From Oceanococcus sp. HetDA_MAG_MS8 (GTDB lineage: Bacteria; Pseudomonadota; Gammaproteobacteria; Nevskiales; Oceanococcaceae), in the NCBI GenBank assembly GCA_019192445.1, contig JAHCMK010000003.1, positions 62,001 through 126,000 of the forward strand: a DNA stretch of 64,000 nucleotides, in the 5' to 3' direction. Both the position numbers and the translations under genes were made by a program. Positions within the stretch are counted from its first letter, which is position 1, and each line of letters starts with the position of its first letter. Below, in pieces: positions 1 through 64,000 of the stretch. The notes below the pieces were generated by a model. The model was not told where the DNA came from and did no database searches. It saw only the letters and a list, made by a program, of their open reading frames with translations.

Positions 1-99
1 GCTATTTACCTCCGGGAAAGCTCCACTTATGATGCAGGTGTGAAATTTATGTTAAGACCCTCGCGCAACAGCGGCGAAGGCTCAACGTAGGAGAACCCC

Positions 100-387
100 A
101 TGAATCTCACCCTTGCTCGTCAGTTTGTAGAAGAAGCCCTGGAAAACGGTTTGCAGCTCCACGGCATTAGCGTGAGTGGTCACCCGGCCATCAGTTTCGA
201 TCCGCTGAATCCGCGAGCCGAAGAAGCCCGCCGAATTTTTCAATCCACTGAAGGCTTGGTGCGTGATTTGCTCCGCGCCGCCATGATAGAGCACTGCCAG
301 AAGCAAGAGCTGCCAGCGGAGTTGGATTCCACGCAGGCTCGCGCAGATTTGCGCAGAGAAATGGAACAGGCCCAAGTTACGCATTAA
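100..387 (+). CDS. small hypothetical protein, 95 aa
   Basis: A 95-residue soluble, probably helical protein that I do not recognise. No signal peptide, membrane segment or known motif is visible. The ATG at 100 is preceded by a good ribosome binding site (AGGAG, 89-93), which fixes the start and supports a real gene. It is followed by a strong hairpin and faces the convergent C45-family gene. The first 99 bases of the window hold no gene that I can support. No function is proposed. Confidence 0.7.
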   Translation: MNLTLARQFVEEALENGLQLHGISVSGHPAISFDPLNPRAEEARRIFQSTEGLVRDLLRAAMIEHCQKQELPAELDSTQARADLRREMEQAQVTH

Positions 388-401
388 GTCTGGTGATAAC
401 A

Positions 402-428
402 GCGCCGCTGCGGGACGAGCAGCGGCGC
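402..428. terminator. GC-rich hairpin between convergent genes
   Basis: Perfect 10-bp stem (GCGCCGCTGC at 402-411, GCAGCGGCGC at 419-428) with a 7-nt loop. It sits between the convergent ends at 387 and 451. There is no U-tract on either side, so it may be a bidirectional transcript end or a stability hairpin rather than a classical intrinsic terminator. Confidence 0.5.
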
Positions 429-450
429 CATCGCATGAGAAAGGTGGGTG

Positions 451-1545
451 CTACAACGACCGCCGCACCCATTGCCCACGATCTGCGGGGCCGCGGCAGG
501 CCCATACAGTGCGGGTCTCCAAATTGATGTACAGCACGGCATCAGTCGCCGTGCCCTGGTCGTCTTCGGCGTAGCGATTGATGCTATCTACGCCGTCGCT
601 GCGATCCGAGAAGATGGCCAGCAGCCGGCTCTCATCAACTTGCCCCTCTAAGAGCATGCTTTGCACGCGGCTGAGCCGTGCCGCACTGCTGCTATTGGTG
701 GGTTCGGCTTGAACACGAGCGTGCTCGTCGGCTAAGCAGTGATTTGAGCGCCCCAGTGGTTGTTCGCCGGCATCCCTCAGGTAGGCACCGCTTGGTGAGC
801 GTTCCCATTCATGCCGGGTTTGGGTGTCGGCCATCCAATAACTATGCGCGGCAGCCACTGGCGCCTTTTCCACCAGCGCGGAGGCCTGTGCCGCAGTTTC
901 GCAGCGAATAGCTCGGTGCAAAACGCCCAAGTAGCCGACGCCTGGTTTGGCGCCCAGAGTTTTGAGGTTGGTGGTGCCGACGGCAACGCCATGTTCGTTG
1001 CCGCCCATGAGCGTTAAGCAGCCAGCGCAGGTCACAGAAAACGTGGCTGGTCCAGCGAGAGGGCGACGCTGTACGCCGACCACAAAATCGACATCCTGCG
1101 GGTTCAGGTCCCAGGTTTGGCCAGCCCAGGCATGGCCATGACGACTGTAAGTTGGAGGCACCATGATGGAGGTGCAGCCCTCCGCGTCTGCAGCGAAATC
1201 GTGCCCAGGCGCTTGCTCACCTAATAGCACCACGTCGCGCATATCGGTCATTTGAGTGGCGGCATACAGGGCTACGGAGTCTACCTTAGCGCCTTGGGCA
1301 ATACCTCGATGCTCTTCCATTCCTGGTCCGTCCCAGGCCGTATGAATATCCATAGACTGCCGGGCAACCTCACTCAGCGAATCCACCAGTTTCGGTTGGC
1401 CGCGCTCACTGCCGTAGGACCGCATGGCGGCAAAGCGCATATCCACAAAGGCTTGAATCTGCTCCCGCCAATGCTCGCCTTGGGCCTCTCCCATGGCGCT
1501 GGGTGGTCCAGAGACTTCAAGAATGTCGAGTGTCAGTGCGGCCAT
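451..1545 (-). CDS. C45-family Ntn hydrolase (acyl-CoA:6-APA acyltransferase-like)
   Basis: 364-residue protein resembling the peptidase C45 / isopenicillin-N acyltransferase-like family. These are Ntn hydrolases that self-cleave before a Cys, which then acts as the amide-cleaving or acyl-transfer nucleophile. The diagnostic patch is EGCTS in the N-terminal third, where Cys would become the new N-terminal nucleophile, followed by GQTWDLNP, where the family usually has a Trp/Asn/Asp patch. A GGNEHGVAVGTTNL segment is also typical. No signal peptide is seen, so the protein is probably cytoplasmic. It stands alone, convergent with the 100-387 gene. The natural substrate cannot be inferred from sequence. 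Family assignment is fairly confident, function is not. Confidence 0.8.
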   Translation of the reverse strand: MAALTLDILEVSGPPSAMGEAQGEHWREQIQAFVDMRFAAMRSYGSERGQPKLVDSLSEVARQSMDIHTAWDGPGMEEHRGIAQGAKVDSVALYAATQMTDMRDVVLLGEQAPGHDFAADAEGCTSIMVPPTYSRHGHAWAGQTWDLNPQDVDFVVGVQRRPLAGPATFSVTCAGCLTLMGGNEHGVAVGTTNLKTLGAKPGVGYLGVLHRAIRCETAAQASALVEKAPVAAAHSYWMADTQTRHEWERSPSGAYLRDAGEQPLGRSNHCLADEHARVQAEPTNSSSAARLSRVQSMLLEGQVDESRLLAIFSDRSDGVDSINRYAEDDQGTATDAVLYINLETRTVWACRGPADRGQWVRRSL

Positions 1546-1857
1546 GGGCGGATGTGCTCAGCAAAGGGGAGAGGGTTAATCCGTAATTTTACTCGGTTGA
1601 GGAAGCGCTGATTGAATCGTCGAGCGCAGCAAGGTGAGTTGTCGCCGGAGCGCAAAAACCGGAGTGTATGTGGGTATACATGAGGATTTCGAGCACCGCC
1701 GACAACTCAGATTGCAGGTGCAGGCATTAAATCAGTACTTCCTTAACTGGATACAGGCTGCCGTGGGCTTGGGTGCCGAAGAGAGTCGAGGCCATTGGCG
1801 CTGCCCTCTCTTGATCTTTGCTTGCCAATACTCTATGGTTCTTTGGAGTATTGGAAA
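1546..1857. other. intergenic region upstream of the C45 and ArsR genes
   Basis: About 310 bases between divergent genes. It must contain both promoters. A short reading frame at 1634-1861 has no protein-like features and is not called. The only clear structure is the inverted repeat 1825-1854 immediately before the ArsR gene, listed separately. Confidence 0.5.
1825..1854 (+). promoter_or_regulatory. inverted repeat overlapping the arsR-type ribosome binding site
   Basis: Perfect 9-bp arms CCAATACTC (1825-1833) and GAGTATTGG (1846-1854) separated by 12 bases. The right arm contains most of the GGAG ribosome binding site (1845-1848) of the gene starting at 1858. It may be the autoregulatory operator of the ArsR protein, or an RNA hairpin masking the ribosome binding site. 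The repeat is seen directly; its function is inferred. Confidence 0.55.
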
Positions 1858-2178
1858 ATGAAAATGTCACTCGAGTACAGCAACAAACAACTGGAAAAAG
1901 CGACGGCCATTTTTAAAGCCTTGGCTGACCCAGAGCGCTTGGACATCCTGGTGTCGCTGGCCTCGGGTGAGGCCTCCGTGAGCGAGTTGGCGCAGGCACG
2001 TCAGCAGCGCTTAGGCACCGTATCGGCCCGGTTGCAGGTGCTGTCCCGCGCCAATCTGCTGCGCCGTCGTCGTGATGGTCAAGTGGTGCTGTATTCGCTG
2101 GCCGATGACCACGTCGTAGAACTTATCGAAAACGCATTGGCACACGCCGATGAAGATCACCCAGGGCACGCGGACTAA
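1858..2178 (+). CDS. ArsR/SmtB-family metal-responsive repressor
   Basis: 106-residue winged-helix regulator. It has the ArsR core: FKALADPERLDILVSL, then VSELAQ...GTVSARLQVLSRANLLRRRRDGQVVLYSL as recognition helix and wing, and an acidic/His C-terminus (VVELIENALAHADEDHPGHAD) of the kind that binds metal at the alpha5 site in zinc sensors of this family. There is no ELCVCDL-type cysteine motif, so an arsenite-sensing role is unlikely; zinc, cobalt or nickel is more plausible. The start at 1858 is chosen for spacing to GGAG at 1845-1848; ATG at 1864 is the alternative. The next gene is a His-rich protein on the same strand 55 bases away, consistent with a metal-controlled operon. Confidence 0.85.
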   Translation: MKMSLEYSNKQLEKATAIFKALADPERLDILVSLASGEASVSELAQARQQRLGTVSARLQVLSRANLLRRRRDGQVVLYSLADDHVVELIENALAHADEDHPGHAD

Positions 2179-2233
2179 CAGCCTATGCTGCGAATCCAAC
2201 TGCTCCACTCAGGTCCGTCCCAAGGAGTCAGTC

Positions 2234-2593
2234 ATGAGCACCTGTAACAACCCTCAACACCACAATCATAACCACGAGCATGGGCCCAACTGCGGGCATA
2301 CCGCCATTCAACATGATGGCCATGTGGACTACCTGCATGACGGTCATCTGCACCATCCCCACGAGCAGCATGTGGATGAGCATGTGTTGCCGGTGACGGC
2401 CACAAACCCCAGCGATTGTACCCCGGATCACCAGTGCAGCGGTCATGCCGATGGCCACGTCCACGGCCCCGGCTGCGGACATGAAGCCGTTCCCCATGGG
2501 GATCACGTGGATTATCTGGTCGATGGTCATCTGCACCATCCACATGGCGACCATTGCGACAACCATGGCCCGGTGACGGTGGTCTCTGCCTGA
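2234..2593 (+). CDS. His-rich metal-binding protein with an internal duplication
   Basis: 119-residue His/Asp/Cys-rich protein with no signal peptide, so probably cytoplasmic. Two related blocks make up most of it. The first begins near residue 18 (HGPNCGH, then DGHVDYLHDGHLHHPH). The second begins near residue 75 (HGPGCGH, then GDHVDYLVDGHLHHPH). This composition suggests binding or buffering of zinc or nickel ions. The ATG at 2234 follows AAGGAG (2222-2227). A longer reading frame from 2150 would overlap the ArsR gene and lacks a ribosome binding site. Co-transcription with the upstream ArsR-family gene is likely. Confidence 0.8.
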   Translation: MSTCNNPQHHNHNHEHGPNCGHTAIQHDGHVDYLHDGHLHHPHEQHVDEHVLPVTATNPSDCTPDHQCSGHADGHVHGPGCGHEAVPHGDHVDYLVDGHLHHPHGDHCDNHGPVTVVSA

Positions 2594-2615
2594 GACCCTG
2601 CTAGCCTGAGCACTC

Positions 2616-2647
2616 GCCCGCGTTCACAGATGGCTGTGAGCGCGGGC
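2616..2647. terminator. strong hairpin after the His-rich gene
   Basis: 14-bp stem (arms at 2616-2629 and 2634-2647, one T-G pair) with a 4-nt loop, 22 bases after the stop of the His-rich gene and facing the convergent COG0523 gene. There is no long U-tract. Probably a transcript end for one or both genes. Confidence 0.6.
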
Positions 2648-2695
2648 TCGGCTCCATACCGCGGATCGACGTAACAAGGCTGTGGCGCAGAGGCG

Positions 2696-3751
2696 CTACT
2701 GAGGTTTGTCTGTGCTCAGTCTGCCGTCAAGAGGTCCTTCGAGCACGCAGCTCCACAATATGGTGTCCACACGATCCAGCTCTTCGGGCTGGTCCGTGAT
2801 GCACTCTAAACGGCTATCCAGGCAGTCATCCCGATGGCTGATGCTGAGTTCCTCATCCACCATGTTCAGGCTCAGCACGCCTTCGTCGGTGACTATCACC
2901 GCCTTGAGTCGCTGCAAAGCCAGTGTGCTTAAACCAGCGCGCAGTTTGGATGCGGAAAAAACATAATGGGGCTCGAAGACCCAGCCGCGGCTGACGAAGC
3001 CGTCCCCGGCATTATCGACCCGCACAAAGCCCTGCTCGGAATCTGCTGCCGAGGTGGGGGGCGACAGTGTTTGGGTGCCGCGCTCGTGGGCATGCGTCTT
3101 GGCATTCTCCTGCGCTAGCGCGGCCGCGCTCCGTGCTGGCTCAGCCAGCCAAGCGATGTCGAGACGACCCTGCTTCACGGCATGCACCGGGGCTTCGGTG
3201 CCAATGGTCTGCGCCATGAAATGCTGGAGACGGTCCAGATCATCTACCGCATAGGTATCGGACTTATTGGCCACGATCACATCGGCGATTTGTAACTGCT
3301 GCACAAAGGTGGGGTGGCTGGTGTAGCGGGAGTCCGACACCTTACGGGCGTCGACCAAAGTGATCGTCGCTCGCAGATCCAACACCCCGGCATAGTGCGG
3401 GGCACCCAGCGTCTGCATCACTTCTACCGGATGGCCCAAACCGGTGGGTTCAATCAGCAGGCGATCGGGGCGCGCCTGTTGTAGCAGCGTATTCAGGGCG
3501 ACCTGCATGGGTAGCCCCGCAGCACAGCACATACAGCCGCCCGGAACTTCGCGAATAAAAATCCCGCCCTGTTCGTTGGCCTGGCTATGAAACAGGGCAC
3601 CATCAATGCCCACCTCGCCAAACTCATTAACCAGAACCGCCCAGCGCTCGGATGCTGGCTTACTTGCCAGAAGATGCCGTATCGCTGTGGTTTTCCCTAC
3701 ACCGAGAAAGCCGGTCATGATGTTGGTGGCTACCGCATGAATGAGGGGCAT
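2696..3751 (-). CDS. COG0523 / CobW-family GTPase, probable zinc metallochaperone
   Basis: 351-residue G3E-family P-loop GTPase. Near the N-terminus is the Walker A GFLGVGKT. The hallmark Cys motif of COG0523 (GGCMCC) follows, then a Walker B-like LLIEPTGLGHP, and ANKSD as the guanine-specificity motif. A CobW C-terminal domain follows (GWVFEPHYVFSASKL). Family members such as ZagA, YciC and ZigA deliver zinc to client proteins under zinc limitation and are often Zur-regulated. The gene is divergent from an ABC-type cluster and a Zur-box-like sequence lies in the 200-bp gap. The zinc role is inferred from that context; the family call is confident. Confidence 0.88.
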   Translation of the reverse strand: MPLIHAVATNIMTGFLGVGKTTAIRHLLASKPASERWAVLVNEFGEVGIDGALFHSQANEQGGIFIREVPGGCMCCAAGLPMQVALNTLLQQARPDRLLIEPTGLGHPVEVMQTLGAPHYAGVLDLRATITLVDARKVSDSRYTSHPTFVQQLQIADVIVANKSDTYAVDDLDRLQHFMAQTIGTEAPVHAVKQGRLDIAWLAEPARSAAALAQENAKTHAHERGTQTLSPPTSAADSEQGFVRVDNAGDGFVSRGWVFEPHYVFSASKLRAGLSTLALQRLKAVIVTDEGVLSLNMVDEELSISHRDDCLDSRLECITDQPEELDRVDTILWSCVLEGPLDGRLSTDKPQ

Positions 3752-3814
3752 AGCGAAATGAAAGCCTGTGTTGGGGTTGCGAGCTGGCTACTGTGCCCCT
3801 CTTTGAGAGGACAT

Positions 3815-3833
3815 AATGTTATGAAATATCATC
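3815..3833. promoter_or_regulatory. candidate Zur box
   Basis: AATGTTATGAAATATCATC resembles the gammaproteobacterial Zur palindrome (AATGTTAT-N-ATAACATT type): the left half matches fully and the right half matches at most positions. It lies between the divergent COG0523 gene and the ABC-transporter operon, both plausible zinc-starvation genes. The match was judged by eye. Confidence 0.6.
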
Positions 3834-3952
3834 CCAGTGGTGTTGTTGCGCTCATTTAGGGGTCAGCGCCATTGATGATCCTGCACCAGCGCGTATCGAA
3901 GTCTATTCAACGGAGAACCACGGGCCTGTGTCTTCAGAAAGCGAGTCCTGCC

Positions 3953-4591
3953 GTGCTTGAGCTTATTGACCTGCAACATGCCTACGGCGAGCAAACGGTT
4001 TTGCGCATGCCACCAACACATCTGGAGCCCGGGGAGCAGGTGGCGGTGGTGGGGCCTTCCGGTTGTGGGAAGACCACCTTGTTGCACGTTGTGGCCGGGC
4101 TTTTACAGCCCACCCATGGGCAGGTGATCATGCAAGGGCAGGATGTGTACGCCCTCTCGGCGAGTCAGCGTGATCGCTTTCGGGGGCGCCAGGTGGGCAT
4201 CGTGTTTCAGAAGTTGCACTTATTGCCCGCATTGACCCTGCGTCAAAACCTGCTGCTGGCGCAGCGGCTGGCAGGTGCTGCGCAGGACCACCCTGCCGTT
4301 GATGCGCTTATAGCCGATTTGGGTCTGGCTGATCTGCACTACAAGAAGCCCGCCCAGCTCAGCCTGGGGCAGGCCCAGCGCGCCGCTGTTGCCAGAGCGC
4401 TGGTCCATAAGCCCGCACTGCTGCTGGCCGATGAGCCCACCTCGAGCTTGGATGCCGCCAATGCCGACCGCGTGCTCACCCTGCTGAAGGTACATGCGCA
4501 GCTGGCGGGTGCCACATTACTGGTTGTGACCCATGACCAGCGCTTACAAGGCCAATTGGATCGGGACATTGTGTTGGGTGGTGATGCATGA
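3953..4591 (+). CDS. ABC transporter ATPase, LolD/MacB type
   Basis: ATP-binding subunit of about 212 residues. Visible motifs are Walker A GPSGCGKTT, Q-loop FQKLHLLP, signature LSLGQAQRAAVARAL (normally LSGGQ; here LSLGQ), Walker B LLLADEPTSSLD and switch His in VVTHD. The reading frame is open from 3872, but family length and the onset of homology (LELIDLQHAYG) favour the GTG at 3953. The gene overlaps the permease by 4 bases (ATGA), so the two are translationally coupled. With the permease and the DUF3299 protein it forms one unit, probably a periplasm-facing MacB/Lol-like mechanotransmission or export system rather than an importer. The zinc link is inferred from the Zur-like box and the partner's His-rich insert. 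Confidence 0.85.
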   Translation: MLELIDLQHAYGEQTVLRMPPTHLEPGEQVAVVGPSGCGKTTLLHVVAGLLQPTHGQVIMQGQDVYALSASQRDRFRGRQVGIVFQKLHLLPALTLRQNLLLAQRLAGAAQDHPAVDALIADLGLADLHYKKPAQLSLGQAQRAAVARALVHKPALLLADEPTSSLDAANADRVLTLLKVHAQLAGATLLVVTHDQRLQGQLDRDIVLGGDA

Positions 4592-6033
4592 GTTGGCTGC
4601 AATTCGTGGCTCTCAATCTGCGCCACAACGCCCTGGGCACGGCCGTCAACCTGATACTGCTAGTTTTAGGCACGGCCAGCATTGCTTTGCTTTTGTTGGC
4701 CACTCATCACTTCCAGCAACAGGTGTCGCGTGATGCCCAAGGCATTGACTTAGTTATTGGAGCCAAGGGCAGCCCGTTGCAACTGGTGCTGTCCAGCGTT
4801 TATCACGCGGATATGCCCACCGGGAATATTCCCCTGGAGTCTGCACGGCGGTGGCGCCAAGATCCGAGGGTGCAGGCCGTGATCCCGCTGTCGCTGGGGG
4901 ACAGTCATCGCGGGTATCGCATCGTAGGAACCACGCATGAATATCCAAGTTTATATGCAGCGAAGCCTCAGGCTGGGCGGCTGTGGGAGCAGCCCATGGA
5001 GATTGTGGCCGGTACCACAGCCGCCCAGCAGGCCAATATTGCTGTGGGCGATCGCTTTGCGGGCGCGCATGGCTTGGCGGAGGGCGGGCATAGGCACCAA
5101 GACCGCCTTTACCATGTGGTGGGAATTTTGCAGCCCACGGGTACGGTTCTGGACCGGCTGCTATTGACCTCGCTGCAGAGCGTTTGGGCGGTGCACGGCG
5201 ATGCGCACGATGAGGATCAGCATCACATGGAGCCCTCAGGCGAAAGCGACGACGGCCACCATGATGAGGACAAGCACCATGCGCATCGTCGCCCGGAGAA
5301 CGACCATGACCATGCCGAGGATGAGGCGCTCGAAGACCACTCCCATATTCATCAAGAGAAAGAGGCAGACCGCGACTTCCACGGCCACCATGATGAGCAT
5401 GACCACGACCATGACAACGAGGGTGGGGATGGGGAGAATGACGAGGGCGCGCTCCATCATGAGGGGGAGCACCCTCACAACGATGCCGACCGCGAGGTCA
5501 CCGCGCTGCTCATTCAGTACGCCACGCCGATGGCGGCACTCAGCCTGCCGCGGGAGGTGAATGCCCAGCCATTGCTGCAGGCCGCCGTGCCTGCCAAGGA
5601 GCTCACGCGTCTGCTGCAATTCATCGGTGTGGGGCGTGATCTGGTTTTGGTCTTTGCTGGCCTGCTGATTCTGGGGGCGGCGTTGAGCATATTAGCCGCG
5701 CTCTACAATGCCCTGCGTACGCGGCGTTTCGACCTTGCCATGTTGCGCTGCCTGGGTGCGACGCGGCTGCAGCTCTTGCAGTGCATCCTGCTCGAGGGAG
5801 TCGTGCAAACAGCCGTGGGTTTGGCTGTGGGCGTGGCGCTCGGTCATGGGATATTGGCCGCCATGAACATCTGGCTACCTGTGGCACAGGCCGGCGCTTT
5901 GAGCCCTTGGGTATGGTTGCCCCAAGAGACTGCGCTGTTGGGGGTGGTGTTGCTACTCGGTCTCCTGGCCTCGGCATTGCCGGCTTGGCAGGCCTATCGC
6001 ACCGATGTGGCCCACACTCTGGGTGGGCAATAA
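4588..6033 (+). CDS. FtsX/MacB-like ABC permease with long His-rich periplasmic insert
   Basis: 481-residue permease with the FtsX layout: an N-terminal membrane segment (about residues 20-42), a large periplasmic domain, then three C-terminal membrane segments (about 345-372, 390-425 and 440-470). Inside the periplasmic domain, roughly residues 202-306, sits a low-complexity stretch dominated by His, Asp and Glu (repeated HDEDHHH-like patches). Such inserts bind zinc or other divalent metals. The gene overlaps the ATPase upstream by 4 bases and the DUF3299 gene downstream by 1 base. ABC-permease-DUF3299 clusters resemble zinc-regulated gene sets known in Vibrio (zrg genes); that similarity is recalled rather than computed. 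Transported substrate unknown. Confidence 0.82.
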   Translation: MSWLQFVALNLRHNALGTAVNLILLVLGTASIALLLLATHHFQQQVSRDAQGIDLVIGAKGSPLQLVLSSVYHADMPTGNIPLESARRWRQDPRVQAVIPLSLGDSHRGYRIVGTTHEYPSLYAAKPQAGRLWEQPMEIVAGTTAAQQANIAVGDRFAGAHGLAEGGHRHQDRLYHVVGILQPTGTVLDRLLLTSLQSVWAVHGDAHDEDQHHMEPSGESDDGHHDEDKHHAHRRPENDHDHAEDEALEDHSHIHQEKEADRDFHGHHDEHDHDHDNEGGDGENDEGALHHEGEHPHNDADREVTALLIQYATPMAALSLPREVNAQPLLQAAVPAKELTRLLQFIGVGRDLVLVFAGLLILGAALSILAALYNALRTRRFDLAMLRCLGATRLQLLQCILLEGVVQTAVGLAVGVALGHGILAAMNIWLPVAQAGALSPWVWLPQETALLGVVLLLGLLASALPAWQAYRTDVAHTLGGQ

Positions 6034-6854
6034 TGGTCTGGCGCCACGCATTACTCTGGCTTTTTTGGGGTCTGCCGCTGAGTACTCTGGCCGAGGCGCC
6101 TGCGCCGGCTCAGCCAGATAAAGTTCAAGACGCAGAAGTGTTCTTGCAGATCTTTACCGAGTCGGGTTATCAGAATGCGCAGGGTGTGCAGGTCATTGAT
6201 TTGCTGGAGGGGGACTACGCTTACATCACCTTGCAAGCCGAGACCATCGACGGCAAGGCGGTGGTGGGTGCCACTCCCGAGCTCTCCCTCAAGGGCAGCA
6301 GTCGCATCCAGTCTTTGACCCCGCCTGGGGGCAAAGACCGCACCGATGACGCTGGCAGCTACGAGTTTGCCGTGGTGGGCGGAAGTATGGGGCTGGATAC
6401 GCTGACGATCGCCGTGGGCAAGAGCACGGTGCAGGTGCAGATCAACGTCATCAGTCTGGAGTCAGCGGGTTTCGCGCCGCCAGCCTCCGTTGAGGGCAGT
6501 TTTCCCTGGGATGAACTGCTTCAGGCAAGCATCGAATATGGCGTGGATGGTGCCGTGCGTGCGAGCTTCCCCAGCAAGCTCAAAAAGGCCAACGGACAAA
6601 CCATCAAACTTGCCGGGTTCATGATGCCTTTAGAGCCGGAGGCCAAGCAGCGACACTTCCTGCTCACCTCCAGTCCGCCCAGTTGCTTCTTTCATATTCC
6701 GGGCGGTCCAGCCGGGGCCGTGGAGGTGCTTGCCCCCCGCGGTGTGAAAGCCAGTTGGGATCTGCTGTTGTTGGAAGGACGTCTGGAGCTGCTGGAACAC
6801 AGCGAAGACGGTGTGATTTATCGCTTGCACGAGGCCAAGGCACTAAAGCTTTAG
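6033..6854 (+). CDS. periplasmic DUF3299-domain protein
   Basis: 273-residue exported protein. A signal peptide covers about residues 1-21 (ending ...LSTLAEA). The C-terminal third carries the DUF3299 signature: GQTIKLAGFMMPLEP, then FLLTSSPPSCFFH with a Pro-Ser-Cys-Phe-Phe-His core. An Ig-like middle region (SLKGSSRIQSLTPPGG) precedes it. The start ATG at 6033 overlaps the permease stop (TAATG). The PSCFFH Cys/His pair may bind metal, which fits the zinc-linked context. Function of DUF3299 is not established. Confidence 0.8.
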   Translation: MVWRHALLWLFWGLPLSTLAEAPAPAQPDKVQDAEVFLQIFTESGYQNAQGVQVIDLLEGDYAYITLQAETIDGKAVVGATPELSLKGSSRIQSLTPPGGKDRTDDAGSYEFAVVGGSMGLDTLTIAVGKSTVQVQINVISLESAGFAPPASVEGSFPWDELLQASIEYGVDGAVRASFPSKLKKANGQTIKLAGFMMPLEPEAKQRHFLLTSSPPSCFFHIPGGPAGAVEVLAPRGVKASWDLLLLEGRLELLEHSEDGVIYRLHEAKALKL

Positions 6855-7141
6855 TGACCAATGCGCAGGCTTTGAATTGGGGCTAGGGTCGGGCCAAGAT
6901 CGCCCTCGCGAAGCGCTGTTCGCGCACACAGCCTGCACACTTGAGGGTCGCCCTTGGCGCGCGGAGGCCGTTCTGGCGCCAACCCTGCGCAGGCGCGTGA
7001 TTCCACCTTGCATGAATTTGAATCCTGGCTATTCATCGCGGGTTCATCTTGGACACAGGACGCGTTCATTGAGTGGAGGGCATCTTCAGCGCTACACCAA
7101 ACCGGGCGCGTTAAGGGCCCTCATAAAAGGGAAAGGAACTC

Positions 7142-7858
7142 ATGTGCAGACCATCGAAGACGACCCTAAAGACGATCGCGTTCCTCATGTGTTTTGGCCT
7201 CTTGCCGCAGCTCTCGCTGGCTCAGATCGATCAGGGCCAAACTGGCCTGTGGAGCATGTACTTTTGGAATGCTAGCTTTGATGACAGCGTCTTTGGCGCA
7301 CAGGGCGACGTTCAATATCGGCAATGGGAGGTCGGCGAGGACCTGGAGCAACTTCTGCTTCGCGGTGGCCTGACCTGGCGTCCTAAGAGCATGCAGAACA
7401 CCTTGTTAACCCTAGGCTATGCCAACATTACCTCCGGTACCTTCGGCCCCAGTGATGCGCAGTCCACAGAGAACCGCATCTATCAAGAGGCCTTGCTCGG
7501 TCAAAAACCCGCGAGCTGGTTACACCTGCGTCACCGCTTCCGCTTTGAGCAGCGCTGGGTCGAAGACCAGGACTTCCGCACTCGATTCCGATATGCAATC
7601 TTTGCCGACGTTCCCTTAAACGGGATTGATCCAGGCCCGGGCTCGATCTATCTGTCTTTGTATAACGAAGTTTTCGTGAACGGTGAGCGTGATATTGGCG
7701 GCGGTAATGAGGTGCAGCTGTTTGACCGAAACCGCAGCTATGCCGCCTTAGGTTACGGCCTCAATAATGGACTGCGCGTACAGGCAGGATATATGCACCA
7801 GGAATCCGCGAACTTTGGCAAAGGACAGCTGCAGCTAAGCCTGCACCAGAACTTCTAG
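7142..7858 (+). CDS. DUF2490-family outer-membrane-like protein
   Basis: 238-residue protein with a clear signal peptide (residues 1-27, cleavage near LSLAQ). The rest is a series of amphipathic beta-strands ending in an aromatic C-terminal residue (LHQNF), typical of small outer-membrane beta-barrels and of the DUF2490 family. ATG at 7142 follows AAAGGA. It stands alone 287 bases downstream of the DUF3299 gene; the space between them has GC-rich inverted repeats but no gene that I can support. Function unknown. Confidence 0.75.
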   Translation: MCRPSKTTLKTIAFLMCFGLLPQLSLAQIDQGQTGLWSMYFWNASFDDSVFGAQGDVQYRQWEVGEDLEQLLLRGGLTWRPKSMQNTLLTLGYANITSGTFGPSDAQSTENRIYQEALLGQKPASWLHLRHRFRFEQRWVEDQDFRTRFRYAIFADVPLNGIDPGPGSIYLSLYNEVFVNGERDIGGGNEVQLFDRNRSYAALGYGLNNGLRVQAGYMHQESANFGKGQLQLSLHQNF

Positions 7859-8282
7859 CGCCGCGCGGCTCGCATCCTCGTTAATGCCTTCCGCTTGAGC
7901 GTTCGTCACGCCTTAGAGAGGCAGTGGGTTGCTGGAGGCTCCCTAGCGGGAAAATTGAGGCTTAGAGCACAGTCCGCAAATGTAACGTGCTTGGAATAAA
8001 GCCCTCGGCCGTGACTCGGAGACACATTTCAAGACGGAGGATTGTTTGCTAACTCCACGATTTACGTAGCGGTGCGCAAGGGGCTGCGGATAGACGCGGG
8101 CACCTTCGGTCCTGTTGCTCTAGCGAGGGGTGGAAGCCAGGGACAGCTCGCTCGAAGAAAAAGCTATATGTGCTTGAGCTGTAGTAAAAGCCTCTTCCAA
8201 ATACCTCGGTCTACACAAAAGCTTAGATCGTTAACGGTGGCGGGTCTGGCGGCTAGTAGGGCGCGGTACATTGACTATGAAC
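7859..8282. other. intergenic region between convergent genes
   Basis: About 420 bases after the DUF2490 gene. One plus-strand frame (8042-8377) is open but its composition is not protein-like and it runs into the convergent lipoprotein gene, so it is not called. Nothing else is recognised until the terminator at 8283. Confidence 0.4.
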
Positions 8283-8312
8283 AAAAAAGAGTCGACGCAA
8301 AGCGCCGACTCT
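8283..8312 (-). terminator. rho-independent terminator of the beta-helix/lipoprotein operon
   Basis: Stem AGAGTCG-x-CGC (8288-8298) pairs with GCG-x-CGACTCT (8302-8312) around an AAA loop. Six A residues at 8283-8288 give a U-tract when read on the minus strand. It lies 22 bases beyond the stop of the lipoprotein gene. Confidence 0.85.
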
Positions 8313-8334
8313 CCGTTTGCAATGATGGGCTTCG

Positions 8335-8550
8335 TCAGAAGCCGCCACGCCCACTGTCATCGAAGACGGCGGCGTAGTCGAATTCCTCATCGGGAACCGC
8401 CAGCGCCTCTTCTACTGAGGTAGGCACCACGGGCCCGGGCGGTGGTGGAGTGGGGTTTACTCCACTGACGCCATCATTCTCTGAGCATGCACTGGTCAAT
8501 GCCAAGGCTGCCAAAGCCAGGGTGCATGCCGTTGCTCTATGCAAGGACAT
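8335..8550 (-). CDS. small putative lipoprotein, 71 aa
   Basis: 71-residue protein with a lipoprotein-type signal (LALAALALTSAC, lipobox Cys near residue 22), then a proline stretch (NPTPPPPGP) and an acidic tail ending DDSGRGGF. The start at 8550 lies 10 bases downstream of the beta-helix gene; the longer frame to 8643 would overlap that gene and is not used. Co-transcription and the shared terminator suggest the two products act together at the outer membrane. No family recognised. Confidence 0.6.
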   Translation of the reverse strand: MSLHRATACTLALAALALTSACSENDGVSGVNPTPPPPGPVVPTSVEEALAVPDEEFDYAAVFDDSGRGGF

Positions 8551-8560
8551 CGTCGACCCC

Positions 8561-9427
8561 CTAGCGGAAGCGCTCGAAGTTGAAGTTGGGGCTGAAGTCA
8601 TCGCCGTTATCGAAAGCGCTGGACTCACGAACGAACAGAGCATCTGGGTTACCAGTGCCGTTATTCATTCCGAATCGGAAGCTGCCAGTCACAACCGTGT
8701 CGTTGATGATGCCGGAGCTATTGCCCAAGTAACTGATGCCATCACCGGGAGCTGGCGAAAAGTCGGCACTTGGAAAATCACCGGTACCTGGGTTGACGCG
8801 ATGCCCGGTTGAGGTGATTCGGCTGCCGACAATGGCAACCCGCGCCGTATCAGACACCACAATGCCGTTATTGATGTTGTGTTCGGCGCGCACATTATCG
8901 ATCATCACACGCGATTCTCCGGTTACACGGACGCCATCAGTCCAGTTGCGTGTGGTGAGGTTACGCAGCACAACCTGCCGGTTGGCCGGTGCATCCACAA
9001 CGATGCCAGGGGCACTTTGCAGGCTCCCTGATTCCGGAGCCGGCTCGCCTTGAACGAAAGCCTCAATGTTAGCGCTGACGCCTGGGGCCGCTTCCAGCGT
9101 CACATTGCCAGTGATTCTGACAACTTCGGGAAAGGTGCCCGAACTCACAACGGTAATGATGCCGTTTTGAGAAATGTCAGCCAAACCTCCGGCGATGGTT
9201 CCGAAAACGTTATCGCCGTCGGCATCTTCGGCTGCACCGATCAGACCGTCGCCATCGTAGTCTCCACAAGCAGCACCGGTAAGGCCGTTGATGGGCGCGT
9301 CTGCCGTAGGCGTGCCTAGGCAATTGCCTTCAACAAGTACCGGGTGATTGGCAAGTGCATGCCCCCCATGAAGCGCTAGCGCCGCAATAGCGACACAGCC
9401 TAGTGTCTTGTTCATCTTATTTGTCAC
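8561..9427 (-). CDS. secreted right-handed beta-helix protein
   Basis: 288-residue exported protein with a signal peptide (about 1-26, ...GGHALA). A calcium-type DGDG loop (DYDGDGLIG, then DADGDN) lies near residues 55-70. Repeating short strands with Asn/Asp/Gly turns follow, as in pectate-lyase-like parallel beta-helices (for example VVLRNLTTRNWTDGVRV and VMIDNVRAEHNINNGIVV). Catalytic residues of a known polysaccharide lyase are not identifiable. It may be a carbohydrate-binding or structural secreted protein. First gene of a two-gene minus-strand operon with the small lipoprotein. Confidence 0.7.
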   Translation of the reverse strand: MTNKMNKTLGCVAIAALALHGGHALANHPVLVEGNCLGTPTADAPINGLTGAACGDYDGDGLIGAAEDADGDNVFGTIAGGLADISQNGIITVVSSGTFPEVVRITGNVTLEAAPGVSANIEAFVQGEPAPESGSLQSAPGIVVDAPANRQVVLRNLTTRNWTDGVRVTGESRVMIDNVRAEHNINNGIVVSDTARVAIVGSRITSTGHRVNPGTGDFPSADFSPAPGDGISYLGNSSGIINDTVVTGSFRFGMNNGTGNPDALFVRESSAFDNGDDFSPNFNFERFR

Positions 9428-9574
9428 TCCTCAATCGTTTGAAATTATGGGTTTCCCCATTACTACAAACGCAGGCGTGTGATTTTTAGATGCAGCGAGG
9501 CTGAAATAGACGGCTTTGCGTTACAGGGTTGTTTTGTTGATACTCCAGCAGCCTGGTTATCTGAGAGCCTTTGC

Positions 9575-10027
9575 ATGGAACACACATGTCGCGTTTTCGC
9601 TTCCCACCGCCCTCCTATGCTGCGTTTGGGTGCGCTTGCTTTTTTCGTGATGGCTGCGGGATTGGTTGCTGGCTGCGGAGACAGCAAAAGTTCTACTGAT
9701 GCTTGGGCTGAGGTTGAGGGCGTGAGCTACAAGCTCGTCGCCCAGCCGATGATTGAGCCTTTGGCCATCAACACCATCCACGACTGGCGTCTGGTATTGC
9801 AATCACCGAAGGCGCAGCCTGTGAGTGGGGCGCAATTCAAGGTTAGTGGCGGCATGCCGGCTCATAACCACGGTCTGCCGACCGCTCCTCGCGTCACCGC
9901 TGAACTGCAGCCTGGAGTGTATAGGCTGGAGGGAATGAAGTTTCAGATGGGCGGCCAGTGGGAGGTGCAATTCGACGTTCAAGGTGACTTGGGCAAAGAG
10001 ACCTTAACCATTGCTTTTGAGCTCTAG
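9575..10027 (+). CDS. YtkA-like/FixH-like lipoprotein
   Basis: About 150-residue putative lipoprotein: hydrophobic segment LGALAFFVMAAGLVAGC with the lipobox Cys, then a compact beta-sandwich. A conserved-looking core MPAHNHGLPTAPRV is followed by YRLEGMKFQMGGQWEV, which matches the YtkA-like domain seen in copper-related and electron-transport contexts. Start chosen at ATG 9575 because GAGAG precedes it; ATG 9617 is possible, and the frame is open from 9479. It overlaps the di-haem peroxidase gene downstream by 17 bases, so the two are probably made together. Confidence 0.7.
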   Translation: MEHTCRVFASHRPPMLRLGALAFFVMAAGLVAGCGDSKSSTDAWAEVEGVSYKLVAQPMIEPLAINTIHDWRLVLQSPKAQPVSGAQFKVSGGMPAHNHGLPTAPRVTAELQPGVYRLEGMKFQMGGQWEVQFDVQGDLGKETLTIAFEL

Positions 10028-11291
10028 ACGAGTCCGTTTTCTGCGCTTCGTATGGTGGGTGCTGGTGAGTATGCTGGCAGCCTGCGACCGGGCAGAGCCA
10101 CACCTGCCGTGGACTCAAGATGAACTTGCGATCATCGAAACACTTTGGCTGGGTCGCTTGCCCGAGATGCCAGCAGCGAAGGGGAACACGGTCGCCGACA
10201 ACCCTCGCGCCGTCGATCTTGGGCACCGGCTTTTTTTTGACAAGCGTCTTAGTGCGAACCAAGGCATAGCCTGCGCCAACTGCCATCAGCCACAGCTGCA
10301 ATTTACGGATGGCTTGCCGCGCGCTCAGGGGCTTGGAGTAACGCCCCGTAAGAGTATGAGCTTGGTGAGCAGTGCCTTTAGCCCATGGCAGTTTTGGGAT
10401 GGTCGGCGAGACAGCTTATGGGCCCAGGCGCTCCAGCCCCTAGAGGACCCTCGGGAACATGGAATCACGCGAGTGGAGGCTGTGCGGGTTCTTTCTCGAG
10501 ATCCGCACTACCGAGCTTTTTATGAGCGCATCTTTGGGGCTTTGCCCGACCATGACTTAGTCGAGAGCCTTCCTCCTGCTTCCCCTCTTGGTCAAAGTGA
10601 AGAACGGGATGCCTGGAACAAAATGAGCTCGGCAAATCAGTCACAGATATCGGCGGCCTTCGCGAACATTGGCCGCGCTTTGGAGGCTTATCAACGTCAG
10701 CTGCGGTATGGCCCTAGCCCCTTCGACGAGTTCGTCCAAGCGGCCACTCAAGGACAATGGGCAAACGCGAATCAAGCGCTTGGAGAGCAGGAGCAACGCG
10801 GCTTGCGATTATTTATCGGTAAGGCGAACTGCATTCATTGTCACAACGGCCCGTTATTGAGCAACAACGAATTCCACAACACGGGCTTAGAGGGGCCAGG
10901 TGTTCTTCCCACGGACCGTGGTCGAGTGGATGCTGTGCGTAAACTGCTCGCCGATGAATTTAACTGTCTCGGCCCTTACAGCGGAGTCGAGCGCCAAGAC
11001 TGCGATGAACTACGCTTTGTCAAAACAAGTGGTATTGAGCTCGTTGGCGCCTTCAGAACCGTGAGCCTACGCAATATCGCGGAGCGGCCACCGTATATGC
11101 ATACCGGGCAATTCTCCACTTTGGAAGAAGTCGTCGAGCACTACGACCGGGCGCAACCCACAATCATCAGTGATGAACTCAAGCCGCTGAATCTGACTGA
11201 GCAAGAAAAAGCCGACCTTGTCAGTTTTCTCGGCTCATTGAGCGGGCCACTGGCCACCCCGAAGCGACTGTTGTCACCACCGAACTACTAG
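10011..11291 (+). CDS. di-haem cytochrome c peroxidase / MauG-family protein
   Basis: 426-residue periplasmic protein. An N-terminal hydrophobic segment ends in SMLAAC, so it may be lipid-anchored. Two c-type haem motifs are present: CANCH at residues 88-92 and CIHCH at residues 274-278, in the arrangement of the CcpA/MauG family. Downstream, GAFRTVSLRNIAERPPYMHTGQFSTLEEVVEHYD is the typical C-terminal haem-domain signature. Members reduce peroxide or oxidise protein side chains. The start is a TTG at 10011 overlapping the upstream lipoprotein gene, the only upstream start that keeps a full signal segment. Pairing with a YtkA-like lipoprotein is seen in other di-haem peroxidase loci, as far as I recall. 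Confidence 0.85.
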   Translation: MLLSSRRVRFLRFVWWVLVSMLAACDRAEPHLPWTQDELAIIETLWLGRLPEMPAAKGNTVADNPRAVDLGHRLFFDKRLSANQGIACANCHQPQLQFTDGLPRAQGLGVTPRKSMSLVSSAFSPWQFWDGRRDSLWAQALQPLEDPREHGITRVEAVRVLSRDPHYRAFYERIFGALPDHDLVESLPPASPLGQSEERDAWNKMSSANQSQISAAFANIGRALEAYQRQLRYGPSPFDEFVQAATQGQWANANQALGEQEQRGLRLFIGKANCIHCHNGPLLSNNEFHNTGLEGPGVLPTDRGRVDAVRKLLADEFNCLGPYSGVERQDCDELRFVKTSGIELVGAFRTVSLRNIAERPPYMHTGQFSTLEEVVEHYDRAQPTIISDELKPLNLTEQEKADLVSFLGSLSGPLATPKRLLSPPNY

Positions 11292-11855
11292 GATTGGGTG
11301 TCGCAGACTACCCAGTCCTCGCGCTTATGTTCATCGTAAGCGGAGCGGCGGCGTTTAGCTTGTGCGCTTGCTTGAGTGGCGCGCCCGGCAGGCTTCGGAG
11401 GGCATAAAGGGACGCAACTGCATTTCACCCCAAGAGCACCCGTACACCGTTAATACACGTGATTCCTTCATTCTCTGCGAGCTTGCCGGCGGACGCAGCG
11501 TCACTTAGCGTCAATTTTTCTTACACAAGGTCGCTCGTGGTGTTTTGTGCGATTCGCACAAAACGACTGCTGCTCTACTGATGAAAACGTGAGAAATGCG
11601 GTCTCAATTCTGTCCCCGGCGAACGAGAAAGAACCCGCAGGCTTGGTTTCGATGGCGACTTCTATCGTGGACTAGAATCCTACCGAGTCGGTGTCTTCAA
11701 AGCGAGATTTTCGATGCAGAAGCGGGTTACGAATCGAGCACGTGCGAAGCGCTTCTCATACTGCTTCGCAGCGTCAACCAAGCTCGCCAGCATAGACAGA
11801 ACCCGCGTTCTAGGCGACCCAACTAAGACCATCGTGCGCGCGTGCAGTGTGCTTG
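11292..11855. other. gene-poor boundary between chromosomal genes and the defence island
   Basis: About 560 bases separate the peroxidase gene from the end of the CBASS operon. Several short overlapping frames (for example 11596-11826, 11680-11874, 11714-12052) are open on both strands but none has a ribosome binding site or recognisable protein; they may be decayed gene remnants. The one striking element is the inverted repeat 11542-11564. No tRNA was seen. This stretch is the likely left edge of the accessory region. Confidence 0.4.
11542..11564. repeat. perfect 10-bp inverted repeat with 3-nt centre
   Basis: Arms GTTTTGTGCG (11542-11551) and CGCACAAAAC (11555-11564) flank ATT. It could be a hairpin or terminator for the upstream peroxidase gene, an operator, or a recombinase recognition core; the position at the edge of the mobile region makes the last possibility worth testing. 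Confidence 0.5.
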
Positions 11856-12323
11856 CTACAAGGGTCGGTAGCACTCCACTTTCCCGGACGCACTCGCCCG
11901 CGCCACGTACAAAGAAACCGTTCCGACGATTACAGCCACCACGGGCTGTTTATCAGCTCGAATCGCAGCGAGCCGTTGCCATTCTGTGTAGTCGATGTTT
12001 GAGGGACAGGGATCGCGCTCGGCATGTGTATGCCACTCGCCGAGGTACCTAATTTGCCCCCGGCTTCGCCGCCAGTGGGCTCCCGCAATCTGCGCGTGGC
12101 CGTGTGGTGCTCGCCGGAAGAATGCGCGGCAACGGCGGTCAGATGTTGTTGGAGTTGTGGCGTGAGTGATTGCAAGATGTGAGCCGTGAACTGTCCCTAG
12201 CAGGATGCCACCGGCTTCCAGATCCAGCGCCCGCAACTGTCGGTGCGTCTCGAAAACCCGACGAGCGAAAGTAGACAGATGAAGCAGTCGCCTGCCATCC
12301 ATCGACACCCAAGATTCGCTCAT
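11856..12323 (-). CDS. cap3: CBASS Cap3, JAB/JAMM isopeptidase
   Basis: 155-residue JAB/MPN metalloprotease. The JAMM set is complete: Glu36 (LEAGGILLG), His98 and His100 in EWHTH, Ser108 and Asp111 in PSNID (HxH-x7-SxxD), which bind the catalytic zinc. In type II CBASS, Cap3 removes the CD-NTase from targets to which Cap2 has conjugated it, limiting or resetting activation. The start ATG at 12323 forms an ATGA overlap with the Cap2 stop; an upstream ATG at 12338 is less likely. Last gene of the CBASS operon. Confidence 0.9.
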   Translation of the reverse strand: MSESWVSMDGRRLLHLSTFARRVFETHRQLRALDLEAGGILLGTVHGSHLAITHATTPTTSDRRCRAFFRRAPHGHAQIAGAHWRRSRGQIRYLGEWHTHAERDPCPSNIDYTEWQRLAAIRADKQPVVAVIVGTVSLYVARASASGKVECYRPL

Positions 12324-13951
12324 GTGCAGGCTGGGCAATGCGGATGGACCCCCAAATCTGCATCCTCAGTAGCGCTGGAATAACTAGGCTCTACGATTCG
12401 AGTTCTTAGCCGCGGCGAAGTCCGCCCATTGACCCAGTCAAGTGCCATGTCTGCGCCCAGCCCCGCAGCCTGCAGAGACACCGAGGCAGGAAATGGGACG
12501 TACAGATCTTCACAGCCTTGGCCCGCCCACGATATCGGCAGATCTTCCGAGACCGCAGGGTACTGACCCGTACGGTTGTACTCCCACAAGCAGCGACTAC
12601 ATGCAGCCGATTCCGTGTCACGCATGATCCCCCGCACGGCGGTGCCTGGACCTTCGATCCAGATCGAGAGAATCGGCGTGCCCCGCGGTTGAGCGTTCGT
12701 CAGCCAATGACCTACTGTGTCTTCCCCAGTCGCATCAACGATCAGATCAGTCGAACTGATCTGTGCTTCACGCACGTCCACCGGAACTGCCCGGACATGC
12801 GCATCTGGCATCAGGCGCTGAAGTGAATCGGACAGCGCCTCGGCCTTGGGGTGGAGCAGGCTAGAGAATCCAAGCTGGTGTCGCCCAAGATTCTGAGGCA
12901 GCAAGATCTCACAATCGACCAGCGTCAGTTCACCACGACCGCTGCCCGCACCAGCCTTGACGAGTAACTCTGCAAGGTAACCGCCGATCGTTCCGCAGCC
13001 CACGAGACAGATGCGCAGATCCCGAAGAGTTCTCTTGCCTGGGATGTTTCGCTCAGCAACATAGCGCTCGTCGAGCCGAAAAACGGTCAACGGAATCACC
13101 TTGGATTGCAGCAGAGCGCGCTGAGACTTGGCTACTCGTCTAGCAGGACTACCCTCTGTAGTTCGCGAAAAAAGTACGGCAAACGCATATGTGAGAGATG
13201 GGGACTCGACGAGCACGACGCTGCCCGGCTTTTTCGAAAGCATCCCCTCATTCAAGCGCTGCGAGATCTTTCTCCGACAAGCGCCGTCGAGGTGTGATTG
13301 CCACGAAAGGAGTTGGCCGACGGTGCGGGGCGGCCAAGCTTCTCGCATAGGCCTTGGTGCTGCGGATGTCTTGACCCGATAGACCGGAACCACCTGCTCC
13401 TGTACCCGCATCCCGCAGGGCTCGAGTTTCGCATTGGTCCTCGGCACATCGTCTGTCGCGCACCAATACGTTCGGTCGTTCAGTTTCATGGTGATCGCCT
13501 CTACCTTGCCCGTCTCCTCGGACTTTAGGTCTGCAAAGCAGATCGACTCTCCCCAATACGCATGAAACTCTTCCTCAAGGTCATCGACCATCTCACCAGA
13601 CAGCACTGATTCCAGCACTTGCTCCGCCCGAAGAATGCAAGCCAGTGTTTGACCGACGGGGTCAAACTGATCTAGCGAGACCTGCCGACCATTGAGGTAG
13701 CAAAGCCATCCTCCCGAAGAAACGTGAGGAAGAACCGCGGGTAACCCACTAGGCAGATCTGTCAGTCGAATGCGTGGCGGAGCAAAAAAAACCGGATCAA
13801 GCTCAATGATGCACTGGTGTGACGCAGCAGCCCCCGGAAGCCGAAGCACGCCTTGGGCTTTCGCCCATCCCGTGTCTGATCGACCGATGTAGCGAAATCC
13901 GCGCTCTGCCAGCGCATCCAAGACCTTGGTGACAGCAGAGTCTCCGCTCAC
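12320..13951 (-). CDS. cap2: CBASS Cap2, fused E2-E1 ubiquitin-transferase-like enzyme
   Basis: 543-residue two-domain enzyme. The N-terminal part (about 1-170) is E2-like, with candidate catalytic Cys84 in GGWLCYLNG. The C-terminal part (from about 300) is a ThiF/E1 adenylation domain with the nucleotide-binding loop [10 protein letters not shown] and [16 protein letters not shown]. Cysteines follow in [12 protein letters not shown] and [12 protein letters not shown], either of which could be the E1 thioester Cys. Cap2 adenylates the CD-NTase C-terminus and conjugates it to targets, priming signalling. The start is a GTG at 13951 that overlaps the CD-NTase stop (GTGA). The neighbouring CD-NTase ends in Gly, as expected for a Cap2 substrate. 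Confidence 0.92.
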
Positions 13952-15090
13952 CCTGCTTTGGAGTGACCAACCAGCTCGCTTGGTCCCGCCTGCGCCGGCG
14001 TCGCAGCGATTGTCGCGGCAACCGATACAACCCGCACGCGACTGGGGTCATTGGGAAACCTGGGACCGAGCTCACGGATAATCCAGTTGCAACCCTGGGT
14101 TGGGCTGCTCGACTGGATTGCCCCGCGCAGCAGCGATTCAAAATTCGTAAGCGCCTGCGCAGCCTCCTCTACTCCCTCGGGACCAAGCCGATCTGTCAGC
14201 GACTCTTTTTCGTCGGTGGGGTTGGAGACGCCGGATCGAAGCACTCTGGGGAGCTGCTCAATCACATCCAGCAGTGCGAGGTCGTCTCTCCGATCACGCT
14301 TCTCAAACGCCGATGCTGCTGCGACCATCAACAAGACAGACGACGGACCTCCCGCGACCCAGTGCCAATCACGAAAGGCTTTCAAGTAGCGCACTACTCT
14401 CCTAAGCTGCTCGCCTTTGGCGTCAACTTCAGCGAGGAACCAGTCTTTGATCGGCCTTGGATCAGACTCCTTCCAGTTCTCCCTCCGGTGTGCCAGCAAG
14501 ACCTTGTCGACTGGCAGCGCTGTCCAAGCGTCACGCTCTGCAAAGGCAACAGCTTCCTCAAGCGTGTCGTAGCCGTAGCGGTTGAAGGACAGCGACTTGA
14601 GAGTCTGAAACTCCGAATCCGGTATCGCGTAGAGGGGAACGTCAATGTGCGCACGCTCTGAAATCTCGATGCGAATACATGTTGACTTGCTTGAATCCAG
14701 CACCCAACCGTTCTCTTCGATCAGTGGCGCGAGCGCCGCCTCTGCTGCCGCGAAGAACACTGCTGAAGCGGTGCTTGGACGATTGGTTTGCGCGACGAAG
14801 CTGAGCGGCAGATAACACCCGTCGTCAAGGTCGCATTGCTGAGGTTGTCTAGCTGGCCCATTCAATGTCCGGTATGCCCACGACCCTTGAGTGAAAAACC
14901 TTGGCGCAGGGATGGATCCCTCATAGCCTTGCTCGCGAAGCACAGTGGCAAGCCGTGTACGAAGACATGCGCGCACCTGCGTCTTCGCGTCCGACAAGGT
15001 TTGTTTTTCGTCACGCGTCAGATCGAGACCCGCAAGCAGTGACCGCTCAGTTTTGTTTGTAGTGTGAAAAAGCGGGCTGAAATCAAGCAT
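13948..15090 (-). CDS. CBASS CD-NTase, DncV-like cyclic-dinucleotide synthase
   Basis: 380-residue nucleotidyltransferase of the cGAS/DncV-like superfamily. The fingerprint is intact: [12 protein letters not shown] (Gly69-Ser70 of the GS loop), [10 protein letters not shown] (Asp87 and Asp89), and a third metal ligand Asp150 in [11 protein letters not shown]. The spacing between second and third motifs is close to that in Vibrio DncV, and DDGxYLP is a clade-A feature, so 3'3'-cGAMP is the most likely product (inferred). On phage infection it would make the second messenger that activates the adjacent CapV. The C-terminus ends ...SKAG, compatible with Cap2-dependent conjugation. It follows CapV by 1 base and overlaps Cap2 by 4. 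Confidence 0.92.
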
Positions 15091-15091
15091 C

Positions 15092-16087
15092 TCAGTTACC
15101 CCCTGTACTTTTGTTTGGACCGTGGAAAAATTCTGGAACGTCGGCGCGGTGGTTCCGGAAGGGTTTGAAGGCTGGGTCGCCCAAAGCGCGCTGCGCGGCG
15201 TGTAGCCCCCGTGTTCTCAGCGTCTGTGTTGCCGCGGCACTAGCTCGGTCCAGTGCTTTGATATCTTTGCTTTGGTCAGGTGTGGCCTCGTCATCGATAC
15301 GGTAATAGTGAGAGCCAAGTAGCTGCCTCAACATGGAATCGACCGCTCCTTCCTGAGCGGAAATGACGAGATCAAACAAACTGCCGCGCCACCGCCCAAA
15401 CCCGCGGTCTAAGTTTGCGTTGCCTCGGATGGTTGCCCCGATTGTCATAGTCCCAATCGAGAGCACACGAACGGTGGTGGTTGTATTCGGCGCGATGAAA
15501 TGATTGACCTCATGCAAGCCGAACAAGCCTGGCGCGTTGGCTACGAGGCCGCCATCTGCAAACACGCCTCTCACGTTCTTCGAGAGCGGAAAGTAGACAG
15601 GTGCCGCAGTCGTTGCCATCGCAGCTTCCACGACAGGCATTCGGTAGTCGATCTCAAAGCTCTTGTGATGTGGCGTCTTGAATATCTGCCCACTGCCTTT
15701 CGAATAGTTCACCGCAGGCACAAGCACCCGATGCTGAAGGTCGCCGATTTTTGTGTTGCCGAACTGCTTCCGCAGCGCGGCTTTCAGCCCCGTGGAATCG
15801 TGCTTGGCGCAGAGCCAGAAACCGCAAATCCGCCGATACAGGCTGCGCGAGCCGAAAATTGCCGCTCCCTCATCCTCGAAAAGGCGCTGTAGTTCGACCG
15901 CAGGGATCTCCGCCGCCAACCCCATCGCCAACATCCCACCTACGGACGTGCCGCAGATTAGGTCGAAGTGCGAGGCGATCGGGCGACCCATCGCGGCTTC
16001 CAGTTCGGCCAGAACCGTCGCGGTGTACAGCCCGCGATAGCCGCCACCGGAAAGCGCGAGTACATGAAGTGTTGAGTCGGCACCCAT
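15092..16087 (-). CDS. capV: CBASS effector CapV, patatin-like phospholipase
   Basis: 331-residue patatin-family lipase, the effector of DncV-type CBASS. The oxyanion loop GGGYRG (14-19), nucleophile Ser48 in GTSVG, and catalytic Asp178 in FADGG form the Ser-Asp dyad. Bound cyclic dinucleotide activates CapV to degrade inner-membrane phospholipids and kill the infected cell. The frame is open to 16135, but ATG at 16087 is preceded by AGGGG and leaves the DUF2188 gene (stop 16092) intact. First of the four core CBASS genes and immediately downstream of DUF2188. Confidence 0.92.
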
Positions 16088-16091
16088 CGCG

Positions 16092-16325
16092 CTAGCCCCT
16101 AGGCGGGAAGGGGTCCGGGCCGTGACTATCAGCACCGCTGATGCGCCCGTTCTTGTTGTGTATCCGCAGCTCTGTTTTCTGATTGCGGCTTACAGCCCGA
16201 CCGCTGTCAATGGCCTCTTGCTTGGTGCCGTGATGGCTACTAGCGCGAGCTGCGCCTCCCCTTTTCACGTCCCAGCCTCCCGATGGATTGGGAACCACAT
16301 GATGGCTATTGCTTCGTTTCGGCAT
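16092..16325 (-). CDS. DUF2188-domain small protein at the head of the CBASS operon
   Basis: 77-residue basic protein matching the DUF2188 pattern: HHVVPNPSGGWDVKRGGAARA, then KQEAIDSGRAVSRNQKTELRIH and a terminal GADSHGPDPFPPRG. Family members are small and of unknown function, sometimes linked to mobile DNA. It ends 4 bases before the capV start, so it is the first gene of the CBASS transcript and is divergent from the XRE/ImmA pair. Whether it takes part in CBASS is unknown. Confidence 0.8.
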   Translation of the reverse strand: MPKRSNSHHVVPNPSGGWDVKRGGAARASSHHGTKQEAIDSGRAVSRNQKTELRIHNKNGRISGADSHGPDPFPPRG

Positions 16326-16367
16326 GGCAATACTCCAAGCTAAAGATGGAAGAAAAGTACGTCTATA

Positions 16368-16428
16368 CCGAACAAGCTACGCGCTTGCAGTTCGGAAGTC
16401 AAACAAGCAACATACGTCGTTTCCGAAC
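16368..16428. promoter_or_regulatory. three CCGAAC half-sites in the divergent CBASS promoter region
   Basis: CCGAAC at 16368-16373, its inverse GTTCGG at 16390-16395, and CCGAAC again at 16423-16428. The second and third belong to a perfect 8-bp inverted repeat (GTTCGGAA, 16390-16397; TTCCGAAC, 16421-16428). All lie in the 120-bp gap between the CBASS operon and the XRE gene, where a CapH-type repressor would be expected to bind. Sites are seen; binding is inferred. Confidence 0.6.
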
Positions 16429-16445
16429 CACCACTTGGACGAGCG

Positions 16446-16769
16446 ATGCGGGTAAATGCTCTTGGACGCAAGATCAAGGAATTGCGCAAGGCGAGCGAGC
16501 TGACGTTGGATCAACTGGCTGAGCGATCAGAGTGCAGCAAGAGCTATATCTGGGAACTTGAAAACCGAAACCCGCCCAGACCGTCTGCCGACAAGCTCTC
16601 GAAGATTGCCAGGCAACTTGGTACGACGCTGGACTACCTACTGGATGATGACGGCCAAATCAACCAGGAAGACGCAGCGGATACGCAGTTTTTCCGGGAG
16701 TATCAGCAAATGCCGGCGGAGACCAAAGAGAAGTTCCGCAAGATGGTCGAACTGTGGGGCAAGGAATAG
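16446..16769 (+). CDS. XRE-family repressor, probable CapH
   Basis: 107-residue protein with an N-terminal helix-turn-helix (KIKELRKASELTLDQLAERSECSKSYIWELE, residues about 8-38) and a helical C-terminal part (ETKEKFRKMVELWGKE). It is encoded divergently from the CBASS operon and 3 bases upstream of an ImmA/IrrE metallopeptidase. This arrangement matches CapH/CapP, in which CapH represses CBASS and is cleaved by CapP when DNA damage is sensed. The CapH assignment rests on context; the fold call is firm. Confidence 0.8.
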   Translation: MRVNALGRKIKELRKASELTLDQLAERSECSKSYIWELENRNPPRPSADKLSKIARQLGTTLDYLLDDDGQINQEDAADTQFFREYQQMPAETKEKFRKMVELWGKE

Positions 16770-16772
16770 CTA

Positions 16773-17627
16773 GTGGAGCAAAAGCGCCCCAAGCGATGGG
16801 CGAATGATCTCACCTTGCTGCTAAATGCCCGCGACGGTTCGGAGCGGTTTCCCGTTGATGTCCGGCAACTAGCGTTGGATTACAGTGGCCAGGTATTTCC
16901 GGAAGATCCAATCAGCTTGATCAAGGGTGCTGAGCTTCCGGGGTTTGAGGGTGCGTTGCAGCGAGCTCCTGACAGCGAGCTTGGTTGGGGAATTTTCTAC
17001 AACAATGAGATCAGTCAATCGCCAGGGAGGATCAACTTCACGCTCGCCCATGAGTTTGGGCACTACTTAGTGCATCGGCTAAGTCTTCCGGACGGGATTC
17101 AATGTGATGCCGAAGATATGGTGCGTTGGGGCAGCGCGTATCAGGTCATGGAGCATGAGGCGAACGATTTCGCGGCGACACTTCTCATGCCTCTCGACGA
17201 CTTCCGGCGGCAAATTGACGACACAACGCGTCCGACGCTGGGCGATCTCAGCAGATGTGCTTCCAGGTACAACGTGTCCTTGATCGCGGCGACGCTTCGG
17301 TGGCTTCAATACACCAGGAAGCGAGCCCTGCTTGTGAAATCCTCCGATGGCTTCGTTCAGTGGGCGCGATCAAGTACCCGAGCATTCAAGACCGGTGCCT
17401 ACATCAAGACAGTCGGCCGCCCGCCAATCGCGGTGCCAATCACCTCCCCTGCTGCCGATCCCGACTGCCCCGATGGAACTGGTCATGTGGCGTCGCATCC
17501 GGAGAATTCCTGGCTTCCAGAGCCATGTGTTGAAGAATCGTTCGCATCGCAGCGTTATGACTTCCGCCTAAGCCTTTTGCAGCTAGAAGATGACCTGCGT
17601 TACGTCGAGGGCTTCCGGGAAGGCTGA
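16773..17627 (+). CDS. ImmA/IrrE-family zinc metallopeptidase, probable CapP
   Basis: 284-residue protein. The zinc motif HEFGH (His93, Glu94, His97) sits in FTLAHEFGHYLVH; MEHEANDFAATLLMP downstream supplies the third, Glu, ligand. This is the ImmA/IrrE layout. A Cys-containing C-terminal region (residues 185-284) could be the sensory part. The start is a GTG at 16773, 3 bases after the XRE stop. In CapP systems the peptidase is stimulated by single-stranded DNA and cleaves CapH to relieve CBASS repression; that role is inferred here from gene order. Confidence 0.82.
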   Translation: MEQKRPKRWANDLTLLLNARDGSERFPVDVRQLALDYSGQVFPEDPISLIKGAELPGFEGALQRAPDSELGWGIFYNNEISQSPGRINFTLAHEFGHYLVHRLSLPDGIQCDAEDMVRWGSAYQVMEHEANDFAATLLMPLDDFRRQIDDTTRPTLGDLSRCASRYNVSLIAATLRWLQYTRKRALLVKSSDGFVQWARSSTRAFKTGAYIKTVGRPPIAVPITSPAADPDCPDGTGHVASHPENSWLPEPCVEESFASQRYDFRLSLLQLEDDLRYVEGFREG

Positions 17628-17839
17628 AGCAGCCAGTTGAGAACGGCATTCCCCGGGGGGGTGAGGTCTCCGCAAACCAACGGTCACTCAATAGTGACGC
17701 ACTGATCGGTAACGCTTTCCTATCGAAAGTTATCCCATGTCGAACCAATCGCGCTGTCACTAAACCGCCAAATCAGCCGAGGTGCCGAAAACAGGGTGTA
17801 GATTGAAGGTGTGATTTATTCCACCGCAGGGCTATCCCA

Positions 17840-18355
17840 ATGGAAGAAGGCATCCCAAAGCTGAGAATCGCCCAGGAACAGCGGCGAGTTCTGGGCCTGA
17901 AGCTAATCCGCCCCCAGGCAACGCAACTCCGCATCACCGATGCCGCTCGCTTCGTCGTCAAGGCTGGCACGTATTCCGGCGGCTTCGAGATTGAGGAGGT
18001 TGAAACGGTCTTTGCGCTGCGCCCACCGATTGTCGTCCCCTCGAAACACGACGGTTTCGAGTATGACGTGATCGCCAACTTTGAAGGCTTGGTGTGGTTC
18101 CGCACCCTGTCACCGCTAGTACAAAGTCGCGTGTCACGCATAAACTGCCTCCGGATTGAGGGCAGCACGATGCCACGAGAGAACTGGCCTGCAATCGGCA
18201 CGTGGTTCCTCGAATACTTGTTCGGAAAAATGTCGACTCGCACGGAGCGGGCTGCTCGCAAAGCCGTACGACACTCCCGATTCCGAAAGTTAGAGCCGCT
18301 TGCAAAACTCGAAGTAGCACTGGAGCCTTTGACCCGAGATACGCGAGATGACTAG
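17840..18355 (+). CDS. unknown 171-aa protein, first gene of the recombinase module
   Basis: 171-residue protein without a recognised domain. The N-terminal half is beta-rich with aromatic patches (YSGGFEIEEVETVFALRPP, LVWFRTLSP), and the C-terminus is strongly basic (TRTERAARKAVRHSRFRK), suggesting nucleic-acid binding. It overlaps the next gene by 8 bases, and that gene overlaps the third, so the three are very likely one operon. 212 bases without a gene separate it from the CapP stop. Possibly an accessory factor for the two large recombinase-like proteins. Confidence 0.7.
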   Translation: MEEGIPKLRIAQEQRRVLGLKLIRPQATQLRITDAARFVVKAGTYSGGFEIEEVETVFALRPPIVVPSKHDGFEYDVIANFEGLVWFRTLSPLVQSRVSRINCLRIEGSTMPRENWPAIGTWFLEYLFGKMSTRTERAARKAVRHSRFRKLEPLAKLEVALEPLTRDTRDD

Positions 18356-21074
18356 CGCAACACCCCTGCGCTGGAGCGGTGGAGAATCGAGCGTCCTCAT
18401 GCCCTTGGACGTACTGTGCAAAGAGATCGCACAGTCCAACTCGATGACCGAGGCCGATGCGCGGACGCTAGTTGCAATTCTTGGCATGCCGCCGAGCGGT
18501 GAGTACCTGATCGATGGACTCCGTCGCACTATAGAGGTGCTGAATCTGGCGGAGGCATCCTTCGATGCGTGCTTCTCTGTGACTACGACGCGGATTGATC
18601 GCGCCGATCAGCTGAGGCGGCAGATCAACGTGATGCTGGAGTACCTGGAAGCTCTCCCGCTGCCCGCCGACGACCCAAAGAAGCTACGCATGGCAAGGGA
18701 TTCGGAAGATGCGCGACATCCCCTGCGCGGATATTGCCTGTCCCGGATGCACTTCTGGTGTCTTCTGTTTTACGAGCTGAACCCGGCGTGGGATGACGGT
18801 GCAACTGGACCGGCTTATCAGCAAATCGCGGCGGAAGTCGCGGTCCATATCCTTGCAGCCAACTCTCAGGTCAAACCGGACAGCTACTTCTCATTTTGCC
18901 GCGAACACTGGAAGACAGGCGAGTGGCCAGCAAGCTCGCCGTTGAAGCTGGTCCAGGAATCGTCCGGCGACACGCTGGCGAGCCGCGTCGCAAATGCGGC
19001 AGTTGCCGTTCGGCAACTCGCACACCCCGAGTTGGGGCTCGCCGACGCTGAACACGATGGCGACTTCGATCCTGCCGATGTGCCGACCGACGAACCAGAA
19101 TCTGACGGGGGTTCGACAGAGGGCGATTCAGCAATCGATGAATCCCCGGATGAAGACTACAAACAAGTTCGCTTGGCGATCTCCCCGGCCAGCAGCCCGG
19201 ATGATTTCGGCGCTTTGGTTGTGGCTGCCGAATCCTCAGGTATCTGGTCCCAGATGGCCGCTCGCAGAGTGGCGCAGCTCAGCCGTCTGCTGGAGGCGGT
19301 TCGTCCATTCCATCATCGTGCGAACTCTCGGGCTGCAAAGATACGTGCGGGCTCCCGGAACGCACCACGGGGTACAGCCCGTCGCGCACTGCGAGACGGT
19401 TACGTACGACTCCCCGGTTCCGACTATGTCGAGCAGCCATCCGGAGACGCGGGCGGCGGAAGCGTTATGGGCCGGCTCCCGCCGGGCTCCGATGACCCGA
19501 ATGACCCTAGATACGACGACCGCTGGATGCCCACCGATGACCGTATTGAAGGCGAGCTACTCGAATCGATCTTGGCAGAGTCGGAAGGTCGATCCAAGAC
19601 CAAGCGACCAGCTACTGCAGGCTCTCAAGCACACCAGGCGCGGTGGGCAGCCGAGCAGGCGCGGCGATACCGCCTACTTCTACCGTTCCGAATTGACTCG
19701 CTGCACGCCGTTGACGGAGCCGCGTTGTTGCGAGCGATCACTGAGGGGCAGATACCAGGCGCCTTCTTCGACGCTAATCCATCAGAGAGCGAGAACGACC
19801 TGCGCGAACGCCTGAGCGAGGCGCTTGGTCCGTGGCTTTGCTCCCTTGCTCTTGGCCGGGCATACAAATACGCGTTCGAAGTTCGGATTGTGCTGGATCA
19901 AGCTGAGGCAGAAATTCTCGAGAAGACCATCTGTTTCTGTCGCTCCGAAGCGTGTTGGAGCATTCCGTTCGAGCCTCCGGCTTGGCGCGACCTGGAAATC
20001 ACTGCGATTGAGCGGCCGGTCAACAAACGCCTTGTACTGCCGGACCTCGTCGGATTCTCGAATTTCTTGAGATCAAACCCGTCCGCGCTTGACGGTAGTC
20101 AGCTTGCTGCGAAGAAGCTAACCCAGAAACGCCGGAAGCTGATTGCTGATTGGATCGAGGCCGTCACCCCGGGTTGCGCGGTATCGATTGCTGGCGTGGA
20201 ACGCTCGCTGTTCGAGCGCCTTGTCATCGCGACCTCTGGCGACATCGGTCTTGCCTCATTGATCACTGGCCGAAAACATGCGCACTCTGGATCCGTCGCT
20301 CACTACGCACACTACACCGCTGACGAGGTGCAGACAGCGTATGCGAATGCATTCGAGCCGCTGGGTGTCAATCCGTCCAGCGTCGAATTGCTGCCAGGCA
20401 GCGCAGACAAAGGCTACGGTGCCAAGCGTGTGCCGACCCGAACAGCGGTTTCCACGTTGCTCCAAGGGTTGCGCAACTGCGATTCTGATGATCTGTACGC
20501 CAAGCACAATCAGTACACGCTGTACACGTACTCGAGCATGCACTTGGGCATCGCATTGCGGTCTATCGTCGACCCGCGCTTCAAGTCGGTGTCCGAACTC
20601 CTAGGTGCGCTGGTGAGCTGGACGGATAAGGCGCGGACAGACTATCACCGGCGAGTATCGATTCTGTGCGATGCCATCGTCTCGCACCTTCGCCACTACG
20701 CTGAGTACTTGAACTTGGCGCGGGCTACGGATTTCTTGCCAAGACGACCGAACAAACTGGCGAACGCAGCGCTTCTATACTTCATCGACGGAAATTTCGA
20801 ACCCCTCCGTCCAATACACTTCGAACGGGCAACCGCAGCCTATTACCCGCTTGAGCCGTACTCTCTGCGTAGGTTTATGCGCACTGAACTGGCTGCACAC
20901 CCCTCCGTGGAAGGGTGTGATCTTGATGCGTTCTTCGGTCATTGGTTTGATCGAGCCTCACCCCATGACCCATTCTCATGCTATGCGTTGCAACGCATGA
21001 GGGTACTCGCGAGCGGCCCTGTTCCGGATGTGCTGGCGAGTGTCGGTTTTCAGCCGATGACGTTTCAATGGTAG
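18348..21074 (+). CDS. 908-aa tyrosine-recombinase-like protein
   Basis: Very large protein with no signal peptide or membrane segment. The N-terminal part is helical; an acidic linker spans about residues 235-270 (DFDPADVPTDEPESDGG region). The C-terminal 200 residues carry patches like a tyrosine-recombinase catalytic domain: Arg738 in LGIALRSIVDPRF, the box YSLRRFMRTEL with Arg841/Arg845, His865 in FFGHWF, and Tyr879 in PFSCYALQRM as candidate nucleophile. The His-to-Tyr distance (14) is longer than usual. An earlier GRKHAHSGSVAHYAHY patch near residue 640 resembles a second recombinase-type signature. It overlaps the 171-aa gene by 8 bases and the next recombinase by 7. Family uncertain; catalytic activity is inference. 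Confidence 0.72.
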   Translation: MTSATPLRWSGGESSVLMPLDVLCKEIAQSNSMTEADARTLVAILGMPPSGEYLIDGLRRTIEVLNLAEASFDACFSVTTTRIDRADQLRRQINVMLEYLEALPLPADDPKKLRMARDSEDARHPLRGYCLSRMHFWCLLFYELNPAWDDGATGPAYQQIAAEVAVHILAANSQVKPDSYFSFCREHWKTGEWPASSPLKLVQESSGDTLASRVANAAVAVRQLAHPELGLADAEHDGDFDPADVPTDEPESDGGSTEGDSAIDESPDEDYKQVRLAISPASSPDDFGALVVAAESSGIWSQMAARRVAQLSRLLEAVRPFHHRANSRAAKIRAGSRNAPRGTARRALRDGYVRLPGSDYVEQPSGDAGGGSVMGRLPPGSDDPNDPRYDDRWMPTDDRIEGELLESILAESEGRSKTKRPATAGSQAHQARWAAEQARRYRLLLPFRIDSLHAVDGAALLRAITEGQIPGAFFDANPSESENDLRERLSEALGPWLCSLALGRAYKYAFEVRIVLDQAEAEILEKTICFCRSEACWSIPFEPPAWRDLEITAIERPVNKRLVLPDLVGFSNFLRSNPSALDGSQLAAKKLTQKRRKLIADWIEAVTPGCAVSIAGVERSLFERLVIATSGDIGLASLITGRKHAHSGSVAHYAHYTADEVQTAYANAFEPLGVNPSSVELLPGSADKGYGAKRVPTRTAVSTLLQGLRNCDSDDLYAKHNQYTLYTYSSMHLGIALRSIVDPRFKSVSELLGALVSWTDKARTDYHRRVSILCDAIVSHLRHYAEYLNLARATDFLPRRPNKLANAALLYFIDGNFEPLRPIHFERATAAYYPLEPYSLRRFMRTELAAHPSVEGCDLDAFFGHWFDRASPHDPFSCYALQRMRVLASGPVPDVLASVGFQPMTFQW

Positions 21075-24073
21075 GCGAGATCGCACCGATCTGGTCTACC
21101 CCGCCAGATGACGCATCGGACTTGGCACTTGTGGCCCACAGAGAGCTTCTTGGCGTTATGCACCAGCTGTCGAAAACGGAGCCATTCGTTCTCGACCAGC
21201 CTGAGAAGCTGTCTGCTGACCGCGTGATGCAGCGTGCGATACCGCTGGTGCTCGACCGCGTAGCGCCCACTGTTCCGAGCCCGCTGTTGCTCAATCTGCT
21301 CGAAAGGCGGCTTGCGCAGCTGAAACCAGATTCCCGGTCTTCGGCAGACAAGGCCAAGACCTACTTGCCTGCTTTTGGCAGTAAAAACCGGGTCAGCAAG
21401 GATTTCGGAAAGACACAGGAGGATCTCGCTGACCTGATCGATGCTTTCAACTACGCCGTGCGTCAGCGTCGGCACGTTTGCAAAACTGCGACGGCTGAGT
21501 CAAAGGCCGGCTACTTTCTCCTCGCGCTGATGCTCCGCTCGCGTTTGTGTGGCGAGAACACCTTAGCCGCGGCCCTCAGAAAACTGGCAGAAAAACCCCA
21601 TGCCGAGTCTGGCAGTGGGTGGGCCTGGATGGATGTTGTGGTGGATGCAAACAGCCATGCGAGCACACATGTACGGCGCATCTTTGTCGATCCCACAACG
21701 CTTTCGCTGTGGGCTATCGCCGCCCGCAAGGCTGCTGATTTGCCCGAGCCGCAAGGCAGCACTCGCCACAGGAACCCGAAGAAGCATTTCCGGCGGCTGG
21801 TGAAGCGGTGCGTCGGCGCTGCACTCAACGACATCTTTGGCAGCGGCAGCCGTAGCCCCCGGGGCTGGACCGTGAACCGCATTTGCAAGGCTGTTGCCGA
21901 GTGGGTGCATATCAATACCTGCCCGATCCTGGCCACGTATGCGGCAGGAGAACTCGGCTGCACCTCCCTGACCCTGGATACATGGCTGCGACTGATTGGC
22001 TGCCATTTTTCTGAGCCGACGCCAACTGATGCGCGGGCGGCACCTGATCTTGACCAGACAAGGCACTCGACAAGCGACGCGAGCGGCCAAACAGAAGACG
22101 ACTGGTTGGACGCTGCACTGTCTGGCGAGCTCGATGAGGGCGGATTCATCGGCGAACTCAATCGTGTCATGCGCGCGCCGATGGATGAGTGGGACTCAGG
22201 ACTGACGAAGCTGCTCCGGTCGTCTCAGAAAGGCGGGAAGGCTCGACTACGGACTGAGGTGTTGATCGTCCGGTGGATTCAATGGCTGGCAAGCGGTCGA
22301 GCAGACAGCCAGAATCCACTTCGCGCAGGCACGATACGGTTATACAAAGGGCAGCTCGCGAATCGGATTCTGCAAGCGTTTCCTGACGACCTGTCTGGCA
22401 TCGATGAGGATTCACTGACCAGCATCTACGAGGCCGTTGGAGAGGCCACGACAAGCCCGCAGAACAAGGACCGTGTTCTCGGGACGCTACGGCAATTCCA
22501 TCAGTTCGTCCGGCAAGAGCTTGGGCTTGACCTGCCTGATGTCCAAATCGAAGGATTCAGCGCTGGCGGCTATGCGGTCAGTGCCCGAATCGTGACCCAT
22601 GCTGAAGCTGATGCCGTTCTCTTCGAGCTTGAGAGCGGCGAGCGTACCCGCAAGCTCAACGCGAACGATTCTCTGAACGCTCGTGCGTTGGTCATCTTGG
22701 CCTTCTTTCGATCGCTGCGCTTTCAGGAGGCCGTTGGCTCCCAACGACGAGATTCCAGAGGGCACGAATTCGTTGTGCGCGACAATCATGTGCGGACGAC
22801 AAAAACTCGCAATGGCGTCAGGCGCCTGCCATTGCTTGATTTAGATGAGCGCTACCAGGTGTTGCTTCGCGAACATTCCGAGATCGCTGCTACGGCGGCA
22901 GGCTTCCCGTTCTGCAAAGGCAAAACCGAGCCCTCGGAAAAGTCGGTTAAAGAGCATCGCTGCCGGCAAGACCTGAAGGTCGCTCTCAACAAAATTGTCG
23001 GTGACCCGCACCTGCATCCCCACAACCTCAGACATAGCTTTGGGAGCTTGACGGAGTTCGGAGCGCTGACGGAAATCTTGAGATGGCGCAAGCTGAGCGT
23101 GCACGATCATCCATTTTTCTCAGACTGGATGGCGGATGCCTCAACCCGCGCCGCAGCGCTCATGCCTGAAATCAAAAGCCCCCTGCAAGGCGACGGCAGC
23201 GTCTGCGCAGCTATCTCGATGATGATGGGCCATGCGTCTGAGTCAACGACGTTCCAGCACTACATCCACACAATGGATCTCGTCTTATTTCTCGCGTGCG
23301 ATCAGACGTTTGAGCGGGTTGATCTGGCGGATAAGCAGCGGCATCCACGCTTCGCGGCAGGGGAGGCAGCACTGTTGACCGCAGCGATGGGGCTCTGCCC
23401 GACCACACGGGTCCAGACCGACGACCTCGAAGCCCTCCACAAGAGAATCGGGGCGCTTTCTGGCGGCAGGATGATAAACCACGAATCTGTCCGAGACAGC
23501 CGTTACGACCCAGCATTCACGTCCCGGCCGCTTGAGCACTTAACACTCGAGGGCTTGCGCGCCACAGACTCCGGGGCATCGGCCGAGACAGCGTACGATC
23601 AGCGTGGAGAGCCTACCGGTCAGGCGCAAATTGACTGTGCTCAATCGATGCTCGACCTAGTTCGAGATGCCTCAAGTGCCGAGGTGGAGAGCCGAGTGCG
23701 GATGTTGGACACCCTCGCTGCCGGCCTGCGGAAAAACAGTGATCTGTCATCGATGAAAATCAACGAAGCGAATGATTGGCTTGCGTCATTCGAGTCTGCC
23801 TTCGGCGAGACAGTCCAAGTCGATTTGAAGCATGTCTTCACACCAAACAGGGAGCGCAATAAGGTCCGAGAAACGATCTCGCCCAAAGACTTGCGGCGGC
23901 TTGCAAAGAAAGGTGCCCCAGGCGTGGTTTGGCTGCGCATCCGTGACCCTCGACCGGGGGCAGCGCCGGAGCGCAGCCGTCTTCAATCAACGGTGACTTG
24001 GTGCCTCAAGCGATTGCCGAGCTACGCTCGCGCTGAGCTGAGGAAGCTAGGGCAAGCGGATATGTTTGTTTGA
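21068..24073 (+). CDS. 1001-aa tyrosine-type site-specific recombinase
   Basis: Large recombinase whose catalytic domain sits in the middle (about residues 530-740). The tetrad is visible: Arg551 in RSLRFQEAV, HNLRHSFG with His652 and Arg655, His722 in MMMGHASESTTF and Tyr732 in QHYIHT. About 520 residues precede it and a 265-residue helical extension follows, making it two to three times the length of ordinary integrases. Residues about 430-540 look like a core-binding domain. Start ATG at 21068 overlaps the upstream stop (ATGGTAG); the longer frame from 20978 is not needed. With its two overlapping neighbours it resembles the idea of recombinase-in-trio or gamma-mobile-trio elements, but I could not confirm membership. 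Confidence 0.85.
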   Translation: MVGEIAPIWSTPPDDASDLALVAHRELLGVMHQLSKTEPFVLDQPEKLSADRVMQRAIPLVLDRVAPTVPSPLLLNLLERRLAQLKPDSRSSADKAKTYLPAFGSKNRVSKDFGKTQEDLADLIDAFNYAVRQRRHVCKTATAESKAGYFLLALMLRSRLCGENTLAAALRKLAEKPHAESGSGWAWMDVVVDANSHASTHVRRIFVDPTTLSLWAIAARKAADLPEPQGSTRHRNPKKHFRRLVKRCVGAALNDIFGSGSRSPRGWTVNRICKAVAEWVHINTCPILATYAAGELGCTSLTLDTWLRLIGCHFSEPTPTDARAAPDLDQTRHSTSDASGQTEDDWLDAALSGELDEGGFIGELNRVMRAPMDEWDSGLTKLLRSSQKGGKARLRTEVLIVRWIQWLASGRADSQNPLRAGTIRLYKGQLANRILQAFPDDLSGIDEDSLTSIYEAVGEATTSPQNKDRVLGTLRQFHQFVRQELGLDLPDVQIEGFSAGGYAVSARIVTHAEADAVLFELESGERTRKLNANDSLNARALVILAFFRSLRFQEAVGSQRRDSRGHEFVVRDNHVRTTKTRNGVRRLPLLDLDERYQVLLREHSEIAATAAGFPFCKGKTEPSEKSVKEHRCRQDLKVALNKIVGDPHLHPHNLRHSFGSLTEFGALTEILRWRKLSVHDHPFFSDWMADASTRAAALMPEIKSPLQGDGSVCAAISMMMGHASESTTFQHYIHTMDLVLFLACDQTFERVDLADKQRHPRFAAGEAALLTAAMGLCPTTRVQTDDLEALHKRIGALSGGRMINHESVRDSRYDPAFTSRPLEHLTLEGLRATDSGASAETAYDQRGEPTGQAQIDCAQSMLDLVRDASSAEVESRVRMLDTLAAGLRKNSDLSSMKINEANDWLASFESAFGETVQVDLKHVFTPNRERNKVRETISPKDLRRLAKKGAPGVVWLRIRDPRPGAAPERSRLQSTVTWCLKRLPSYARAELRKLGQADMFV

Positions 24074-24085
24074 GACCTGCTGGGG

Positions 24086-24109
24086 CTGACAGGCCAAGAG
24101 GCCCGTCAG
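24086..24109. terminator. hairpin after the recombinase module
   Basis: Arms CTGAC-A-GGCC (24086-24095) and GGCC-C-GTCAG (24100-24109) with an AAGA loop and one mismatch, 13 bases past the recombinase stop. No U-tract follows. It may end the three-gene transcript or be part of an attachment or recombination site at the element's end. Confidence 0.5.
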
Positions 24110-24152
24110 GCAGGAATGCTAGGCTGTTGGCAAACAACAACAAGAGGTCGCG

Positions 24153-24320
24153 ATGACCGTATCTGATGCGCTAAACCTTTCCGCCTGCTTTGCCGCCTAC
24201 GGCTGCACGACGGCCAACTTGCCTATCGCCGTGACCGTATGCGTTTGCCTTGCGGTTGCCGCCATCTCAGGCTTTGCTGGGTATTGCGGTGTTTCCAACG
24301 CGTCGTTGGCTTCCCAATAA
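24153..24320 (+). CDS. small Cys-containing hydrophobic protein, 55 aa
   Basis: A 55-codon frame (24153-24320) with an AGAGG ribosome binding site at 24143-24147. The predicted product begins MTVSDALNLSACFAAYGC and has one membrane-spanning segment (about residues 25-45, AVTVCVCLAVAAISGFAGYCG) with five cysteines. It follows the recombinase operon and ends 22 bases before the convergent XRE gene. No family recognised; may be a small inner-membrane accessory of the mobile element, or not expressed. Confidence 0.45.
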   Translation: MTVSDALNLSACFAAYGCTTANLPIAVTVCVCLAVAAISGFAGYCGVSNASLASQ

Positions 24321-24341
24321 GGCTAGGTTAGCCCGACAAGC

Positions 24342-24605
24342 CTAGTTGGAAGACGGTTTACGTACGCGCGCTTCATAAGCGATCGCGAAATCGGCAATCG
24401 TCGTTCCACAAGCCAGACAGACCTCGTCTATTTCCTGCAATTCGAGTCCCCGGTCTCCGGATTCGAACTTGCTAACGTGGCTCTGAGGTTTTCCAAGAGC
24501 TACCGCAAGTTCAACTTGTGTGAGCCCGGCATCCTCGCGCTTCGCGCGGAGCAAATCCGCTACAACTTTCCGTTCATTGCTCCATCGAAGGCGTCCCATA
24601 GCCAA
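24342..24605 (-). CDS. XRE-family transcriptional regulator
   Basis: 87-residue protein, almost entirely a helix-turn-helix domain: LLRAKREDAGLTQVELAVALGKPQSHVSKFESGDRGLELQEIDEVC. No effector domain. Divergent from the lipoprotein gene at 24676, with a perfect 17-bp palindrome directly upstream, so it most likely represses itself and the lipoprotein gene. Phage or plasmid C-type and antitoxin-like regulators look similar; no toxin partner is adjacent. Confidence 0.82.
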   Translation of the reverse strand: MAMGRLRWSNERKVVADLLRAKREDAGLTQVELAVALGKPQSHVSKFESGDRGLELQEIDEVCLACGTTIADFAIAYEARVRKPSSN

Positions 24606-24626
24606 ATGCTAGAGACGCACCCAAAT

Positions 24627-24643
24627 TATCCCTTAAAGGGATA
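24627..24643. promoter_or_regulatory. perfect palindromic operator TATCCCTTAAAGGGATA
   Basis: 8-1-8 perfect palindrome in the 70-bp gap between the divergent XRE (start 24605) and lipoprotein (start 24676) genes. A second, shorter palindrome ACTCGGCCCGAGT (24645-24657) follows at once. The first is a typical XRE-dimer site and overlaps the probable promoters. Binding is inferred. Confidence 0.7.
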
Positions 24644-24675
24644 TACTCGGCCCGAGTTTTTACTTGGCCTACACC

Positions 24676-25143
24676 ATGCAACAGCTTCCGAAGCTCGGGA
24701 TTCTTAGCGCACTATTGATCTCTGGATGCGCTTTACTTCCCGACCACCAAGCCTATGCGCCAGGCTCGGATCCATCGCAACGGTCTGAACTGCGAGTCTA
24801 CGACGCCGGCAATTTTCAGAACCCGGGGCCGGATGCTGCGGACATCAAGGAGATCAACGGGCAACGATTTTCGCTGATCGACCATTCAACCCACAGCAAT
24901 GTGTTCGTAGTCGATCCTGGCGAGAACGTCGTCACGTACAAGTGCACGGATCACGAGGACCCCCAACACTGGTGGAAAGTTGTCGAACGCGCTCGGCCGG
25001 CAACGTTTACGCTGCAGGTTGAGCCTGACAGCGTCTACGACCTGGGTTGTCGATGGGAGCGTGCGCCTGCCAGCCCAGCACCTTCACACCGAAGGTTTGT
25101 ACTCATCTGGCGAAAACGAGAGGCACCTCGCTCACAGCAGTAA
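24676..25143 (+). CDS. putative lipoprotein, 155 aa
   Basis: 155-residue protein with a lipoprotein signal (LGILSALLISGCALLP; Cys near residue 18) and a mature beta-rich domain with two further cysteines (TYKCTDHEDPQHWW and YDLGCRWERAP). The ATG at 24676 is preferred over the TTG at 24664 because it gives a compact signal peptide. Likely controlled by the divergent XRE regulator. Convergent with the KfrA-like gene 7 bases downstream. Function unknown. Confidence 0.65.
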   Translation: MQQLPKLGILSALLISGCALLPDHQAYAPGSDPSQRSELRVYDAGNFQNPGPDAADIKEINGQRFSLIDHSTHSNVFVVDPGENVVTYKCTDHEDPQHWWKVVERARPATFTLQVEPDSVYDLGCRWERAPASPAPSHRRFVLIWRKREAPRSQQ

Positions 25144-25150
25144 GCGCGTT

Positions 25151-25756
25151 CTACCCGGACTCGACCGGTAGCAACAAGGCATCGAGCGTTGCCTTACGCT
25201 CCAAAGCCAGCGTTCGGAATCTACGCAAATCTCGGCGCACACGAGCGAGTTTGGCCTCGCTGGCTGCGAGGTCAGCCTTCATACTGGAAAGCTCCGCATC
25301 CGCGGTGCGTTGCTGTTGAATGGAGTCGTGGAGCTGGTCCGCCAAAAGCGCCGCATTTGCTTGGGCTGACGCTGTGGTCTCGTCGGACTCGGCCAAGCGT
25401 TCGTCCAGCTTCTCTCGACAGTGCGATTTCGCTGCATCCACAAACTCACTGAGTAGCGCCCGAACTCTCGCCTCAAACGCTGGCGACATCTGTACCCAAC
25501 TTCGCAGTGACTGTTCGGCAGCTAGCTTTGCAACTTGCTGGCGGGCATTGACCGCTCGGGCTTTGCGCACGCCGCCTGCGGCACGGCAAATATCTGTCAC
25601 ACGTGGGATGCGTCCAGACTGCTGGTAGATCGAGATCGCAACATCACGAAGCTCAGCATCTGTAATCGCAGCGGCGGGCGCTGCAGCCGCGTCGGAACCG
25701 GGAACGCTGTCGTGGTTCCCGGTTCCGGGTTCCCGCTCAAGAGAGGAAGTCGTCAT
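25151..25756 (-). CDS. KfrA-like DNA-binding coiled-coil protein
   Basis: 201-residue protein. The region about 33-90 (ELRDVAISIYQQSGRIPRVTDICRAAGGVRKARAVNARQQ) fits the KfrA/plasmid replication-region DNA-binding fold. Residues about 115-185 form a long heptad coiled coil (Ala/Gln/Glu-rich, TADAELSSMKADLAASEAKLARVRR). KfrA proteins act in plasmid or integrative-element maintenance and autoregulation. It overlaps the upstream membrane-protein gene by 20 bases and is the last gene of the minus-strand module that begins with the excisionase. Confidence 0.7.
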   Translation of the reverse strand: MTTSSLEREPGTGNHDSVPGSDAAAAPAAAITDAELRDVAISIYQQSGRIPRVTDICRAAGGVRKARAVNARQQVAKLAAEQSLRSWVQMSPAFEARVRALLSEFVDAAKSHCREKLDERLAESDETTASAQANAALLADQLHDSIQQQRTADAELSSMKADLAASEAKLARVRRDLRRFRTLALERKATLDALLLPVESG

Positions 25757-26012
25757 GGCTTGCTCCTACAGTTGTGATGAATGCGATCGCTGCGATAGTT
25801 GCCACTGCTGTTTCATGGTCAAGGATTGAGAGAACCAGCAAAGCAAGTCCCACCGCGCTTGCGACTCCAACAGTCTCGAAGAGTGGGATCCATTCGCTGT
25901 CCCGCCAGCGTTGCGGCAGTACCGGTGCAAGCACCGCTACGAGTGTGCTGATCAGGCCCAACCATCCAACGACAGTAATGAGCTCGACCAACTCCGGGTG
26001 AATGCCGTTCAT
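25737..26012 (-). CDS. small inner-membrane protein, 91 aa
   Basis: 91-residue protein with three hydrophobic segments (about 10-32 ITVVGWLGLISTLVAVLAPVL, 45-63 and 66-85). The start overlaps the HD-protein stop by 4 bases (ATGA), and the end overlaps the KfrA-like gene, so it is embedded in that operon. Not recognised. Confidence 0.6.
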   Translation of the reverse strand: MNGIHPELVELITVVGWLGLISTLVAVLAPVLPQRWRDSEWIPLFETVGVASAVGLALLVLSILDHETAVATIAAIAFITTVGASHDDFLS

Positions 26013-26932
26013 GCCGCATTTCCGAGAGTTGGCGCGAAGTACTCGCGCGCTGGGCCTGAGTTGTCCAGCACCACGTGACGCCCGAGGCGCGTGCCAAAGA
26101 CCTCGGCAACGCTCTCATTGCATGTTGCGGCCGAAAACTGGTCAGCAGAACGTAGACAGTGGATGAGTCGGCCCGATTCGCTCGGGTGATGCCGGTGCCC
26201 GTACAGGCAGTACTCGACAGCGTCTGCCAACTCCGGCGCCTCTCCCGCCAAGCTGGCTAGTGGTGCGCGTAGCAGTTCGATCGCCGCAGCTTCATGGCGT
26301 AGCCGCACGGGTTCTATCTGCGGTTGGCGTAGTGGCGGTACGAGTTTGCCCACGTCGTGAAGCAACGCCGCGACAACCCCCACTTCGACCTGCCATCGCG
26401 GCAATGGAACGGGTCCGACTGCCTGACGATGAAAGAGCACGGCCACTTCAATGCTATGGGCGGCAAGACCACCGGCGAATGCGTGGTGGTTTGCCCGGCT
26501 AGCGGGCGCCGTGAAGAAGCCGCATCCAACCTGTCGTAGTTCGAATGCTTGCCGCAGAAACCTCCGAAGGTTTGCGTCTTCGACCGGGGCCGCAGCAAGC
26601 TCTAGCTGCTCGTCGACTGACAGTTCGTCCGCGAGAGAATCAAGCGCAGCACTGCTGGCGCGCACGACTGGAAAGTGATCCAAGCGCCGGGTGCATAGCG
26701 CTTCAACGAGCGGCAGGCCGTCGATCAGCTCGCTGCTGCACACACCCTCGACAAGGTGATTCGGTGACTTCCCGAACTCTTGAACGTCTTCGCGATCGAT
26801 GTCGAGCGCAAATTCGCCGCGCCGCGACACCATGTGGATAATCTGCGAGCGGAGCAAGCCTTGGGAGTCGCGAAGTATCCGAAGGCGCTCGGCCACTACG
26901 CGAACGTGAGTTCCCGCAGCTAGGTATCCCAT
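26009..26932 (-). CDS. HD-domain protein resembling the TraI relaxase N-terminal domain
   Basis: 307-residue protein. The HD-type patch is clear: AGGLAAHSIEVAVLFH, then VAALLHDVGKLVPPLR (His-Asp) and EYCLYGHRHHPSESGRLIH. This order matches TraI_2-type domains of ICE relaxases, which carry an HD-like fold. The protein lacks the C-terminal part of full TraI, so it may be a stand-alone or truncated relative, or an HD phosphohydrolase. It overlaps both neighbours (13 and 4 bases). The mobile-element role is inferred. Confidence 0.65.
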   Translation of the reverse strand: MGYLAAGTHVRVVAERLRILRDSQGLLRSQIIHMVSRRGEFALDIDREDVQEFGKSPNHLVEGVCSSELIDGLPLVEALCTRRLDHFPVVRASSAALDSLADELSVDEQLELAAAPVEDANLRRFLRQAFELRQVGCGFFTAPASRANHHAFAGGLAAHSIEVAVLFHRQAVGPVPLPRWQVEVGVVAALLHDVGKLVPPLRQPQIEPVRLRHEAAAIELLRAPLASLAGEAPELADAVEYCLYGHRHHPSESGRLIHCLRSADQFSAATCNESVAEVFGTRLGRHVVLDNSGPAREYFAPTLGNAA

Positions 26933-27201
26933 TGGTCACTCTCCCAAAGCGCAAGCCGCCGCTGAAGGCGCGCCCGCAGCGTGGCCGGCGAGGCACCTTT
27001 TGAACCGGCCTCCTGACTGTGCAGCCACTCACCGACTGCCGCGGCATTGTCCGCTGAGCAGTCCGCGCCAAGTGGCATGACGAGTTCAGTGCTGTCGGCA
27101 CGCATACCAATGCTCGAAAGCAGCACTTGAATCATGCGAGCTTGAATCGTCCGTTCTGCGGACTGCCGCATCAGCTTGGTCAGTGTTTCTTCGCCGATCA
27201 T
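26920..27201 (-). CDS. hypothetical 93-aa protein of the integrase module
   Basis: 93-residue, mostly helical and slightly basic protein (MIGEETLTKLMRQSAERTIQ at the N-terminus; ATLRARLQRRLALWESDQW at the C-terminus). No known motif. It overlaps the HD-protein start by 13 bases, so it belongs to the same transcript. 72 bases separate it from the integrase stop. Confidence 0.6.
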   Translation of the reverse strand: MIGEETLTKLMRQSAERTIQARMIQVLLSSIGMRADSTELVMPLGADCSADNAAAVGEWLHSQEAGSKGASPATLRARLQRRLALWESDQWDT

Positions 27202-27273
27202 CGTGCTGCCTCCGCAAGTACTCGGCTTAGAACCAAAAAGCTCGTGTATCCAATGAATCCCAGTGTGTTGTCG

Positions 27274-28533
27274 CTAGGCATCCTCAGCCTCCTCGACGCC
27301 GCCGTGCATTGCAGCTGAAACGAAGCTATCGAAGGCGGACCCGTCACGCCGTGTGAGGTTGGGTACATAGCGCGAGTAGACGCGAAACAGCATCTCCGTC
27401 GTCGTGTGACCCAACTGCCGGGCGATCCACTCGGGTGCTTCGCCAGCAGCCAACCACAACGTCGCGCAGGTGTGGCGCATCTGATACGGCCGACGATCCT
27501 CGATGTCGAGATGCCGCAACAGGGGCTTCCAAACGCGGTTGACGAAGTTCTGGTTGTTCACGGGCCCGCCAGCACGTGTCGCAAAAACGTACTGGTCAGC
27601 AAATTGCCTGGGGTTGGCATCGAAACCTTCTGGCTTCATCTGCTCTAGCGCCTCGATCACGGGCTGCGCCAGGTCAATCTCACGCTGGGAACCATCCGTT
27701 TTGGTGTACTCCGTCCGGCCGTGGCTGTAGGTCTCCCGAACCAATAGTTGCCGGCGGTCAAAGTCGACGTGCCGCCACTTCAGCCCATGGACTTCGCCGG
27801 AGCGAAGCCCTGTGAGAAATCGCAGTGTGAGGTAAGGTCGATAGTCTTCCCGCGCAGCGTCCAGAATCTGGCGCATCTCCTCGACGGTAAACGGCTGAAT
27901 ATCCGTCTTGCGAACCTTCAGCCGCTTGACGGATGCACACGGATTCGGGGCACCGGTGATGAGCGATGCCTCTTCCATGATCATCCGGAGAATGCCGATG
28001 ACACGGTTCACGGTTGCCGGCTTGAGCTTGCGCTCGCTCTTCCCATTTCCACCGCAGGTCACGCGTTCTGCGTTCACCAAGTCCGCACGAAACGCGAGCA
28101 CCGCATCGCGATCAATCTGATCGACGGTCTGATCGCCGAATGCTGGCAACAGATGCCGATCGAGAATGGAGTCCACTGCAGTGCGATAGGAGTCCCGCCA
28201 CTCAACCTGCTTCTGGTGCTTCCACTTCTCAACCAGCTCAGAGAACAGCGGAGCAGGCTCTGTGTCGGCATGCCGTGATGCGACTTGGAGAGGGCTCCCA
28301 CCGCGCGATGGGGTATCAAAATCGCGTGCACGGCGGCTGTCAGGGAAGTAGCGGGCGTAGTCGAACACGCCCTCGACGATGTCTCCTTCGATGCGCGCCA
28401 GGACCTTCTCCATGCGCTTGCGATTGGTCGCGTTGTCAGGAAGCCGTGTGTACTCGCGACACCGCGTCTTCCGATAGCGAAAATCGAAGTACAGCATCCC
28501 CTCTCGGACTGCAATGCTACCCATGGCAAACAC
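27274..28533 (-). CDS. tyrosine-family integrase
   Basis: 419-residue phage/ICE integrase. The N-terminus has a DUF3596/Arm-type DNA-binding domain (FDFRYRKTRCREYTRLP), a core-binding domain spans about 95-200, and the catalytic domain follows with Arg in LTGLRSGEVHGLKW, the box YQMRHTCATLW, HTTTEM in QLGHTTTEM and the Tyr nucleophile in FRVYSRY. Start ATG at 28533 overlaps the excisionase end by 17 bases; ATG four codons later is possible. With the excisionase this is a complete integration/excision pair, independent of the large recombinase module. Confidence 0.93.
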   Translation of the reverse strand: MFAMGSIAVREGMLYFDFRYRKTRCREYTRLPDNATNRKRMEKVLARIEGDIVEGVFDYARYFPDSRRARDFDTPSRGGSPLQVASRHADTEPAPLFSELVEKWKHQKQVEWRDSYRTAVDSILDRHLLPAFGDQTVDQIDRDAVLAFRADLVNAERVTCGGNGKSERKLKPATVNRVIGILRMIMEEASLITGAPNPCASVKRLKVRKTDIQPFTVEEMRQILDAAREDYRPYLTLRFLTGLRSGEVHGLKWRHVDFDRRQLLVRETYSHGRTEYTKTDGSQREIDLAQPVIEALEQMKPEGFDANPRQFADQYVFATRAGGPVNNQNFVNRVWKPLLRHLDIEDRRPYQMRHTCATLWLAAGEAPEWIARQLGHTTTEMLFRVYSRYVPNLTRRDGSAFDSFVSAAMHGGVEEAEDA

Positions 28534-28753
28534 CGCCTGATGCCATCGGGATGCACAGATCGTTGTCAGCGATGGGCTGAAACATGTCGCTCTCGATGGT
28601 TTCCCAGAGATACAGAATCTTGCGCCCGCCGAACGGGCGGACGTAGTGGCGGCCCTCCAGCAGCACCGAATCCTTGAGTCGGTTGCGGATCGTGCGGACG
28701 TCGTACTTGATGCGCTCAGACAGCTCAGCTGTCGTCAAATAGGTCTTGCTCAT
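28517..28753 (-). CDS. excisionase-like small DNA-binding protein
   Basis: 78-residue protein with a winged-helix/MerR-like fold at the N-terminus (TYLTTAELSERIKYDVRTIRNRLKDSVLLEGRHYVRPFGGRKILY), typical of Xis/AlpA-type recombination-directionality factors. It overlaps the integrase start and is divergent from an XRE gene, across an operator-rich gap. Likely controls excision of the element. Confidence 0.75.
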   Translation of the reverse strand: MSKTYLTTAELSERIKYDVRTIRNRLKDSVLLEGRHYVRPFGGRKILYLWETIESDMFQPIADNDLCIPMASGGVCHG

Positions 28754-28785
28754 GCTATGTTCCCTCTCTGTGGCCTAATGCAAGT

Positions 28786-28867
28786 AGCAGGTGACACATA
28801 TTTGCATCACTTGCTGCTCATTATAAGCATCATGGGATGCATGTCAATAGCATTTGAAACATATTTG
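28786..28867. promoter_or_regulatory. operator region between excisionase and XRE genes
   Basis: Inverted repeat AGCAGGTGA (28786-28794) / TCACTTGCT (28807-28815), 8 of 9 positions matched with a 12-base spacer. A direct repeat ACATATTTG occurs at 28796-28804 (inside the spacer) and 28859-28867. Located in the 122-bp divergent gap, this is the probable binding region of the XRE protein encoded at 28876. Confidence 0.55.
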
Positions 28868-28875
28868 TTGCAGAT

Positions 28876-29115
28876 ATGATCCGATTCCGCCTCTCAGAAC
28901 AGATCGCAGACAAGCAATACCGGGACGGGGAGGTTCTTTCGGTAAAGCGGATCGCTGACGAAACGGGGCTCCACCGGATGACGCTGTCGCGTCTGATGAA
29001 CCAGAAGGGGTACAGCACCAGCACTGAAGTGCTGGACAAGCTATGCAACTACTTTGAGTGCGGCATTTCAGACTTGGTCGAGCACATTCCAGAAAACAAG
29101 AGCACCGACGAGTAA
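28876..29115 (+). CDS. XRE/Cro-CI-type regulator of the integrase module
   Basis: 79-residue helix-turn-helix protein (GEVLSVKRIADETGLHRMTLSRLMNQKGYSTSTEVLDKLCNYFECGISDLVEHI), resembling small Cro-like regulators of the YozG/Cro-CI type that take control of their own operon. Divergent from the excisionase, so it probably sets the integrated/excised balance. The ATG at 28876 is the only sensible start. No toxin partner is evident. Confidence 0.8.
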   Translation: MIRFRLSEQIADKQYRDGEVLSVKRIADETGLHRMTLSRLMNQKGYSTSTEVLDKLCNYFECGISDLVEHIPENKSTDE

Positions 29116-29217
29116 TAACTCCGCTGTCGCGATACTCAGCTTGAGATGGTCACTCCTGAGGACGGCGCGAGACTTCACGAGCGCGCCTAGCAAACCGGCA
29201 GGTTCAAACGCGCCGAG

Positions 29218-29679
29218 CTATGCCAGTCGTATCCCGGGCGTCGGGTATAGCAGCAAACTATCCGACCGGATTCCCATAACCGCCGGCGGCTTAGCGCCAA
29301 TGAACCACGGCCTTGGTGCCAGAGCGAGTGGCATTGCTGTCCAATCTAAAGCGACGTTTCTTGGGCCCTGGCCTGACGCGAATTCATCGGCAGTCTTGTC
29401 GCCTGGGTAGCCGGCAAGCCGATCAAAAAATCGAAGTTCGTCCACTGAGAGGAGTGCTTGGCCAACGTGCTGCACACCTTCTTCGGCGAAAACGAGATGA
29501 GCCATCAGCCAATCGCCAACGCACCAGTGGAGCAGGCAGATTTGAGCAACCGCAATTTGGATCTCTACGTCACCGGCTGGATCAGGGTCTAGACAAAGGT
29601 CTAAGCCATACAGTGGGAGATCGTTCGCTGGGTGCGTGGCTTGTTTTGGGAATGCTCGCAGATCAATGAGTGTGGTCAC
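29218..29679 (-). CDS. hypothetical protein, about 153 aa
   Basis: A minus-strand frame open from 29709; the GTG at 29679 has a GGAG 7 bases upstream and is the better start. The product is hydrophobic in places (VEIQIAVAQICLLHWCVGDWLMAHLVF) and includes VDELRFFDRLAGYPGDKTADEFASGQGPR. Length and composition are protein-like but no family is recognised. It lies isolated between the integrase regulator and the WYL gene. Could be a remnant. Confidence 0.4.
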   Translation of the reverse strand: MTTLIDLRAFPKQATHPANDLPLYGLDLCLDPDPAGDVEIQIAVAQICLLHWCVGDWLMAHLVFAEEGVQHVGQALLSVDELRFFDRLAGYPGDKTADEFASGQGPRNVALDWTAMPLALAPRPWFIGAKPPAVMGIRSDSLLLYPTPGIRLA

Positions 29680-29709
29680 CGCGTTCTCCAGTAGATAGGG
29701 AGAACACAT

Positions 29710-30038
29710 TCTCTGTCAGACCTCCCCATTCGCATGGCGGGAAAGTGCCAAACACCGGTCAGCGGCCACCACTGAGCGGGGCTTCGATATTCCAAAGACG
29801 CAGGGTCACCTCTATTCCTGCCATGCGACAAGCAGCGACCTACTCAGTTGCACGAGTTTCATCTTCTGTGAACTGGTGACAGAAGCCCTCATCTGAGGCG
29901 ACAAACTTACGGACAGCACATGCCAAGCTGTATGGCCTGAAACTCAGTGCAGTGTGGGGTTGCACAGCTGCGATACAACATAGATCGCCCATGCGATAGC
30001 ACCAGCACCGCCCGGCAAACACGCCACGGGGTAGCCCA
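29710..30038. other. gap without a supported gene
   Basis: About 330 bases between the orphan frame and the WYL regulator. A Cys-rich minus-strand frame (29840-30076) runs through it but overlaps the WYL coding end and lacks protein character. No repeat, terminator or RNA gene was recognised. Confidence 0.4.
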
Positions 30039-30860
30039 TCAGGTCGACCCGAACGTCGCCCAAGGCGCCAAGTCATCGGCGTTCATCAACACGAGCTGGT
30101 AATCCGGTGGCTGGTGAGCGTCGATATGAGTCGCCACGCGTAGGTCCTGGAGTACAAACGGGATCAGGGCCCGCCGACATCGAATGATGCGTCCTGCGGT
30201 CCCGCGGAACAGTTCGTTGCGGATCACCTGTTCCTGGCCGCTCGTAAGGCCCGGGTGGGCCATCAGGCGCAGATCGGCCGACTCGCTCCAGTCGACGTCT
30301 TCTGGGACCTCGGCGACGGCAGGCTCACCGTCGTGTGCCAGGAGCATGCGGCCCAAATTGAAGTTGCGGTGCTCACCGCGCAGCACGTCGAAAGCGCGCA
30401 CATGCCAGCGCCGGCCGCCACGGACGAACGCATGGGGGTAGATGGTGCGCTCCACACCCTCAGGACGAGTCATGGAGTGATAGATCACCAGCACGCCGTT
30501 GCCAGCGGTGGCAGCCGTGTGCAGAGCGCGGTGCAACTCGGCATCCACATCGGTCAGATCACGGTGGGCGTCTTCAACCACCGCCACCGACCGGCCGGCC
30601 ATCTCCATGTAGGCGTTGAACCCGCCCTCGAACACCGCCGGTTTGAACTTGGGCCCAGCGATCCAGGTGCCGCGGTCCCCGTTGCCGGCCGGCTTCACGG
30701 TGGTCGGGTGAGACTCCCTGATCTCGGCCAACATCCGACTGGCCTGCACCTGCTGAACGCCGAAGTGCTCCCGGAGGCGTTGGTTGCTGATACGGCCCTC
30801 GTAGAGCAGAACTGCTTCCATGAAGCGCTGACGCTCCTCGCTGTTATTGGGCCTGGTCAT
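30039..30860 (-). CDS. WYL-domain transcriptional regulator (BrxR/CapW-like)
   Basis: 273-residue protein: N-terminal winged helix (about 5-60, EERQRFMEAVLLYEGRISNQRLREHFGVQQVQASRMLAEIRE), a central WYL domain with RRWHVRAFDVLRGEHRNFNLGRML, and a C-terminal WCX-like region. This three-part layout is that of BrxR/CapW repressors that keep defence systems silent until an unknown ligand binds the WYL domain. It is divergent from the Wadjet operon, with a 35-bp palindrome in between. The ATG at 30860 is used; the frame is open to 30956, but that would run into the operator. Confidence 0.82.
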   Translation of the reverse strand: MTRPNNSEERQRFMEAVLLYEGRISNQRLREHFGVQQVQASRMLAEIRESHPTTVKPAGNGDRGTWIAGPKFKPAVFEGGFNAYMEMAGRSVAVVEDAHRDLTDVDAELHRALHTAATAGNGVLVIYHSMTRPEGVERTIYPHAFVRGGRRWHVRAFDVLRGEHRNFNLGRMLLAHDGEPAVAEVPEDVDWSESADLRLMAHPGLTSGQEQVIRNELFRGTAGRIIRCRRALIPFVLQDLRVATHIDAHQPPDYQLVLMNADDLAPWATFGST

Positions 30861-30913
30861 GCGATGGGCATGTTGTGATCTGGATCGGTCGGCACTGCAG
30901 GGGCTTTCCTGTT

Positions 30914-30948
30914 CGTATCTTATAAGATAAGTTATCTTAAATGATACG
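30914..30948. promoter_or_regulatory. 35-bp palindromic operator between WYL regulator and Wadjet operon
   Basis: Centred at 30931. The core AAGATAAGTTATCTT (30924-30938) is a perfect 7-1-7 palindrome, and the outer arms CGTATC (30914-30919) and GATACG (30943-30948) are symmetric about the same centre. An additional perfect palindrome TATCTTATAAGATA (30916-30929) overlaps the left half. Likely the WYL repressor site, covering the promoters of both directions. Confidence 0.75.
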
Positions 30949-30967
30949 CCCTCCACAACGAAGCCGC

Positions 30968-31369
30968 ATGGCCATCGAACTGCTCGTCGATAACCGCAAA
31001 CTGCCCAGCCGCCTCATCGACGTCCTGAAGCGTGTGCCTAAGCCCGGATTCGTCTGCGAGTCCTTTGCGGACTCCATCCGGAAGGTAGTGCAACGCCTGC
31101 GCCACGGTGACGACCTTCTGGTGCCGATGTTCGGCGGGTACTGGCTGCCCGGAGAGCTCGCGGTAACGCCTCCGCGTGAGTCAGCGTGGTGGGCCTGTAA
31201 GAGCAATATGGAATTCAACACGATTGTCAGCCCAGACTTGATCCAAGCGCTACGCAACCCAGGAGCTCTGGATCGGGACGACGAGGTCAACGAGAAGCGC
31301 TTCGCCGACTGGAAGGAATATGCCTACCGGCTGGGGCCGGCGGCGCGGGGCCCCAATGAACATCCGTGA
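30968..31369 (+). CDS. unknown 133-aa protein, first gene of the Wadjet operon
   Basis: 133 residues from ATG 30968 (142 from ATG 30941, which lies inside the operator and so is less likely). Sequence features: IELLVDNRKLPSRLIDVLKRVPKPGFVCESF, then LVPMFGGYWLPGEL and a basic-acidic C-terminus. No known domain. It overlaps the jetA start by 14 bases and is separated from the WYL gene by the operator, so it is co-expressed with jetABCD. Standard Wadjet type I operons as I know them have four genes, so this would be an added component. Confidence 0.65.
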   Translation: MAIELLVDNRKLPSRLIDVLKRVPKPGFVCESFADSIRKVVQRLRHGDDLLVPMFGGYWLPGELAVTPPRESAWWACKSNMEFNTIVSPDLIQALRNPGALDRDDEVNEKRFADWKEYAYRLGPAARGPNEHP

Positions 31370-32822
31370 GCGCGCCAACCGTTACGAGCGGCTGAGCAAG
31401 CATGCGGCGTGGACGCTGCTGAAGGCCTCGAAGTCCTCCTACACCCTGGCTTTCCTCGAGTCCCTGTTCGTCGATAACTCGGAAGTGCCGGTGGCTCAAG
31501 CGCATACCGCGCTGAACGCCTACCTGGCCGATTGGCAGTCCGGGTGGGCCGACACAGACGTCAACGCCAAGGTGCTGCTCCGGCAGTGGACTGCGGCCGG
31601 GTACATTCGGGATCAGGATGGCCACTACGTAATGACCGACGCCTGCGCGACGGCGATTTCGTTTGCCAGCGGATTGGATCGGCGAGAGATCGCGGCCACC
31701 GCCACGCACCTGAAGATCATGCAGGACTCCGTGGACGACCTGCTCTACGCGCTCTCCGAGGATCAGAGCGAGCGCAGTGACATCGTGCTGGCCAAGATGG
31801 AAGAACTGCGGGCCGAGCACGAGCGCATCATGGCGGGAGACTTCGAGCTGCCGAGCGACCAGGAGCAGAAAGAGGCCGTCCGCCACATCCTGGCGGCTGC
31901 CACGCGGCTGGCGGGCGACTTCAGGCTGCTGGATGACCAGTACCGGGAGCGTAGTCGCCTGCTGTTCGAGCAGATCAACGCCAGCGACGATGGGCGCGGC
32001 GCGGTGATCGAGCAGGCACTGGACAACGAGGACGCTATCAAGCGGACGCCAGCGGGAATGGCCTTCGAAGGCTTCTATGACCTGCTCGCCAACTCCCATT
32101 TGCGCCAGGAGTTCCAGGCCAAGCTCAAGCGCCTGTTGGAATCACCCGCGGCACGCTTCCTCGAACCCGGCGAGAGGCGTTTTCTCAAACGCCTGACATC
32201 CGAGTTGATGGCCGAGAGTGGGCGGGTTCGCAGCAGGCGCAAGCGCATGGGTGCTGCGCTGTCGGGCTACGTGCAGACGGCCAACCGAGCAGACCGCGTG
32301 GAGATCGATCGGATGCTCGCTGAGGTCAAACGTCTTGCGCTGGAAATCGCCAAGGGCGTGGATGTGTCGCCGCACCACAAGATGCGGTCGGTAGCCATCA
32401 ACACTGGCAGTCTGGCGCTGTACTCGCCGGACGCGTTGCGTCTGGCAGCGCCCAAGCACGTGAACTTTGACGTCGAGGTTGTCACCCACGAGGTCGATGA
32501 CGACCTAAGCGACGAGCAGATCGAGCGCATGTCGACCTTCCAAGTACTAGCCCTGGCCAAGCGTATGGCCGAGTTCATCGCGTCCCAGTCCGGACAGACG
32601 GCAACCGTTGGCGATTACGCCAAGGCGTCTCTCATCACCGGCGGGCTGGAAGAGCTGATTGGGACGTTCCGGGTGGCCAAGGCAGTCGGCGGGCTGGACC
32701 TGCAGATGACCGAGGAGATTGAGTTCTGGACCAAGGCCGGCGAGCGCTGCCGCGCGACAGTGCCGGCGATCCTCATGGGAACGGACCGGTTCCCGGATGA
32801 CCTACGTGAGCTGAACCTATGA
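31356..32822 (+). CDS. jetA: Wadjet JetA (DUF3375, kleisin-like)
   Basis: 488-residue DUF3375 protein, the MksF/kleisin-like subunit of the Wadjet SMC complex. It is largely helical, with an acidic coiled region (EELRAEHERIMAGDFELPSDQEQ) and LAKRMAEFIASQSGQTATVGDYAKASLITGGLEELIG near the C-terminus. JetA bridges the JetC SMC arms. The ATG at 31356 is preferred over the frame start at 31320. It overlaps the upstream unknown gene by 14 bases and jetB by 4. Confidence 0.9.
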   Translation: MNIRERANRYERLSKHAAWTLLKASKSSYTLAFLESLFVDNSEVPVAQAHTALNAYLADWQSGWADTDVNAKVLLRQWTAAGYIRDQDGHYVMTDACATAISFASGLDRREIAATATHLKIMQDSVDDLLYALSEDQSERSDIVLAKMEELRAEHERIMAGDFELPSDQEQKEAVRHILAAATRLAGDFRLLDDQYRERSRLLFEQINASDDGRGAVIEQALDNEDAIKRTPAGMAFEGFYDLLANSHLRQEFQAKLKRLLESPAARFLEPGERRFLKRLTSELMAESGRVRSRRKRMGAALSGYVQTANRADRVEIDRMLAEVKRLALEIAKGVDVSPHHKMRSVAINTGSLALYSPDALRLAAPKHVNFDVEVVTHEVDDDLSDEQIERMSTFQVLALAKRMAEFIASQSGQTATVGDYAKASLITGGLEELIGTFRVAKAVGGLDLQMTEEIEFWTKAGERCRATVPAILMGTDRFPDDLRELNL

Positions 32823-33535
32823 GTGGTGATGACCTGACGACGCCTGTGACCGTTGATGCGGTCCCGCCCGAGCAGAACCGCGGGACCACAGACGTTGAAG
32901 CCGCCGGCGTGAGTCTGGGCGACTCCGCTGAGATCACGTTACTGCGAAAGGCGCAGCAGTGGTTACTGGGTCACGGTGTGGTCTACCACTCGAAGCACCC
33001 GGAGTTGTACCGTGCATTGACCGGCAGCCAGGCCTCCGTACGCACCCTGCTCAACGAGCTGGGTCTCTCCATGACGGTGGAGGAGACGGTGGGCGTGGTG
33101 ATGCTGCGCTTGCCGACCCCCGACGATGACGAGGACGAGGATGCCCACCCCCTGGTTCGGCGCTCGACCCTGTCGCTGACCGATTCGCTGACGGCTGTCG
33201 TGCTGCGTGACTACTACCGAGAGCGCCAGGCCCAGCAGGACATCACCATCCAGGTCGACTTAGAGACGCTGCAACAGCGCCTGCAGCCGTTCATGGCCAT
33301 CTACGACAGCAGTGAGGCGCTGTTCAACAAGAAGGTCGGCGCGGCGGTCGATCGATTCAACAAGTGGCACATTCTGAACAAGGTTCGCGGTCAGGATGAC
33401 GTCTACGAGATCACGCCCGTCATCGCCATCGTAGTGGACGCCCGGTGGCTGACCGGGCTGGTGAGCGAGTTCCGGGAGCTCGCCGAGAAGAAAGCGGGCG
33501 CGAACGCCGTCAATGAGGAGGCAGCCGATGGCTGA
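32819..33535 (+). CDS. jetB: Wadjet JetB (DUF4194, MksE-like)
   Basis: 238-residue DUF4194 protein, counterpart of the MksE/KITE subunit that binds the kleisin. Recognisable stretches are LLRKAQQWLLGHGVVYHSKHPELYRAL, LRDYYRERQAQQDITIQVDLETLQQRL and FNKWHILNKVRG, in the tandem winged-helix layout of KITE proteins. It overlaps jetA by 4 bases and jetC by 8. Confidence 0.88.
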   Translation: MSGDDLTTPVTVDAVPPEQNRGTTDVEAAGVSLGDSAEITLLRKAQQWLLGHGVVYHSKHPELYRALTGSQASVRTLLNELGLSMTVEETVGVVMLRLPTPDDDEDEDAHPLVRRSTLSLTDSLTAVVLRDYYRERQAQQDITIQVDLETLQQRLQPFMAIYDSSEALFNKKVGAAVDRFNKWHILNKVRGQDDVYEITPVIAIVVDARWLTGLVSEFRELAEKKAGANAVNEEAADG

Positions 33536-36500
33536 CAGCACGCTCGGCGTCGCCGACCCAACCGAACTCCAGAGCTACACGCTCGAGGACCTAGTCCCAG
33601 ACCTGCAGTACGGACTCACTGCGCTCAGCGTCCACAACTGGGGGTCATTCAGCGGTGGCTGGAGTGCGCCCATCGACCCCCAGGGAACGCTGATCTGCGG
33701 GGATACAGGTGCAGGCAAATCCACGCTGGTCGATAGCATGCAGGTGCTGCTCCTCAAACCCACGCAGACCCGATTCAACACTGCGGCCAGTTCCGAGGAT
33801 GCTAAAGACCGTTCCCTGGTGACCTACGTCCGTGGAGCCTACGACTCCGAGCGGGACGGGGCACGCACGATCCCCAAGATGATGCGCACCGGTGCCACCT
33901 ATTCAGGCGTGAGTGCCCGGTACGCTGGCACGGACGGAACCGACGTCACATTGATGGCGCTGTTCTGGATCGCCGGCCCGGGTATGGCACAGAGCGATGT
34001 GAAGCGCCTGTACGTGCTCGCACGGCGCAAGCTAGAGCTGCCCGAAGTCCTGGAAGCGGGGGTCTCAAACTCAGCCGGTATCGACCGATCTTGGCTGGAA
34101 GCCCGGTATGGCAATGACACCTCGGTGCAGTTCTTCCAGAAGTGGGACGACTATGAGGCTGCGTACCACACGGCGCTGGGCCTGGAAAACCCTAAGGCGC
34201 CGGCGCTAATCGTCAAAGCGATGGGGCTCAAGGAGGTCCGCGACCTCACCGCGTTGATCCGCGACTTCGTGCTCGAGCCGGGTGAGGCGGCGGCGGTTGC
34301 GATCGACGCTGTGCAGGAATTCCGCGAGCTGCAAGGCATATACCAGGAGATGGCGGTCGCCGAGCAACAGGAAGCCAAGCTGGCGCCCCTAGAAGGTTAC
34401 AAGGAGCGCATCGAGGCGTTGCAGGACCGCTTGGATGCGCTCACGGCTCAGTTGGGCGCTGTACCCGCCTATGTGTCAGGGCAGGCGCTCGAACTGGTTC
34501 GGGGGCGCTTGGCGAAGCTGCGGGACGACCTGCAGCGCCAGAAGGGCATCGTGGCCGACGCCAAGGCGGAGGTCGATGCACTGGAAGTGCGGGCAGAGGA
34601 AGCCCAGAGTACCTATCTGCTGTCAGGCGGCAATGACATCGCTGAACTCGAGGGCAAGATTGCACGGCTGGATGAGCAGATCGGGGGAGCCTCAGCCGCC
34701 GCGAAGGACTGTATGTCCCAGGCCGCCGGCCTGGGCGTGGAGCTAGCCGGTGACGGGTTGACCAAGGAAGCGTTTACCGAAATTCGTGCACGTGCGGCGG
34801 CGATCGCAACCGACGCCGACGCACTGCGACAGCAGGCGGCCGATGAGTTCGGCGATAAGTACGCCAAGAGTCAGAACCTCGCAGAGCAAAAAGCGTCGGT
34901 CGACGAGGAGTTGGCGCAGATTGTTGGAAAGGGCCGGACGTCCAACATCCCAGAGGCGTTTCAGTCGATTCGAGACCAGTTGGTCGGGGCATTCGCTCTG
35001 GATCCTGAAACCTTGGTGTTCCTCGGGGAGATGGTGCAGGTTAAGCCGCAGGACGCGCCGCTGCGTGGGGCCATCGAGCGAGCGCTGGGCAAGTCGCGGC
35101 TGGACCTGCTGGTGCCCGAAAGCGCGGTCGGAAGCATCAACGGCTGGGTCAACGCGCGACACCTGGGTGTGGACTTCCGGTTCCATGGCGTGCGGGAAGA
35201 CGTCGCCCCGAACAGGGACTTCAAGCGTGACGGCTACATGCGGCTTTTGGATTGGCGGGACCACCCATACCGTGAGGCCGCAAAACGGCAGCTCATTTCG
35301 TACGACAAATCGATTAAGGCCACGCCACAGGAGGTCGCCGAGACTGCCAACGCCATGACGGCCGAAGGCCTGATGAGCTACCGGGCAGGAACCTACGACA
35401 AGCGCGACAGCAAGAGGATCGACGACGAGGACAACTGGTACACCGGACATAATGGCGCGGTGCGGCGTGATCTGCTGGCTCGACGGTCATGCGGGCTTGA
35501 TGAGGCACTGAAGTCCGCAAACAGCGACCGCGACGCAGCACATCGTGCTCAGACGGCGATCGGGCACCGGATTCAGATCATGCAGGTGCTGAGTGAGCTG
35601 ACGTGGGACCGCGTTGATGCGGGCAGCTTGATCGCACAAAAGCGAGAACGACAGTCGGATATTGACTACCTCAAGAACAACGACGTAGACCTGGCAGCGG
35701 CAAAGGCGGCAGTAGACACGGCGAAGCAGGAGCTGCGAGCAAACCGGGAGGTGCTTCAGGACTCCCGGTCCGCCCAGACCCGCATCGAGAGCGCGATCGA
35801 ACAGGACGAAGGACGTGAGGCTCGTTTCGCGGAGACTGCCGGCTCCGAGCCCATCGACGCCGAGATCGCTGAAGCGCTCCGAGCCCACGAGATGGACGTG
35901 ACCTGGGAGAAGCTTGAGGACGCCGGTGGCGTCGAACGGCGTTTGCGTGACGCTGTCGCGGCCGAGAGCCAGGGCGAGTCCGACAAGCTGAGCGACGCGA
36001 GCGTAGCCGCGTGCAGGGTCATGGCCACGTACAAGGAGAAGTGGCCGGCCCACGCTGGCGATCTAGGCGACAACCTTGCGTCCATGGAGGGCTACCTAGG
36101 GCTGCTGGAAGAGATTCGTCGCGACCGGTTGCCGAAGATCAAGGATCGCTTCACCGAGAAGCTGAACCACAACGCGCTGCAGTCGCTCGAGGCTGTGCGG
36201 GCGTCGATCGAGCAGCAGCAGGAAGACATCGAGCAGAGAATCGACGACGTCAATCACGTGCTGTGTCGCGTCGAGTTCGAGCCGGGCACCCGCCTGAACG
36301 TCATCCCGACCGCCCAGCGGTTCGTGGAGGTGGACGACTTCGAAGCGAAGGTGGATGCAGTGCGTGCGGTCAGCCTGTCGGAGGATCCGAAGAAGCGCTA
36401 TGCCGCGTTGGAGGTGGCCATGAATCATCTGGCCACGTTCACGGATCCCAGCCGGCTTTCAAACCTGGGCTCACTACGCTTGCTGGATGCCCGCTACAGG

Positions 36501-36977
36501 ATGGAGTTTTCGTCCAACAAGACCGACATCCAGACAGGCGAGGTGCTGTCCTCACGCGGCAGTACGGGAGGCTTGTCGGGTGGCCAGCGCGAGAGCTTCA
36601 GCAGCTTCATCGTAGCCGCCAGCCTGGCGTACGCGTTGACGCCGGCCGGGGGCAAGGCCCCGCGGATGTCGACGGTATTTCTGGATGAGGCGTTCTCACG
36701 CACGTCGACGGCCATGATCAAGCCCGTCATCGCCGTCTTCCGTGCTCTGCGACTGCACATGAATCTGCTGACGCCCTACAAGGAACTCGACACCAGTGAG
36801 CAGGCGACTCGGGCCGTGGTTCTAGTCGAGATGAACGACCGGACAAAGACGAGCTCTCTCAAGCACATCACATGGGAGAAATTCCTAGAGGTTCGGCACG
36901 GCAAGGGGATCGAGCGGCTGCCGGATGGTGAAGTTCGTTGGAGGAAAGAAGGTGGAGCCGATGAAGCTGCCGGATGA
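33528..36977 (+). CDS. jetC: Wadjet JetC (SMC-like ATPase)
   Basis: 1149-residue SMC-type ATPase. Walker A GDTGAGKSTLVDSM lies near residue 60; long coiled-coil segments (about 270-430 and 660-900) flank a central hinge-like region (about 450-640). The C-terminal head has the signature LSGGQRESFSSFIVAASL and Walker B STVFLDEAFSRTS. In Wadjet, JetABC extrude DNA loops on small circular DNA and deliver it to JetD for cleavage. The ATG at 33528 follows GAGGAG (33515-33520). Closest role: MksB-type SMC in defence. Confidence 0.93.
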   Translation: MADSTLGVADPTELQSYTLEDLVPDLQYGLTALSVHNWGSFSGGWSAPIDPQGTLICGDTGAGKSTLVDSMQVLLLKPTQTRFNTAASSEDAKDRSLVTYVRGAYDSERDGARTIPKMMRTGATYSGVSARYAGTDGTDVTLMALFWIAGPGMAQSDVKRLYVLARRKLELPEVLEAGVSNSAGIDRSWLEARYGNDTSVQFFQKWDDYEAAYHTALGLENPKAPALIVKAMGLKEVRDLTALIRDFVLEPGEAAAVAIDAVQEFRELQGIYQEMAVAEQQEAKLAPLEGYKERIEALQDRLDALTAQLGAVPAYVSGQALELVRGRLAKLRDDLQRQKGIVADAKAEVDALEVRAEEAQSTYLLSGGNDIAELEGKIARLDEQIGGASAAAKDCMSQAAGLGVELAGDGLTKEAFTEIRARAAAIATDADALRQQAADEFGDKYAKSQNLAEQKASVDEELAQIVGKGRTSNIPEAFQSIRDQLVGAFALDPETLVFLGEMVQVKPQDAPLRGAIERALGKSRLDLLVPESAVGSINGWVNARHLGVDFRFHGVREDVAPNRDFKRDGYMRLLDWRDHPYREAAKRQLISYDKSIKATPQEVAETANAMTAEGLMSYRAGTYDKRDSKRIDDEDNWYTGHNGAVRRDLLARRSCGLDEALKSANSDRDAAHRAQTAIGHRIQIMQVLSELTWDRVDAGSLIAQKRERQSDIDYLKNNDVDLAAAKAAVDTAKQELRANREVLQDSRSAQTRIESAIEQDEGREARFAETAGSEPIDAEIAEALRAHEMDVTWEKLEDAGGVERRLRDAVAAESQGESDKLSDASVAACRVMATYKEKWPAHAGDLGDNLASMEGYLGLLEEIRRDRLPKIKDRFTEKLNHNALQSLEAVRASIEQQQEDIEQRIDDVNHVLCRVEFEPGTRLNVIPTAQRFVEVDDFEAKVDAVRAVSLSEDPKKRYAALEVAMNHLATFTDPSRLSNLGSLRLLDARYRMEFSSNKTDIQTGEVLSSRGSTGGLSGGQRESFSSFIVAASLAYALTPAGGKAPRMSTVFLDEAFSRTSTAMIKPVIAVFRALRLHMNLLTPYKELDTSEQATRAVVLVEMNDRTKTSSLKHITWEKFLEVRHGKGIERLPDGEVRWRKEGGADEAAG

Positions 36978-38124
36978 CGTGCGTCGGCGCTTGCAGGCGC
37001 TGGAGTGGGACAACCGCCAGAATTTGAGCGGGCGCATGCTCGGTACCCGCGTGTGGCCCATTCGTGTCGCACTGAACTCGCCAAGCGGCGTGAAAGCGAT
37101 CGACCGCCTGACGGAGTTTCGAGAGTTCGCGCTCGCCTGGAAAGCCCCGGACGTCGCCCAATGGGTCGCTACCGAGACACGGAACCTCCGTGGCCTGGGT
37201 GCGCAGGAGGTCCCGACCCACCTGATTCTAGAGACCCTTGAGGATCTGGTGGGATTCCTTGGAGCGCCAGCGGCATATGAGTGGGCGGCCATTCGGGAGG
37301 GCCTAGAGCGCGTCGATACGCGGTGGTGCGACACTTGGCGGCACTTTGTATCGGATTTAGTGGAGCTCGATCAGGGTACGGTCCAGGACATCTCTCGAGC
37401 TGTGGTCCAGCTCAAATCCATGCGCGGATGTGTGGAGTACGTGCGCGAGCTGCCGCTCGATGGGGTTGGCACGAAGGTCGTAGAACAACACGAGCGTCTA
37501 ATTGGGCAGCTGGTGGACCTGCACTACTGCGGAGAGGTGGCCGAGGCCGGTGGGTTGTTGGCCTGGCTCGGTGTTCGGCACCCGCCGAAGGATTGGTTGA
37601 TGGTCCGACCGCTGTGCGAAGCGGTCAGGCAGCGGTTCCACGGCGCCGACAGCATGCGAATGGGTTGGCAGACGTTGGCAAAGCTGAACTGGCCTGCCTC
37701 AACGTTGTTCGTGGTCGAAAATGCAACCAGCGTGTTCGCGTTGCCAGAGGTGCCAGATGGAGTCGCAGTGGCTGGAACAGGCGGCAACATCGGGTGGTTG
37801 GAATCGGCTGCTAAGCGATTTCGACGGGTTATCTACTGGGGCGACCTCGACTACGACGGATTGGCGTTTCTCTCGCGGGCAAGGCGATTGGCACCGGGAG
37901 TCACCTCCATGCTGACATCGCTAGGCGTCTACGCGGAACACGGTGGGCGGGCGATCGCGTGCGACTCCAAACGGGAGGCGGTGATCGACGAGACATTTCT
38001 TACAAAGGATGAGCGGCGGCTGCTGTGCGCGCTGGTCGAGGGTGGTGTTTGGATGCGACTGGAGCAGGAGAAGCTGCCTGGCAATCTCGTAGCCTCAGCC
38101 GCGTCACTGCTCGCGAAAGGTTAG
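36961..38124 (+). CDS. jetD: Wadjet JetD (DUF3322/DUF2220, Toprim nuclease)
   Basis: 387-residue protein with an N-terminal DUF3322 domain and a C-terminal DUF2220 Toprim-like domain. The Toprim acidic residues are visible: Glu in FVVENATSVFALP and the DxD of YWGDLDYDGLAFLSRARRL. JetD is the topoisomerase-VI-like nuclease that cuts closed circular DNA once JetABC is loaded. ATG at 36961 follows GGTGGAG; the frame is open from 36925. Completes a type I Wadjet operon. Confidence 0.92.
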   Translation: MKLPDDVRRRLQALEWDNRQNLSGRMLGTRVWPIRVALNSPSGVKAIDRLTEFREFALAWKAPDVAQWVATETRNLRGLGAQEVPTHLILETLEDLVGFLGAPAAYEWAAIREGLERVDTRWCDTWRHFVSDLVELDQGTVQDISRAVVQLKSMRGCVEYVRELPLDGVGTKVVEQHERLIGQLVDLHYCGEVAEAGGLLAWLGVRHPPKDWLMVRPLCEAVRQRFHGADSMRMGWQTLAKLNWPASTLFVVENATSVFALPEVPDGVAVAGTGGNIGWLESAAKRFRRVIYWGDLDYDGLAFLSRARRLAPGVTSMLTSLGVYAEHGGRAIACDSKREAVIDETFLTKDERRLLCALVEGGVWMRLEQEKLPGNLVASAASLLAKG

Positions 38125-38160
38125 TGGGCGTGAGGTGTGTACGGCGACCAACCCTTTTGT

Positions 38161-38179
38161 GCCGATTCTGTTGAAAAAC
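38161..38179 (+). repeat. IS1182-family left inverted repeat
   Basis: Outer end of the insertion sequence nearest jetD. It pairs with 39758-39776 at 18 of 19 positions. Confidence 0.88.
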
Positions 38180-38247
38180 GCGATGACCATTCGAGTAGTG
38201 CGCACGCGTTGCCTGATCCATCGATCGAAAACGGAGCTCAGCTTCCC

Positions 38248-38272
38248 CTTTCGGGTCTAGGCTTCCCGAAAG
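38248..38272. terminator. hairpin downstream of the transposase gene
   Basis: Arms CTTTCGGG (38248-38255) and CCCGAAAG (38265-38272) with a 9-nt loop, lying between the left repeat and the transposase stop. A T-tract follows on the plus strand 7 bases later. It may block readthrough from the jetD side. Confidence 0.5.
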
Positions 38273-38297
38273 CCGCCTGTTTTTCGTCCAATCTCCG

Positions 38298-39683
38298 TCA
38301 TCCAGGCACACCAATCCTGTAATCCGGCGGCGGTCTGGCAACGAGCTTGGCCATCCGTCGCAGATTTTGAGCGGTCGCCGCCATCACGAATTCGTCGGCA
38401 GCGCCCGACAGGCCTCGCAGTCGTAGCCGCTCCAACCCAAGAATCCGCTTGAGGTGCGCGAAGCGCATCTCGACTTTCTTGCGCTCACAGCGTGAGCGCC
38501 GGTACTCGTCAGACTTGCTGATCTCGCGAGCGACGTTACGGGCATCTTCATGGATGCTGCGCGCAATCTTCCTGGTTGGTGTGCTCGGGCAGCATTGCTG
38601 CTTGAGTGGGCAAACTCGGCAGTCGTAGGTGCTGGAGCGATACAGCACCGTCCCGGCTTTGGTGATGCCACTGCGCGGTTTGGAAAACTGCCGGCGTCCC
38701 GGGATCAGCGCATTGCCCTGCGGGCAGCGATATTCATTGGCCTCGCCATCCCAGACAAAGTCGCTGCTGGGTATCGATCCATCGGTGCGCTGATGTTTCT
38801 CCCAAACCGGGATGTGCGGCTCGATGCCTTTGTCATCGACCAGCCAGGACAGCATCTTGGCATTGCCGTAAGCCGTATCTGCAACGAGCTTTGTCGGCTG
38901 AATGCCGCAGCGCGCCTCGACGCGATCGATCATCGTCTTCGTCGATTCCACTTCGGCGATACGGTTGGACGGCGTGGCCTCGACATCGAGGATGACGCCA
39001 TGCTCGATGTCGATCAGGTAATTGGTGGAATACGATAAGAACGCCGGACCGCCGGTCGCAGCCGTCCACTGAGATTGCGGATCGGACAGTGACACCGACT
39101 TCCGAGCCTCCAGCGCAGCGCCGTCCCCCAGCGCCTCGAGATACTCACGGACGGCGCGGCTACGTTTCTCGGGCGCACCCCAGTCGATGGGCTCTGCTCC
39201 GGGCACGCCGCGCTGCCGACTGGCGTCAGCCGGAATCAGGCTGGCATCTACGGCGAAGCCTTCACCTTTGACCAAGCCGACTTGCATACATCGGTCCACG
39301 ACCTGATCGAAGACCCAGCGCAGCGTCCCGCTGTCGCGAAAGCGGCCATGACGATTCTTGGAGAAGGTCGAATGGCTTGGCACTGCGCCGTCCAGCCCCA
39401 GCCGGCAAAACCAGCGGTAGGCAAGATTGAGATGGACCTCGTCGCACAGCCGACGCTCGGAGCGAATGCCATAGCAATAGCCAACGATCAGCATCCGCAC
39501 CATCAGCTCTGGATCGATTGAGGGGCGGCCAGTGTGGCTGTAGTGGTCAGCGAGATGTACTCGCAGCCCCTCCAAGTCCAGGCACGCATCGATCTGGCGC
39601 AGCAAATGGTCTGCCGGGACATGCGCTTCGAGTGAGAACTCGTAGAACAGCGCCGATTGGCTGTCCGAAAGCGAGCCCATCAT
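38298..39683 (-). CDS. IS1182-family DDE transposase
   Basis: 461-residue transposase. N-terminal DUF772-like region (GRPSIDPELMVRMLIVGYCYGIRSERRLCDEVHLNLAYRWFCRL) and a DDE domain: FAVDASLIPADASR, VADTAYGNAKMLSWL and a C-terminal RRSRCERKKVEMRFAHLKRILGLERLRLRG stretch. Cysteine patch CRVCPLKQQCCP lies just before the last Asp/Glu. Intact, so the element may still be active. Confidence 0.93.
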   Translation of the reverse strand: MMGSLSDSQSALFYEFSLEAHVPADHLLRQIDACLDLEGLRVHLADHYSHTGRPSIDPELMVRMLIVGYCYGIRSERRLCDEVHLNLAYRWFCRLGLDGAVPSHSTFSKNRHGRFRDSGTLRWVFDQVVDRCMQVGLVKGEGFAVDASLIPADASRQRGVPGAEPIDWGAPEKRSRAVREYLEALGDGAALEARKSVSLSDPQSQWTAATGGPAFLSYSTNYLIDIEHGVILDVEATPSNRIAEVESTKTMIDRVEARCGIQPTKLVADTAYGNAKMLSWLVDDKGIEPHIPVWEKHQRTDGSIPSSDFVWDGEANEYRCPQGNALIPGRRQFSKPRSGITKAGTVLYRSSTYDCRVCPLKQQCCPSTPTRKIARSIHEDARNVAREISKSDEYRRSRCERKKVEMRFAHLKRILGLERLRLRGLSGAADEFVMAATAQNLRRMAKLVARPPPDYRIGVPG

Positions 39684-39757
39684 CGGGCATTATTCCATTG
39701 AAAAACAATTATTTAATTATATCTCGGCACGCCTAAACAAGGGCAGGATTGCGCAGG

Positions 39758-39776
39758 GTTTTTCAACAGAATCTGC
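39758..39776 (-). repeat. IS1182-family right inverted repeat
   Basis: Outer end of the insertion sequence nearest the methyltransferase gene. It pairs with 38161-38179 at 18 of 19 positions. Confidence 0.88.
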
Positions 39777-39793
39777 CAAAAGCGGCCGGTCAC

Positions 39794-40678
39794 TCAATGC
39801 TTGCAAGCGACGAGTAGTGTCCATGTCGTCGAACCGAACTCCGGGCTCAGCTTCAAGAGCTCCTGTGCGTCAATCTCAAACCCTTGGCTCTCAAGCAGCG
39901 AGGCGTAGCTGTGCGAGAAGGTTCGTTCTTGCCCGAACGGGCGGGATTCGGTTTCAGTCGCGCTATCGAGATCGTCTGCAACGGGCTCGAGCAGTGCAAT
40001 CGCGACTGGCGTACGGGTGATGGCCTTGATCAAGGCGAGCAGCTCGGTTTGGCTGAAATACTCGAGCACGCCGCCGATTGTCAGGTAGACCGTCTGCGGT
40101 TTTGCGTTCTCAAGCGCCCAGCTCGTGGCTTCGGCGGCCTCAAACGATGTGTCGGGATCATTGTTCGCTGCACTGTTCCGCTCGACCTGTTCCGGGCTGA
40201 GGTCGAGGCCGATCAGACGATCCAGTCCCGGCAAGCGCTCTCGCAATCTCGGCATAAGTAGCGCTTCACCGCAGCCAATTTCGACCAAGGTGTTGTAGGT
40301 GCCAGGGTGGGCTTCGACGTGGCTGATGAGCATGGCGAAAATTTGCGAATGCCCCGCTTCCCACATTGCCCAGAAACGATCTCGAGTCGCTTGATGGTGA
40401 GCAGTTCCCGATTGTTCGCGCCAGAACCACTGTTGCAGTGCGGACATATCTTGCGGGCGATTTTTTCGCCGACATCGATGTGCCCACGCCGCGATGATCT
40501 GACGGTCGACAAAACCTGGATAGCCGGATAGCTTGCCCTGTCGAATGAGTTGCGCCCGGGGCGCGGCGAAGATTGAGAACAGTTTGCCGAGAAAGACCCG
40601 CAGCAGACGCTTGACGGGGTTATTCGGCAAGGAGTTCGGCCAATACACCTCGGTGGCCTTGTTCGGTGAGTGGGTCAT
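39794..40678 (-). CDS. class I SAM-dependent methyltransferase
   Basis: 294-residue protein. The SAM motif I is LVEIGCGEALL, followed by LIGLDLSPEQVERNSAAN and VYLTIGGVLEYFSQTELL. Hydrophobic and basic N-terminus but no clear signal peptide. Last gene of the long copper operon, 15 bases past the ceramidase-like gene. Substrate unknown; a lipid or membrane-associated substrate is possible from the neighbouring genes. Confidence 0.75.
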   Translation of the reverse strand: MTHSPNKATEVYWPNSLPNNPVKRLLRVFLGKLFSIFAAPRAQLIRQGKLSGYPGFVDRQIIAAWAHRCRRKNRPQDMSALQQWFWREQSGTAHHQATRDRFWAMWEAGHSQIFAMLISHVEAHPGTYNTLVEIGCGEALLMPRLRERLPGLDRLIGLDLSPEQVERNSAANNDPDTSFEAAEATSWALENAKPQTVYLTIGGVLEYFSQTELLALIKAITRTPVAIALLEPVADDLDSATETESRPFGQERTFSHSYASLLESQGFEIDAQELLKLSPEFGSTTWTLLVACKH

Positions 40679-40693
40679 CAGAAACCAGAGTCC

Positions 40694-41371
40694 TTATTTC
40701 GTGACGTCGGCAAAAGAATCGAACTGCCGATAGAACAATTCGATTTGCAAGAGAAAACCGGCAGACAGCAGATGCCAGATCGCATGACCTGACAGCCAGT
40801 GACGCGAGGGATCACACAGGTGCGGCACGTCATCCAGCGCCCAGGCGATGACGGCGGCCCCGCCTGACGACCACGCCAGCAGGTAGTGCCGCCACTCGAT
40901 CTGAGCTCGGTGCTTGTGTGCCAGCCAGCATTCGATATAGCAGCACGGCATCGCAATGAGGAGAACGGGCAGCGCCCAATCGGGCCGCAGGCTGACAATG
41001 CCGATCATGAGAGCAGGCAAACCCAACGCGGTGCCCATCTGTGTGGCCGTGCCGATTTCCAGCCAGCGCCGGAGATTGAGTGCTGTCATCACGCCTGTGA
41101 TTCCGTAGATCGATGCCCAATCCGCCATGCGCCCCCAGCTCAGATTGGTAGCGTGGTAGGCGGATGACCCCACCGCGATGACGATTGCCAGATACCCGAA
41201 CCAGTGCGCTCGGCTGCCGTTGCGTGGGCGGCTCAGCAGCCAAAGCCCGACCAGCAGATAGGCGAGATTGCTGGCCGTATTGCCGGGCTCCACGACCCAG
41301 GCGCACAAGTTGGCCTCGCACACCTTGTCGAGCTGGCCGGGCTCTGTGAGGTCGCGCCATGGGCAGCTCAC
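40694..41371 (-). CDS. ceramidase / CREST-superfamily membrane hydrolase
   Basis: 225-residue polytopic membrane protein (about six to seven segments). The CREST-type residues are present: SSAYHATNLSWGRMADWASIYG near the middle and HWLSGHAIWHLLSAG near the end, giving the Ser/His/Asp and two His zinc ligands of alkaline-ceramidase-like enzymes. The start is the GTG at 41371, which overlaps the permease stop (GTGA); the longer frame to 41446 runs inside the permease. A hydrolase of this type in a copper cluster is unusual. Substrate unknown. Confidence 0.75.
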   Translation of the reverse strand: MSCPWRDLTEPGQLDKVCEANLCAWVVEPGNTASNLAYLLVGLWLLSRPRNGSRAHWFGYLAIVIAVGSSAYHATNLSWGRMADWASIYGITGVMTALNLRRWLEIGTATQMGTALGLPALMIGIVSLRPDWALPVLLIAMPCCYIECWLAHKHRAQIEWRHYLLAWSSGGAAVIAWALDDVPHLCDPSRHWLSGHAIWHLLSAGFLLQIELFYRQFDSFADVTK

Positions 41372-42588
41372 GCGAGCAATCCGCGTATGACCAAACCACC
41401 CACCAGCCAGACGATGGACAGCGTTACCAGCACAAGCCCAAGCCACTCGGCAGCGCTGCGCGCGGTGTGCTCGCCATCCCCGCCGTCAGACGCATCGCGC
41501 CCCTGCCACCAGAGCCAGGCGAGCGCGCCGCTGCCAGCCAGAAATAGCAAGTTCAGCCAGAACCCGTAGTTCGGCTCGAAGAATTCACGGTCAACCACGC
41601 TGACTGATCCCGGCTCTGGCAGCAGGTCAAGCGCGAGCAGGCCGTAGTGCATCAGCAGTGAGACCGCCACGAGACCGGCCAGCAGCATGCCGAGGATGTA
41701 GAGCGCCATCTTCCAGCCGTAATACTCGGCGTTGATCCGAAGCACCGGCCAAACGACCAGATCGGAGAAGATGAAGGCCATCACCCCGGCAAAGCTGACG
41801 CCCTGACCGAACAGCAGCGCGGCCAGCGGGATATTGCCCATGGAGCCGATGAAGGTGAAAAACGCTGCCACCGGCCCGACAATGGTTTGCAGCAGCGTGG
41901 CCGCAAACCCAGGCTGGCCGCTGTCGCCGGAGCCGACGAACAGGGTCTCGAAGAATGCATCCGGCACGAACGCTGCGATCACGCCTGCCACGGTAAATCC
42001 GATCAGCACGTCCTTCCAGACCATCCGCCATTCCATGACGTAGGTCTGCCCGATCGCCCGCCAGCCGGCCAGAGTGCCGATCGCCTTGCGCCAGGAGGCG
42101 CCATCATTGCCGGATCTGTCGCCATCTTGTTCGAACCGCTGGCGGGTTCGTTCGATCAGCCGCTTCGGCTTTGTCACGCGAATGAACAGCCAGCAGAAGC
42201 CGATCAGCAGCAGGCCGCCGACGTACTCGCCCACCACGAACTGCCAGCTCAGGAACAGCGCGATAACGATGCCGAGCTCGATCACCAGATTGGTGGAGGC
42301 GAGCATGAACGCCATCGACGGTGCCAAGCCCGCGCCTTTCTGAAACAGGGCGCGCGTGGTGGACAGCGCCGCAAAGCTACACGAGCTCGAGATGAAGCCG
42401 AAGAATGTGCCGAGCGCCATGGCACGCGGACCGTCGCTGCCCATGGTGCGCTGCATCTGCGCGCGTGTGATGCCGGCCTGAATCAGGCTGGAAATCAGAT
42501 AGCCCAGCGCAAACGCCCACAGCGCCATCCAGAAGAATCCGACGCTGGTGTGGGCGGCCTGGCCCCAGGCTTCGAGGAAGTTGTTCAT
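41368..42588 (-). CDS. DUF318/ArsP-like permease
   Basis: 406-residue permease with eight or more membrane segments in two related halves. It has the family-like FFGFISSSCSFAALSTTRALFQKGAG (Cys in a conserved Ser/Cys stretch) and the matching second-half GPVAAFFTFIGSMGNIPLAALLFGQGVSFAGVMAFIFSDL. Relatives export methylarsenite or other metal species. Placed directly after cusA (ATGA overlap), so it may add a further efflux route to the copper/silver system. Substrate not established. Confidence 0.8.
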   Translation of the reverse strand: MNNFLEAWGQAAHTSVGFFWMALWAFALGYLISSLIQAGITRAQMQRTMGSDGPRAMALGTFFGFISSSCSFAALSTTRALFQKGAGLAPSMAFMLASTNLVIELGIVIALFLSWQFVVGEYVGGLLLIGFCWLFIRVTKPKRLIERTRQRFEQDGDRSGNDGASWRKAIGTLAGWRAIGQTYVMEWRMVWKDVLIGFTVAGVIAAFVPDAFFETLFVGSGDSGQPGFAATLLQTIVGPVAAFFTFIGSMGNIPLAALLFGQGVSFAGVMAFIFSDLVVWPVLRINAEYYGWKMALYILGMLLAGLVAVSLLMHYGLLALDLLPEPGSVSVVDREFFEPNYGFWLNLLFLAGSGALAWLWWQGRDASDGGDGEHTARSAAEWLGLVLVTLSIVWLVGGLVIRGLLA

Positions 42589-45500
42589 GACGCCTCCCGG
42601 GCGGGATTGCTTGTATCGGTATCGGTTGAGCGGTTGCGGTAAACCAGCACGTAGCAGGCTGGCAAAACGATCAAGGCCAGCAACAGCGTGGTAACCAGCC
42701 CGCCGACTATTGGTGCGGCAATGCGCTGCATCACCTCGCTGCCAGTGCCCGACCCCAACATGATCGGGATCAGCCCGGCGATGGTTGCCACTGCTGTCAT
42801 CACGACTGGGCGCAAGCGGCGCAGGGCGCCCTCACGAACGGCACTCACAAGGGCGTCTGCGCCGCGCTCGCCGGCTTGCCGGTGCGCCTGCAGGGCCTGA
42901 TTCAGGTACGTCAGCATCACCACGCCGATCTCTACCGCCACGCCGGCGAGCGCGATGAAGCCCACAGCTACGGCGACCGACAGATCGAACCCCAACCAGT
43001 ACAGCAACCAAACCCCGCCTGACAGCGCCATCGGCACAGTCGCCATGATGATCGCCACTTGCGCGGCGGAGCGGAACGCCAGAAAAAGCAGCAGCGCAAT
43101 CACCGTCAGCGTGGCCGGCACGACAAGCTGCAGTCGCTGCTTCGCACGCTGCATGGACTCGAACTGTCCCGACCAGTTGATCGAGTAGCCGGGTGGCACA
43201 TCCAGTTGCTGGCGGACCAGATCGCGTGCATCGGCCACGTACGACCCCACATCACGCTCGGCGATGTCGACAAACACCCAGCCTGTGCGACGAGCATTCT
43301 CGCTCTTGATCATCGGTGCACCGTCTTCAATGCGAATGTCGGCCACATCGCCGAGCAGGATCTGTGCACCGGCCTCGGTGATGATCGGCAAGGTTCGCAA
43401 TGCTTCGGGTGAATCGCGCCACGCTTGCGGGTAGCGCAGGTTGATGGGATAGCGCTCCAGGCCCTCCACGGTCTCGCTCACATTCATACCGCCGATCGCG
43501 GTTCGCACCACGGCTTGTACATCGGCGATGTTCAGACCAAATCTGCCGGCGGCGAGCCGGTCAATATCGACCGTTAGATAGCGCCCGCCGGCGACGCGTT
43601 CGGCGTAAACGCTAGCCGTCCCTTCAACTTGCGGCAGCAGCGCTTCGATGTCGCGCCCAATACGCTGAATCACTTCAAGGTCCGGCCCGTTGACCTTGAT
43701 GCCGACCGGCGTCTTGATGCCGGTGGCCAGCATGTCGATGCGCGTCTTGATGGGCATCACCCAAGCGTTGGTCACACCGGGCAAATCGACGCGCTGGCGA
43801 ATTTCGTCGCGGATGGTGTCCAGCGTCATGCCAGGCCGCCACTCGCTTTCGGGTTTGAAGGTGATCGTGGTCTCGATCATTGTCAGCGGCGCGGGGTCTG
43901 TGGCTGTGTCGGCACGCCCGATCTTGCCGAACACGGTGTCGACCTCGGGCACGCTTTTGATTAGCTTGTCTGTCTGCTGCAGCACTTGCCGCGCCTTGCC
44001 AATGGAGATGCCGGGACGGGTGGTGGGCATGTACATCCAGTCACCTTCGTCCAGCGGCGGCATGAACTCGCTGCCAAGTTGCGTGGCGGGCCAGATTGCT
44101 GTCGCCGTTACGAGCACACTGCCAGCCAGCGCCAACCATGGATGGCGTGTTACGCCGCCTATCACAGGCCTATAGATGGCCGCCAGCCCGCGATTGATCG
44201 GGTTGTCGGATTCCGGGCGGATGCGACCGCGGACGAAGTAGCCCATCAGCACCGGGATTAGAGTGATGGCAAGACCGGCTGCGGCTGCCATGGCGTAGGT
44301 CTTAGTAAATGCCAGCGGCGCAAACAGGCGGCCTTCCTGCGCTTCCAGTGTGAACACCGGCAGAAAGGACAAGGTGATGATGGCCAGCGAAAAGAACAGC
44401 GCCGGGCCGACTTCTCTGGCTGCATCGGTCACGCGCTGCCAGTGGCCTCGGTCATCCTTTCGGCTCATGTGATGGTGCAGGTTCTCGATCATCACGATCG
44501 CGCCGTCCACCATCGCTCCAATGGCAATCGCGATGCCGCCCAGCGACATGATGTTGGCGTTCAGCCCCTGAGCGCGCATGACCAGCAGCGCCACCAGAAT
44601 GCCAATCGGCAAGCTGATGACGGCGACCAGCGCCGAGCGCAGGTGAAACAGAAACAGTGCACACACCAGTGCGACGATCAGCAATTCTTCAACCAGCGTG
44701 GTCTTCAGCGTGTCGATTGCGCGACCGATCAGTTGTGAGCGGTCGTAAACCGTGACGATTTCCACACCACCGGGCAGGCCGCTTCTCAATTCATCCAAGC
44801 GGGCTCGCACCGCGTCGATGGTTGCCTGAGCATTGCCGCCGTGACGCATCACGATGATGCCGCCGACAACATCGCCCTCGCCGTTGAGTTCAGCAATTCC
44901 TCGCCGCAATTGCGGCCCGATTTGTACGGTAGCCACATCGGCCAGGGTGACCACCACGCCGTCGTCGTTGGTCCGCACTGGAATCTGCCGCAGATCGTCG
45001 AGACTGCTCAGGTAGCCGGTGGCCCGCACCATGTATTCGGCCTCGGCCATCTCGATGACGGCCCCGCCGGATTCCTGGTTGGCGCGCTGAATGGCGCGGT
45101 GCACTGCCATCAGCGGAATGCCGTAGCCTCGCAGGCGGTCTGGGTCGGCGATAACTTGGTACTGCCGCACCATGCCACCCACGGTGGCGACCTCCGCCAC
45201 ACCTTCCACAGTTTGCAGCTCGTATTTCAGGAACCAGTTCTGCAAGCTGGTGAGCTGTGCCAAGTCGTGCTGTCCGGTCCGGTCGATGAGCGCGTATTCG
45301 TATATCCAACCCACTCCGGTCGCGTCCGGCCCGAGCCGCGGGCTGGCACCGTCGGGCAGGCTGGGCGCAACCTGCGACAGATACTCCAGCACCCGCGAGC
45401 GCGCCCAGTAAGGATCGGTGCCGTCCTCGAACAGGATGTAGACGAAGGAATCGCCGAAGAACGAAAAGCCGCGCACCGTCTTGGCCTGAGGCACCGACAA

Positions 45501-45719
45501 CATGGCAGTGGACAAGGGGTAGGTGACCTGCTGTTCCACCACCTCGGGCGCCTGCCCGGAATAGGCCGTCCGTACGATTACTTGGACATCGGACAGGTCA
45601 GGGATGGCGTCCACCGGCGTGGAGCGTGCGGCGATCACGCCGGCCACGACGACAAAGCCGGTAAGCAGTAGCACCAGTGGCCGATTGGCCACCGACCATG
45701 CGATCAGGCGTTCAATCAT
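42585..45719 (-). CDS. cusA: CusA-type heavy-metal RND efflux pump (Cu/Ag)
   Basis: 1044-residue HME-RND inner-membrane pump. The transmembrane core LGGIAIAIGAMVDGAIVMIENLHHHM resembles CusA/SilA (monovalent Cu/Ag type) and lacks the extra Asp of CzcA-type pumps. The pore region contains MPPLDEGDWMYMPTTRPG with Met pairs. It forms a tripartite CusCBA complex with the adjacent CusB and CusC, spanning both membranes and exporting periplasmic copper or silver. Length is normal and the gene is intact. Confidence 0.92.
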   Translation of the reverse strand: MIERLIAWSVANRPLVLLLTGFVVVAGVIAARSTPVDAIPDLSDVQVIVRTAYSGQAPEVVEQQVTYPLSTAMLSVPQAKTVRGFSFFGDSFVYILFEDGTDPYWARSRVLEYLSQVAPSLPDGASPRLGPDATGVGWIYEYALIDRTGQHDLAQLTSLQNWFLKYELQTVEGVAEVATVGGMVRQYQVIADPDRLRGYGIPLMAVHRAIQRANQESGGAVIEMAEAEYMVRATGYLSSLDDLRQIPVRTNDDGVVVTLADVATVQIGPQLRRGIAELNGEGDVVGGIIVMRHGGNAQATIDAVRARLDELRSGLPGGVEIVTVYDRSQLIGRAIDTLKTTLVEELLIVALVCALFLFHLRSALVAVISLPIGILVALLVMRAQGLNANIMSLGGIAIAIGAMVDGAIVMIENLHHHMSRKDDRGHWQRVTDAAREVGPALFFSLAIITLSFLPVFTLEAQEGRLFAPLAFTKTYAMAAAAGLAITLIPVLMGYFVRGRIRPESDNPINRGLAAIYRPVIGGVTRHPWLALAGSVLVTATAIWPATQLGSEFMPPLDEGDWMYMPTTRPGISIGKARQVLQQTDKLIKSVPEVDTVFGKIGRADTATDPAPLTMIETTITFKPESEWRPGMTLDTIRDEIRQRVDLPGVTNAWVMPIKTRIDMLATGIKTPVGIKVNGPDLEVIQRIGRDIEALLPQVEGTASVYAERVAGGRYLTVDIDRLAAGRFGLNIADVQAVVRTAIGGMNVSETVEGLERYPINLRYPQAWRDSPEALRTLPIITEAGAQILLGDVADIRIEDGAPMIKSENARRTGWVFVDIAERDVGSYVADARDLVRQQLDVPPGYSINWSGQFESMQRAKQRLQLVVPATLTVIALLLFLAFRSAAQVAIIMATVPMALSGGVWLLYWLGFDLSVAVAVGFIALAGVAVEIGVVMLTYLNQALQAHRQAGERGADALVSAVREGALRRLRPVVMTAVATIAGLIPIMLGSGTGSEVMQRIAAPIVGGLVTTLLLALIVLPACYVLVYRNRSTDTDTSNPAREAS

Positions 45720-45728
45720 CGCGGGTGA

Positions 45729-47585
45729 TTATTTCGGTGCGATCTTGGTCACACGGAAATCGCCAGCAGCCGGACTATCGGCGTCGAACTGGATGGCATC
45801 GCCAGGTGACACGGCGCCCAAATCCACCGAATCCGCAACGTCGAAGCCCATGGTCATGGCCGGCATGTTTAGCGACTCGATGCGGGCGTGTTTGAGGGTG
45901 ATGCGGCGCGCGGCGGGATCAATCGCCTGAACCGTCGCGTCCGTCATATCACCATGCGACATCTCACCGTGATCCATCCCGCTATGTTCCATAGTCCCGT
46001 GATCCATCGAGCCGTGGTCCATGCCGCTGTGATCCATCGAATCATGGCCCATAACCTCGTGATCCATGCCGCCATGATTCATCGACGTGCCACTGATCGG
46101 ATCGATCCGCGTGACGGTGTAAGTGCCCGGGCTCGGGTTCTCGACCGTGACCCGCACCCGGTCGCCAGCCGACAGATTGCTCAGATCGAGGTCTTCCGCC
46201 AAGCCAAAGCCCATCGTCATGCCGGGCATGGACATGCCGTTGCTGCCAACCGGCTCGAACGCGCCGTGCTGCAGCATGATGTTGCGGCGCTGCGCATCCA
46301 CGCTTTGAATGGTGGCATCGGCTTCTCCAACCGGCACGCTCGCGGCGGCAAGCCGCAATGCTTCGGCATCCACGTTGGCCTCTGAATCGAGCAGAAATTG
46401 TCCCGACGTCACCACGCGATCCCCGTCCTGCAGCCCGTCGAGGATCTGCATTTGGTTGCTTGCGGTATGCCCGGTCTTCACGGCAACCACGTCGAAGCCG
46501 CCATCGCCAATCGCCTTGACCACCCGTGCGCCATCACCCGTGCGGATCACGGCTTGAGTGGGGACAAGCAGGGCGTTGTTGATGGCAGGCGTCTGAATGA
46601 CGGCGGCCGCGAACATGCCGGGCCGCAGGCGGCGATCTGCGTTGTCGAACACCAGCCGTACGCGCAGGCTGCGCGTGGCTGCGTCGAGCGTCGGGTAGAC
46701 GTGATCAACGGTGCCTTCCCAGACATGCTCCGGGTAGGCCGCCACGGTTGCTACGGCCAATAGCCCGGTGCGGATTGCATCGGCTTGTGATTCCGGCACT
46801 TGCACTGTCAGCCAGACCTTTGACAGATCGGCCAGCGTCATCACGTGAGTGCCGGGCATCACGAACTGGCCCTGGCGTGCGCCGAGTTCGGCAACGGTCA
46901 GATCACCTGGTGCCTCACGCATCTGGCGCTCGGCCGCTGACCCGCGCCGGGCTACGGCACGCACCTGTGCCTGGGTATAGCCCAGCGCTTGCAAGCGCGC
47001 CGCTGCGGCAGTGCGCAACCTGGGATTGCTGCGCGCGGCGATGTACTCGGCCTCGGCTGCCGCCAACTTGGGTGCGAACAGGGCGTAGAGCGTCTGCCCA
47101 GCCTCCACATCATCACCCTCGGCGGCGATGGCGAATTGCTCCAGCCAGCCCTCGGCGCGGGTGTGAATCATCTGGAAGCTGTTCTCGTTCCAACCAACCG
47201 TGCCAACGGCGCGGACGGGCGTCGTCAGACTGCGTCGTTCGACGGCAGCGGTTCGCACGCCAAGGTTCTGGGCGATTTGTGGGCTGATCGCGACGTCTGC
47301 TCCGCCAGTGTCGTTACCACAGAAAGGCACCAAGTCCATGCCCATCGGTGACTTGCCCGGCGCGTCGCGGCGGAAGTTGGCGTCCATAGGAGCGACCCAG
47401 TAGTCGGCAGCCGCACCGCCCGCACATGGGCCATCGCCACCGGCTGTCGTCATGGCCATGCCGCCGTCAGACATGCCGTCACCGGACATGTCGTGGTGCA
47501 TCGACATCGAGGGTGCTAGCCAATAGCCAAGCCCCACGCCAACGGCGAGTATGAAGGTGGAAATCGCTAAGGTTCGTGTAGTCAT
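45729..47585 (-). CDS. cusB: CusB-like periplasmic adaptor with two fused CusF-like domains
   Basis: 618-residue membrane-fusion protein. N-terminal segment anchor, then a degenerate heavy-metal-binding patch (YWVAPMDANF, PGKSPMGMDLVPFC), then the usual hairpin, lipoyl and beta-barrel domains to about residue 400. The C-terminal 200 residues are unusual: two CusF-like copper domains (each containing MPxMTMGF) flank a Met/His-rich linker of repeated MDHSGMDHG-type units. CusF normally is a separate chaperone, so this is a pump adaptor with built-in copper delivery. Between cusC and cusA in the operon. Confidence 0.9.
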   Translation of the reverse strand: MTTRTLAISTFILAVGVGLGYWLAPSMSMHHDMSGDGMSDGGMAMTTAGGDGPCAGGAAADYWVAPMDANFRRDAPGKSPMGMDLVPFCGNDTGGADVAISPQIAQNLGVRTAAVERRSLTTPVRAVGTVGWNENSFQMIHTRAEGWLEQFAIAAEGDDVEAGQTLYALFAPKLAAAEAEYIAARSNPRLRTAAAARLQALGYTQAQVRAVARRGSAAERQMREAPGDLTVAELGARQGQFVMPGTHVMTLADLSKVWLTVQVPESQADAIRTGLLAVATVAAYPEHVWEGTVDHVYPTLDAATRSLRVRLVFDNADRRLRPGMFAAAVIQTPAINNALLVPTQAVIRTGDGARVVKAIGDGGFDVVAVKTGHTASNQMQILDGLQDGDRVVTSGQFLLDSEANVDAEALRLAAASVPVGEADATIQSVDAQRRNIMLQHGAFEPVGSNGMSMPGMTMGFGLAEDLDLSNLSAGDRVRVTVENPSPGTYTVTRIDPISGTSMNHGGMDHEVMGHDSMDHSGMDHGSMDHGTMEHSGMDHGEMSHGDMTDATVQAIDPAARRITLKHARIESLNMPAMTMGFDVADSVDLGAVSPGDAIQFDADSPAAGDFRVTKIAPK

Positions 47586-47590
47586 CGGAT

Positions 47591-48877
47591 TTACTCCTGT
47601 GCGTTGTTCGACGCAGTGGATTCAAACGGTGCGGGCCCGGCGAGCCAACGCAGCCGGGCCTCGTATTTGTAAATGTCGGTTTCGGCGCGCAGTGCGCCCA
47701 GGCGGGTGGTCAAAAGGTCTTCTTCCGCATCAATGACGTCGCGCGCGGTGCCACTGCCCGCGGCAAAATCGGCCAAGGCGGCTTCTTGCGCCTGCTGGGC
47801 CAGTGGGAGCAAGCGGCTGTGGTACAGCGCGAATGTGCGGATGGCTGATTGCGCCTTGGCATGAACGGAAGCCAGTTCCGCCAAAAGCTCATTACGTCGG
47901 TCGATCTGCTTGGCTGCCAAGCGCGCTTGATCCGACCGGGCCGCATCCAGCGCTGCATCGCGCTTGCGCTGCCCGAACGGCAGGTTCAATACAAAGCCGA
48001 TCTGGCCTCGGTTTTCCTCACGCGGCAGCGTGCCGAGGTACTGCGCGGTGAGGCGGAAGTCCGGTCGATAGTCGAGTTCTGCTAGCGCTGCTTGTTGGGC
48101 CGACCGATCCTCGAGTGCGGCCAGTCTGGCCAAATCGGGGTTGTCATTGCCGAGTGCGCTTGCGACGACCGCTAAGTCCGGGAGTGAGCGTTGCGCAGGT
48201 AGCGCGCCTGGCGGTGCAACGCGAGTGCCAACAGGCTGACTCCGCAAGGCGTTGATGCGGGCGGCAATGCCGTCGCGGTTTGCCCGAAGCGTCAGGGCCT
48301 CCTGCACACGCTGCTCGCGACGCAATGACGCGGTCAGTACACCGCCCTGAGACCCCAGCCCGCTGCGGTACAGACCTTCTGCCGTGTCCTCGAGCTCGGT
48401 CAGCGCTCGCTGCTGAGCGTCGTTCACATCCAGCGCGCCGTGGACGAAGTACCAGTCGGCATACAGCAACCGGGCCATGAGCATGGCGCGCAGTTGCCCA
48501 GCGTCCAACGCTGCGTTTTCGCTTGCGGTCGCAGAACGTGCCGCCGCGCGCCGCGTTGTGCGCTTGCCAAACCATGGCAATGGCTGCTCAAACCGCAATA
48601 TGTGGCCGGTATCCAGGTCGTGGACACCGATCGAGCGTGGCGCAATGGCGTATCCAAGAATCGGGTCGTCAAGCGCCCCAGCTGGTATTTCTCGCGAGCT
48701 TGCGGCATCCACGGCGTGTTCCAGTGACTGAAGGCCGCTGTTGTCGCGCATCACCTGTTCAACAAGAGCGTCTGCAGTCAGCCGATCATCATTGCCCAGG
48801 GCGTGCGCGTAACTCGTCGCACCAATCGCGAGGGCGAGCACCACTGCACTGCAAGGGGCGAATTGTTTTTTATCCAT
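47591..48877 (-). CDS. cusC: CusC-like outer-membrane factor
   Basis: 428-residue TolC-family outer-membrane channel. Signal peptide about 1-26 (ALAIGATSYAHA), two-fold repeated helical and strand segments, with the paired motif LEHAVDAASSREIPAGALDDPILG early and LVQVIDAEEDLLTTRLGALRAE-like region late. Starts 8 bases inside the merR gene end. Exports metal received from CusBA. Confidence 0.88.
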   Translation of the reverse strand: MDKKQFAPCSAVVLALAIGATSYAHALGNDDRLTADALVEQVMRDNSGLQSLEHAVDAASSREIPAGALDDPILGYAIAPRSIGVHDLDTGHILRFEQPLPWFGKRTTRRAAARSATASENAALDAGQLRAMLMARLLYADWYFVHGALDVNDAQQRALTELEDTAEGLYRSGLGSQGGVLTASLRREQRVQEALTLRANRDGIAARINALRSQPVGTRVAPPGALPAQRSLPDLAVVASALGNDNPDLARLAALEDRSAQQAALAELDYRPDFRLTAQYLGTLPREENRGQIGFVLNLPFGQRKRDAALDAARSDQARLAAKQIDRRNELLAELASVHAKAQSAIRTFALYHSRLLPLAQQAQEAALADFAAGSGTARDVIDAEEDLLTTRLGALRAETDIYKYEARLRWLAGPAPFESTASNNAQE

Positions 48878-49307
48878 CCGCGGCTACCTCGCTGTAATCG
48901 TCCGGCAGGTCCTGGATCGACTCGATAACCGGGCAGCCTTCGACGGATCCCTCACCGTCGCAGGCTCTGACGGCGTTGGCCAGAACGCTGTGAATGCTCT
49001 GCAAGCTCTTGATATGTGACTCGATGCGAGCAACGTGCTTTTGCGCCAGCGCTCTAACATCGCGTCGTGAATCGCTGTCCTGAACACGCAGCAGGTCGCG
49101 AATGTCGTCTAGTGAAAAGCCGAGTTGCTTGGCGTGATGAATAAAGCGGGCACGATCGACGGCGTCTGGGTCGTACATGCGGTAGTTGCCAGCAGACCGT
49201 CTGGAAGCGACTAGCAGCCCCTGTGCCTCGTAGAAGCGCAGTGCAGACACCGAAAGCCCAGAAGCGGCAGACAGCGCACCAATTCGGAGTGTATTCCCAT
49301 CGACCAC
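48870..49307 (-). CDS. MerR-family metal regulator (CueR-like)
   Basis: 145-residue MerR regulator with N-terminal winged helix (LRIGALSAASGLSVSALRFYEAQGLL) and long coiled-coil dimer helix. The metal loop has two Cys in CDGEGSVEGC, with CPVIE following. It lacks the extra coiled-coil Cys of ZntR, which favours a monovalent-metal sensor, although the Ser of CueR at that position is replaced by Arg. GTG start at 49307, 3 bases from the methyltransferase stop. It probably activates the copper promoters at 55144 and 56707. Confidence 0.85.
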   Translation of the reverse strand: MVDGNTLRIGALSAASGLSVSALRFYEAQGLLVASRRSAGNYRMYDPDAVDRARFIHHAKQLGFSLDDIRDLLRVQDSDSRRDVRALAQKHVARIESHIKSLQSIHSVLANAVRACDGEGSVEGCPVIESIQDLPDDYSEVAADG

Positions 49308-49310
49308 AGT

Positions 49311-50156
49311 TCAGCCCCGTGAATCCTGATTTGAATTCTGTTGATTCGTCCAGCAGGCGACCATGAGTGGCGCAATCGCGCCCGCATCAGCTGGCAGCAC
49401 GAAATTGGGCATTCGCTGTACAAAATCCCATTGTCCCAGTGCCGTCGCAAATGCATTGAGGCCTTTGGTGTCACCGTCATCATCGTCCACAAAGCACACA
49501 ACAAGAGGCCTTGGGTTACTAGCGAACGACCTTTCGATTCGATCCAAGACCTGCTGCATAACAGGCCCATAAAAGGGGCTATAGAAGAACAGTAGGCAGG
49601 CGCTGTCGGGCAATGAAAACGTCGTGGCGTCCTCGTGGATAAATCGAATTTTGCTGCATCTCTGGTTGCCTGACCGGAAGTTTTGCAAATTCTCGACTGC
49701 CGAATCATGCAATGCATCTGAAAATTCGACACCGATGATTCGAGAAAACGGGAACTCTGCGGCGAGGAAGACGGCCTTCCCCTTCCCGGAGCCATAGTCG
49801 ACAAATGTATAGCTGCTCAGTTCTACGCCGGCTGCGTGCAAACGGTCCATAACGAAGCGGAAACTCTGCTGGGGAACGGGGACGTAAATTTCCCGATCTG
49901 CCGCGCTTTCAGACTCGATGCCCAACTGTCGCGACGATTGTCCGGCCCAAGTGTCGACATTGTGCTCGGCGTCAAAATTTCGATTCACGCGATTCATTCG
50001 CCACAGTGACAAGTAGTAGCGAATTCGGGCAGTAATTCCTCCGATTCCGACGGTGTGGATATACCGGAATGTCCCGCCCACACCATGCCGCTTGAGCTTC
50101 ATCGCAATTTGACGTAGGCCCAACGTGCGGCTGTCTTCGTTGTCAAACTGCGTCAC
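49311..50156 (-). CDS. class I SAM-dependent methyltransferase (copper operon)
   Basis: 281-residue protein with the SAM motif YTFVDYGSGKGKAVFLAAEFPFSRIIGVEFSD and later LPDSACLLFFYSPFYGPVMQQVLDRIE. GTG start at 50156 overlaps the DUF411 stop (GTGA). No signal peptide. Similar methyltransferases occur in copper-resistance loci but have no settled role. It lies directly upstream of merR. Confidence 0.75.
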   Translation of the reverse strand: MTQFDNEDSRTLGLRQIAMKLKRHGVGGTFRYIHTVGIGGITARIRYYLSLWRMNRVNRNFDAEHNVDTWAGQSSRQLGIESESAADREIYVPVPQQSFRFVMDRLHAAGVELSSYTFVDYGSGKGKAVFLAAEFPFSRIIGVEFSDALHDSAVENLQNFRSGNQRCSKIRFIHEDATTFSLPDSACLLFFYSPFYGPVMQQVLDRIERSFASNPRPLVVCFVDDDDGDTKGLNAFATALGQWDFVQRMPNFVLPADAGAIAPLMVACWTNQQNSNQDSRG

Positions 50157-50671
50157 GGTTGATCCTCTGCGTGAGTCTCAGGATGTTGTTCTGCTTTGCC
50201 GTGATGCGCGAAATCAGATCGCTGATCACCGCCAAACGCAATCACCGTGTAGGCGTCCAGCCGGTCACCCATTTCCATGCCAGGCGAGCCAATCGGCATA
50301 CCTGGCACCGCCAAGCCGTCAACGGCAGGCCGCTCCCGCAGCAGACGCTGGATGTCCGGCGCGGGCACGTGGCCTTCGATCAGGTAGCCGCCAATCTTCG
50401 CCGTGTGGCAGGAACGCAGCTCTGCCGGAATGCCCAGCGAACCCTTTAGCGAGTTCATCTGTGGCTCATCCACAACGGTGACGGTGATCCCGTGGCTGCG
50501 CACGTGGTCCACCCACTTCTCGCAGCAGCCGCAGGTTGGTGACTTGTACACCGTCATCTGCGGTTCATTGGGCTGTGCCGTCACCGCCGGTTCTGACTGG
50601 CCACAGCCGGCGAGCAAGCTGCCGGCGAGGATGACAGCACTAACAGGTGCCAAAAATTGGAATCTACTCAT
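50153..50671 (-). CDS. DUF411 metal-binding lipoprotein (CopG-like)
   Basis: 172-residue protein with a lipoprotein signal (GSLLAGCGQ) and the DUF411 core: TVYKSPTCGCCEKWVDHVRSHGITVTVVDE, with a CxxCxCC-type motif (CGCC), then LRSCHTAKIGGYLIEGHVPAPDI. The C-terminal tail is His-rich. Family members (CopG in copper operons) bind copper and can shuttle it in the periplasm. The ATG at 50671 overlaps the upstream stop; the TTG at 50674 is not needed. Confidence 0.88.
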   Translation of the reverse strand: MSRFQFLAPVSAVILAGSLLAGCGQSEPAVTAQPNEPQMTVYKSPTCGCCEKWVDHVRSHGITVTVVDEPQMNSLKGSLGIPAELRSCHTAKIGGYLIEGHVPAPDIQRLLRERPAVDGLAVPGMPIGSPGMEMGDRLDAYTVIAFGGDQRSDFAHHGKAEQHPETHAEDQP

Positions 50672-51834
50672 CAATGTTCATGCTCCTTCTTGCCCGAAGA
50701 CCAGTGCACGTGCTCGATCTGCCAGCCTTCCGCGTGCTTGTGCATGACCAGTGTTTCCGTGCTGATCACGTCGATCTCGCGCTCGCCAAGTTGAGCTTGC
50801 AGCCTTGAGCGCGTTGCAACCCAGGCCCGGTCGCCGTCGATGCCCGATTCGCGCGCAATGAACGTGCGGGTGGCTTGTTCGAGAAACGCCATGTCGCTAC
50901 GCATATGCCCTCCGGCGTATTCGTCTGCCGACGTTTCTGCACCACCGGATTCGAAAATCAACACATCGGGCTTCAACAGCCGCCGCACGGCGGCCTCGTC
51001 GCCAGTGGCCAGCGCCGTGTAGAAGGCATTGGCTGCGGCTTCAGCGGCATTTCTAGCCGGGGGCGCAAGGTTGCTTTCCGCTGGCTGATCTCCGTGCGCC
51101 TGCGCGCCATGGTCGTGAGCGCTGTGGTCATGCCCATCGTGATCGTGCCCGCTTGCTGCGGCAGCCGTCGCAGGCGCTTCATGATCTTGAGCGTGGTCGT
51201 GCGCGTGGTCGCTATGCCCATCGGTCGCGTCTTCTACCGCAGAGGGTGTTGGCATCGCATGGTGTTCATCGTCACCTGGTCCGTGCCGATGGTCGTGCCC
51301 GTCGTCAGCGCCCAGCGTCTGCCCGGCGTCGCGCAGCAGCGATTGGTAGGCCTCGGCATCGCCACCCTCCATGGCCTGCAAGAACGCCACCAGCGCCCAC
51401 AACTCATCGTCTTCGTGTGTTGGGCCGAAAGCGGGCATGCCGGTCATTCGCACACCGTTGCTAATCACCCAGAACTGTTCTGCAGGCGTGCCGTGGCTTG
51501 CCATGTTCAGCAGTTGGGGCGGTTGCGGGTTCATACCCGTCGCCGTCGGCGTTTCACTAAGACCGGGCGGCGTGTGGCACGTGCTGCACATCGCCTCGAA
51601 ATTGCGCGCGCCAACCAATACGTTGTTGCGAGCATTCAAGCCTTCGGGAACCACAACGCGCTTGGCCTGGCGGGACACTGCGTTGTGGTAAGTGCTGTGC
51701 AAGAACCAATCGACGGCAGCGGCGTCATGCTTGGTCGCCGCCACGTTGACAAGGCCGAACTGCGACACTGCAAGCGCACCAACGAAAAGAGTGGCCAGCG
51801 TGAGGGCTGAGCCGACAAGAATCCCTTTGGTCAT
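50671..51834 (-). CDS. cytochrome c fused through a His-rich linker to a SnoaL/DUF4440-like domain
   Basis: 387-residue exported protein. N-terminal membrane anchor, a c-type haem motif CSTCH at residues 83-87 with MTGMPAFGPTH supplying the Met ligand, then a long His-rich region (about residues 175-250, repeated HDHDGHDH patches), then a C-terminal NTF2/SnoaL-like domain (AANAFYTALATGDEAAVRRLLKPDVLIFESGG ... VISTETLVMHKHAEGWQIEHVHWS). The His-rich part likely binds copper. Such a three-part fusion is rare to my knowledge. It sits between copB and the DUF411 gene. Confidence 0.85.
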   Translation of the reverse strand: MTKGILVGSALTLATLFVGALAVSQFGLVNVAATKHDAAAVDWFLHSTYHNAVSRQAKRVVVPEGLNARNNVLVGARNFEAMCSTCHTPPGLSETPTATGMNPQPPQLLNMASHGTPAEQFWVISNGVRMTGMPAFGPTHEDDELWALVAFLQAMEGGDAEAYQSLLRDAGQTLGADDGHDHRHGPGDDEHHAMPTPSAVEDATDGHSDHAHDHAQDHEAPATAAAASGHDHDGHDHSAHDHGAQAHGDQPAESNLAPPARNAAEAAANAFYTALATGDEAAVRRLLKPDVLIFESGGAETSADEYAGGHMRSDMAFLEQATRTFIARESGIDGDRAWVATRSRLQAQLGEREIDVISTETLVMHKHAEGWQIEHVHWSSGKKEHEH

Positions 51835-51856
51835 CGGTAGACTCGGTTGATTGTGA

Positions 51857-52615
51857 TCAGAACCATGCGCGGACCCCTATAACGAGTGCGTTGATAGACG
51901 TAGCCGCACCTTCGTTGCTTGCCAGGTCCGCCGTTTCGCCGTAGCGCTGGGTCCAGGAAAAGCCCACGTAAGGCCCGAACTTCCGGCTGATCTCATAGCG
52001 CAGGCGTAGCCCCGTCTCCGTGCTGTTGACGCCGCTGCCGATGCCGATGGACTCCACAGCTTGCACGGCTGCATTGAGCTCGAACCGGGGTTGCAGGATC
52101 AGGCGTTGGGTCAGGAGCAGTTCGTACTCGGCTTCGACTCGGAACGACACATCACCATCGTCGCTGACGAAGGTGGCGGCATCCAACTCGAAGAAGTACG
52201 GAGCCAAGCCTTGAACACCGACCGCCAGAAACGTGCGATCAGGGTCGGGCCGAAAGTCGTGCCGCAGGCCGATCTGCAAATCCCAGAACCGGCTGAACAT
52301 GCGTCCGTAACCGAGCTGCAATTCGGCTGATTCCACTGGCTTGCCCTGCGCGCCTTCGCCCTCGGTTTTCAGCCAGCCCTTGTGGACATCACCGCCATAC
52401 CAACCTTGAGCGTCCCAGACATTGCTGTCCTCGGCATCGGCAAAACCGGCTTCCAGCCGATCAATTAAGAATTGCCCGAACCGCATTGACGGGACTGGCT
52501 CGGGCCATGATGCAGGCGCACCCGTGCGCGGGTTTGTCGTTTCGTTGGCGGCGACCGTGACACTCGGGAGTGCCACCAACAGAGTGAGTGCAAGACAACG
52601 GATTGACGCGTTCAT
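51857..52615 (-). CDS. copB: CopB-type outer-membrane copper protein
   Basis: 252-residue beta-barrel protein with a signal peptide (LALTLLVALPSVTVAA). Barrel strands end in an aromatic C-terminal residue (VRAWF). Contains the CopB-like ...WDAQGWYGGDVHKGWLKTEGEG... near the N-terminus. In this copy the usual Met-rich N-terminal extension is short. The ATG at 52615 overlaps the copA stop by 1 base (TGATG). Confidence 0.88.
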   Translation of the reverse strand: MNASIRCLALTLLVALPSVTVAANETTNPRTGAPASWPEPVPSMRFGQFLIDRLEAGFADAEDSNVWDAQGWYGGDVHKGWLKTEGEGAQGKPVESAELQLGYGRMFSRFWDLQIGLRHDFRPDPDRTFLAVGVQGLAPYFFELDAATFVSDDGDVSFRVEAEYELLLTQRLILQPRFELNAAVQAVESIGIGSGVNSTETGLRLRYEISRKFGPYVGFSWTQRYGETADLASNEGAATSINALVIGVRAWF

Positions 52616-54594
52616 CAGACCACCTCCACAACGCGAAACATGCCCATTTCCATGTGATAGAGCAGATGGCAATGGAATGCCCAACGGCCGCGTTCATTGG
52701 CCGTGATGAGCAGCGAGACACGCTCGGCGGGCTTCACATTGATGGTGTGCTGCAGCGGTAGGCGATCGCCCTGGCCGTTCTCCAACTCCATGAACATCCC
52801 GTGCAGGTGGATCGGGTGTTCCATCATCGTGTCGTTCACCAGGATCAGCCGCAGACGCTCGCCGTAGTTGAAGCGCACCGTGCTCTCGACTTCCTGAAAC
52901 CGGACGCCGTCAAACGACCACATGTAGCGCTCCATGTTGCCGGTCAGGTGCAGCTCAAGTTCGCGATCCACGGGCCGGGTGTCAGCATTGGGCTGAATGT
53001 TGCGCAGGTCGGCGTAGGTCAGCACACGGTGATCGACGTTCTCCAACCCGGTGCCGGGTTCAGCGAGGCGATCGCGTTGCACCATGGCCGGGCTGGTATT
53101 GCCCATGCCGTGCGCGTCAGGGCCGTGCCGCGCCACCACGGGGCCTGCCGGCTCCATCTGGCTTTCGATCACTTGCGGCTTGGCTTTGGGGACAGACGCC
53201 GATAGCACCGTCAGGCCGTTGAGCTTGCGCATCGTCGGTGCCGGTTTTCGGCCCATGGCTCCGTGATCCATGTCCGCCATGTCGTGGCTAGCCATCGCCG
53301 AGGACTGCACAGGCGATTGGCCATGCGTCATGCCGGCCATCTTGCTGTGATCCATACCCGCGTGATCCATCGCCGGTTTGTCCTTGCCGCCCATCTGCAT
53401 GCCGCCATGGCCACTGTGCATGGACATATCCATGCCCATGTCGACCATGGTGCGCAGCGGGCGCTCACGCAGCGGCGGCACAGGCGCTTCCATACCGGTT
53501 CGCGGTGCGAGCGTGCCGCGGGTATAGCCGCTGCGATCCATCGCTTCGGCCATCACGGTGTAGGCCTGATCGGCGGGGGGCTCGACGAGCACGTCGAAGG
53601 TTTCGGCAACGCCGATCTGGAATTCATCGGTTTCGACAGGCTGCACGTTCTGGCCGTCTGCCTGGATCACGGTCATTGGTAGGCCAGGAACGCGGACATT
53701 GAAGTACGTCATCGCCGAGGCGTTGATGAACCGCAGCCGTACCCGCTCGCCGGGCCGGAACAGGCCCGTCCAGTTGCCGGCCGGATGCAGGCCGTTCATC
53801 AGGTAGGTGTAGGACGCGGCTGAGACATCGGAAATGTCGGTGGACATCATGCGCATGTTTGCCCAGCCCGCACGGTCCGATACTGCCTTGCCAAGCCCGG
53901 CCTGGCGTGCATCGCGCAGGAAATCGCCAGCCGTGCGCTGCTGGAAGTTGTAGTAGTCGGCCATACCTTTCAGGTTGGCCAGCACGCGGTGTGGGTCTTC
54001 GAACGTCCAGTCCGACAGCACCACCACGTAGTCTCGGTCATAGCGCCAAGGCTCGGGTTCGGCAGGGTGTACGACCATCGGGCCGTACACACCGCGCTGT
54101 TCCTGAAGGCCGGAGTGACTGTGGTACCAGTAAGTGCCGTATTGGCGTACGCCGAAGGCAGCTTCAAAGGTATCTCCCGGAGCAATGCCCGGGAACGTCA
54201 CGCCTGGTACACCGTCCATTTCAAACGGCAATAGAATGCCGTGCCAGTGGATGGAACTGTCCTCGCTCAGATGATTGGTGACGCGAAGCAGTGCATCCGT
54301 GCCCTCATACAGCTCGACGACAGGGCCGGGGATGCTGTTATTGAGCGTCAGCGCGCTGGCACGTGATCCGGCAATGTCGAATTGCTGCTGGCGGACGGCA
54401 ATATCCATCACCGTATCGACCGCGCGGCGACGATTGGGCGGCGTAACAACGCCTCGTTGCTGCTGAGCGGGTGAGATGGCTGCGTAAGCGGGCAGCAGGC
54501 TGCCAAAGGCTGCCAGCCCGCCAGCACTGGCGATTGCTTGTAGAAATTCGCGTCGCGACGCTCCGCCGCGCGCGGAAATGGGAAGACGGTCCAT
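52615..54594 (-). CDS. copA: CopA multicopper oxidase, Tat-exported
   Basis: 659-residue multicopper oxidase of copper-resistance type. A twin-arginine-like signal SRREFLQAIASAGGLAAF opens the protein. Cupredoxin copper ligands are visible: IHWHG and YWYHSH early, HPIHLHG and HCHLLYHMEMG at the C-terminus. A Met/His-rich insertion (about residues 390-430, MDMSMHSGHGGMQ and MDHAGMDHSKM) binds extra copper. It probably oxidises Cu(I) in the periplasm. Translationally coupled to copB. Confidence 0.93.
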   Translation of the reverse strand: MDRLPISARGGASRREFLQAIASAGGLAAFGSLLPAYAAISPAQQQRGVVTPPNRRRAVDTVMDIAVRQQQFDIAGSRASALTLNNSIPGPVVELYEGTDALLRVTNHLSEDSSIHWHGILLPFEMDGVPGVTFPGIAPGDTFEAAFGVRQYGTYWYHSHSGLQEQRGVYGPMVVHPAEPEPWRYDRDYVVVLSDWTFEDPHRVLANLKGMADYYNFQQRTAGDFLRDARQAGLGKAVSDRAGWANMRMMSTDISDVSAASYTYLMNGLHPAGNWTGLFRPGERVRLRFINASAMTYFNVRVPGLPMTVIQADGQNVQPVETDEFQIGVAETFDVLVEPPADQAYTVMAEAMDRSGYTRGTLAPRTGMEAPVPPLRERPLRTMVDMGMDMSMHSGHGGMQMGGKDKPAMDHAGMDHSKMAGMTHGQSPVQSSAMASHDMADMDHGAMGRKPAPTMRKLNGLTVLSASVPKAKPQVIESQMEPAGPVVARHGPDAHGMGNTSPAMVQRDRLAEPGTGLENVDHRVLTYADLRNIQPNADTRPVDRELELHLTGNMERYMWSFDGVRFQEVESTVRFNYGERLRLILVNDTMMEHPIHLHGMFMELENGQGDRLPLQHTINVKPAERVSLLITANERGRWAFHCHLLYHMEMGMFRVVEVV

Positions 54595-54698
54595 GTTGAT
54601 CTCCTGAAACTTCCAGCGTCTGGAGAGACGCTGTAGGAGGCACGCTTGCTAGATCGCAGGCGCGCCGGGGCCACACGCCTCGCAAGGCGTGTTGTCCG

Positions 54699-55106
54699 TC
54701 AGGAGATACTGGGCGGGTGGTCTATTTCGATGGCGCGGCGCAGCGGCTGGCCGATGGCGGCGGGAGCACTCAGGTTCAGCGCGTGGCTGTCCGCCAGTCG
54801 ATTTACGGTGTCATGGGCAAGGGCCGCCAGGCCCATGGAGCACGCGCCCATGTGCGGGCAAGCGGAACCTTCTGGCGCCGTGCCGCTGTCAGCTTGCGCC
54901 TCAGCCATGGAGCTTGATGCCGCAGCGGGACTATCCGAGTCATGCTCTGCGCAATGTGATGACGCACGCTGGTCAGCGCTGATGGCAGCAGAGTGTTTGG
55001 CTGAGGACTGTTCAAGGTGTTGCTGCACACAGCACACCATGGCCGCTTGGGCGACCGGTGCCACGCTCAGGGAGAGCGCGATACAAATGAGCAGAACTGA
55101 CCTCAT
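54699..55106 (-). CDS. CopL/DUF2946-like secreted Cys/His-rich protein
   Basis: 135-residue exported protein (signal peptide ...VAPVAQA). The mature part has Cys-Cys in AAMVCCVQQHLEQ, SSHCAEH and CPHMGACSMG, typical of small copper-binding regulatory proteins such as CopL that lie upstream of copAB. First gene of the long minus-strand operon, directly after a MerR-like dyad. Assignment to CopL is moderate because the family is poorly conserved. Confidence 0.65.
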   Translation of the reverse strand: MRSVLLICIALSLSVAPVAQAAMVCCVQQHLEQSSAKHSAAISADQRASSHCAEHDSDSPAAASSSMAEAQADSGTAPEGSACPHMGACSMGLAALAHDTVNRLADSHALNLSAPAAIGQPLRRAIEIDHPPSIS

Positions 55107-55119
55107 AATTTACAGTTTC

Positions 55120-55144
55120 ACCCTAAACCATAGTTGAGAGTCAA
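55120..55144 (-). promoter_or_regulatory. MerR-like operator/promoter of the copL-copAB operon
   Basis: Dyad ACCCTAAAC-CATA-GTTGAGAGT (55120-55141) on the plus strand, with a TTGACT -35-like element on the minus strand (55144-55139). The spacing of arms is that of MerR-family sites. It abuts the stop of the upstream pepSY gene. Likely target of the MerR regulator encoded at 48870. Confidence 0.6.
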
Positions 55145-55878
55145 GCGCTCGAGTTGGTCGACCTGCTGCCAGGTCGTTGTTTTCGGGGCAGCAACGAGAG
55201 TGTCAGCAAGACGACGCCGCTAAGCGCGAACAACAAGGCAGTGGCTGCGCTCACGATCAGCAACGGATGGTTGAAGTCGTCCCGCGTGTCGTAATCCATG
55301 ATGTGGAGCATCCAGACCACATCGAACAGCCGCCACCAATCATTGCGCCTCGCCACCACGGCACCTGTTTGGGCCGACACATAGATTGCCGTGTTGGCAC
55401 CGTCATCAAACCGAACTCTCCAAAGCGGTGCGTCGCGCCCGCGAGCCTCGCGGGGCGTTACCTCAAGCCATTGGGTAGCCACTGGTTTGCCATTGCCGGT
55501 GTAGTCCGCCCGCGCGATCTTCAGTGCCGAAGTCTCGTCAATCGGTGACAGCGCTTTTCCGGTGCGAGCGGAATACAGGCTGATCCCGTTGGCGGATTCG
55601 GCGACATACACCGCCTGGCCCTGCCACATCCGCATCGTCATTGCCGTTACAGGCGAGTTGATCCGATCCAGCAGTTCGGAGGGCGGTAGTACGTCAGTCG
55701 TTAGGGCAATCGCCTCCGGCGCATTGTTGGCGGCGTTGTGCGCGCCGCGAACCATGTCCAGATTCAGACTCGACATGACCAGTCCGCCAGCAATCCACAG
55801 CACTAGCTGGACAGCGACGATAAGCCCGACCCATTTGTGAAACAGCCGGGTGCGGCGGGTGAGTTTCAATCTGTTCAT
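55141..55878 (-). CDS. PepSY-domain membrane protein
   Basis: 245-residue protein with an N-terminal membrane segment (WVGLIVAVQLVLWIAGGLVMS), a periplasmic PepSY-type region (about 90-190, including the WRVRFDDGANTAIYVSAQTGAVVARRNDWWRLFDVVWMLHIMDY stretch), and a C-terminal membrane segment. PepSY-TM proteins accompany copper and iron reduction systems. 18 bases after the grx-mauE gene, likely same transcript. Confidence 0.82.
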   Translation of the reverse strand: MNRLKLTRRTRLFHKWVGLIVAVQLVLWIAGGLVMSSLNLDMVRGAHNAANNAPEAIALTTDVLPPSELLDRINSPVTAMTMRMWQGQAVYVAESANGISLYSARTGKALSPIDETSALKIARADYTGNGKPVATQWLEVTPREARGRDAPLWRVRFDDGANTAIYVSAQTGAVVARRNDWWRLFDVVWMLHIMDYDTRDDFNHPLLIVSAATALLFALSGVVLLTLSLLPRKQRPGSRSTNSSA

Positions 55879-55896
55879 CCTAGAGCGAGCAGGTGC

Positions 55897-56652
55897 TCAG
55901 AACAGTTGTGAGGTTGGCATGTAAAGGCCCATCGCGATCATCATCAGGTTTTCAGTGAGCGAGATCGCGCCCAACGGCACATTGGAATCCCCGCCGACGC
56001 AGGCGCATTTGAGTTCGCGCTTCTCGATATACACGGCCTTGAATACGGAGACCGCGCCCACCGACCCGATGAATAGTGCGATTGGCGCGGCCACCCAGAT
56101 CAATGCACCCCCGGCGATCATCAACACCCCAGCGCCGAGTTCGCCAAACGGATACAAATACGCATATCGCACGTCTCTGCGAGCAATCAGGTCGTAGCTG
56201 AGAAACTGATTGGAAAAAGCCGAGAGGTCCTGCAGCTTCAATAGCGCCAAGACGCTCATCGAGAGCGCGATAAACCATTCGAATGAGCGTGGCGTCAGGA
56301 CAGTGCCTGTTGACGCCCAAGTCGCCGCCAAGGCAAGGAGTGCGCACACACCAAACACAGCTAACACGGGCTGGTAGCTGGTTGTGTCGTCTGAGCCGGC
56401 CTTTTCTGCCTTGCCGAAGTAAACCTTCAGGTCGTCATATCCACCAATACGCTCTCCATCGATGAAGGTCTGCGGAGTGGTCTTGACCCCGTGTTCTTGC
56501 TTGAAGGCGTCGGTTTGCTGGCGGTTAGTCAGGTGATGATCTTCGACTTTGTAGCCTTGGCGTTCGAGCAAATGCTTACTCTTGAGACCAAATGGACAAA
56601 GGTGCTCATCAGTGACCATGCGAAACAGAACTGCATGTTTAGTGGTCATCAA
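55897..56652 (-). CDS. glutaredoxin-MauE fusion protein
   Basis: 251-residue two-part protein. Residues 1-80 are a glutaredoxin-like domain with a single active-site Cys (CPFG) and TTPQTFIDGERIGG; the rest is a MauE/DoxX-like four-helix membrane domain with a CACVGG motif. The fusion probably handles thiol-redox chemistry for periplasmic copper-binding proteins. Preceded by its own MerR-like dyad; followed by the pepSY gene. Confidence 0.82.
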   Translation of the reverse strand: MMTTKHAVLFRMVTDEHLCPFGLKSKHLLERQGYKVEDHHLTNRQQTDAFKQEHGVKTTPQTFIDGERIGGYDDLKVYFGKAEKAGSDDTTSYQPVLAVFGVCALLALAATWASTGTVLTPRSFEWFIALSMSVLALLKLQDLSAFSNQFLSYDLIARRDVRYAYLYPFGELGAGVLMIAGGALIWVAAPIALFIGSVGAVSVFKAVYIEKRELKCACVGGDSNVPLGAISLTENLMMIAMGLYMPTSQLF

Positions 56653-56682
56653 GGTCTCTCTAGTGTGATTAGTTCGATGGTC

Positions 56683-56707
56683 ACATTAAAGTTAAGTTGA
56701 GGGTCAA
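56683..56707 (-). promoter_or_regulatory. second MerR-like operator, grx-mauE promoter
   Basis: ACATTAAAGTTAAGTTGAGGGT (22 bp, 56683-56704) is an imperfect dyad, with a TTGACC -35-like element on the minus strand (56707-56702). It shares the TTGACYCTCAACT pattern of the site at 55120. Located in the gap to the divergent czc genes, so it could also influence them. Confidence 0.5.
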
Positions 56708-56784
56708 TAGGTGGTGGGCGAACTCCCGGAAGTGATTGTTGTCGGTTAATATGCGTAAAGCATTAGCACCACTACAGCGTTTCT

Positions 56785-57171
56785 TTGTTTTCCAGACCAT
56801 CATCCAAACTGATCCTGTTTCTGTCACTACTTATGGTGGCCAGCCGGATCATGGGCGCGCATGCCCATGCGTGCTCGGATGGGAACGCACACTGCGTGCA
56901 GGAAGCGCACGCTGGTGCAATCGTGCACGCGCATGTCGACGACGCCTGCGCAGATGAAACCTGCATCGACACTACTGTTGAAGCGGCCGAAGGCGTTTTG
57001 GCCAAGCTGCTGGAAGTGGACGGCGGGGACTTGCTGGCCATTGTCGTTCTGGCAGTGTTCGGCTTGCTCGCCGCGCCGCGCGTCGCGCCAATCGCGGTGC
57101 GAACGGTGCCAGCCCGAAGCCCCGGCTATCGGCTACTTCCGCCCGCACGGGCCCCACCTCTGACGCTCTAG
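56785..57171 (+). CDS. CzcI-like small periplasmic protein
   Basis: Up to 128 residues from TTG 56785; ATG at 56833 is the alternative. A signal-like hydrophobic segment is followed by His/Cys-rich sequence (AHAHACSDGNAHCVQEAHAGAIVHAHVDDAC), a second hydrophobic stretch, and a Pro/Arg-rich tail (YRLLPPARAPPLTL). Position just before czcC and this composition match CzcI, an accessory regulator of czc in Cupriavidus. No strong ribosome binding site, so the start is uncertain. Confidence 0.55.
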   Translation: MFSRPSSKLILFLSLLMVASRIMGAHAHACSDGNAHCVQEAHAGAIVHAHVDDACADETCIDTTVEAAEGVLAKLLEVDGGDLLAIVVLAVFGLLAAPRVAPIAVRTVPARSPGYRLLPPARAPPLTL

Positions 57172-57238
57172 CAATCGAACCGGTGCTGCATCCGCAGCAT
57201 CGCCTGCGCCATCCGGCGCGACGATTTCTGGAGCATGT

Positions 57239-58558
57239 ATGTTTTCTCCTGCATGCCGGGCGGCAGTTGTTGCCGCCGGGCTGATGTGGCTGGCCGCGGG
57301 CCACGCGCAATCGCAAACGCGACCGCAAACCGCTGATACCTTGACGCTGGCCGAGGTGGCCAATCGCGTTGCCGAGCAAAGCCCATCGGTGATGGCCTAC
57401 TCGCCCAGGGCGCGCGCGCTGGATGGCGAGCGGCGCTCGGCAAGCCTGTCACCACCACTTGAACTGATTGCCGACGCGGACGAGTTTGCCGGTACGGGCA
57501 ACGCCGAGGGCTTTGATGGCATCGAGCTGACACTGGCCTTGTCCAGTGTGATTGAGCTGGGCGACCGCCCAGCGGCACGGGTCGCCATCATCGACGCCCG
57601 CGGCGAGTTACTTGAGGCCGAACGCCGCACCGAGCTGCTGGATCGCCAAGCTGAAGCCGCGAGGCTGTTTGTCAGCTTGGCGGCATTGCAACAGGAGCTT
57701 GAGGTTGCGCGGCGTTCTGAGGAATTGGCGGAGCAGGCAGAGCAAACGGTTCGCAGCCGCGTGGATCGCGGGCGTGCTCCGCGTGCCGATCTGCAGCGGG
57801 CGATGGCCGCAACCGCTCGCGCACGGCTGGAGGTCGGTCACATCGAGCATCAGCTACCGACATTGCGCGTGCGATTGGCTGCGCTGTGGGGCGAGGAGCG
57901 GCCGGGCTTTGACCGGGTCGATGATGATGCCCTGTTCCATCCCGGTCAGGCCGGTGACTTTGAGTCCCTCGCGGCAGAGCTGGCAGACAATCCCGATTTG
58001 CAGCAGCTTGCGAGCGCGGAGCGCATCGAGCGTGCGAGCTTGCGACTGGCGCAATCCAGCAGCCGCGGCGACGTTCGCTGGCGTGCCGGCGTGCGCAGGC
58101 TGGAAGGCACCGACAGCACGGGCCTGGTGGCAGGGGTCAGCATTCCGCTGTTCTCCGGTCGGCGGGCGACCAGCGCGTTGGATGCGGCAAGCAGTCGGCA
58201 GGCCGCAGCAGCGCTGGACCTGGACGCCGCCCAAATTGCTGCGCGGGCCACGCTGTTCGAAGCCTGGCAGCACCGCTTGCATGCCATCGAGGCCTTTGCA
58301 TTGCTCCGCGAAGCGGTCATTCCAAGGTTGGAATCCGCGCTGACCGAGACCCGCGATGCTTACCGAGCTGGCCGCTACAGCTACTTGGAGCTGATCGCCG
58401 CACGGCAGGAGCTTATCGATGCGCGCTTGGCGTACATCGACGCCGCCCGTCGCGCCCATCTCAACCGCATAGAACTGGAACGCCTGGCTGGCGCGGCGCT
58501 AACCGCAGCCGATGGCGATGCGATCACCGAACACAAGGACGACAATCATGACCATTGA
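57239..58558 (+). CDS. czcC: CzcC-type outer-membrane factor
   Basis: 439-residue TolC-family channel with a signal peptide (about 1-24, AAGHAQS). Helical repeats EAERRTELLDRQAEAARLFVSLAALQQELEV and the paired AWQHRLHAIEAFALLREAVIPRLESALTETRDAYRAGRYSYLELIAARQEL follow the family plan. C-terminal His/Asp tail (EHKDDNHDH). Overlaps czcB by 11 bases. Outer-membrane exit for the CzcCBA zinc/cobalt/cadmium pump. Confidence 0.9.
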   Translation: MFSPACRAAVVAAGLMWLAAGHAQSQTRPQTADTLTLAEVANRVAEQSPSVMAYSPRARALDGERRSASLSPPLELIADADEFAGTGNAEGFDGIELTLALSSVIELGDRPAARVAIIDARGELLEAERRTELLDRQAEAARLFVSLAALQQELEVARRSEELAEQAEQTVRSRVDRGRAPRADLQRAMAATARARLEVGHIEHQLPTLRVRLAALWGEERPGFDRVDDDALFHPGQAGDFESLAAELADNPDLQQLASAERIERASLRLAQSSSRGDVRWRAGVRRLEGTDSTGLVAGVSIPLFSGRRATSALDAASSRQAAAALDLDAAQIAARATLFEAWQHRLHAIEAFALLREAVIPRLESALTETRDAYRAGRYSYLELIAARQELIDARLAYIDAARRAHLNRIELERLAGAALTAADGDAITEHKDDNHDH

Positions 58559-59573
58559 CCGACCACTACAGGCGCTCGCCCTGGCTGCTGCGCTGATGGC
58601 CTGTGCGCTTGCAGCACCCGCTGCCGCAGCCACGGCCGCCTCCGAGCACGATCATGAGGCTGGTGCTCAAACGCACGGATCTCACGACTCTGACGACGAC
58701 CCCGACGGTGACCACGAGGCCGGCCATGAGGATGGCCATGAGGATGGCCACGATGGAGAAGGTCATGGCGACGCCGTTGAGCTGACGGCGGCCCAATTCG
58801 AGCGGGCTCAATTGTCCGTCGCATCCGCCGGACCGGGCACAATCCGACAGACACTGCCGGTATTCGGCCGCATCGAGGAAATTCCTTCCCGCACGGCTGT
58901 TGTCCAGGCCCGATTCCCGGGGCAGATCATCTCGCTGACTCCTGACGTTGGAGAGTCCGTCAGTCGCGGAGCCGTCATCGGAACCGTGGAAGCCGATGAC
59001 AGCCTGCAACGCTATGCCGTGCGCGCGCCCATCTCGGGTGTGGTGGTGGAGCGCATGGCGTCGGCCGGCGAAGCCACGGCTGGCCGCAATCTGCTGCGCG
59101 TTACTGACTTCAGCGAGGTCTGGGCGCAGTTCGCGATCTTCCCGTCGCAGATCAGCCGTGTCTCTGTCGGGCAAGCGCTGACCGTGCGCGGCGATGACAT
59201 CACTGCAGATGCGCAGATCGACTGGATCGCCCCGGCCGCAGACCACGGCCCGGCCCGCATGGCCCGCGTGGTGCTGCCCAACCCGGATGGGCGCTGGGCA
59301 CCCGGCAATACCGTGCAAGCCGAAATCGTCACCGCGCTGATCGACGCTGAGCTGGTCGTTGAGACCCGTGCGATCCAGCAGGTGGAGGGCCAGCCGTCGG
59401 TCTTCGTGCGTGAGGGCGGTCGCTATGAAGCGCACGCCCTCACGCTGGGCCGCAGCGACGGCCGCGCGACGGAAGTGCTGGGCGGGCTCACGCCGGGTGC
59501 CAATTACATCACCGCCAACAGCTACCTGCTGAAGGCCGAGCTGGAGAAATCCAGCGCCTCGCACGACCACTAG
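58548..59573 (+). CDS. czcB: CzcB-type periplasmic adaptor
   Basis: 341-residue membrane-fusion protein. Signal peptide, then a His/Asp/Glu-rich segment (about residues 30-70, HDHEAGAQTHGSHDSDDD type) that likely binds Zn2+ or Co2+, then adaptor domains with VVQARFPGQIISLTPDVGESVSRGAVIGTVEADDSLQRYAVRAPISGVVVERM (lipoyl) and a beta-barrel. ATG at 58548 chosen to give the signal peptide. Couples CzcA to CzcC. Confidence 0.9.
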   Translation: MTIDRPLQALALAAALMACALAAPAAAATAASEHDHEAGAQTHGSHDSDDDPDGDHEAGHEDGHEDGHDGEGHGDAVELTAAQFERAQLSVASAGPGTIRQTLPVFGRIEEIPSRTAVVQARFPGQIISLTPDVGESVSRGAVIGTVEADDSLQRYAVRAPISGVVVERMASAGEATAGRNLLRVTDFSEVWAQFAIFPSQISRVSVGQALTVRGDDITADAQIDWIAPAADHGPARMARVVLPNPDGRWAPGNTVQAEIVTALIDAELVVETRAIQQVEGQPSVFVREGGRYEAHALTLGRSDGRATEVLGGLTPGANYITANSYLLKAELEKSSASHDH

Positions 59574-63363
<3,790 letters not shown>

Positions 63364-63364
<1 letters not shown>

Positions 63365-64000
63365 TGGGTGCGGGACACGATCACGGGATACAGTCGAGCA
63401 CACGCACGCTGCTGATCGCGCTGGTGGGCACCACTGGGTTCGCCATCGTCGAGGCCATCACCGGCTGGCTGGCCAATTCCCTGGCACTGATCGGCGATGC
63501 CGGACACATGCTGACCGACAGCATGGCCTTGGCAGTGGGTGCACTGGCTGCCTGGGCCGCCAAGCGGCCGGCAACGACAACGCTCAGCTACGGCTGGCAG
63601 CGCACGGAAGTGCTCGGCGCGCTGTTCAACGTGGTGTTCATGTACGTGATCGTCGCGTTCATCGTGGTCGCAGCGATCCAGCGGCTGATTGAGGCGCCGG
63701 ATGTCGAAGGTGGGTCGGTGCTGCTCGTCGGAACGCTCGGTTTGCTGGTGAACATCGGTGTGGCTTGGCTGCTGTCACGCGGAGAGCAAACGCTCAACAC
63801 GCGCGGCGCCATGCTGCATGTGATGGGCGACTTGCTGGGTTCGGTCGGGGCGGTTGGCTCAGGCATCGTCGTGCTCGCCACCGGGTGGATGCCGATTGAT
63901 CCGATTTTGTCGCTGTTGATCTGCGTTCTGATCGTGATTTCGTCGACCAAGCTGCTGATCGAGACGCTGCGCGTCGTGATGGCTGGTGTGCCGCCGGGAA
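63364..64000 (+). CDS. czcD: CzcD-type cation diffusion facilitator (truncated by window end)
   Basis: First 212 codons of a CDF exporter. His-rich short N-terminus (MGAGHDHGIQ), then membrane segments with HxxxD-type metal sites SLALIGDAGHMLTDSMALAVGALA and GAMLHVMGDLLGSVGAVGSGIVVLATGWMPIDPILS. The coding frame is open to the last base of the window, so the gene continues beyond 64000. Start ATG overlaps the previous stop by 1 base (TGATG). Exports cytosolic Zn2+ to the periplasm for CzcCBA. Confidence 0.9.

Follow-up and report, generated by a model that had tools for sequence, protein, structure and literature searches.

A candidate tRNA-Arg(CCG) integration module that pairs a giant tyrosine recombinase with a recombinase-like partner

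What is the function of a tight operon encoding two giant recombinase-like proteins next to a CBASS defence operon? Three genes at 17840-24073 of the 64,000-nucleotide stretch of Oceanococcus sp. DNA that we analysed (the window) raise this question. A preliminary description had read them as one operon that might belong to a known class, such as gamma-mobile-trio or RIT, or to a new one, and that might mobilise the adjacent defence genes. We confirmed the three open reading frames (171, 908 and 1001 aa) and their overlaps of 8 bp between the first two and 7 bp between the last two, which support a single tight operon; the 1001-aa frame is open back to 20978, and its start at 21068 agrees with homologues. 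From its sequence, this trio is best read as a small protein, one active tyrosine recombinase and a recombinase-like partner in which the catalytic tyrosine is not conserved. We put the probability that the trio is the integration/excision module of a mobile island, acting at a CTCCGAAGG-type core of tRNA-Arg(CCG), at about two in three.

Table 1 Features of the island and their coordinates (window positions unless stated otherwise).
Feature	Position	Strand	Description or basis
attL, trio-side island end	11377..11408	-	last 16 nt of tRNA-Arg(CCG) joined to CCTCCGAAG and TTTATGC
CBASS operon in island	11856..16135	-	JAB (Cap3), E1/E2 (Cap2), DncV-like cyclase, patatin (CapV)
HTH regulator and M78-type metallopeptidase, between CBASS and trio	16446..17627	+	family matches
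Small protein of trio	17840..18355	+	171 aa; ORF call; weak homologues at this position in L030 and L035
Putative 908-aa pseudo-recombinase	18348..21074	+	tyrosine-recombinase fold ~694-908; residue alignment, profiles, fold matches
Predicted 1001-aa active tyrosine recombinase	21068..24073	+	R551, K579, H652, R655, H722, Y732; family match and alignment
Arm-type tyrosine integrase in island, the rival integrase	27274..28533	-	family match
Wadjet-like operon in island	31320..38124	+	DUF3375 protein, SbcC-like ATPase and neighbours
attR, far island end	contig C3 ~147.85-148.01 kb, outside the window		split tRNA-Arg 5' half and intact copy

One active recombinase and a recombinase-like partner

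Within the trio, the 1001-aa protein alone matches a known family: PHROG integrase phrog_1 at E 3.8e-19 and PF00589 at E 2.6e-5, the latter falling slightly short of the curated cut-off. The 908- and 171-aa proteins yielded nothing of note in Pfam, NCBIfam or PHROGs. We aligned some 20 members of each large-protein family, fused chains included. R551, K579, R655, H722 and Y732 are kept throughout the ~20 homologues of the 1001-aa protein, and H652 is replaced (by Q) in one of them. The catalytic tetrad already proposed for this protein (R551, H652/R655, H722 and Y732) is thus correct, and K579 belongs to it too. On these matches and residues, the 1001-aa protein is a tyrosine recombinase.

The residues of the 908-aa family point to a different kind of protein. 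R738, K761, R841 and the pair G864-H865 are invariant, and R845 is arginine in most members only. The position of Y879 is occupied by tyrosine in the eight nearest relatives and one fused protein, and elsewhere by F, L, M, A, S, I or D. The motif first suggested for this protein therefore stands for R738, R841 and G864-H865; R845 and Y879, by contrast, do not hold across the family, and K761 had been missed. The unusually long His-Tyr gap reported along with that motif is real (14 versus the usual ~10); because Y879 is not conserved outside near relatives, however, the gap is better taken to reflect a missing nucleophile at the usual position. One could argue that both large proteins are catalytic, with Y879 serving as the nucleophile of the close family on an unusually long loop, and its invariance among the nearest relatives fits this; the variety of residues at that position in most other members and the 14-residue spacing from the histidine make such a reading quite improbable. 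The 908-aa protein is better regarded as a pseudo-recombinase, which probably has no nucleophile of its own, than as another active enzyme.

A tyrosine-recombinase fold had been postulated for both large proteins, and family matches, profiles and PDB fold matches (with fold E-values above 0.001) agree with it. Modelling the 908-aa protein at full length gave a poor result (pLDDT 52.6), with weak structure matches of which 5 of 24 were tyrosine recombinases. A model of the C-terminal 349 residues, built on a shallow alignment, had a pTM of 0.57 and showed pLDDT >70 for most helices of the catalytic-like part (~694-908). Searching the PDB with this model returned tyrosine recombinases as all 14 best matches, including XerA (probability 1.00), XerH, Cre, and phage and MRSA integrases, at a best E of 5.8e-3 and none below 0.001. 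Of the seven chains that a profile search of PDB sequences with the 908-aa family found at E<=10, six are tyrosine recombinases, and PF00589 was matched directly by 2 of 20 family members. Alignment of the two family profiles paired R738 with R551, K761 with K579 and R841 with R655, scoring 35.3, whereas none of 60 block shuffles exceeded 24.3 and reversed profiles scored ~14. Together, models and profiles suggest that the 908-aa protein very probably has a tyrosine-recombinase fold.

Relatives of the trio and known multi-recombinase systems

Operons homologous to the trio occur in other genomes of the same order, in six named records, among them MAGs of Solimonas and of a member of the Burkholderiaceae, in another nine genomes out of a class sample of 369, and on Acinetobacter plasmids. 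The small-pseudo-active order recurs in some 20 other loci of Gammaproteobacteria and Burkholderiaceae, which bears out the expectation that the homologues would be adjacent to one another: the 908-type gene lies directly 5' of the 1001-type gene wherever the DNA is long enough, and the small gene usually comes first. In six loci (L020, L025, L027, L054, L061 and L085), the large proteins form a single chain of 1473-1913 aa. This recurrent order and these fusions argue that the grouping is more than chance. A phage search and scans of viral contigs revealed no relative of the trio. Among 17 trio loci, neighbouring genes include CRISPR I-F, type I restriction, DrmD, AbiE and BREX genes, for which we claim no enrichment.

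The fused form on Acinetobacter plasmids bears on whether the trio serves mobility at all, since it could instead serve its own replicon through dimer resolution or plasmid maintenance. In 41 records, matches to this form span 80% or more of the query, and its left end, ~150 bp upstream of the small gene, is shared in at least 8 different left contexts. In the three left junctions that we compared with an uninterrupted target, the targets were a hypothetical gene, an IS5-type element and ISAba14. Trios do often lie near rep and par genes on these plasmids, as a maintenance role would have it; however, this left end is found next to unrelated sequences, among them a gene and interrupted IS elements, and chromosomal copies sit at split tRNA genes, so that a role confined to the replicon is highly improbable. 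Right ends and complete empty sites were not found in the Acinetobacter plasmids, which are rearranged and in which the second half of the target does not adjoin the element; the mobility of the plasmid copies is read from the left end only. Further split trios occur on Acinetobacter plasmids at L083 1-5859 (NZ_CP053219, A. baumannii, human source), L086 15033-21166 and L096 4854-10826, where they are annotated as a site-specific integrase and two hypothetical proteins. A BREX cluster on an Acinetobacter plasmid also has a fused-type element nearby (L020 6899-12301; L095).

Of the classes that had been considered for the trio, gamma-mobile-trio (GMT) reportedly consists of GmtY-GmtZ-GmtX, as Mahata et al. 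2024 are said to describe it. Like the trio, it combines three genes, tyrosine recombinase(s) and a small protein with islands carrying defence genes. None of the NCBIfam GMT models NF040693, NF047926 and NF040692 matched the window trio at E<=1, whereas a control GMT locus from a genome of the class (L052) matched the GmtY, GmtZ and GmtX models above their cut-offs, which rules out GMT membership. The gene orders differ as well: recombinase (441 aa), large (908 aa) and small (200 aa) in the control, versus small, large pseudo and large active in the trio. Comparison with single GMT sequences by hhalign had no power, as the active recombinase failed too.

Four other systems were compared by gene content as described. 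Tn554 has an overlapping three-gene recombinase operon, as the trio does, but its TnpA and TnpB both carry the RHRY motif and its small TnpC comes last, while the trio has one complete motif and its small gene first. RIT elements, the other class suggested at the outset, likewise consist of overlapping genes, in their case three recombinases of 315-410 aa with catalytic motifs in ~3.5 kb (PMC3414803); the trio shares the overlaps, but with one active enzyme instead of three and sizes of 171, 908 and 1001 aa it does not fit this class. The strand-biased circularizing integrative elements (SE; intA-tfp-intB-srap) resemble it in having an overlapping operon at one end, a small protein and a pseudo-partner, Tfp, described as lacking the RHRY motif (PMC10214605). 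They have four genes, two active recombinases and the small gene last, however, rather than three genes, one active recombinase and the small gene first. SE are further characterised by strand-biased copy-out movement, a 6-bp footprint and the lack of an empty site. GInt elements (ginABCD) encode three integrases and a small protein and, in the studied cases, target an ABC transporter gene (PMC5385486). They share with the trio an operon at one end of a cargo island (so placed in genomes G063 and G049, and with 6.4 kb between end and trio in the window), one recombinase-like protein with an incomplete motif and a small protein, and are set apart by their description, with four genes and three integrases compared with three genes, one complete motif and tRNA-Arg. 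The trio thus appears to match none of the known recombinase-trio families tested, the last four as judged from gene content.

Island ends at tRNA-Arg(CCG) and the candidate integrator

The island in which the trio lies extends for ~74.6 kb from 11377 to a far end that consists of a tRNA-Arg(CCG) 5' half and an intact copy. Near C3:148.0 kb, two tRNA-Arg 5' parts occur 83 bp apart, and the inner of them is part of the intact tRNA. The attL end motif occurs once in the 116 kb examined, and the 16-mer is present there and in the intact tRNA only. No repeats were found between the two flanks of the trio in the window, and a search of seven relatives for an empty site found none. Mobilisation of the adjacent defence genes, raised in the preliminary description, is plausible in that a single island bounded by tRNA sequence contains both the operon and CBASS; that the trio moves this island is what we infer. 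The island also carries a further operon that we take to be a Wadjet-like system.

Relatives showed similar ends. In L030, L031, L033 and L035, an opposite-strand tRNA 3' half cut at CTCCGAAGG lies upstream of the small gene, and the element end at these halves reads TATGC-N-CTCCGAAG, with the TATGC part differing in L031; including L028, the conserved end motif adjoins the trio in five relatives. At ~14970-14995 of L028, the CTCCGAAGG end motif adjoins a terminator-like hairpin (GCCCTCCGAAGGGC followed by T-rich DNA) and not a tRNA. Across the trio loci, tRNA 3' ends lie <=1.5 kb upstream in 7 of 17, all on the opposite strand, compared with 7 in 264 kb elsewhere; four of these seven loci are those in which the pattern was first seen, and L024, L025 (fused) and L055 are independent.

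The contigs of G063 and G049 each have one intact tRNA-Arg(CCG) with a separate 5' half, ending in TCCGAAGG, just outside it, and the distance from this 5' half to the trio-side end is 51.9 kb and 29.3 kb, respectively. The acceptor stems of the outer halves in G049 match each other (GCGCTCG/CGAGCGC) and differ from that of the inner copy (GCGCCCG/CGGGCGC), so the halves derive from one interrupted gene. The 5' half of the far-end intact tRNA closely matches the outer half of the same genome, and this copy may belong to the island or to the host. The incomplete 5' halves lie outside the intact copy at G063:C54 19795-19962, G049:C25 24930-25100 and G000:C3 147847-148006, and G000 and G063 have a common GAGTCATTG..GCGATAA stretch between the 5' half and the intact tRNA-Arg(CCG).

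An ordinary arm-type integrase lies in the same island as the trio and might itself have integrated the island at tRNA-Arg, in which case the trio would be a passenger, or an element nested close to the far end. Integrases of this kind usually leave one island end with an intact tRNA and the opposite end with a 3' part, a pattern that the island fits. Homologues of this integrase occur close to tRNA-Arg sequence in two genomes, at ~0.8 kb from the intact copy in G049 and, in G063, ~0.9 kb past the 3' part; homologues also neighbour the trio in L053, L056 and L057. Also counting against integration by the trio are the 6.4 kb between it and attL in the window, the loss of nucleotides that follow the core in the tRNA 3' parts of G000, G063 and G049, and the failure to find an empty site in the relatives or a right end in the plasmids. 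The arm-type integrase of the window is itself ~57 kb from the intact tRNA, though, and an extra 5' half outside an intact tRNA is unexpected from simple 3'-end integration. Moreover, the DNA examined of L028, L031 and L035 contains no arm-type homologue, yet the same end motif adjoins their trios. We consider integration by the arm-type enzyme the less likely reading, although it is the main rival, and the closeness of the trio to the conserved end in L028, L030, L031, L033 and L035 suggests that the trio probably integrated the island.

Two arm-type integrase homologues are present in G063 (C54 26482-27924 and 72667-73911), one inside and one just outside the trio island, possibly reflecting adjacent or nested islands at one tRNA-Arg site. 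In the window, an HD-domain protein with a weak match to MobH/TraI_2 relaxases (26009-26932) adjoins the arm-type integrase and is possibly a remnant of a conjugative element.

Proposed mechanism and significance

In the mechanism that we propose for the trio, the 1001-aa protein would cut and rejoin DNA. The 908-aa protein, with the same fold and the phosphate-binding residues kept but no conserved nucleophile, would probably bind the attachment sites and complete a mixed complex with its active partner; such a complex would account for how tightly the genes are coupled and for the fusions found in nature. A probable role of the small protein is to assist DNA binding or to set direction. Recombination would occur at the CTCCGAAGG-type core, here in the anticodon loop of tRNA-Arg(CCG), so that the tRNA 3' part stays on the trio side of the island and the 5' half at its far end, where the intact tRNA-Arg(CCG) beside it would keep tRNA function.

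Tentatively, the trio may represent an undescribed integration class, in which an obligate pair of active and nucleophile-less giant recombinases, sometimes fused, inserts islands into the tRNA-Arg(CCG) anticodon loop and similar CTCCGAAGG sites, with an intact replacement tRNA copy at the far end. With it, the multi-component tyrosine-recombinase elements gain a lineage that appears to be unnamed. The 908-aa family, which has no Pfam or NCBIfam model, provides a marker for islands, including elements on plasmids of clinical Acinetobacter, and some islands so marked carry CBASS, Wadjet-like, BREX or CRISPR I-F systems. Finally, the natural fusions of active and nucleophile-less proteins open to direct testing the old question of why elements of this kind require more than one recombinase, and an assay would have defined ends in the split tRNA-Arg genes.

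Follow-up and report, generated by a model that had tools for sequence, protein, structure and literature searches.

A type I Wadjet operon with a divergent CapW/BrxR-type WYL gene, an intergenic palindrome and an additional first gene

The locus

The stretch of DNA analysed (64 kb, called the window here) carries the four genes of a type I Wadjet system, with a small additional gene ahead of them on the same strand. A gene for a WYL-domain regulator is read in the opposite direction, and an imperfect palindrome lies between the two. The features are as follows.

30039..30860, minus strand: WYL-domain transcription regulator of the CapW/BrxR family, 273 aa (Pfam WYL 1e-9; PDB 1.5e-24 to 1.6e-9; tree)
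30914..30948, no strand: 35-bp imperfect palindrome, putative operator, between the WYL gene and the 133-codon gene
30968..31369, plus strand: orphan protein of 133 aa, first gene of the operon (coding score; overlaps jetA by 14 bp)
31356..32822, plus strand: jetA, DUF3375, kleisin-like subunit (Pfam 2.4e-82; PADLOC JetA1 2.4e-111)
32819..33535, plus strand: jetB, DUF4194, MukE/KITE-like subunit (Pfam 2.8e-33; PADLOC 3.8e-40)
33528..36977, plus strand: jetC, SMC-like ATPase (PADLOC 5.2e-268)
36961..38124, plus strand: jetD, Toprim nuclease subunit (Pfam JetD_C 8e-29; PADLOC 1.6e-90)

The jetABCD set (31356-38124) is complete, as an earlier note on this DNA had stated, and all four proteins match Pfam and/or PADLOC models of type I Wadjet. 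JetABCD finds and cuts small circular DNA. The number of genes, their order (jetA-jetB-jetC-jetD) and their families (DUF3375, DUF4194, SMC-like and DUF3322/JetD_C) agree with the type I system. The window's operon differs from it in having an additional first gene and in its distance from known members: the nearest full-length JetA and JetC that we found share only about 33-36% identity with the window's proteins, and the window's Wadjet thus represents a thinly sampled lineage. The match to the JetA model spans residues 1 to 488 of 488. Because it begins at residue 1, the start of jetA is sound and the 14-bp overlap with the preceding gene (31356-31369) is real.

The same genome holds a second complete type I Wadjet (L070; contig 5, 9915-11330), which has neither a WYL gene nor the 133-aa gene. 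It is preceded by two small frames that we take to be a DUF433/PIN-type toxin-antitoxin pair.

The regulator and the palindrome

The assignment of the divergent gene as BrxR/CapW-like was upheld by the Pfam WYL match and by its relatives in the PDB. Five PDB sequences match at E<=1, namely two CapW, one BrxR and two named 'WYL domain-containing protein'. The alignments run along the wHTH-WYL-WCX architecture (7tb6 over residues 9-268, and BrxR 7t8k over residues 10-262). The gene starts at ATG 30860, or possibly farther upstream at GTG 30956. In the alignment, the Sm CapW contact positions R32, S42, Q45 and S47 are occupied by N, Q, Q and S in the window's protein. Q39 and S41 of the latter align with Q45 and S47, which are reported to contact DNA in Sm CapW (Blankenchip 2022).

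CapW is described as a repressor whose binding sites are palindromes of 19-24 bp lying over the -10 site; for the BrxR of Acinetobacter, the described site is a pseudo-palindrome of 25 bp over the -35 box. The arrangement in the window resembles those of CapW (CBASS) and BrxR (BREX) in that a wHTH-WYL protein with PDB-detectable likeness stands next to the operon of a defence system and a palindrome lies in the gap between them. It differs in that the regulator stands beside Wadjet, that two of the four compared DNA-contact positions are changed, and that the putative operator has its own sequence and is longer than the published sites (35 bp, compared with 19-25 bp).

The palindrome pairs at 15 of 17 positions around one base. 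The two perfect palindromes said to be nested in it were found at 30916-30929 (14 bp) and 30923-30939 (17 bp, central G). Dinucleotide shuffling of the 107-bp gap (3000 times) or of a 60-bp core (3000 times) produced nothing like the 35-bp palindrome. Three palindromes of the same quality occur in the 64-kb window, and a genome search that allowed up to 3 mismatches found the sequence itself once. No sigma-70-like promoter around the palindrome passed the scan.

The additional first gene

The 133-codon frame ahead of jetA is gene-like in its codon usage. The part of the frame outside jetA has a log-likelihood of 0.247 per codon, a value that is near the median of true-gene windows and that 0.2% of shadow-frame windows attain. 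Each of the remaining five frames over the gene scores below 0 and has 1 to 5 stops. Since the frame is coding by codon usage, it is not an artefact. An in-frame ATG at 30941, inside the palindrome, may be its true start. Co-translation with jetA can fairly be inferred from the 14-bp overlap, its sole basis.

What did not hold up is the weight given to this gene as a possible conserved companion of jetABCD. Among the 102 loci considered besides the window (82 had JetA and no less than 1500 bp of upstream DNA), where the reachable JetABCD are at most about 36% identical to the window's, no frame resembled it at E<=10. Pfam, PADLOC, PHROGs and the PDB hold no family for the protein, and NCBIfam gave only a chance match (0.14). 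Searches of plasmids and phages (tblastn) and of viral contigs found no relative, and the protein matched only itself in 369 genomes of the class and in 85 of the order. Its structure, predicted without relatives, was uninformative (mean pLDDT 37).

Among 398 genomes of the phylum, four besides its own matched at E 3e-4 to 8e-3. We rejected these as chance matches: each is short and has internal stop codons, and about four are expected at E<=0.01 per genome. In the best of them (G703), the frame of the match meets a stop shortly beyond the beginning of the matched segment. The genes just before jetA elsewhere, small or larger, were considered as relatives and proved unrelated; they are presumably CbiD-like, BluB-like and FolE-like.

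It appears unlikely that the 133-aa protein functions as a genuine fifth component of this Wadjet lineage (as adaptor, as inhibitor of JetD or as partner of the WYL protein), kept by selection through its coupling to jetA. That reading would suit a true coding frame that overlaps jetA and comes first after the putative operator, and in so thinly sampled a lineage the system's own close relatives were not seen. Against it stand the lack of any relative upstream of the other JetA genes surveyed, the other WYL-Wadjet loci, where the first clear gene is jetA itself, and a review that describes four subunits as the needed set in B. subtilis. Most likely, the 133-aa protein is the product of a lineage-specific accessory gene that was captured under the promoter of the operon, and it is no required Wadjet subunit.

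At several other loci, mostly of family f208, the type I jetA comes after other genes (L074, L075, L077, L079, L081, L085, L089, L095 and L098), which we take to be genes of cobalamin synthesis or transport (CbiD, BluB, CobS and BtuF). L094 and L096 have similar overlapping frames ahead of jetA. A fixed chromosomal Wadjet inside a metabolic cluster would be odd.

WYL genes beside Wadjet elsewhere

JetA was matched in 35 of 369 class genomes, and PF11855 in 41 of 398 phylum genomes, with 38 over the cut-off. A two-motif JetC scan of genome contigs gave 32 loci, and two plasmid records were added. In all, 103 loci including the window were considered; after removal of 3 without JetA and 17 with less than 1500 bp upstream, 83 remained. 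In this sample, which is not an even one because 11 of the 32 JetC-scan loci are from Photorhabdus or Xenorhabdus, and in which some JetC-scan records may be of the same species as other genomes, a WYL frame lies within 1500 bp upstream of jetA at 7 of the 83 loci (the window, L015, L024, L026, L033, L036 and L078). The WYL gene is divergent (head-to-head) at all seven. The other 76 have no divergent WYL gene within 1.5 kb. Two further WYL genes lie farther off, at 2.5 kb (L205) and 3.5 kb (L100). Because BrxR-like proteins (E<=1e-10) occur in 44 of the 369 class genomes, a head-to-head WYL gene within 1.5 kb should, by our estimate, arise by chance far more rarely than 7 in 83. Scans of viral contigs with JetC and with the WYL protein gave no matches.

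The pairing of WYL and Wadjet is not new; regulation by the WYL protein is likely, and such regulation is known in outline. Picton et al. (2022; PMC9122601) list Wadjet among the systems co-localised with BrxR homologues, that is, the same regulator family and the same defence system. Their neighbours were counted within 50 kb downstream, and the parts of their text at hand describe no Wadjet locus; here the two are immediately head-to-head, and one clade has a palindrome embedded in the promoter. The proposal of the earlier note that a WYL protein governs Wadjet is the best reading and is supported by the comparative data, but it is not a first.

At L078, the WYL gene lies between a divergent jetABCD and the zorA gene of a Zorya system, so that one WYL regulator may serve two systems.

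In a tree built from 26 WYL sequences, the window's protein and its nearest relative (39% identity), which is encoded on a Synechocystis plasmid, form a pair (100/99). The plasmid gene diverges from a DUF5716-type jetA that is followed by a shortened jetB (a fragment). A second group is formed by L015, L024, L026, L033 and L036 together with the long-branched L100 (95/91). The L078 protein stands apart, and Wadjet-linked WYL genes thus occupy three places in the tree. The linkage label requires 3 changes, compared with a mean of 7.7 for shuffled labels, and none of 500 shuffles was as low. From these placements and label changes, Wadjet seems to have taken up the CapW/BrxR regulator family more than once.

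The gaps of L015, L024, L026, L033 and L036 were aligned. In all five, a TTGACA box, an ATCA..TGAT palindrome and a TAAT-like box are conserved at promoter spacing, and the palindrome sits between the two boxes of the jetA promoter. Two phyla, Pseudomonadota and Thermodesulfobacteriota, are represented among the hosts, and the outer flanks of the gaps differ; part of the likeness reflects common descent, as the WYL proteins of four members are closely related. Taken singly, the best-scoring palindrome of the gap is seldom equalled in shuffles at L024 and L036 and is not significant at L015, L026 and L033; nor does it coincide with the aligned palindrome in every case. No palindrome better than shuffles occurs in the gaps of L078 and the Synechocystis plasmid.

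The palindrome of the window differs from that of this sister clade and contains the in-frame ATG 30941, both of which would fit a site for another factor, or an RNA hairpin in the 5' leader, rather than a WYL operator. We consider this very unlikely. The recognition helix differs between the two groups in the alignment, and different residues there predict a different site, so the difference in operator sequence is as expected; moreover, the reported BrxR and CapW sites are themselves promoter palindromes.

The WYL protein could also control only itself or distant genes and stand beside jetA merely through a shared defence island. BrxR-family genes are common (the 44 class genomes above) and also adjoin Cas, SbcCD-like and Zorya genes, and the co-localisation of Picton et al. 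takes in neighbours up to 50 kb away. Such a loose association is improbable given the head-to-head orientation at seven of seven positive loci, the strong palindrome exactly between the window's genes and the conserved block at the jetA promoter of the sister clade. Control of Wadjet by the adjoining WYL protein remains our preferred reading.

The surrounding island

JetC was found in none of three related genomes (one of the same genus and two of the same family), in a search run without a positive control. When positions 24500-44400 of the window were compared with these three genomes, the matches began at query base 18137 (about position 42636 of the window), and the only other matches were short secondary ones in the same part. 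Since the relatives match only from there on, the stretch from 24500 to about 42636 was probably acquired. It includes two genes for mobility proteins.

27274-28533: integrase
38298-39683: transposase

No direct repeats marking an end of the island were found. Farther upstream, the gene at 20978-24073 encodes a protein of 1031 aa that has no PADLOC family and matches phage integrase only below the threshold.

The window also contains a complete type II CBASS (11856-17627; JAB, E1-E2, cyclase and phospholipase effector by PADLOC). It has divergent CapH- and CapP-like genes, and the CapP-like protein matches PDB 7t5t at 1e-54.

A model for switching

Taken together, we favour, at a probability of roughly 0.6, a type I Wadjet operon that is held under a divergent WYL repressor of the CapW/BrxR type, is released by single-stranded DNA (ssDNA) and yields the 133-aa protein as a co-induced product. 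A dimer of the WYL protein would bind the 35-bp palindrome between the start codons and shut both divergent promoters. Upon DNA damage, or upon entry of a phage or plasmid, ssDNA would fill the WYL domain, and the repressor would let go and the operon be switched on. The first product would be the 133-aa protein, with translation probably coupled to that of jetA, and JetABCD would follow. This chain draws on reports that CapW and BrxR keep repressing until ssDNA is bound (PMC13373217, 2026) and that Wadjet limits plasmid transfer by conjugation (PMC12287153). Several observations given above weigh against the model: the scan that recognised no promoter around the palindrome, the two changed contact positions, the rarity of a divergent WYL partner among JetA loci (also lacking at the genome's second Wadjet), and the gaps elsewhere whose best palindrome is not significant by itself or no better than shuffles.

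Far more speculative, and doubtful in our view, is a version in which the WYL protein detects a conjugative plasmid by its single strand as it arrives (or detects damage), so that the anti-plasmid nuclease is armed solely upon entry of foreign DNA; the 133-aa protein would be a novel subunit or brake of Wadjet, induced together with it. In that case, the island would combine two switches that respond to ssDNA, with CapH/CapP acting on CBASS and the WYL protein acting on Wadjet.

CapH/CapP and CapW-like proteins are both described as ssDNA-responsive classes (PMC13373217). Their presence close together suggests that the CBASS and the Wadjet of the window may answer to the same signal. The literature searched says little about the way in which Wadjet is turned on, and within it only Picton et al. 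(2022) tie the system to WYL proteins. The recurrent head-to-head WYL gene and the conserved palindrome at the jetA promoter offer a directly testable case, and a system that keeps plasmids out would be well served by ssDNA as its signal.

Related WYL genes have other neighbours as well. At L140, a WYL gene is divergent from two paired genes whose domains are SbcD-like and SbcC-like. The BrxR-like WYL genes of one clade diverge from a RecA gene, as tested with Pfam at L155, with neighbours of the same size at L145, L148, L150-L154 and L156. A WYL regulator beside recA fits the sensing of DNA damage.
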